33,903 nucleotides of DNA from Chrysophaeum taylorii (Eukaryota > Sar > Pelagophyceae > Pelagomonadales > Pelagomonadaceae): positions 62,501-96,403 of the forward strand of contig JAQMWT010000061.1 in NCBI GenBank assembly GCA_029834535.1. The letters are read 5' to 3'. Each line of letters opens with the position of its first letter. Within the stretch, counting starts at the first letter, position 1. This document shows positions 1-33,903 of this stretch, piece after piece. The notes below the pieces were generated by a model, which was given only the letters and a program-made list of their open reading frames with translations, ran no database searches and was not told where the DNA came from. A program made the position numbers and the translations under genes.

Positions 1-27
1 CTGTATCAGTGACCTGAAGTGAAGAAT

Positions 28-2061
28 ATGAGCAGCTGGGATGACGTGAAGGAGTCGAACTATGGCTACATCCTAAGGTAGCTAACAGCGAAATGCGCAA
101 CCTTACATGTCGCCTCGGCATCGGAACGCCTGTCGCTACGTTTTTATTGTGCATTGTAATTGGTTCTTAATGCTGCGTGTAACTGTGGTTATCCCGTTCG
201 ATAATTATGTTGCAATGCCCGTTGTCGACACTTTGTGGGTGCGTCGCTCAGGGTTAGCGGACCGCTAGTGATTGCGGAGAACATGAGTGGTGCAGCAATG
301 TTCGAGTTAGTGCGGGTTGGTTACACGAAGCTTGTCGGCGAGATAATCAAGCTCGAAGGCGACACCGCGTCCTTACAGGTCTACGAAGATACCTCGGGCC
401 TGACTGTGGGCGATCCTGTTCTGAGAACAAGAAAACCTTTGAGTGTTGCTTTAGGTCCAGGTATCATGGAGCAAATTTTTGACGGTATTCAGCGTCCACT
501 TGAGAGTATTGGACGGGCCACAGGGGATGTATTTATTCCCAGGGGAGTTGACGTGGCCCCACTCGACGAGGCGAAGGCGTGGGACTTTGTTACATCCATC
601 GACTTCGTCCGTGAGGGCTCGCTAATCACAGGTGGAGATGTATTTGGGACCGTCTACGAAAACGAACTAATCAGCCAGCATCAGATAATGTGTCCTCCGA
701 ACATCTGCGGCCGCGTAGTGAAAGTCTATGGTGATGCAGCTGACGGCGTCGACTCTTTCACCATCAAGGATACAGTCATGGAAATTTATAATGACAGCAC
801 TCATAAGACGCAGGAATTGAAACTCGCACATTTTTGGCCAGTGCGGCGACCTAGGCCAATAGTTCAGAAACTCCCAGGAAAAGCGGCTCTGACGACAGGC
901 CTGCGTGTCGTGGACGCAGTATTTCCTTCCGTGTTGGGTGGCACGTGTGCGGTGCCCGGTGCCTTTGGGTGTGGCAAGACGGTCATCTCACAATCAATTT
1001 CGAAGTTTTCAAACAGTGACTGCGTTATATACGTCGGTTGTGGAGAACGGGGCAATGAAATGGCGGAGGTTCTTTGCGATTTTCCAGAACTGACAACAAA
1101 CATTGACGGAAAAGAAGTCGGTATAATGAAACGCACTGCTCTAGTTGCTAACACGTCCAACATGCCTGTCGCAGCACGAGAAGCTTCAATCTACACTGGA
1201 ATCACACTAGCTGAGTATTTTCGTGACATGGGCATGAACGTTAGCATGATGGCTGACTCCACTTCACGATGGGCTGAAGCCCTGCGCGAGATTTCTGGCC
1301 GCCTTGGTGAAATGCCTGCTGACTCTGGCTATCCTGCTTACCTTGGAGCACGACTCGCAGCTTTCTATGAGCGAGCTGGTCGCGTAGAATGCCATGGCTC
1401 TCCACGGCGGGAAGGGACAGTCACTGTGATTGGTGCTGTGTCGCCGCCGGGTGGAGATTTTTCAGACCCGGTTACTGCAGCTACGCTTTCTATAGTGCAG
1501 GTTTTCTGGGGACTCGACAAAAAATTAGCTCAACGCAAACACTTTCCTTCTCTTAACTGGTTGATTTCGTACACCAAGTATATGAGAGTATTGGAGCCAT
1601 TCTTTAACGAGTTTGACGCACAGTACACAACACTTCGCAACCGAGCCCGTGAAATTCTTCAGCAAGAAGATGCTTTGACCGAGATTGTACAACTCGTCGG
1701 GAAAGAGTCACTTTCTGAGGATCAGAAAGTAGTGATGGAGGTAGCTAAAATCATACGCGAGGACTTTCTTCAGCAGAATGCCTTCACTGAGTATGACTAT
1801 ACATGCCCTCTTACGAAGTCAGTGGGAATGCTCAAGGCCATTATCACCTTTTATAATGCTGCCCAAAAGGCGATCGCTGACTCCCCGCCTGATGCCAAAG
1901 TCACATGGGCTATGATTAAAACAGCTCAGGCCCCAGTGATTCAGAAGGTCGTTGACGCAAAGTATGTGAACCCGAAAGATACCAATGATCATATTGTTAC
2001 TTATTACAGTGACCTAGCTAGTGAAATCAACGAATCCTTTGCGTTAATGCTTGATTTGTGA
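28..2061 (+). CDS. V-type H+-ATPase catalytic subunit A (two exons)
   Basis: This is the catalytic A subunit (VMA1/ATP6V1A family) of the vacuolar proton pump; it hydrolyses ATP in the cytosolic V1 head to acidify vacuoles and endomembranes. Exon 1 is 28-77 and starts [17 protein letters not shown]; exon 2 is 252-2061. Joining them gives about 619 residues, the usual family length, and restores the conserved N-terminal GY..R-VSGP junction. The Walker A loop GAFGCGKT lies near residues 253-260, followed by GERGNEM and the A-subunit [27 protein letters not shown] block. There is no in-frame ATG in exon 2 before the conserved VSGP, and a downstream-only model would have to start at a GTG at 235, so the upstream exon decides the start. 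The frame is intact, and this is the only clear host gene. No intein is present. Identity is near certain; the splice model is strong but rests on sequence alone. Confidence 0.96.
78..251 (+). other. Spliceosomal intron near the 5' end of the V-ATPase A gene
   Basis: The intron begins GTAGCTAAC at 78 and ends in CTCAG at 251. Removing these 174 bases joins AG at 76-77 to G at 252 as an Arg codon (AGG) and keeps the reading frame. The intron contains stops in the coding frame, including TAG at 79 and TAA at 202. A single intron just after the start codon is typical of intron-poor algal genomes. Confidence 0.85.
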
Positions 2062-3084
<1,023 letters not shown>

Positions 3085-3086
3085 TA

Positions 3087-3146
3087 CCAGAGAACTGACG
3101 GCCTACCCAGAAAACTGACGGCCTGCCCAGAGAACGGTCGGCACAC
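3087..3146. repeat. 20-bp tandem repeat, three copies
   Basis: Three consecutive 20-base units start with CCAG at 3087, 3107 and 3127. The first two differ at two positions, while the third is more diverged in its second half. The array abuts the CT microsatellite. Confidence 0.85.
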
Positions 3147-3827
3147 CGTGGGACTAAGACACAGCGGGCAACTGTCTGAACAAGACAACGACAGCAGCTT
3201 CGAATACTTAAGCGGAAGGACTCCGCACACCGGAAGGAGTCTTTTATACAAGTTTGTTACTTTTGAACTAACTTACTAAGTTGAGGCCAGCCTATAACAC
3301 TGCTGTTTAAAACACGGCTGTTCAAAACGCAAATTTCGGCTGCTTAGTGGCAGCTCGCATTAGAAACCCTCGTTCGCTCAAGCACCTAACCCTCTCTGAC
3401 TATGCCTCGGCCTCCGACTCTCGCGCGACGTGTTAGGCGCCTTGGCGTCAGTTCCGCGCGCCGAACGCTGGCGGCGAGAGGGCCTGTTGTCCTGGAGGTC
3501 CTGCCGGCCCAGGACTTCGGTGCTTCGAGCACCGACTCCTGCTTGCCGGCGCCCTTGGCGCATGCGCAGGGACGGTTTTGCTCGTTGGCGACCTTGTGGA
3601 TTACTTCGGAGCGTCCTCGGTGAAGAATCCGACCGTGTGCTAGCGTGTGGCGGCGTACTTGACATGATCATCGATGATGTGGAGCTCGAGCTGCACGTGG
3701 ATGGGCGGGTACACCTTGCGTGCCGCGGTTGACACGGTGTCACAGGCGCTGCAGAGCCTCTCAACCTCGGGGTCTGTGGCGGCAACGCCCTTCCCTCCAC
3801 TTACCCTCCTGTTGCAACTTGGAGATG
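3147..3827. other. Unassigned GC-rich segment, probably transposon debris
   Basis: No gene can be supported. A short inverted repeat (GACTCC at 3219-3224 and GGAGTC at 3236-3241, followed by TTTT) could form a weak hairpin. A minus-strand frame at 3640-3831 contains a CxxC pair (LCSACD) and an otherwise natural-looking stretch, but it is short, stops at 3640 and matches no family I recognise. Confidence 0.4.
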
Positions 3828-4110
3828 TCACCCTGACATCTCCACCGCCTGCCCCCCCCCGGATACCTATGTGCCGGAGATTTGCATTGCCCTTTCCAAT
3901 CTTAGAATATCTTGCTTGCCTTATCTTGGAATCTATTGATTCTTACCTAGTCCCTCATAAATTTTGATTTGTCCAACCACAAGATGGTGCATGCGTAAGC
4001 ACCGAGCTGGGCGTGTGGCGGAACCACCCGCAGTTTGGGCATTTTGAAAGGTCACGTTGTGACCGCCGGTCCGGCTACCAGGGGCGGGTGAAAAAGTTTC
4101 GGCTAAAGGC
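3828..4110 (+). repeat. Diverged copy of the family-A LTR/leader
   Basis: This segment is related, at clearly reduced identity, to the LTR/leader found in reverse orientation at about 8025-8349. Shared landmarks in the same order are CACC-TGACA, a C-run, ATGTGCCGG-G-ATTTG-ATTGC, GGGCGTGTGG-GG, CACCCGC-GTT-GGG, CCGGTCCGG and GGGGCGGGT. No gag follows on the plus strand, so this is a solo or truncated copy. It is the oldest-looking of the related copies in the window. Confidence 0.65.
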
Positions 4111-4270
4111 TGTTCTCAGAAACATGCTGCCATTACTTCATGGGTTTTGCGCCACTTTCGTAATGCGCCTCATGTGATTGGACGATGGAAATTAGAGCAA
4201 GAACCATCCGTGATACCTGTTGTAAATCACAGCTTCTACGTTCCGCGCGTCCTAACTACTAATCGACAGA

Positions 4271-4314
4271 TGTTTGTCTGTTTGTTTGTCTGTTTGTCTG
4301 TCTGTCTGTCTGTC
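4271..4314. repeat. TGTC/TGTT tetranucleotide microsatellite
   Basis: A run of TGTY units (TGTT and TGTC mixed, then pure TGTC) spans about 44 bases just upstream of the helicase relic. Confidence 0.95.
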
Positions 4315-4327
4315 CCTCGATTTAGGG

Positions 4328-4373
4328 TAAGGATCAGGTAGGCGCGAGAGTAAGGATCAGGTAGGCGCGAGAG
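4328..4373. repeat. 23-bp perfect tandem duplication
   Basis: Two identical 23-base units begin TAAGGATCAGG at 4328 and 4351, immediately before the helicase-like sequence. Confidence 0.97.
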
Positions 4374-4379
4374 CCAGAC

Positions 4380-4994
4380 AGTGATCCTCCAAGCCGTCTA
4401 CGGCGACCTCGCAGACTATTTCCACGAGCCGCGGCGGCTCTTTCAGCGCGCCATTCTCACGCCCCGTCGAAACGATGTTGTCGATGCTGACAACGCGCGC
4501 ATGACCGCGGCCTTTTTTTCCCGGAGACGAGGCGTCGGAGTTCTTTTCGGCTGACTAGGTTGGGTCGGAAGACGACGCCTCGCTCTTTACAGTCGAGTTT
4601 TCGACTCCCTGACGACCAACGGGATGCTGACTTTGATCGCGAGCTTAAAGTCTTCGCAACCTTGACCCGTCGCACGGCCACTGCAACGGTACCAGATACA
4701 TGATCGATCGTGTCGTGTCACCGAGGCTCCTCCAACCTGTATCCCTTAAGGCCCGCCGACGCCAAACGATCAACAAGAGCCAGGGCCAGACGGCCCGCGA
4801 GGTCGGCGTCCTCTTGCCCAGGCCCGTCTTCTGTCACGTCCTGCTCTACGTGGCTCTCTGTCGATCGGCAACCCCGAGGATATGCTCTTCTGAGTCGACG
4901 ACTCCACCCTACCCCACACGTGCTGCGCAATACCGATAAGCCCCCTCCCGGCGTCTACACGCGCACTGTAAGTGAACTTACTGGGACCAGGTGA
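4380..4994 (+). pseudogene. Helitron-type PIF1 helicase C-terminal relic
   Basis: The translated sequence shows two hallmarks of the PIF1-like helicase of Helitron rolling-circle transposons, in the right order. Near 4440-4500 is RAILTPRRNDVVDADNARM, matching the family's RAIL-P-N--V---N segment. Near 4770-4880 is INKSQGQT followed by VGVLLPRPVFCHVLLYVAL, matching the final helicase motifs (INKSQGQ; PVFSHGQLYVALSR). A YTRTV tail at about 4960 resembles the usual end. The two parts are in different frames with stops between them, so the gene is broken. The N-terminal Rep and Walker A portions are absent upstream, so this is a 3' fragment. A host PIF1 pseudogene is the alternative; the mobile-DNA context favours Helitron. 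Confidence 0.75.
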
Positions 4995-5297
4995 ACTTAC
5001 TGGGGTTTGAGATTGGGACTAGGTGAACTGAGTGACCAGGTGAACTTACTGGGACCAGGTGAATTTACGGGGTTTTTAGAGTAAACTCAAGGGCTGGCGG
5101 CGCGTGCGGATCAAAGCAGCTTGGATTGGCGGGGGTGAGAGCGACGAGCTCAAAGGAGTGGGCGTGAGCACGAGTGGGTTTACGCCGAACTTACTGGGGT
5201 TAGAGATTTGGACTAGGTGAACTAACTGACCAGGTGAACTTACTGGGACAAGGTGAACTTACTGGGGTTAGAGATTGGGACTAGGTGAACTTACTGG
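4972..5297 (+). repeat. Complex repeat array based on GTGAACTTACTGGG
   Basis: Two clusters (4972-5075 and 5187-5297) are built from the same modules: GTGAACTTACTGGGACCAG, a longer unit ending in TTAGAGATTGGGACTAG, and a degenerate GTGAACTGAGTGACCAG. The module order is largely conserved between clusters, and about 110 bases of unrelated sequence separate them. This suggests a higher-order unit that was duplicated and then interrupted. Confidence 0.85.
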
Positions 5298-5399
5298 CCT
5301 GCACTTGTTGTCGATTTGTACAGTACCAGTTGTTCTCAGGTTAGTGAAGGGAGGCTTTAGGTTTCTGTAGGAAAAGCTGCGACCGATACCTTCGACGGC

Positions 5400-6442
5400 A
5401 TGGAATCGCAAGCAGTGCCTGTGGCCTGCCGCGACAAGGCCAAGCTCGTCCGTGAGGCGGCGATGCGTATCGTGGCCATCGGGGGGCCTGTCGCGAGCGC
5501 TTTGAAGAAGGCGCAGGCCGAGACCGCAGCCTGGGCGAGCGTCAGCTACAGGGCGGTCGCAGATCGCGCTGCGACCATAACGGAGGCCGGGCTTACGGCG
5601 ATCATCAAAGAAAACGTGCCGCCGCCACCGCCACCGCCGCCGACGACGACGGAGCTGGCACTCGAGGAGCGCCGGGAGCTCTGGATCAAAAAGGCGAGCG
5701 CGGACTGGGCGGGCGTCTTGGCTGACGGTCAGTCTCGCGGCCTCAAGAAGATCATGGACAGCTGCAGCGCGCTCTACGGCGAGGACGCGAAGTGGTCGGA
5801 GAACTCGGTGAGGATCTACGCCGCGTCGCCTTGAATCTCCAAGTGACGCTCGAGTGCTTAAACCAGGCGTGGCGGACTGCGCTCCAGCCCGAGGTCAACC
5901 GCAAGGCTTGGTCCAAGTCCGGCCTCTCCCCCTTCAATCAGGCCCCCTATTGAATCCAGCTCTACGAGGAGCAGCAGCAGGACGCCGCCCGCACGGCGCC
6001 GGCGGGCGAACTCTCCACGGTTCTGAACATGTCTGCGCTGACGCAGTTCCCGTCTTCCCGGAAACGCGCCACCCCCGCCGCCAACGCCAGCCCGGATACC
6101 GACCCAGAATCCGAAGCTCCCGACGCCGGCGGCGCTCGCCTGACATCTGCTGACCTCCAAAGCTGTCCTGGCGCCGCCATCTCCGCGGAGAAACTCCGAC
6201 TCTCGTACCTCAAACAAGGTATCTCAGCCATCAAGGGCTACTCGGCAAAGGCCATCAAGGAGCAGCTTAGCAAGCACAACCTCGGAGCCTATACCACCCA
6301 GGACGCCGGCAGGATCGCCCTCCTTCGCCACCTCTATGGCGGCACAGAAAAACACTCCCGACCCCCGGGTGTCAAAGGGGGTACTCACCGACTCGCCCTA
6401 GACCTCACTGAACGAGGCAAACACGGACTTGGGGTCGGTTAA
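5400..6442 (+). pseudogene. Possible pogo/CENP-B-like DDE transposase tail, broken
   Basis: Three pieces read in sequence: 5400-5834 (144 residues, with a proline run PPPPPPPP near its middle), then a second frame from about 5830 giving LNQAWRTALQPEVNRKAW and SKSGLSPFNQ, interrupted by TGA at 5953, then on to 6442. The W-x-AL-P-V--AW-K-GLSPFN pattern resembles the segment that ends pogo/Tigger-type transposases. The last part contains SAIKGYSAKAIKEQL, which looks SAP-like. I see no DDE triad because the upstream catalytic region is missing or unrecognisable. The proline-run ORF could instead belong to an unrelated gene; the family assignment is tentative. Confidence 0.4.
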
Positions 6443-6607
6443 GCTCGGCACACACCTTGCTCACGCTCACAAAGCCTCACAACTTAAGGATGGAGAGTTG
6501 GTTTATGACAGCAAGAATGCTGCGCGAATGCTGCAAGATACGCTTCTCTCGAGGGAGAGGTATGACGTCACTAGGAAAGTAAGAAAAGGCGTCCCGTTGA
6601 ACGGGTA

Positions 6608-7261
6608 TCAAGCCCTGAGAAGGGGGGGGGGGGTAAGACTTAGCGGTGAGGAGTTGCCGCCACAGGACACCCCTGGTGAGAATACGAGCTGCCCTAAGCG
6701 AGCTCGACGAGAATCACGAGCCTTGGCTGAATGAGCATCTCGGGAACGAATCTTCTTGTAGACGCGCTCGACGACAGGATCGGGGACGCGTCCACTACGC
6801 AAAGTGAACTTAGGAATCAACACATCGATCTCATGCGGAGCGAAGTCGGTGACACAAGGAGTGGTACTGTTGTTGACCTTGGACTTGTCGGTGAAGCTGC
6901 GACCGCCCACGTCCTTGTATTCCGGCTTAAGCTTACGAGTAGAGAGATGTGAAGTAGGCTTGTTAGAAACCTTGTCATGGGGACCGAGATCGGCATAAAA
7001 ATGCAGAGCGACTCGATCATTCACAAAATCATAGGGCTCATAAACTTCAGCCACGTAAATCTTCTTTCGCCAATCGGACCGAATGAACTTACGATTGTAG
7101 CAAAAAGCAATGTACTCCGCGAACTCGGGCCAGTCCGCGATCTTGCTGTCTCGAAGACATGCACGGAGGAAAGCCTTGATAAAGCGGTGACCCTTTCCGA
7201 AGAACGACGTGTTCGTGTTAGTCAGATCACGCCTGTGATGGTTCCTCCGATCGTTGATCAC
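6608..7261 (-). pseudogene. Conserved retroelement C-terminal domain, copy 1
   Basis: A 217-residue minus-strand frame whose central part matches a second copy on the plus strand at 9455-9827. Blocks shared by both include KKIYVAEVYEPYD, NDRVALHFY-DLGP, KPTSHLS-RKL-PEYKDV, RSFTDKSK, STTPCV-DFAPHE and TLRSGRVP-P. A segment nearer the N-terminus (HRFIKAFLRACL then WPEFAEYIAFCYN) faintly recalls the end of an integrase core, but the catalytic residues cannot be seen and I do not name the domain. It begins where the gag reading (7305-8010) stops, so gag appears joined to this 3' segment by an internal deletion. Its stop codon is lost relative to copy 2, and the frame runs into downstream element DNA. 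Confidence 0.6.
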
Positions 7262-7304
7262 GCCATCCGCAAACCCGAAGAAACCTTCCGTGATGATTAT
7301 ACGG

Positions 7305-8010
7305 TAAGTTTGTTGTTAAGCATTACTGCACGTAGTTTATTAGGATGTGCAGTAAGTGCATATATCTTCTTTGATTGAGGCCACATAGCGAGTGCTGGTT
7401 TGTCTTGTGATTCCAGATTAAAAAATGTGTACAAGAAACAAGCATAAGTTCCGCAGTGTTTGATCCAGTCGGTATTAGAGAGACCTGTAAAGGACATGTT
7501 AGTTAGAGAAGAATCATACACAATTGATTTAGGGAATCGGGTGTCTACTAGACTGAGGACACGTTTAACATCCTCATTTAATTCGGGACGAACGAGATTA
7601 TAGGAATCTTGGTAATAAAATCGTTCGAGATTGTTACGGACATCAACTGTTAGTACTGTTAGTTGATGTGATGAGTTGACGTGCCAAGTTTTAAAATGAT
7701 CAGGCAGGGCATCTTCATTAGGTAAGTTTAAATCGTTTACTTGTTCAGCTTCCCATCGAGCGAAGATGATATCAACTTCTTGTTCAAGAAGTTGGTTATA
7801 CTCCGGAGCATTCCGGGTGTAAGCTTCATATGAATCGAAGCAGAATAACGCGTCCACATATGGACTTGTCATATGCCTGCGAAGCACCTCAATTTGCAAG
7901 CTCACCTTGGTTGAGTTGTCTTGGAAACGCAATCCTGCGTTAATTTTATCAACGAGGATTTGTTCTTGTTTGTAGATATCCGTAGTGGATATTGGTTTTT
8001 GTTTTGACAT
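7305..8010 (-). pseudogene. Retrotransposon gag-like N-terminus (family A)
   Basis: The frame starts at ATG 8010 and reads about 235 residues to near 7305. It aligns along its length with the gag-like ORF at 32516-33600. Shared blocks are KVSLQI, DSYEAYTR, a PELN/PEIN segment, TY--FL-T-FNLE, KPAL-AWP and NK-RA-ML. It is cut just after the last block, where the longer copy continues for at least 270 more residues. No zinc knuckle is visible. The assignment as gag rests on position (first ORF after an LTR/leader) and on the same arrangement downstream of a primer-binding site at 31995; no named family is recognised. The upstream LTR/leader at 8025-8349 is in the same orientation. Confidence 0.7.
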
Positions 8011-8024
8011 GATTGTGATGTAGT

Positions 8025-8349
8025 GGTTTTCTCAGATACCCGCCCCTCCTGCCCGGACCGGGGGCCTCAACAGCCCTTCCTCCCAACCCGAACCGCGGGT
8101 GAAACCACCACACGCCCGATCTCAGCGTAATACCTCACGCCATCACGAAATCGGACAATCAAAAGAGGGTAATATCAAGAAGACAGCAAGAAAGCAATAC
8201 AAATGCCCGGTACATTGAGTTCAGTGGAAGCGCAGGTGAGGGTGTCAAGATGACCCCCCCCCCCATACTTGCAAGGCCAGTACCAGGGCAACAACCAGGG
8301 TAAGTCATGTGGCAGGCAGGCAAGTCGGGGAATGGGCGTTACTGCCACA
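8025..8349 (-). repeat. Family-A LTR/leader, gag-linked copy
   Basis: Read on the minus strand it starts TGTGGCAGTAACGCCC at 8349 and runs to just before the gag ATG. The first 168 bases (8349-8182) are nearly identical to 17716-17883 on the plus strand, both beginning at the same TGTGGCAG with different flanks, which marks a true element end. The rest (GGGCGTGTGGTGG, CCGGTCCGG, GGGGCGGGT) is shared with the diverged copy at 3828-4110. The 3' border of the LTR is not visible, and no clear primer-binding site lies between it and gag. Confidence 0.7.
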
Positions 8350-9084
8350 TAAGCCCCATACTTGAGATGAAGTCGTCCTCGACTTCAAAGGGTGACGAAG
8401 GTCACGCTCACGAATGGTACGATAAGCTCAGTGAGCTACATCAGCAGGAACTTTGTTGCTGTGGAGGCCGAAATTACTGACGAGGACATCAATTTCATTC
8501 AGGCGAAAGTCAGGCACAAGGTTCACAGCCGTCCATATTCGTTCGTAGGCGAGTGAATCTACCTCCATCGTGGTCTTTGTCTTCTGGTCTTAAGCGTCAT
8601 TCTTCAGCAGAAGAGGTCGCAAAACAAACGTCAGTCTCCTCTAGTTTCCATGGTGCGGTTTCTCTCGGATATCAACGGCTATCTCGAAAACCAAAACTTC
8701 TCGTCGAGCAGTAAAATTTGCCGGCTACTGTTCGACTCGCGCGGTTGACCGGTGCGACGGACTTACACGGCACAAGCCTTTTGCCTCGCCAGAGACTATG
8801 GTTGGTCTCAGAGACTATCGTTTGTCTCTCCGGCCTTCTTTCTGCCTCTTTTCGGAGACTGTGGGTGGTCTCCTGGGCTCGCTTTTTGTCTTGAGACCCA
8901 CAAAAATCCGCTCAACGTCCGAGTAGTAATCCGTCGACCGTTTATTCCGATTCACGTAAAGAGCATTCAATCGCTCTTCCGATCCGTCGAAACCGCCCAC
9001 CAACACGTCGGCTTTGCGCTCACTCAACCGCTGCGAACCGACTCGCCGCCGAAAAAACAGGAGATCGATAGTCCGGGAGTTGGA
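8350..9084. other. Unassigned segment with small minus-strand ORF and 18-bp repeats
   Basis: A 41-codon minus-strand ORF (about 8572 down to 8447, starting MEVDSLAYERIW) has ordinary composition but no recognisable family. At 8792-8809, 8811-8828 and 8855-8872 lie three 18-base repeats, each beginning GAGACT and ending GTCTC, so each has 5-base inverted ends. Nothing else can be supported here. Confidence 0.5.
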
Positions 9085-9092
9085 CTATCGAT
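9064..9092. repeat. Perfect 11-bp hairpin
   Basis: ATCGATAGTCC at 9064-9074 is the exact reverse complement of GGACTATCGAT at 9082-9092, with a 7-base spacer GGGAGTT. It sits just beyond the protease fragment. Function unknown. Confidence 0.95.
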
Positions 9093-9452
9093 TCCCGTTT
9101 CTGAGACCACTGTATACCCCATAACGATGTATACCGAGTTTATCTTCTCCCCATTGAGTCATGCTGATGATGTGCAGATCGGGATCGTTATGGTCGTTTT
9201 GCTTGGGTAGGAAAAGCGCAACGTCTAGCTTTACATATCCTACATTTGGATGCTTTGGGAGAGCGGGAATGACAGTCCTTATAATCATAGCATGTGTGAT
9301 ACTCTGCGTATCCGTAGCAGTCTGGATAGCAGGTGATAAGGACTCGGGTAGCTTTGCGATGTGGATAGGATCAGCGTAACGTTTAAAGTTAATTACATGT
9401 TGAGAAGCACATGTGTCAGCATATCCTGGCGTAGTCTGACCGGAAGCGCTCT
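9085..9452 (-). pseudogene. Copia-type retropepsin fragment
   Basis: Reading the minus strand from about 9452 gives an open frame containing ADTCASQHV, matching the retroviral-type aspartic protease motif of Copia polyproteins (DSGAS-H-). After it come a hydrophobic stretch, then ALFLPKQN and DLHIISMTQW, in the places of the L-VP---N-LSVSQL segment. The usual glycine after Asp-Thr is cysteine here, which would probably impair the fold of the active-site loop. The fragment is cut on its 5' side where plus-strand element DNA begins near 9452. It has the same orientation as the gag fragment at 7305-8010 but lies on the far side of an LTR, so it comes from another copy. Confidence 0.65.
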
Positions 9453-9827
9453 GATTGGCGCAAGAAGATCTATGTTGCTGAAGTTTACGAGCCTTACGAT
9501 TACCAGAATGATCGTGTTGCTCTACATTTCTATTCCGATTTGGGTCCGAACGATGATGTCGCTTATTTCAAGCCGACCTCTCACCTTTCGAACCGCAAGC
9601 TCGAGCCTGAGTACAAGGACGTTGACTGTCGCAGTTTCACCGACAAGTCCAAGATCTCATCCAGCACAACTCCTTGTGTCGCGGATTTCGCTCCGCACGA
9701 GACTGATGTGTTGGTCCCCAAGTTTACTCTACGCAGTGGTCGAGTTCCTGAACCGATCATCACCCGCGTTTACAAGAAGATTCGTTCACGAGATGCTCGT
9801 AAGGCGAAGCCGCGTTCCTCGCGCTAG
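9453..9827 (+). pseudogene. Conserved retroelement C-terminal domain, copy 2
   Basis: This is the plus-strand counterpart of 6608-7261. It reads RKKIYVAEVYEPYDYQNDR then ALHFYSDLGP, and ends KIRSRDARKAKPRSSR followed by a proper stop at about 9827. It lacks the N-terminal third of copy 1. After the stop, DNA similarity to copy 1 continues (TCGTATTCTCACCAGGGG, then TCCTGTGGCGG), so both retain the same 3' untranslated region of the parent element. The good protein conservation between inverted copies implies a real coding domain at the 3' end of a retroelement; its function is unknown. Confidence 0.65.
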
Positions 9828-10035
9828 CCGCTCGCTGGGGCGGCTCGTATTCTCACCAGGGGAGTCCTGTGGCGGAAACTCCCGCATCCTAAGGCTTACC
9901 CCTCCTTTAGCCCCTCCCCTTATCAGGGGCACCCTACTCCGTTCTGATGATGTCAGTTTTCTCTATGACATCATCTTCCTTTTCCGTGACATGTGTCACC
10001 CTGATTTCTGTGATTCGAGAATATCTTGATCATAA
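9828..10035 (+). repeat. 3' end of family-A-like element with LTR start
   Basis: Downstream of the coding end, a polypyrimidine-rich stretch passes into sequence resembling the diverged LTR copy at 3828: GTGTCACCCTGA and later AGAATATCTTG, against GATGTCACCCTGA and AGAATATCTTG there. An inverted repeat around TGATGATGTCAG and ATGACATCATC lies near 9946-9975. This is probably the start of a 3' LTR. Confidence 0.45.
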
Positions 10036-10167
10036 AGCAAGAGCCGATCCTCAAGTTGTGAGGACCAGGCACAGAAGTTGTTTGTGGTTGAGTGGCGAGC
10101 GAACGGCCTTCATCGTCCAGTGACTCGACCAAGAGCGCGGACGTGAGCGGCGAGCCTATATTCGAAG

Positions 10168-10374
10168 GTGAGCCAGGTAGGAATATTTCTTGTTACGCCA
10201 CAAGTGCCGGTCGTTGGCGACGACGGAAAAGAACGAGCTGAAGAGAGAGTCATTGAGTACTGGAGTCGAACTGTTCCCAAATCGATGAGGAGGTATGATC
10301 CTCGGCGTTTGGAACTCCTCGCAGTACTCTCAGTAGAGAACAGTAAAAATCACTGTGCCCCTAGTGGAGAATGA
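10168..10374 (+). pseudogene. Ty3/gypsy-type RNase H fragment
   Basis: A 68-residue frame contains VIEYWSRTVPKSMRRYDPRR followed by LELLAVL. This fits the start of the Ty3/gypsy RNase H domain (aYaSR-L--aE--Y---E-E-LAv). Nothing of the preceding reverse transcriptase is recognisable upstream, and the frame closes soon after, so it is a scrap of an old insertion. It is the only clear gypsy signal in the window. Confidence 0.5.
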
Positions 10375-11734
10375 TGGCAGTGGTAGTGCTGCCCTTAACG
10401 CCCTGTCTCTAACGACACAAAGAGCAGCACGGTGATCGACACAGCGATTGTTGGTGATTTGGGTGTGTGAGTGTGAATAGTAACCTTATAATGGAATTTT
10501 CTATCTCTACGCCCTCGCAGATTTAACTCGGGAAGAGCGAAATCTAGAACAAACAAAACAAATGTCTGGCCAAAGACAATGAGAAGCTGAGTTCTGAGGA
10601 GGCGCGTGGTGATAAGTGTGCAAGTTGCACGAGAGAGGTATGTAGAGCGAAAGAGAGGGAGAGAGAGCAGGTGAACCTTGGTAAGAAAGGAGAAAGCACG
10701 CAAAGCAGAAAGCGGAATAAGTTGTAAGAGGTGGCAAAGTGAGGAGGGAGGAGAGGAGGCGAATAAGTCGAAAGGGGGAAAGTGTCGATTGCAAAAGGAA
10801 AGGGGCTGTGGACGAGAATGCTAGATGAGTGAAATGTGAAGCAAGGTGAATGCAACAATAGAAGTCAGATCATCATCTTGGCCAGTGAATTATGAAGGAA
10901 GGATTGATGTGACAATATCGCGAATATGATGCCAGATGCAATGTGGACAGAATGATCGTGGTGTGTGCGCAAAAAAAAAAGCGAGTGCATCAGTGTCATG
11001 TTGTCGATGGGTATGTCCTAAGTGATTGATGGATCCTCGTAGTAAAATGGGTGATCTAAATGTTAGCGATGGCACTGATCATAATATGGGCAGTGACCGA
11101 ACGGTATGTCAACAAATGTACTGCGACCATGATCGTGAGAACAATATTCGATGGTGACTAGAGACGTGCTGAGAAACATGTGACGATGTGACTGAGCGGC
11201 AGCGTTATTCCAAGAGGAGATATGGCCAAGTGACAAAGTCGGGGTCGACACAGTAAGGTAACCGTCGTTGTGATAACGAGTAGTGCGGTACGGTTCCTGG
11301 AAGATAAGGGAACCAGAATTGTCCGTCACATACGTGTCAAAGCTGAGTACAGAGTGGTACAGCTGAGGCTAAGCTATGAGCGTCTAAGACGACATGCGAA
11401 TAATCATCGTGAAATGTCGATATCAGGACAAAGTCGTCTGGGTGTGGCCAATAAAGAAGGGCGAATTCTAAAAGTAATTTTGTACAGTCTGAGTCTCGTT
11501 GGCAGTCCTGGATCTCGTCTGTAGACCTGGGATTGTGGTCTCGTTTCGATTTTCTATCATCAAAAGATGATTGGACTGGGACTAGAGGCTGCGAGTGTAT
11601 CCCGTGTGATGGTGGATACATACGTGTGTCCTGTGCAGAATATAGTCAGTCGACAGGGGTAAATGCTTGAATGCGACGGACTGTGCGAAGGCGTTGTCTC
11701 TGCCTGGGGGAGAGCTGACTTCGAAGGCATGGTC
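10375..11734. other. Purine-rich strand segment, no supported gene
   Basis: The plus strand is rich in A and G, with runs such as GAGAGAGGGAGAGAGAG near 10650. The minus-strand frames here encode only low-complexity Ser/Leu/Pro-rich sequence expected from composition. It leads without a visible border into the left arm of the large inverted repeat. Confidence 0.5.
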
Positions 11735-12512
11735 GGAGTCGTATCCGGTGTGTTCGACCGGAGGATCGTGTTCTAATCGGCAAAGTAGTCCTGAGTCGTG
11801 ACAATTGACTGGCCCTGAATTCATTTCATGTCCGGGGTCGTTTTCACCAGAATCACACTCCCCTTTATGTACAAGCGCGAGTGAGCGCGGTGCATCCCTG
11901 GTGAATTGTGCAGTGACTTAAAATTGGGACATTCGACAGAAGGGAGAGGTCGATATGCGAGAGCTGTGCAGTATACAACATGGAGGGCGCGTATGTTTCA
12001 AGAGAGAATGAAGCTGTGGACGGGAGATGTCCGAAGAGTGAGTATGATGTGAGACAATTGACATAGTGCGAGGATTGGCCGATGAGAGCGAGTCATGCGA
12101 GACCGTGGCTGGCAGCGAGTGTGCGAGAGTAAAGGAAGTTATATAAATGGCAAGTGACTTCCCTTGATTCAAAACACAACTGAGTGGGGCATGCGATGTG
12201 CGGTAGTGACAGTCGGCAATATGCTGATAGCAGAGCGCGTGTCCAACCCGAAGAGATTGGGGGTTATCCTCGCGGATGCTACAGAGAATATCGACTGGGT
12301 GCGAGTCGCAATAGCAGCTGGTGAGCTCAGAGTTCTGCAAGGTGGAACCTGCGGTGTGAACGGAGAGGAGCGAGCCGGGTGCATCACAAGAGCATAACAT
12401 GCGAGTGCAGTCTGAGCTGTTTCCGATGTGGACTTCTACCAGTAATGTCGATAGATGCGAAGCGTGGACTGAACCGGGCGAGGACGTCGCGTGAAGTGGC
12501 GCTGCAGCCGAA
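11735..12512. repeat. Left arm of large inverted repeat
   Basis: The reverse complement of this segment matches 16078-16822 over its whole length at roughly 75-85 percent by eye. Examples are GACTCCGACCAT at the outer end, the shared CCCTCGCGCTTGTACAT region, and CGTCGCGTGAA at the inner end. Homology stops at about 12512 on the inner side. Minus-strand frames in this arm and plus-strand frames in the other arm translate to similar Ser/His/Pro-rich peptides simply because the DNA is duplicated. Confidence 0.85.
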
Positions 12513-15500
12513 TCTCCCGGATTCAGCCCCCTGGTCTGATGCATACAGTGAAGAAGCAAGTTCAAATTCACTAGCCTCGAAGATGGTCTCCCCGACCATT
12601 CCCGATCGGCCGCCTGATCCAAGCGCCATCACCAATGCCCCCGCAATGCCGTATCCACAAGGACAAGACACGCTGTCAACGGTCCCACGGTCACCATACT
12701 CGCAGCAACTCACCGCACCTGCAGGTATCAGCTCCGATTCACTAAAAACTCCCGCCTTGTTCGATATCTCTCGATCCACTGCCCCCGATCACTTCAAAGC
12801 TGGTTCCACCTCGCTGCCTTCTCTGTCCGAAGACAGGCGCGCACTGCCGCTCACCGGCACTCGCTGCTGCACCCACCATCCACCTTCTCGGCCGGGTGCA
12901 CTGGACGACACTGCTCAGCAGGTTGCATGGACCAATCTGCGAGCACCATGTCACGATTCGATGGATGTCATCGCACGAGCATCAGTCGCCGCACATGATC
13001 ACCCGCTCTTCAACTCTCGGGCGCACTCCTTTCGGATGCCGACCCCTATGTCTCACCGCGACCAAGCTTCTGGCAAGCCTCCATCATGGCCGCAGTCACA
13101 GACACGGATTTAGAGAGTTATGAACGCTCCGATCAGCCGCAAACTATCCACGCTTCTATTGCGACCACCTCGGTCCTTTATGTACACTTGCGTAGCTCTC
13201 TTCTGGACGCCACACGCCTACGCTGCCTCCGGAAAATCGATGTTGCGCTCTCAGGAGACATTCTCCGCGCGCACTGCACAGACTCGCTCCACCTTGAACC
13301 GCTTTGTGTAGAACCGCTTCTGTCAGCATTTTCGCATATCAGGAATGTACGACGAATGTTCCATGCCAGCTGCCGGCTCCACCGCAAACATGCACCCTAG
13401 TCACGCACGATGACTCCCTCAGAAGCGTATTATCGCTCGGCACGTCACTCCACATTCGAGGAAGCATGTCACATGCCCGCACCTTCGCATGCACTACACG
13501 CCTATGGGCAACCCTGGTCACTACGGCACTCGCTGCTCTGGTCTCGGCATCTCCGCCATTGAGGATGCACCCAGCATGACTGACCCTTCCATCGCCCTTG
13601 GTTCTACTGCACTCACGTACTATGACTCCAGCGAACTTGCACTTTCCTTCGGCGATCCCCCTTTTCGATTTCCCGCACTGGACCCCACGCATTCCAGGCC
13701 GGATATTCTCCACCACGGGATCTCAGCTCACGCACACATCTGCACTACCTCGCAGACAGGTCAGCCGCGCGCCACACCCATTTTGGCACTGATTTCGGGA
13801 CACTCGCATCACGCGATTTTGCTCTTGGAGCATGACACGCTTCTCGATGCTCTCCGCGTCACCGCCTTTAACACCAAGACACTCGTCATTTCCACCGACG
13901 CTCCGCGCCGCCACGTATCTCACGACCTTCCGATCATCAACATAAGTCGCTCGCGCCAGCACCAAGTCGCGCACGCCTTACGAGGGCGCATTTCAATTGG
14001 TGATCTCACAGGTCTTACGACGCATTCTCCGACGTCCGACTTCGAACTTACGAGTCACTTTACGGCAATCCCCAATGCCAAGACGTCTGACGCTGCGCAA
14101 CCATGTCTCTGGAACTCCACAGCCACGTAAACTGCCAGACAAGAAAGCACTCAGCTCCCCACAGCTGCTCAACAGCTACTTCTAGTCTCGCACATAGCAA
14201 CGACTACAATCTCGCAGTCTCTCTTGGACAAGACGAAAGATAAGACCAAAACGGCTAGCTACACCAGTCAGCCCATTGATGTAGCACTCGAGACAATGCA
14301 AACCAACTGCACAGCACGGTTCCAGACTATACCGACAATGCCCAGGTCCAACGTTCAATCGCTCAACCAAGCGCACGTCCAGTCGCTCCACATTGCACTG
14401 CTACAGGCTCCTGTCTCATTCATAGCTGATGCACCCCATCCGATGGATCAATATTTTAGACATGTCCCGCTCGCAGAAGCACCAGCGCAGGACGCACAGG
14501 TACATCATGAAGATACAGATAAGCGCACCACGATTACGCGCACTAGCTCATTGAGCCTATCTGAGATGAAGCTACAGCTTCGCTTGCTCCCTTCACCTCT
14601 GGAAGACAAAGGCCGCCTTCCAGCCTCCCAGGCACCTGACCCGCCCCTGCCGCTGCAATCCGCACCAGCACAGACGATCTCGCCTCCCTGCACGACTGCA
14701 GATCAGGCACTAGCCAATGTCAGCACTCGCCAGAGTTATGCGCACCCGCTGGAATCTTACCAGCACGGCTACCTCAGCCAGGCAGGTCACTGCACCACCT
14801 CGGTCTCCCCTGACACCAGGTCGACGCATCGCTCATTCGCGACCACCTCATGTCATCTATTGGACGACTATGATCTCGAGCACGAACTCATCGCAACGCT
14901 CGAGTCATACCCAAAAAGGAATCCTACTTTGGAGCCACCTCAGCCAATCCCACAGGAACTTTGGCCACCAGACGACACCCATGTGCTCATGGTTTCTCCA
15001 TTGGTTTCCTCCATGGCCTTTGACTGCAGCAGAGACAAGATGCAACCATCCCATGCGACTATACCCGCATTCTCGTTTGGGACACAAGCATTTCCTTCAT
15101 GTCAGATGTTTACGCTCATGGTACCGCCACATACACATACAGCAACCAAGATAGACGTGGACTGCGTTCCACCCTCATCTCTGAGCGTTACCCCCGACAT
15201 GCTGCTCCCGGCACTATTAGCCAGTCCCATCACGTCTGATTCAGCTCCCATCGCCTTGTATTGCGTCATACGTCATATTCCGATTACAGCCCAGACACCG
15301 CACAGGCTCCTACGCACTCGCGACGGCACGCTCACCGCCCCTCTCTTAGACTACCAACATTGCGCCATCCTCATGGTACACTCACGGTCAACTGAGATGC
15401 ACGCTCGCTTGTTGCACCGTACGATGCCCGAACACCTTTTGGTTCAGGATAAGCACAACACTGTCGTCTCAGTCACCGCTTACGCGCCCCCTCTGACCAC

Positions 15501-16077
15501 CGCCCGGTTCTGCGCTCATTCCGCAACCACGGTCTCTCCGCCTCACCGGCAATTCGGAGATTTCACCAAGTTCAAATTACGAGGGCGCATTCGTTTTCCA
15601 CCGCCGACAAGATCTGTTTCGATTCGTATCAGTCACGTCTCCTATGGCTACTCTGGCTACATCGGAACTCACTTCAAGGCACGTACCGAAGTCCCTCTTC
15701 CTAAGGACCTCTGTCACACGACAAGACCTGATGAGCACTCGCCGTTCCTCCCCGCTTCGACGCGACTCCCGACGATCCAACTCCCGACGCTTTGTGATAA
15801 CACTGAGTTCCGTCATCAATGCAATTTCGAGCCTCACACGCTCTTCCGTCAGTCTCTTGCAGGTCACATCCCCAAGTTCCAGCTAGCTCGATTTCATCCT
15901 GCATGCTGCCATATGCACATGAAGTTCTGTCATGCCAACGCCACATGTCGCAGTTATCGCCAGTCACGCGCAACAAATGGCCGCCACTAAATGATAGCCG
16001 CACACAGAGTCCTTTGCTCGCCTCTTTTAACGTCCCTCCCAACACTATGCTTGACGTTGAAGCTCTACACCTCTATG
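12513..16077. other. Loop of the inverted repeat, pyrimidine-rich strand
   Basis: About 3.5 kb between the arms. The plus strand is C/T-rich, the opposite bias to 10375-12400. Long plus-strand frames (12379-13113, 13489-14130, 14224-15990) encode Ser, Thr, Pro, His and Leu-rich sequence without any domain, signal peptide or motif. The longest (588 codons) begins at TTG, with its first ATG near 14296. I treat them as composition-driven, though an unknown element-encoded protein is not excluded. Confidence 0.5.
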
Positions 16078-16826
16078 GTTCGGTTACAGCACAATTTCAC
16101 GCGACATCCTTGCCCAGTTCTGTTCACGTTTCGCATCTGTCGACATTACTGTCAGAATTCTGCTTCGGACACAGCTCAGACTGTACTCGCATATTACGCT
16201 CTTATGACGCACCCGGTTCGCTCCTCTCCGTTCACACTGCAGGTTCCATCTTGCAGAACTCTGAGTCCAACAGCCACCATTGCGCTTCGCACCCAGTCGA
16301 CATTTTCCGTAGCACCCGCGAGGATAACCCCCAGTCTCCACAGGTTGGACACGCACTCTGGTCTCAGCATTCTGCCGAATGTCGCAGCCGCACACCGCTT
16401 GCCCCACCCAGTTGTGTTACGAATCAAGGGAAGTCAAATATTGCCATGCCTATCTCTTCCTTCATTCCCGCACACTCGCTGCCAGCCACAGTCTCGCATG
16501 ACTCATTATCGGACAGTCCTCGCATTATGGCCATTGCCTCACATCATGTTCACTCTTCGGACATCTCCCGTCCACAGATTAATCCTCTCTTGAAACATAC
16601 GCTCCCTCCGCGTTGTATACTGTACAGCTCTCGCATATCGACAACACCCTTCTGTCGAATGTCTCACCTTCCAGTCACTGCACGATTCACCAGGGATGCA
16701 CCACGCTCCCTCGCGCTTGTACATCAAGGGAAGTTTGATTCTGGAGAATACGACTCCGGACAGATTGTCATGACTCAGGATTACTTTGCCGAATAGAACA
16801 CGAAAGACGCGACTCCGACCATACCT
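16078..16826. repeat. Right arm of large inverted repeat
   Basis: Inverted partner of 11735-12512. Its outer end is cut cleanly at about 16826, where a Copia LTR-like sequence beginning TCCAGAGAGC starts, whereas the left arm continues outward into different DNA. The inverted-repeat element was therefore present before the Copia-type sequence arrived. Confidence 0.85.
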
Positions 16827-17237
16827 TCTCCAGAGAGCTACACTATTATGTGCGCGACACTGGAACATTTCACACCTATCTCTACACGAGGGTTTTCTCT
16901 CCGTAATACGGCTTTCCCTCGTTCCTCCTGTCCTTCCTTACCCTTCCGCAATTATATATTTTCATGACTATGAAGAACCCAGTCTGAAGCTCTTTTCCAA
17001 CATGGAGTAGGCCTCCAGGTGCGTACCGTCAGGTACGGGGTTGTCTGTTTAATTAACAGAGTCTTCGTTCCTCGTCGTCAGTGTAAGCGCTTCTATGGGA
17101 CCTATGCCCTTAAGGAGTTAGGGCTTAAAATTAAATCCCTACCTTGTGTAGTAGCATGTGACAAGCGGAATGGTCTGTACACGCCTAAGACTGCACGCAG
17201 TCTCTACCATGTACCCGGAGAGGGTCAAATCTCTCCA
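16827..17237 (+). repeat. 5' LTR of a Copia-type element (start approximate)
   Basis: The 3' end is well defined: CTCTCCA at 17231-17237 is followed at once by the primer-binding site. The left limit is less certain. A block of about 31 bases starting TCCAGAGAGCTACAC at 16827 recurs at about 30829, just after a G-run at the 3' end of the Copia body, suggesting both are LTR starts of one family; that gives a 411-bp LTR. A pyrimidine-rich tract and a TATATA-like stretch near 16953 could be promoter elements. A shorter LTR starting at TGGAGTAGG (about 17004), which pairs with the CTCCA end, is an alternative. Confidence 0.55.
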
Positions 17238-17251
17238 GGTTATGGGCCCAG
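17238..17251 (+). promoter_or_regulatory. Primer-binding site for initiator tRNA-Met half molecule
   Basis: GGTTATGGGCCCAG directly after the LTR end is the exact complement of CTGGGCCCATAACC, the anticodon stem-loop of eukaryotic initiator tRNA-Met. Drosophila copia is known to prime from this internal region using a cleaved half tRNA. The same 14 bases follow the LTR at 31994. Confidence 0.85.
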
Positions 17252-17715
17252 ATGCGTAGGTGTGTCAGCCCAACTGTGTTGTATGTATAAATGGAGTGAT
17301 CGATTTACGCCTGATCACGAGTACAATGCGACAATGTGTTTGGCGGTGGTCTACTGTACATATTTGTTGTGTGACGGTATATGCCCATCAGTTAAATTGG
17401 TTTGTGACCGAGTTGGGTCGATCACTGGTCATATGCACTCGCATAGCTAATAAAATTAAAATTTTCCTATACAAGCCGCGGAAACTTGTACGGGTTTTCC
17501 CTCCCATCCCCCAACAAAAGACGGACTGCTCGAGAATTAATCCATTCTTCAGTCTCAAGTCATCCTGTTTAAATAGCATGCTGATTTGTTTGGTCTTGCA
17601 AATAAACCCACGTTTAAAATAGCGTACTGTACATAGAACTCGCACTCGAGAAACCCTTCGTTCTTATGTGTCGAATATGTCTATCAATCCTATAACCTAT
17701 TCCTTAATAGGTCAC
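17252..17715 (+). other. Leader region of the Copia-type element
   Basis: About 460 bases between the primer-binding site and the family-A LTR, with no supported gene. The second element in the window has a leader of similar length (about 507 bases) before its gag. Open frames here are short and unrecognisable. The leader is interrupted at 17716 by an unrelated retroelement end. Confidence 0.5.
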
Positions 17716-17883
17716 TGTGGCAGTAACGCCCATTCCCCGACTTGCCTGCCTGCCACATGACTTACCCTGGTTGTTGTTCTGGTACTGACCTTGCAAATAT
17801 AGGGGGGGGTGTCACCTTGACACCCTCACCTGCGCTTCCACTGAACTCAATGTACCGGGCATTTGTATTGCTTTCTTGCTGTC
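17716..17883 (+). repeat. Family-A LTR 5' portion, truncated
   Basis: 168 bases starting TGTGGCAGTAACGCCC, nearly identical in reverse orientation to 8349-8182 (a handful of mismatches around the G-run). It stops exactly at GCTGTC, where gag sequence of opposite orientation begins. An LTR head fused to the 3' part of an inverted gag marks a rearranged insertion. Confidence 0.85.
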
Positions 17884-18779
17884 ATTAGCGGCAAATTGTA
17901 CTCGTTGTACAGTTTAAGCATTGTTACATAACAGGCATGTGTTGAGCTTTGACCAAACACGTACTGTGTCATGAAACTTTGCGTTTGTTCGGAAGGCACA
18001 ACGACGAGTGTAAAACCATTGTTTAATTTTGGTAGCAACACAGGGAGATCTGTGCCATCTTCATTATCTTCATTGGGTTGATTTTTTGGGAGCTCGGAGT
18101 GCGAGGAAGCTTCCCGAGCTTGACGACGAACGATAGCACTCTGAGCTTTAGCGTTTATGTGCTGCAATAGCGGCGGAGGGATGTTATCGATTTCATCATC
18201 TTTAATGGACAGAAAAGTGTGAAACATTTTCACTGTTTCAGCGGTCCCCCTCTGCATCGCATCACTGGGGGACGCTTCAGGGGCAGATGTTTCAGTTTGA
18301 TACTTTTCTTCTGAAACATGAGATTCCTTATCGGCTTCTAAGAGGTTCACAATGGTATTGGACATAGTATCAACTCGAGATAAGTAGAGATGAACTTGGG
18401 TGGCTTCGTCAGGATCTAAGGACTGTGTCGAAGCTTGAGAAGCGGTTGTCCAGAGGGTACTCAGTAAGCTTTTCAGTTCCTCCTGTACCATTTTATAGTC
18501 GGTAGAGGGGTTCGGATTCGCTTCCTGTAATTTACCAAACAGGTGGCGAAGACGATCAACTTGATAAGTAGCCCGGTCCATAAGAGACATATTAGAGCGT
18601 GCATTACGGTTAGAGGAGGGTGAGTAGACAGGACGATCGAAGCTGGTACCTTTGACGTTATAATTTGAAGATGGACGATAGTACGACGTGTCACGAGGTG
18701 AAATTGTCGATGCTTTATCTTTTGCATTGCGAAGCTTACGAGCGTTGAAGCCAGACTGTCCAGCTACAGTAGCTAACAA
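17847..18779 (-). pseudogene. Retrotransposon gag-like C-terminal part
   Basis: This is a 310-residue minus-strand frame. Its start, read on from 22485-22264 across the LINE, aligns with the right-hand gag copy: PKVLLMDT-HQSHDSLNNAY matches PKLLLTNTLDSSDKSLTQTA, then FNARKLRN matches FNARRSRN and DTSYY matches DLSYY. The rest contains an acidic, Ser/Glu-rich stretch and likely helical segments (MDRATYQVDRLRHLFGKL) and extends beyond what the right-hand copy shows before the window ends. The last 13 or so residues come from the adjoining inverted LTR, so the true C-terminus is missing. Function is inferred only from homology to the post-leader ORF. Confidence 0.65.
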
Positions 18780-18788
18780 CGAGTAAGC
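18776..18788. repeat. LINE target-site duplication, 3' side
   Basis: ACAACGAGTAAGC here is repeated exactly at 22251-22263 on the other side of the LINE. Removing one copy and the LINE restores the gag reading frame (AYSLL). Confidence 0.95.
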
Positions 18789-21700
18789 TAACTAACTAAC
18801 TTCGGACCTCTCCCGGGCATGGGAGCCAGGCTGGGCCGGCAGTAGCCGGCCAAGGACCACAGAGCAAAAATCACACAGTTGGGGTAGAGGCGAGGGATGA
18901 AAGGGCGTGGATGGCGGACCGCCACTGCGCGCGGTCTTGTGCGAGGTCGTGCCACGAGTTGAAGGGGATGTCGCATTTCCGGAGTGCCTTGGCGAGCGAC
19001 CTCCCGTACGTCACCTGCGGAGCCCCCGGTGGGCGCTTGGAGCGGACCCAAGACGAGAGCATCTTGCGAGGGGGTCGGGAGAAGGGCATGCGGGCGACGT
19101 GACCGGCCCAGCGGAGCTGGCGGCGCGTGACGTAGACGTCGATGCACTCGAGGCCGAGGCGCCGCAGCAGGATCTCCGTTGAGATGTGGTGGAACCAGGT
19201 GTGTTTCCGGGTCACACGACACATGACGCGGGCGCACTGCGCGTGGAAACACCGCAGCCGGCGGAACAGGACCTCGGTGAGGCACCACGATTCCGCACCG
19301 TGAAGGAGGATGGCCAGGACGAGCGAGACATAGACGAGGCGCTTGGCGCGAGCAGAGACGGACTTCGAGGCGAAGATGCAGTCCCGCAAGGCACCGAAGG
19401 CCTGAGACGCCTTCTTGATCCGCGCGTCGACGTCTGAGTCGTCGCGGCAGTCGCGCGAGAGGACCGAGCCGAGGTACTTAAACTGGTCGACGACCGGTAT
19501 GAAGCGGTCGCGCCCGAGCTCGATGTCCGAGAGGTTCGTGTCGTCGAACGACTTTGGGTCGCCGTACAGGTGTGCCGGGCGAGCGACGAACAGCATCTCC
19601 GTTTTGGACGCCGCTTTCGTGTGTCGGTTGCCGCAATGCACCTCCATGCCCCAGGCGTCGCAGTGTTCGATGAGGCGCGGTGTCTCGCTGGCGGCGATGT
19701 GGCGGTCCCAGAAGAGAAAGGCAACGTCGTCGGCGTACGCCGATTCATCGAAGGGAAACTCGTCGCCGCGAGCGGACCAACCCCGGTTCGTCATCTGAAA
19801 GTCTTTCCGCGTACGGTAGACACACGGGGCGCGGCCATGGCGTCGTCGAAACGACGTCGTCAGTGCCGCCATGAACAGCACGAACAGGACGGGGCCCAGG
19901 ACGTCGCCCTGCTTGACGCCGATGATCGAGTCAACCGAGGCGACGACACCGCTGACCGAGAAGTGGACCTGGATTCGGTGGAGGCCCTTGATGACTTCGA
20001 CGAGCTTCGGCGGGACGCCGAACTTCAGGAGCACCTCCCAGAGAAGCTCTCGCGGGACGCGGTCGAACGCCTTAACGAAATCGATGAACAGTACCCACAA
20101 GTCCTGACCGTGCTCACGCCGCTTCTTCAGCGCTAGCTTGAGCGAGAAGGTGGCGTCGGACCTACCGCACTCGGGTCGGAAGCCACATTGGGACTCGTGA
20201 TCGAGGGCCTCGCAGATGACGTTGAGTCGCGCACGGACGATGTTCGAAACGATCTTCTGCGCGACCTCGAGCATCATGATCCCGCGGTAGTTGCCCGGCA
20301 GGGAGAGGTCCCCTTTCTTGGGGAGAATCCCGAGGAGGCCTACGTCCGACTCGGCCGGCTGGACTTCGGACTCCCAGAACTCGAGGACTACACGCTCCAA
20401 CAGCGGGAGCGTGCGAGCGTCAGTGGCGAGCGCCTTCCAGACCTCCGCGCGCAAGCCCGATTCGCCGGGTGCGGTGCAGTTCAGCTGACCAACGGCCCGT
20501 TTTATCTCCTCCTGCATCGGTGGTTCCCCGAGTTCCGGACGGATCGGCAACTGGTCAACGTCGTTGATCACGGTGGGGTCGTAGCGAGCTTGTCGACTGT
20601 AGAGCTGCTTGAAGTGCGCCTTGAACACGTCGGCGTTCTCCTGTGGCGACGAGCACCTGCTACCGTCGGCCTTCGTCATCTGCACCTGCCTAGCCAATGT
20701 GGTCTTCGTGAGACCGCGTCGGAGCCGTCCGACCGTATTCCAGTATTTCGAGGTGCCGCCGAGCGATTCGCTTCCCGCGTTGAGTCCGGCGCACAGACGA
20801 GTAATCCATCGCTCTTTCGCCCGAGCTACGGCCTTCGCGAGCCGCGACTTGATCGCCCGAAGGTCGTCGAGGATCGTGGACGCCGAGCGAAGACGGCGCC
20901 GGGCACCGAGCGAGAGCACAAACGCGTGGAGGGAGTTGCGTCGCTCGATCAGAGGCTGGAGCTCTTCCGCCGCGTCCTCAAACCATCCGGGTCGGAGGCG
21001 TCGGGTCTTCGGCAGTAAGGCGTCAGAGGCCGAGGCCGCCGCCCGCGCAAGGCGGGAGTACGGCGAGGACGGCGAGCCCTGGTCGGCGTCGGGTACCTCG
21101 TCCGTGGCGTCGGTCGGTGCGTCGTCGGTCGCGTTGTCATGTGACCCACGGCCCAAGCCGAAGATGTCGAGCACTTTCGAGCACCACCGGCGCCGGAATC
21201 CGAAGCGCGTGCTTTCTGAGCGCAGGGGAGCGTAGTCGAGGCGCGCCAGAGAGGGCCGTGTGCCAGGAGGCCGTGCGAGGCGGACTTTGACGCGGAGGAT
21301 GCACTTGAGAGCGCGGTGGTCCGAGTCCACGAGGCTGCTGGTCAAACCCACATCAGCGAACCGGTGCACGTCGCGCCGCCGTGAGATCATGTGATCGAGC
21401 TGGTACGTTTTCCAGGAGCGCGGGTGCAGCCACGACGCGTGGGCGCGCTTGCGGAAGAACGTGCCGACCGACGCCAGACGCCGTGTTGCGAGGAACGTGT
21501 GGAGACGGCGGCCAGCGTTGTTGACGTAAGGCGCCCCGTAGGGCCCACAGGGGCCGTCGACGACGTACTTGGAGCGCACGCCGAGAGCCGCGTTCCCGTC
21601 CATCCCCAGGACGAGGATGTCGTCCGGCCGCCGCGCTTGAAGCGCAAGGTCAATGTCGTCGAAGAACGCGTCCCACTTCTCGTCGGGCGCGGTTCCGACT

Positions 21701-22250
21701 GGAGCGTAAGCGCTCATGACGAAGAGGCCGAGGTCTCGATCGTCATCGTCCTGGACATCGAGTCGCAGCGCAATAACTCGCGCAGATGCGCGGATAACGG
21801 TGCTGCCGCTCGCGTGCCACGCCTGTTGCGCCGCAGGGGACAGCACCACGGCCACACCCTGGCTGCCGCGGGAAGACTGCTCGGAGACTGCCAAACCGGA
21901 ACAAACAGCGACGTAGCCGTGTCGCTCGAGCGACTCGTTGCCGGTGAGCCACGTCTCCTGCAACGTGGCCGCGAAGATGTCCCGCCGCCGTAAAGATGCG
22001 AACAACTCTTCCTTCTTCTCGTCGCGTCGCAGACCGCGAACGTTTTGGTCCACGAATAATCGACCCGTCCGTCGCGTTCTACCCAACCGAGCGAACCCCA
22101 TCCCAGCGCTGACTTTCCGGGTGCTAACCGGCCAGCCCGGGAGGCGGGCAGGCACCGTCTCACTCCGGGACGGCCGGGGCCGCCGCAGGGAGCAAGCGTA
22201 TTAGGCGCCGTCCTCCATCGCAACCATAAGGTTAACGATCGCAAGGGGGG
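18789..22250 (-). mobile_element. Full-length non-LTR retrotransposon (LINE)
   Basis: A GC-rich 3.46-kb insertion bounded by 13-bp duplications. The 3' end ends in a TTAG tandem tail, not poly(A) (AGTTAGTTAGTTA on the minus strand). The 3' UTR holds a perfect 7-bp stem, GGCCGGC at 18834-18840 with GCCGGCC at 18845-18851, next to a smaller CTCCC/GGGAG hairpin; such hairpins are plausible reverse transcriptase recognition sites. The 5' UTR is about 95 bases. The single ORF is uninterrupted, so this is the youngest insertion in its nest and may have been recently active. Confidence 0.93.
18871..22155 (-). CDS. LINE endonuclease/reverse transcriptase polyprotein
   Basis: A 1094-residue intact ORF. 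Residues about 35-290 form an apurinic-type endonuclease, with LQETWLTG, SAYAPVG, VLGMDGNAALG, LDHMISRR and SDHRAL in order. Residues about 540-860 are the reverse transcriptase, with GESGLRAEVWKALA, ILPKKGDLSLPGNYRGI, FIDFVKAFDRVPRELLWEVL, GVKQGDVLGPVLF and the catalytic SAYADDVAFLF. The C-terminal part has QLRWAGHVARMPFSRPP, common at the end of several non-LTR lineages. No RNase H, CCHC knuckle or separate ORF1 is seen. The first ATG at 22155 gives an Arg-rich leader; the Met 18 residues further in is also possible. It should nick target DNA and reverse-transcribe its own RNA in place. Clade is not assigned. Confidence 0.93.
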   Translation of the reverse strand: MPARLPGWPVSTRKVSAGMGFARLGRTRRTGRLFVDQNVRGLRRDEKKEELFASLRRRDIFAATLQETWLTGNESLERHGYVAVCSGLAVSEQSSRGSQGVAVVLSPAAQQAWHASGSTVIRASARVIALRLDVQDDDDRDLGLFVMSAYAPVGTAPDEKWDAFFDDIDLALQARRPDDILVLGMDGNAALGVRSKYVVDGPCGPYGAPYVNNAGRRLHTFLATRRLASVGTFFRKRAHASWLHPRSWKTYQLDHMISRRRDVHRFADVGLTSSLVDSDHRALKCILRVKVRLARPPGTRPSLARLDYAPLRSESTRFGFRRRWCSKVLDIFGLGRGSHDNATDDAPTDATDEVPDADQGSPSSPYSRLARAAASASDALLPKTRRLRPGWFEDAAEELQPLIERRNSLHAFVLSLGARRRLRSASTILDDLRAIKSRLAKAVARAKERWITRLCAGLNAGSESLGGTSKYWNTVGRLRRGLTKTTLARQVQMTKADGSRCSSPQENADVFKAHFKQLYSRQARYDPTVINDVDQLPIRPELGEPPMQEEIKRAVGQLNCTAPGESGLRAEVWKALATDARTLPLLERVVLEFWESEVQPAESDVGLLGILPKKGDLSLPGNYRGIMMLEVAQKIVSNIVRARLNVICEALDHESQCGFRPECGRSDATFSLKLALKKRREHGQDLWVLFIDFVKAFDRVPRELLWEVLLKFGVPPKLVEVIKGLHRIQVHFSVSGVVASVDSIIGVKQGDVLGPVLFVLFMAALTTSFRRRHGRAPCVYRTRKDFQMTNRGWSARGDEFPFDESAYADDVAFLFWDRHIAASETPRLIEHCDAWGMEVHCGNRHTKAASKTEMLFVARPAHLYGDPKSFDDTNLSDIELGRDRFIPVVDQFKYLGSVLSRDCRDDSDVDARIKKASQAFGALRDCIFASKSVSARAKRLVYVSLVLAILLHGAESWCLTEVLFRRLRCFHAQCARVMCRVTRKHTWFHHISTEILLRRLGLECIDVYVTRRQLRWAGHVARMPFSRPPRKMLSSWVRSKRPPGAPQVTYGRSLAKALRKCDIPFNSWHDLAQDRAQWRSAIHALSSLASTPTV

Positions 22251-22263
22251 ACAACGAGTAAGC
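22251..22263. repeat. LINE target-site duplication, 5' side
   Basis: Exact copy of ACAACGAGTAAGC at 18776-18788. Confidence 0.95.
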
Positions 22264-22485
22264 GTTGTTTAAAGAGTCGTGGGATTGATGAATAGTATCC
22301 ATCAATAATACTTTAGGCGGCTAGGTAGTTATAAACTATATTCCACCCTCATGGAACGCGTAATTTACGTCCCATGGCTCAAAACCATCTTGGAGTCAAT
22401 GCATTCGCAGCTGCCTTACATACGCCAGCATTTCCCACCTCCCGTATGACGCAAGGTTACCACACGTTTGCTTCACACAGTAACT
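22264..22485 (-). pseudogene. Continuation of the interrupted gag
   Basis: Beyond the LINE, minus-strand translation continues the gag alignment: PKVLLMDTIHQSHDSLNN is clear, and weaker matches (FEPW, EG, RMH-stop where the other copy has Trp) continue toward 22485. Stops near 22330 and 22400 show decay. The outer end abuts the methyltransferase reading of the plus strand somewhere between about 22390 and 22486. Confidence 0.5.
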
Positions 22486-24165
22486 ACGTCTCCTAGCTCA
22501 CGAACACCTACTGTAACTCTACTTTGCTCTGGGATGTCCACGCCCGCCTTCTTGGCTTGCGCTTATAATGACTTGCAAATCAACATCAACGTCAAGATTC
22601 TTGTTGAGAGCGACGACAATCTCACGCACATGCTACGAAGACGTTTTGGTAATTCCATCGAAGTTTTCCCATCCCTACCCAAGTTTCTCACATATCTCCA
22701 TCGAGCATCGGACGTCGAACGTGCAAGATATTACACCGATATAGTGGAACTGACATCACCATGCACAAATCGCAACATAATCAATGGGAGATCCATTTCC
22801 ACCTTCGAGCGTGATATGGACGATTCCTTGTTTCCAAGTGCTCTAAGTGTACTCGAGCTTTTAAAGCCGCTTGTTCTTTTCATGGAAATGACACCACCAC
22901 GCTCCGTGTCGTATGAAGACCATATACGAGTTGCTAATCTCATCTTCTCAACGATGCACTATACGGTGGATATATGTGACCGATTTCCATGCTGTCTGTG
23001 CGGAGATTATCAAGCCAGAGAAAGATGGATCCTCGTTGCGCGCAAATATAACACCGGCCATCTTGATCTGCTTTTCTGGCCTAACAAACGAGTCACTTCC
23101 TTTCTGGACATTGCGGACCACGCTAGTTCCATCAGTCGCAAGTTAATAGTCGACGAACCTTGGACGCAGGTCTCTTCCGACATACCATTCGTGTCCACAC
23201 CTAAAACCTACAACATCTTTAGTCGTACAGGATCCGTGCGCTTAACTGTGACTGAGCTTGAAACCTTAACCATGCTGTTTCTTCGTCTGCACTCTAACAA
23301 AACAGTCGAACATCCAAGTCAAGATGAAATGGAGGGCATTTCTAACTTTCGCCTGGGATTCTTGACTAATTCAATAAAACCACTTGCTTGTATGAGATCT
23401 CCTATTGAACTCACAGCTGTTGTGCTCCTCTCTAATATTATGGGACGTTTATTCCCTCAGTCCATCACATTGCCTGTGTCCTGTCGTATTACAACTATCG
23501 AATCTAACCAACCATCTCACAGGTTATTCTTAAATAAATCCTCTACTTCCACCATCATTTACATCACCGGTGGAAGACACACAGGCGGAGACATAACAGT
23601 TTATAACTCCTCTTCTAAATACCAGGCACATATAAATGCTTGTGGCGAAACCTATACCTTCCTAACACATGATGCCTGAATCGATAAGACTGTTTCTCTC
23701 GAACCTGTTACTGGTTTTCTTTGGCTTTGCCAAGCATACCATCATAATAATCAAAATCAAGACACGCGTCGTTTAGTGCAAGCACTGGTCACCTATACTT
23801 CTCCTGTATTTCACGATTCTTTTGTCTTCTACCCTCAGGAAAATCGTCTCGAATTTATCCATAAAGTGTTTGCTTTAAGTGACATGCATCTGTCCCAAAG
23901 CAGATATCTGGGCTTTATTACATCAAGCGATAGGAAAATGGGTGCCAAAGTTCATTCTATATACACTCCTACTCCTACCATTCGTGGATTTGCTAATATG
24001 CTCGTGTACGATCCACGACTCGATCGCATCCGACACTACTCAACTCGCGAATTGGCACGCGCCAATAACTTTACAGCGCACCAAATCAATTTTTTTCTGT
24101 CTTTGTCCCCGGACCTATGTTGTGATATAATCGCGAATGCTATTCCAGCTGAACATATCATGTAA
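22468..24165 (+). pseudogene. C5-cytosine DNA methyltransferase carried by the Copia element
   Basis: Transfers a methyl group from S-adenosylmethionine to cytosine C5 in DNA. Counting from 22468, the motifs are: I at 18-30 (LLCSGMSTPAFL); an acidic pair in VESDD (47-50); IV with the catalytic Pro-Cys at 98-99 (ELTSPC); a DDSLF segment then motif VI, with the catalytic Glu at 140 (LVLFMEM, in place of the usual ENV); VIII at 179-192 (GDYQARERWILVAR, the QxRxR signature). A target-recognition region follows. Near the end come PTPTIRG, motif IX (STRELARANNF, about 24040) and motif X (IIANAIPAEHI, about 24127). An in-frame TGA at 23677 splits an otherwise open frame of about 566 codons. The N-terminus is truncated: no ATG precedes motif I, and the frame opens at 22450. 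It lies in the same orientation as the integrase downstream with no element border between. It is not fused to pol in this copy. Confidence 0.88.
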
Positions 24166-24359
24166 TTTATAAACATTTGTTTCAGCTTGTGATCGCATCC
24201 GACACTACTCAACTCGCGAATTGGCACGCGCCAATAACTTTACAGCGCACCAAATCAATTTTCTTCTGTCTTTGTCCCCGGACCTATGTTGTGATATAAT
24301 CGCGAATGCTATTCCAGCTGAACATATCATGTAATTTATAAACATTTGTTTCAGCTTGT
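24022..24359 (+). repeat. 169-bp tandem duplication of the methyltransferase 3' end
   Basis: Unit 24022-24190 is repeated at 24191-24359 with essentially one difference (a T run versus TTTTCTT). Each unit carries motifs IX and X, the stop codon and about 25 bases downstream. The first unit completes the methyltransferase frame; the second is an extra copy after the stop. Near identity means a recent event, or a second genuine C-terminus retained. Confidence 0.97.
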
Positions 24360-24760
24360 CTATGACTTGCGTAAATTGACGCTATCACCATCGTTTGACC
24401 CTGATCATGCCTCTCTAACCAAAAACTATAGGTCAACTTTCTTCACAAATATATTCCCAACAGATACATCCCTATGTATATTAATATATATTATTACACC
24501 AGAGTTCCATTACAATGTTCTACATCTCAAATTAAAAACTTTCATGTTGTGATAATCCTGCCTCTAACCACGAACTTCCATCTTTTCATCTCGATTCAGT
24601 AGCTCATGTCCTCCAATCTAACACCCCATCCGCAGATATATCATCTCTTTCTAAAGAAAGACAAATTCCTCTTATAACGCCAAGACATCTCCATGAGAAG
24701 CATGCGCCCTTCGATAAGAAAGTTCATGCCAGGGGCACCCTCGCATTTCGAGATGCGCAA
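24360..24760 (+). other. Spacer between methyltransferase and integrase
   Basis: No retropepsin motif is seen where Copia elements normally place protease. From about 24552 an open frame begins (DNPASNHELPSFHLDSVAH) and runs into the integrase zinc-binding region, so this may be a decayed polyprotein linker. Confidence 0.45.
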
Positions 24761-27700
24761 CAACGAGCTACCAATTTTCACAACATCCACCATTCTAGTG
24801 ATTCTCAAGCTAAAAAAGCTGTTCAGGTTATGCCAGCCCTGGACACCACCCATCTGACGTACCCTACCGCAAGTTCTGTGTGGATTGTACGATTCATAAA
24901 AAACGCTTTCCTCATCCACATCACCTTACCAAGCAACCATCATTCGAAAAATTTTTCAACCTGGTGAAGCCTGGGCATGTGACGGTGGTTACGTATCTGT
25001 GCTCTCGGAATGGGGATCCTTTCGACATATCATTGTTTTCAAGTGTCTCATTTCTAAATTTATGTTAGTGTACTTTTGTCGTAGCACTAACTCCAGCGAA
25101 TTTTGTAACGCCCTTGAGTTTGTCCGCACCTTTTGCTCTACTTATGTTCATGTACAACTCAAACAAATCTATTGTGATTCCTTTAAACCCTATTTATCTC
25201 AGCATGCTACAACCCCCTTTCGTGTGGAACATGGTATTAACATGTCCGCGTTCCCCCCCTTACTTACATGTCTTTAATCATGAAGTAGAAGCCGCTGTTG
25301 GTTACATAGCCACTGCCGCGTCTACACGACTCCGGCATATGCTTAATGTATCCTATAAAGGTCACCCCCTAACAGATCCGGCACCACACTACCCGTGGGC
25401 TGTTATACATGCCATCCAATCATATAATCTCCTCCCTAACGTTTCCCTCGAACGTATTTACAATAAAGTCCTAAGCCCCCAACAAGTTTTGTTAGACCAA
25501 TGTAATGTTCCCCAACAGGACTACCTCAAACCGTTTGGTTCTGTTTGTTATCTGCATTTAGAACCTAACGAATTTCACAAATATGAACCCCGATGTCGTC
25601 CCTACATCTACTTATGTGGTGCTAACGTTATAAACCCTTTAATAACACCCCATGTTAATTATTTAGCCGATGTTGTCCTTAATCCCGAGAATGGTCAAGT
25701 CCGTGTTTCCTCTAAACTGACTTTCCCTCATCTTATTTCTAAATCTTCTCCCGATTATGAACAGCATCCACCTCCCGCACCTTCAACCGACATTCCCTTC
25801 TCTGTTCACAGCACCCCCCATGATGCGGCGCAGAGGGGGAATGCTATGCCTACCGACGCTGACCATGCGAGGGGGACCTCTTCTTCTCATTTCCATGCTC
25901 CCTCTCCCGCTCCCGCATGTGCCCCAGCTGCTTCTGCACCCGCCGCTTCCGTCACCACACCTACATCTGACGTGTCTTCCAACACTTTGCCACTTTTACC
26001 ATCTTATCGGTCTCTCTATTCCCAGGATGTCCTACGTCACACCCGTGGTCCTCATCACCCTCAGCCTCGTCGCGAAACCAATCTCACGGATGTTCTTACT
26101 CGTATTGCCTCGCCTACTGTTGCCGCTTATAAACACGCCGGTGGTGCGCTTGCCGACTTCAAGTATGACCTCTCCAAGCAGTACATAACCTTCTGCGACC
26201 CCACCCTCCACTCCCTTCATCTTGCTCATGGCATCCACTGGACGGCTATACCACCAGAGGGGGAATTTACACCATCCCTTCATCACCATGTGCACCACGC
26301 GATCTCACAGTCCTCTTCAGTTATGTGTCATAGGAGCCATAGCCACCCATCGCCTGATGCTCCTCATGTTCACTTCTGCGACGACACCAACCTTGCAGAC
26401 TTTCACCTCCCTCAAGCGCTCGTTCATTTAATTTCTGAGCATGCTCACGCCTTTCGAGTTCCGCCCGCTCAATATGTTTATGCTTTGTTCACGCCCCACT
26501 CCATATTGGATCATAATGACGCTTCTTATGGTGCCTCCGAGCCTCATATCTCCGCCATCGAAGACTATATCACCGTGCAATCGCATTACATTGAGGCCCA
26601 CCTTGGTGATGCTCCTCTACTAGTTGTTCAACTCGTCGAAGATTCCGATCACACTCATCTGCACGATAATGTCGCTTCTTACGCAATTACTCATCTGACG
26701 ACGACTCATGACCCCAGCACGGTTGGTTCGGACGAGTACAAGATTCAAGCCAAAGATATCAAAATTGATGAATATGAGTTGAGCTGCCTCAAAGGTCTCT
26801 CAGCCGCTGATCGCAAAGCTTATGTTGCTGCCATCTCCAAGGAGATTTTTGATATTGTTAAGTTTGGCTGCTTTAAACTAGCGCTGCCAATGGTCAACTC
26901 AAAGCCTATTGACACCCGCCTCGCCCTACGTATAAAAACCAACGCTGCTGGTCAGTACATTAAACATAAAGCACGCCTGGTCCTACGAGGATTCTTAGCC
27001 TCTCTGGGCACCGATTTTGTCAACACATTCAGCCCTATGGCACAGCTTACTGGCATCCGTTGTGTTCTGGCGCTAGCAGCTCATCTGCGACTTCCAGTCT
27101 ACCATGTCGACGTCCCTAACGCTTTGTTCAATCTCCCATCGATTCTCATGTCTATGTCAAACTGCCACAAGGCATTTACCTTCTTGATCCCGAAGACACT
27201 AAATACCAAGGCCGTCGTCTCCCAAAGCTACTTAAATCTCTCTATGGATTACGTCAGAGCCCTGCCCTTTGGAATCAAACCATAAACGGCTTCTTTGATT
27301 CATTAGGCTATACACGATTTCGAACAGACACCTGCATTTACGCTAAAGTCCAAGCTGACGCCACATTTCTAATTTGCACGCTCTCAGTATACGACGTCGT
27401 CATTACTTGTACTTCGGAAACTCTACGTCGTGAATTCCAGCAAGCCCTGAAAAAGGCATACTCAGTCGACACCTTCGAGGAAGTCCATACTCTCTTAGGC
27501 ATGCGCATAGCGCGTACAACTGCTGGTTCTATATCACTGGACTGTCAGGCTAAACTTGATGCATTGTTCGAAGAGTACCCCATTTTAATGCAGTTACGTC
27601 CCACTTCCACACCGATGTCACCATCAGCCACGTATAAAACTGGAAAGCCATCTTCTGATATGGACAAGTTCATCCTTCACACCTTCTCTACTCTATTCGG

Positions 27701-28572
27701 CAAGCTCACGTTTGTCCAAATGGCCGGTCGCCCCGATCTATCTCAAAGTCTTAGTCGTTGTTCTCGAGGAATGCATAATCCAGCATTTCTACATGTTCAA
27801 GTACTAACAGGAACGCTCCGCTACTTGCGCAAGCACGAAAATCGTAATCTTCGCCTCTGGTACTACTCTGGTTCTTCCGCTCTAATGGACCATCTTCGAC
27901 TTCTTATCGGTAATCGTACTGACATGGCCACCATGTTGGATTACACTAAAGAAAAAGTAAATTCAGGTAATTTTGATCCACTGGTCGCGTTCGTAGATGC
28001 CGATAATGCACCCTCTTATGAACAAGACCGCAAATCTACAACCGGCTACACTATCTTTTTGTTTGGTTCTCTCATCACTTGGAAGTCTAAGTTGCAGCCT
28101 ATTACAGCTACTTCTACGCATGAGAGTGAACTTATCGCCCTTAATATGTGTGCCGATGATGTGGTCTGGTTACGCAAATTGTTAACAGAAATGGCATTCG
28201 CTATAAATCCTCACTTCTATGTCCGCCAACCTTCAGGGAAAGACTTGCTACTAGATTATGTCAATTTATGATGCTCATGACAACCCCCTCCCATCGGACA
28301 TGTCGTTCATACGTAACAGTCCTATACTGGGAGACTCTGCCTCTGCTATTCATCTTTCCAACAATCCCGACAGTGCGACTAAGGCCGAAGCTATCAGCGC
28401 ACGCTGGTTCCGTATTCGCGACTACGTACAGTTAAAACGTATACGTCTACATCGTGTTTCCGGTACCCAAAATATCGCCGATGGATTTACTAAACCCTTT
28501 GGAGCTCCGCTCTTCAGTCGATTTCGCACGTTACTCGGCTTACAACAACCCATAGCTCAACCGGATGGTTAA
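24761..28572 (+). pseudogene. Copia pol: integrase, reverse transcriptase, RNase H (frameshifted)
   Basis: The domain order integrase before reverse transcriptase defines Ty1/copia. The zinc-binding part shows FHNIHH and, in another frame, FCVDCTIHKKR. The integrase catalytic residues are Asp 24981 (AWACDGGYV), Asp 25176 (IYCDSF) and Glu 25288 (FNHEVEAAVG). PFGSVCYLHLEPNEFHKYEP then closes the core in the way typical of Copia. A long Pro/Ser/His-rich linker precedes the reverse transcriptase (KHKARLVLRGF, FSPMAQLTGIR, YHVDVPNALF, KSLYGLRQSP). RNase H has VDADN, RKSTTGY, STHESELIAL, then in a new frame LGDSASAI and IADGFTKP. Frameshifts lie near 24900-24970, at a seven-C run (25253-25259), near 27140 and near 28257. 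The YVDD box is reduced to YD, so this copy is inactive. Confidence 0.92.
27381..27410 (+). other. Reverse transcriptase YVDD box with six-base deletion
   Basis: The frame reads L-S-V-Y-D-V-V-I-T where Copia enzymes have L-x-V-Y-V-D-D-x-x-x-T. The flanking residues are well preserved, so an in-frame loss of two codons, including one catalytic aspartate, is the simplest explanation. Confidence 0.75.
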
Positions 28573-28686
28573 TCCTTACCCTTCATTATGTCCGAAATGA
28601 CTTTAAACTAACCCTGCTATGCAAGGAATACTGACTCGCTAAAATGTGAAATGCAATGAAAGATGTGAGTGGATATTCTTTTCACG

Positions 28687-30600
28687 ATGAATCCCACTAA
28701 AAACAAAGATGCTGCGAGCCGGCGCCATTCTACCCTGAACCGTGGTCGTGGTGGTGCACTGTCACTATCCCCACCTTTTAATGCTCTAACTCCAAGCGCT
28801 GCACCGACTAGTTCCCCTAATCGGGAACATCAAACCTATTTGTCGGTGGCTCAAGGACATCAATCTACGCTCGTTGCGCCTAAGGCACCCAAGGCAACTG
28901 TCCAACAACCGTATAAATCGCAACCATCAAAGTCTGAGTATTTCCTGTTTAAACATTGCAAATTTTACGCACTTGCGATGATGTCAGGGAACACATCCGC
29001 CCTTGGTGCATCCCCGCCAAACTTCCTCCTCCCTCAGCATAAGAATCCTCAGTGTTGGCTTAAGTCTGTGCAGCAGCTGCTTACCGAAGCACAACAGACA
29101 GACTTTGTGGACGATATCCAATATCTTAGTTCACTGCTGTGCGTCAAAGCAAAGCGCATTCGGAATGCCCCCGCTATATCTCCTAATGAAGGCATTCGCT
29201 TTCACCGCTTTCCACCCATTAAAGGGGTTGTCAAAGTGCATGTGGCGTGTACAAAGTGCTACAACAAAACTGAGATGCCGGGCACACCCCTCGTGCTCAT
29301 CATCTGTACTGAAGATGAGCTTGAAACTGACAGGATTCGCCAAATTATTGAGGATCATCTCGCTTCTGAGCAACATGCATCGCATTGCTTCGATGTACCG
29401 CGCCCTTTCTTTTTGTTGATTTGTGTGATGTGTAATTTGTCGAATCATGGGGTAGCGTTAATTCGCAATAATCAGCAGCCCTGCCAACTCTCCTGTTATA
29501 ATGATCCAGCTGCCCACATACGCGCTATAGTCCTCCGCCTTGGAAAGTCCATTGCTATTAACAAGCTCCTCAAAGAGGCAATCATGTAGACTGCAACATC
29601 CCATAACGTTTATGCTTCTAAAATTCTCGTCAACCCTGACGCTAACACCATGCTCTTACTGCAGCTGCCCTTCATTTCGAGTGTAAATCTTGGGATTCTT
29701 GTAGCAGCTTGGTCTTTGTTACAATCTGTGGAAGATAACACCTGCGTAGTTACCAATCCTGAGGAGTCACTTAACGTGCTCATCGAACGCTTTGTTAACG
29801 ATGTGTCTCATCAACTTGACGCAACTTCTTCCGAGACGGTACCGCCAATGCTACACTACTTTCACCAACTTCCACCTAATCAACAACTAGCATTTAAAAA
29901 CGTGTTAATTCAAGTTGGCTACCCATCCCATATCATTGACACTTTCACTAATAATACCCCTTCTGAAGATGTGTCATCAGCGCCAATCGATAATCCACCC
30001 GCTGAGCCCACGCCAGATAAAGCTAACGACAATATGGCTGAATCCCTACACCAATTAAAAGAAGAGATTCGGTCTTTATCTCTACGTCTCACTAACACCG
30101 AACAGCAATTGATGGCACGAGAACATCAACTATCGCTTGCTCTAACGTCTCTCACACAGATGCAAGAAACCTACGAGACCGTTAATACTCAAGTGACCGA
30201 GAACATTAAACATGTCTCTTTGTTAGATAACAATTTGTCAAGTCATCAAATGCATCAGAACACCATAATACCGACCTCTGCTGTATTTGTCCATATCATT
30301 TCTCGGTCGCTTATCTCGTCTATTGGACAGCTCCCTCCAGATACGTATAATGAGGCACAGCGAGTTCAAATCGACGCAGCAGCTCATCACCTCCACACAG
30401 CTATGTCTGATGCACATGATCGTGTTATCCCTGCATTGGATCTACACGCTCTTACACCAGATGCTGCTATGTCTTTCCTTTCGTCTGTCATGTCACCCTT
30501 GGTCACCTTGAGTGAGGCAATGACTACACAACTACACACAACACCAACACTGCTAACGACCTATCCTCTTATGATCATAATTCGTCTTCTCCAGAGTTAA
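28687..30600 (+). pseudogene. Extra ORF downstream of RNase H, coiled-coil protein
   Basis: The first ATG at 28687 (MNPTKNKDAASRRHS) opens a frame that stops at TAG 29587-29589 and continues in the same frame to 30600, about 638 codons in all. A second ORF could instead start at ATG 29650. The N-terminal 90 residues are basic, Ser/Pro-rich and probably disordered. The middle has several Cys and His residues (VACTKCYNK) without a clear finger. Residues near 30030-30250 form an obvious coiled coil (LHQLKEEIRSLSLRL and following heptads). No signal peptide or membrane anchor is clear, so it does not look like an envelope protein. It lies about 115 bases after pol in the same orientation, and its 3' part is duplicated in the palindrome. 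The family is unknown. Confidence 0.65.
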
Positions 30601-31680
30601 AGGAACTGGACGATAATAGCGAGGATGAATTGGACCACACATCTGATGTCGTGGATACCGATACAGCTTCTTTGCGCAACATCACAACACGCTCGACGTC
30701 ATAATTAATTTGTCCTGTTCTGTTGTTGTTAGTTCCACTGTTCACTGTTCTCATGTATATTGCACAAGTTCCGCTTCAAGAACGTCTGAAATGCATAAAC
30801 CGTTTTCACACGTTGAGGGGGTCCAGAGAGCTACACTATTATGTGCGCGACAACAGTAGAGATAGGTGTGAAATTTTAAATTTTAAATTTAAAATTTAAA
30901 ATTTCACACCTATCTCTACTGTTGTCGCGCACATAATAGTGTTTTTTTTTTAATTTAAAATTTAAAATTTCACACCTATCTCTACTGTTGTCGCGCACAT
31001 AATAGTGTAGCTCTCTGGACCCCCTCAACGTGTGAAAACGGTTTATGCATTTCAGACGTTCTTGAAGCGGAACTTGTGCAATATACATGAGAACAGTGAA
31101 CATTGGAACTAACAACAACAACAGGACAAATTAATATGACGTCGAGCGTGTTGTGATGTTGCGCAAAGAAGCTGTATCGGTATCCACGACATCAGATGTG
31201 TGGTCCAATTCATCCTCGCTATTATCGTCCAGTTCCTTTAACTCTGGAGAAGACGAATTATGATCATAAGAGGATAGGTCGTTAGCAGTGTTGGTGTTGT
31301 GTGTAGTTGTGTAGTCATTGCCTCACTCAAGGTGACCAAGGGTGACATGACAGACGAAAGGAAAGACATAGCAGCATCTGGTGTAAGAGCGTGTAGATCA
31401 ATGCAGGATAACACGATCATGTGCATCAGACATAGCTGTGTGGAGGTGATGAGCTGCTGCGTCGATTTGAACTCGCTGTGCCTCATTATACGTATCTGGA
31501 GGGAGCTGTCCAATAGACGAGATAAGCGACCGAGAAATGATATGGACAAATACAGCAGAGGTCGGTATTATGGTGTTCTGATGCATTTGATGACTTGACA
31601 AATTGTTATCTAACAAAGAGACATGTTTAATGTTCTCGGTCACTTGAGTATTTAACGTTTCGTAGGCCTCTTGCATCTGT
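30156..31680. repeat. Large palindrome with AT-rich centre
   Basis: Arm 30156-30890 and the inverted arm at about 30953-31680 are around 97 percent identical by eye, about 730 bases each. The arms contain the last 148 codons of the extra ORF, the 3' untranslated region and the start of the LTR-like sequence. The centre is A/T-rich (TTTAAA repeats), with an additional inverted unit of about 55 bases (30889-30942) and a T run at 30942-30951. The second arm has single-base deletions (for example near 31402 and 31408) that break its reading frame, so arm 1 is the parental copy. Confidence 0.93.
30601..30860 (+). other. Copia 3' untranslated region, G-run and putative LTR start
   Basis: After the extra ORF, a short acidic reading (ELDDNSEDELDHTSDV) continues in another frame, suggesting the ORF once ran further. 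At about 30822 the sequence TTGAGGGGG, a polypurine-tract-like signal, immediately precedes the TCCAGAGAGC block shared with 16827. Confidence 0.5.
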
Positions 31681-31994
31681 GCAGAGAAATCTGCTGCCTC
31701 TTACCCTTTTCCGTCCGTCGAGAACGTGATCTCTTCCTTTCCCTTCTTCTTCCTTTCTACACGATCGAATAGTCCTCTGATTTGTGCCTACGCTCATCAT
31801 CATGGTCTAGCGCGTCCCGAGGTATGTAGCACCATACACTTTACCTTTCTCGTGTAGTTATAGATACCGCCTGTCGTGTTCTGAGGATATAGGGAACATA
31901 CCTTTTCATTCCCCGAATTAAATACTTCCAGACGTTCATGATGAGACGGGATGGTTTCCCAGGTGACTTACCACTGCTTGCTAAATGCTCTGCA
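31680..31994 (+). repeat. 5' LTR of a second Copia-type element
   Basis: 315 bases starting TGCAGAG and ending CTCTGCA, a perfect 7-bp terminal inverted repeat with canonical TG...CA ends, followed immediately by the primer-binding site. It begins where the palindrome ends. Pyrimidine-rich tracts occur in its first third and an AATTAAATA stretch near 31917. Its partner LTR would lie beyond the window. Confidence 0.8.
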
Positions 31995-32008
31995 GGTTAT
32001 GGGCCCAG
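31995..32008 (+). promoter_or_regulatory. Primer-binding site for initiator tRNA-Met half molecule
   Basis: GGTTATGGGCCCAG follows the LTR terminal CA without a gap and is identical to 17238-17251. It is complementary to the anticodon arm, not the acceptor end, of initiator tRNA-Met. Confidence 0.88.
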
Positions 32009-32515
32009 GCGGGTCCCTGAGAAATCCTGTGCTAAAACGCGCACGTAACCTATGGGTTTTGAACAGTTACCGCGCCTGTTTAGCCTCGACACGAAAACAC
32101 ACTTGTGAATACAACGCCATTACCATTGGGCGGTATATAATTTTTTTTTGCACACGTGATCGTGTAACCTTGTGTGCACCTGTTCATAGCATCGTGCTGT
32201 CATGTCAATGTTGATGTGTGTGTAATTGGCTAACCTGTACTCTTGCACACATGTTATGGAATATTTTGGGTACGTCCACTCGCACATTCCATGGCAATGC
32301 ACTAAACAAGCTCCTTGAGAGCACCAAAACTAACCAGCTGCCTGAGTGACAACGCTTAGCGACACTAGTCTGGACTCACAGCTTGCACAGTCGTCAAATA
32401 GACATCTTTCCATCGAAAACGATGAGTGTACATATACACCGATAGACAGACCCCCTTAGAATGTCTAGACAGTGTCAACTGCGTGACTGAACCCACAGGT
32501 TCCCCGTCAACTGCT
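32009..32515 (+). other. Leader of the second element
   Basis: 507 bases between the primer-binding site and the gag ATG. No supported gene. A GT-rich part near 32150-32230 and a T run at 32142-32150 are the only obvious features. Confidence 0.55.
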
Positions 32516-33903
32516 ATGGCAGAACACGCAGCACAAGCCGCACCCAAAGCGATCACAGGTGGGGATATACTGAAGCTCGAAGCTCCTGTAGTTGAGTTTC
32601 TTAACGATGGAAATCGATTTCAGCTTCAGACTCGCAAGGTATCCTTGCAAATCAAACACATTAAGCAATTGTTACGGTCCAGTCATGCCGATGCTTTCCT
32701 CGAGTACGACTCGTACGAAGCATATACTCGGCCATGCAAGGACTACGAGATCCTCCGGAATCAAATTCCCGATCGCGTTTTCCTGGAATGGAAGACAGAT
32801 AGGGCTGCTGATCTCCGTTTAGCTGTTGGTGAATTGCCCCCTGAGTATCAGGAATGGCATTTCACCAGCGAAGCTTTCCCCCACTTACTTGATGCATAAG
32901 TAGCTCAGCTAGCTACTGTCTGTTACGACTATGAAGTCAAGGCATTACGTCCTGAAATCAATGCTCGTTTCTTAGAAGATGAACGAATCTTAAATCGCGC
33001 GCACCCGACGGCACTAGCTTTCGACACCCGTGTTCGTGCCCCTGTTACCATGTTTTCGTTAACTGCTGCTGACTGGCACACTTATCAGAACACGTATGCC
33101 ACATTCTTGCATACTTACTTCAATCTTGAATGTGTTGGAAAACCGGCACTTGCGGCCTGGCCCGCCATCAATGAGGTATACAACAAAAATGATTTACCCA
33201 ACAAGGCTCGAGCTATTATGCTCATCGCCTTTCGTCACTACGAGTCTGTTACGACTACTGATGTGTCCTGTTTAAAACAGCAATTTAACTCTGTTGTTTA
33301 TAATCCTAACTGGTATGTCCATGTATTTATCGAAGCTGTCCTAGCATTTAGGCAACTCTCTTACCAACTTAACCAGGAAGAGACTGACCTTCAATTCGAC
33401 TTTGGCGCTCTTTGTAGAAAAGCCTATGAAGAGATACATCGGCATTATGCCGATAATACCAGCAACAGCCGTTACGATCATGGTTGGGTAGATTGGTGTT
33501 ATATGTACGAAACCCGATCTTCATCTCGACCTGTGCCAGAAGCTGAACGATTGTGTCACCCTACCAACCATAGCTACATTTTAGAATACGCATTAGACCT
33601 TTACAATGTCGTATCAAATGGGTCGAACAAAAGTGTTTAGAACGCCCTGTTTCTTGGCAACCATATGTCGAAGGTTTATCATCTCAACCAAAGCCAAAGT
33701 TACTACTTACAAACACTTTGGACTCATCAGACAAAAGTCTGACTCAAACTGCTAACACACTCGCCTTCATCACTTCGTCCCAACCTGGTACATCTTCCAC
33801 GTTTAATGCTAGACGCTCGCGTAACTCTAATGATGCTCGCCAGCCTTTCTCTCGCAGCGATTTGTCGTATTATCCTGGTGATTCTTACGTCACCAAGAAA
33901 ACT
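32516..33903 (+). pseudogene. Retrotransposon gag-like ORF, 3' end outside window
   Basis: Starts at ATG 32516 (MAEHAAQAAPKAITGG), the first in-frame ATG after the leader. It aligns with the family-A gag at 8010-7305 and, further on, with the inverted copy at 22485-17885, so the three together outline one protein of more than 450 residues. A TAA at 32897 interrupts the frame, which resumes unchanged (VAQLATVCYDYEVK). Near 33600 homology shifts by one frame to QCRIKWVEQKC and PVSWQPYVEGL, continuing through FNARRSRN to the edge. So this copy carries at least one stop and one frameshift. Its place directly after LTR, primer-binding site and leader is the best evidence that it is gag. Whether its element also carries a methyltransferase lies beyond the window. 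Confidence 0.75.

Follow-up and report, generated by a model that had tools for sequence, protein, structure and literature searches.

Does a Copia retrotransposon in Chrysophaeum taylorii carry a C5-cytosine DNA methyltransferase (DNMT) as a part of its own? The question is raised by a stretch of 33,903 nt (C61:62501-96403, hereafter the window, to whose positions the coordinates refer unless a contig or copy is named) from a 70.8-Mb genome assembly of 697 contigs. A preliminary description had read positions 22468-24165 as one unit, a DNMT placed ahead of a Copia integrase. The window is eukaryotic, since it contains an unbroken V-ATPase subunit A gene at 205-2061; this gene terminates with TGA, so TGA is a stop codon in the host. 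The host is an alga, as judged from 84 genomic matches to the light-harvesting family PF00504; genome searches found no phycobilisome linker and no silicon transporter, the control for the latter matching only below the cut-off. The element copy in the window comprises the following features:

16829-17237, plus strand: 5′ LTR (TCCAGAG...TCTCTCCA), similar to both LTRs of copy C317
17238-17249, plus strand: likely primer-binding site GGTTATGGGCCC, directly after the 5′ LTR
17881-18788, minus strand: Gag piece, in the opposite orientation to the DNMT-pol part (BLAST matches to C317, 94% and 92%)
18789-22250, minus strand: LINE-like element within the Gag piece, with a 1109-aa frame at 18871-22200 (identity assigned by eye)
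22333-22446, plus strand: end of the Gag-protease frame (...HFPPPV)
22447-22449, plus strand: conserved in-frame UGA at the boundary between Gag-protease and DNMT-pol
22450-23676, plus strand: predicted C5-cytosine DNA methyltransferase domain, 409 aa (Cys codon 22762-22764, Glu codon 22885-22887, QxRxR 23011-23025)
23677-23679, plus strand: TGA closing the DNMT frame of the window copy; copy C114 is open at the same point
23680-24359, plus strand: spacer domain that matches no known family, in the same frame as the DNMT up to 24165
24536-25617 (ends approximate), plus strand: Copia integrase from the zinc-binding part to the SH3-like domain, broken across several frames
26890-28520, plus strand: reverse transcriptase (RVT_2, two frames) and RNase H (by eye)
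28669-30597, plus strand: ORF3, its C-terminal part perhaps a coiled coil, interrupted by TAG at 29587-29589
30822-30887, plus strand: 3′ LTR remnant in the middle of a fold-back

The window copy is damaged. The TGA at 23677 ends the DNMT frame, so that 22468-24165 does not form a single open frame, and 23680-24165 is spacer in the same frame. The integrase and reverse transcriptase frames are broken, the 3′ end is folded back, and the inverted gag piece is interrupted by the LINE-like insertion, which is flanked by 13-bp repeats ACAACGAGTAAGC (18776-18788 and 22251-22263) and beyond which the gag piece resumes at 22251-22328. The spacer contains a 169-bp tandem duplication (24022-24190 and 24191-24359), contrary to the earlier statement that no duplication separates DNMT and integrase. 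The orientation and upstream position of the DNMT had been described correctly; it lies roughly 1 kb ahead of the integrase and reverse transcriptase. In this copy, the Pfam scores of the integrase were below the cut-off (rve, E 3.1e-4; SH3_retrovirus, E 1.2e-5) and those of RVT_2 above it (E 9.2e-13 and 1.8e-19). The fold-back spans 30155-31687 and turns at 30887/30888, where a second, inverted copy of the element's 3′ end follows the first; it could have arisen by template switching or be an artefact of the assembly.

Within the DNMT frame, motifs I (VTLLCSGMSTPAF), IV (Pro-Cys, 22759-22764), VI (Glu in EMTPP, 22885-22887), and VIII (QxRxR, 23011-23025) follow each other in the canonical order. 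The order claimed earlier thus stands for these four motifs, whereas motifs IX and X are weak and became visible only through alignment to the sister family described below. Searched alone, the frame gave no match at E ≤ 1 to any Pfam family, including PF00145, or to NCBIfam, and a PDB search yielded only two spurious-looking matches at E 1 and above. The AlphaFold model of the domain was too poor to use (mean pLDDT 43.7). Among 5.8 billion proteins, two relatives were found, P0001 (40% identity, E 2.7e-70) and P0002 (30% identity, E 1.4e-17; listed as PF00145), both with the source 'mmetsp'. Against the PF00145 cut-off of 22 bits, P0001 scored 20.2 bits (E 4.4e-4), just under it, P0002 41.8 bits, and the sister family 33 bits. 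A search with a three-row alignment brought in P0004 and the fragment P0005.

In the PDB, the three-row profile (A1) matched M.HhaI alone, with E values from 0.044 upward. A nine-row profile (A6), consisting of the window copy, two other copies, P0001, P0002, P0004, and three sister-family sequences, matched 23 distinct sequences at E ≤ 1 (best E 8.6e-7), all named cytosine methyltransferases and 11 of them M.HhaI variants; the rows of P0002 and the sister family match PF00145 by themselves. Residues invariant across the nine rows include Pro-Cys in motif IV, Glu plus the two following prolines in motif VI, and the final Arg in motif VIII. Because of the profile matches and these invariant residues, the frame is, on the evidence of sequence, a divergent C5-cytosine methyltransferase by descent that lies at the edge of single-sequence detection. 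The failure of the lone frame against PF00145, which the preliminary description had named as a possible refutation, is therefore overturned by the profile of its relatives. M.HhaI and other C5 methylases (PDB 2i9k, 8yf3) align with the window family over motifs IV to VIII; unlike it, they are standalone enzymes, and motif I and the C-terminal half were unaligned here. Among 16 copies, the catalytic Cys, the Glu, and QxRxR were present in all, and Pro-Cys in 15. The window family substitutes PCT for PCQ and EMT for ENV. IMG/VR searches with the window protein or the sister-family alignment (A4) returned no relative, and a protein search with A4 gave a single match (E 0.49), which was not used.

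The genome contained at least 104 matches to the window DNMT (102 of 1211 candidates scored), and a degenerate DNA pattern for motif VIII had 428 exact places versus 0 for the reversed control. Eleven copies were taken with 8 to 16 kb of surrounding sequence. The better ones had the order LTR, Gag-protease, in-frame UGA, DNMT, spacer, integrase, reverse transcriptase, RNase H, ORF3, LTR. Their LTR pairs, of about 410 bp, were 91.0% alike in C314 and 92.4% alike in C317, a copy of 12.2 kb; the frames of these two showed a spacer of about 300 aa and a protease motif (ADTCASQH, by eye). No target-site duplication was recognised by eye at either. The Ty1/Copia order Gag-PR-INT-RT-RH, with the integrase before the reverse transcriptase, was present in the frames of C317 and others. 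Many of the eleven copies had frameshifts; in C428, a single uninterrupted frame of 1464 aa ran from the DNMT through the integrase to the start of the reverse transcriptase, with weak Pfam matches that were all below the cut-off (rve, E 0.011; SH3_retrovirus, E 9.1e-5; RVT_2, E 0.0069).

For the integrase, at least 153 genomic matches were found (150 of 1194 candidates scored). Its pairing with the DNMT was analyzed on contigs C1-C117, which have a complete list of the motif-VIII pattern and hold 37 listed integrase matches. The exact pattern lay on the same strand at most 4 kb upstream of 28 of these 37, at a spacing of 1.68-1.79 kb in 20 of the 28. Either the pattern or a scored DNMT match was found upstream of 32, and neither was found upstream of the other 5 on these contigs. 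A third group, with 59-61% integrase identity, accounted for 7 of the 37, and the pattern preceded all seven. The proposal of a Copia element with its own DNMT is thus borne out by a multi-copy family, and the suggested search for further copies with the same methyltransferase-integrase order found them. The extra 3′ ORF noted earlier also proved to be a family trait: ORF3, located between RNase H and the 3′ LTR, recurs in other copies, is a single 582-aa frame in copy C641 (L015 and L016, 10300-12045), matches no Pfam family above the cut-off, and is under purifying selection (dN/dS 0.07-0.19, 7 comparisons).

Selection was estimated by NG86 dN/dS from 16 copies, most of them top-ranked and each truncated at its first stop, in pairs with the distant copy C84, middle pairs, and near pairs; dS values above 1 are saturated. 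For DNMT residues 20-205, the median dN/dS was 0.06 (15 C84 pairs), 0.05 (26 middle pairs), and 0.10 (79 near pairs), and for residues 206-409 it was 0.07 (14), 0.06 (26), and 0.05 (79), respectively. The spacer gave medians of 0.11 (13 C84 pairs), 0.11 (24 middle pairs), and 0.16 (65 near pairs), and the integrase 0.06 (13 pairs) and 0.19 (22 pairs). Values for the stretch after the integrase, which includes out-of-frame tails, were 0.24 and 0.55. The DNMT of the window family is under strong purifying selection, with median dN/dS of 0.05-0.10. The copies show the predicted DNMT to belong to a multi-copy Copia family and to be under selection there, as a fixed pol domain between protease and integrase.

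In all 16 copies, a stop codon in the Gag-protease frame lies right before the DNMT, and each of the 12 copies whose codon was listed has TGA there, with C as the next base. UGA-C is a leaky stop context. In 9 of the 10 copies listed, the pol frame has no Met before one within motif I; in C84 the first Met comes farther along. Because the in-frame UGA is conserved and most copies have no Met before motif I, UGA readthrough would be the simplest account, leading to a Gag-PR-DNMT-INT-RT-RH fusion. The junction of the LTR and GGTTATGGGCCC was found with at most two errors in 6 of 11 other copies; Drosophila copia is primed by a half tRNA-Met, and this would fit the position of GGTTATGGGCCC behind the LTR.

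A genome search with PF00145 detected at least 57 places (123 of 474 candidates scored), and the loci of 30 were examined. One sister family accounted for 28 of them, with identities of 65-100% to its member L044. Its open frames retain PCQ in 27 of 28 and ENV in 27 of 28, with both present in 9 of 9 aligned sequences, and are without the Q and first R of QxRxR. In the frames of L039 and L044, the DNMT is preceded by a protease-like motif (LIDGGAS, by eye), and L051, the one locus of the 30 that extends far enough, aligns to the window-family spacer and integrase start (21%, E 6.4e-10), with no Pfam rve match. Over 256 aligned columns, the DNMTs of the two families share 19% identity (probability 96.7%); the dN/dS of the sister-family DNMT was 0.13 (28 pairs). 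The simplest reading would be a single old DNMT capture at the same place behind both families.

Outside the sister family were 2 of the 30 loci examined. One is a 360-aa gene that is DNMT2-like (PPCQPHTR, by eye); the other (C621:16962-20237, 2086-aa frame) has a DNMT match of 65.4 bits, a partial SNF2 match of 37.1 bits, and a RING hint below the cut-off (E 0.23). By its layout, this frame looks like a host DNMT5-like gene, the combination with SNF2 being described for DNMT5 (PMC12344493, as far as its available text goes). No DNMT1 or DNMT3 gene was seen among these 30 of at least 57 PF00145 loci, where exons may be concealed by introns. In a comparison of 13 near copies, third codon positions changed more often in CpG than elsewhere (G to A, 10.9% vs 2.0%; C to T, 12.8% vs 9.1%), a mild sign of 5mC. 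Over all positions of these copies, C-side CpG transitions showed no excess (4.2% vs 4.3% at non-CpG), and CpG was not depleted (O/E 0.92 in C317, 0.89 in C314, and 0.99 in the DNMT-pol part of the window). As a separate observation, coding-strand C/T changes outside CpG were roughly fourfold more frequent than G/A changes in the DNMT and spacer of the 13 copies (4.3% vs 1.2%), and this strand asymmetry was seen at third positions too.

Capture of DNMTs by retrotransposons was already known, as the preliminary description had stated: they are described in Symbiodinium LINE and DIRS elements and in a Klebsormidium Gypsy element (PMC5890265; this and the other papers are cited here for the parts of their text that were available). 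As in those elements, the DNMT of the window family lies within the pol frame and occurs in many copies. KnitGypsy-Dnmt3 from Klebsormidium nitens is alike in being of LTR type, in having the DNMT in the Pol polyprotein, in its conserved key residues, and in its purifying selection (Ka/Ks < 0.2 there); it differs in being a Gypsy element with a Dnmt3-class enzyme, fewer copies, and described DIRS-like repeats, and the available text of PMC5890265 mentions no UGA before its DNMT. SymbioDIRS-Dnmt3 and SymbioLINE-Dnmt from Symbiodinium share hundreds of DNMT copies with conserved key residues, and the former also the location in Pol, but they are tyrosine-recombinase and LINE elements, respectively. 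The Symbiodinium Copia elements are said in the same text to be without any DNMT. A single sentence in PMC12344493 refers to Copia and DIRS elements with embedded DNMT3, citing PMC5890265; no anatomy is given for this 'LTR Copia', and the meaning of Copia there is doubtful, since the cited work has Gypsy and DIRS elements. In their available parts, PMC5890265, PMC12344493, PMC9998398, and PMC12477816 contain no anatomy of a Copia element with a DNMT, which does not imply its absence from print. As far as our searches go, a Copia lineage whose DNMT follows the protease and a UGA and precedes the integrase, in several diverged groups, is new in its details though not in kind. It amounts to an abundant, selected DNMT case in Copia elements, with several diverged groups inside one genome of 70.8 Mb.

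What the enzyme does for the element has to be weighed against published opinion that the role of DNMTs in retrotransposons is unclear (PMC5890265). The anatomy of the element is well supported by the sequences compared here; the role is what we infer from them. Since a stop codon and the protease precede the DNMT and the integrase follows it, the enzyme should work within the particle. The explanation we favor, to which we give about even chances, is that stop readthrough yields the DNMT as a pol domain, which would methylate the element's own cDNA. It would be packaged together with the element RNA and add methyl groups to the cDNA either in the course of reverse transcription or afterward. 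The new copy would thus integrate with 5mC already in place, which the DNMT5-like host enzyme may then keep. New copies would at once resemble silenced host repeats, and the likely gain would be less harm and less detection, with the ongoing cycle unhindered. The C5-methylase descent, the family-wide motif, the DNMT upstream of 28 or 32 of 37 integrases, the 1464-aa frame, the selection, the signs of readthrough, and the CpG change at third positions speak for this explanation; the PCT and EMT changes, the loss in QxRxR of the sister family, the undepleted CpG with no C-side excess of transitions, the unusable structure model, and the 5 of 37 integrases with no DNMT found speak against it. For SymbioDIRS-Dnmt3, an element whose enzyme methylates CG in yeast, methylation of cDNA has already been proposed, but the SymbioLINE enzyme gave no de novo DNA methylation in yeast, which counts against this explanation (PMC5890265).

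The same position, directly before spacer and integrase in both families (in the sister family at the one locus L051), would also suit a DNMT that serves integration, binding DNA or chromatin or methylating the target site and thereby steering insertion; the conservation of the spacer itself (median dN/dS 0.11-0.16) fits this, but binding alone would not require the catalytic Cys and Glu that are retained, and we consider such a role unlikely. A domain that is no longer a DNA methyltransferase, acting instead as an inactive scaffold or on RNA, for example the element's own genome, seems improbable to a similar degree. The changes from PCQ to PCT and from ENV to EMT point that way, as does the lack of a structure model supporting a methyltransferase, and an RNA substrate has been suggested for SymbioLINE (PMC5890265); yet Cys, Glu, and QxRxR are kept in 16 of 16 copies under strong purifying selection, and all 9 aligned sister-family sequences (9 of 9) retain PCQ and ENV. 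The window copy by itself, with its missing Pfam match, its stop, duplication, and inversion, could be taken for a chance neighbor, a lone insertion, or a decayed relic outside the element. This is almost certainly wrong, as the DNMT occurs family-wide at the same place under selection: the at least 104 matches, the 428 versus 0 pattern places, and the pairing with integrases rule out a chance neighbor or lone insertion, and purifying selection on the DNMT rules out a relic.

DNMT5 in Cryptococcus is a maintenance-only enzyme. Because hundreds of Copia copies encode DNMTs and the other genes seen are only DNMT2-like and DNMT5-like, the transposon enzyme would be the one to seed marks. That retrotransposons provide de novo DNA methylation in this host, with the host DNMT5 keeping the transposon-seeded marks, is a speculative extension that we think even less probable than the two functional alternatives above. 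If true, a parasite would write the silencing code and the host would copy it. Since the host enzymes are, as far as seen, DNMT2-like and DNMT5-like, the roles of parasite and host enzymes may be separable by experiment.

Contigs C25 and C521 have identical DNMT match coordinates and light-harvesting matches 12 bases apart, and are probably duplicate contigs or haplotypes. The window also contains other element pieces at 7318-9436 and 11829-16762, namely minus-strand gag-protease parts of the window family and a long imperfect inverted repeat pair (11829-12512 and 16079-16762). A further related Copia element begins at 31987-33640, with an LTR end and a sequence resembling the primer site near 31987 and a gag-like frame at 32426-33640.
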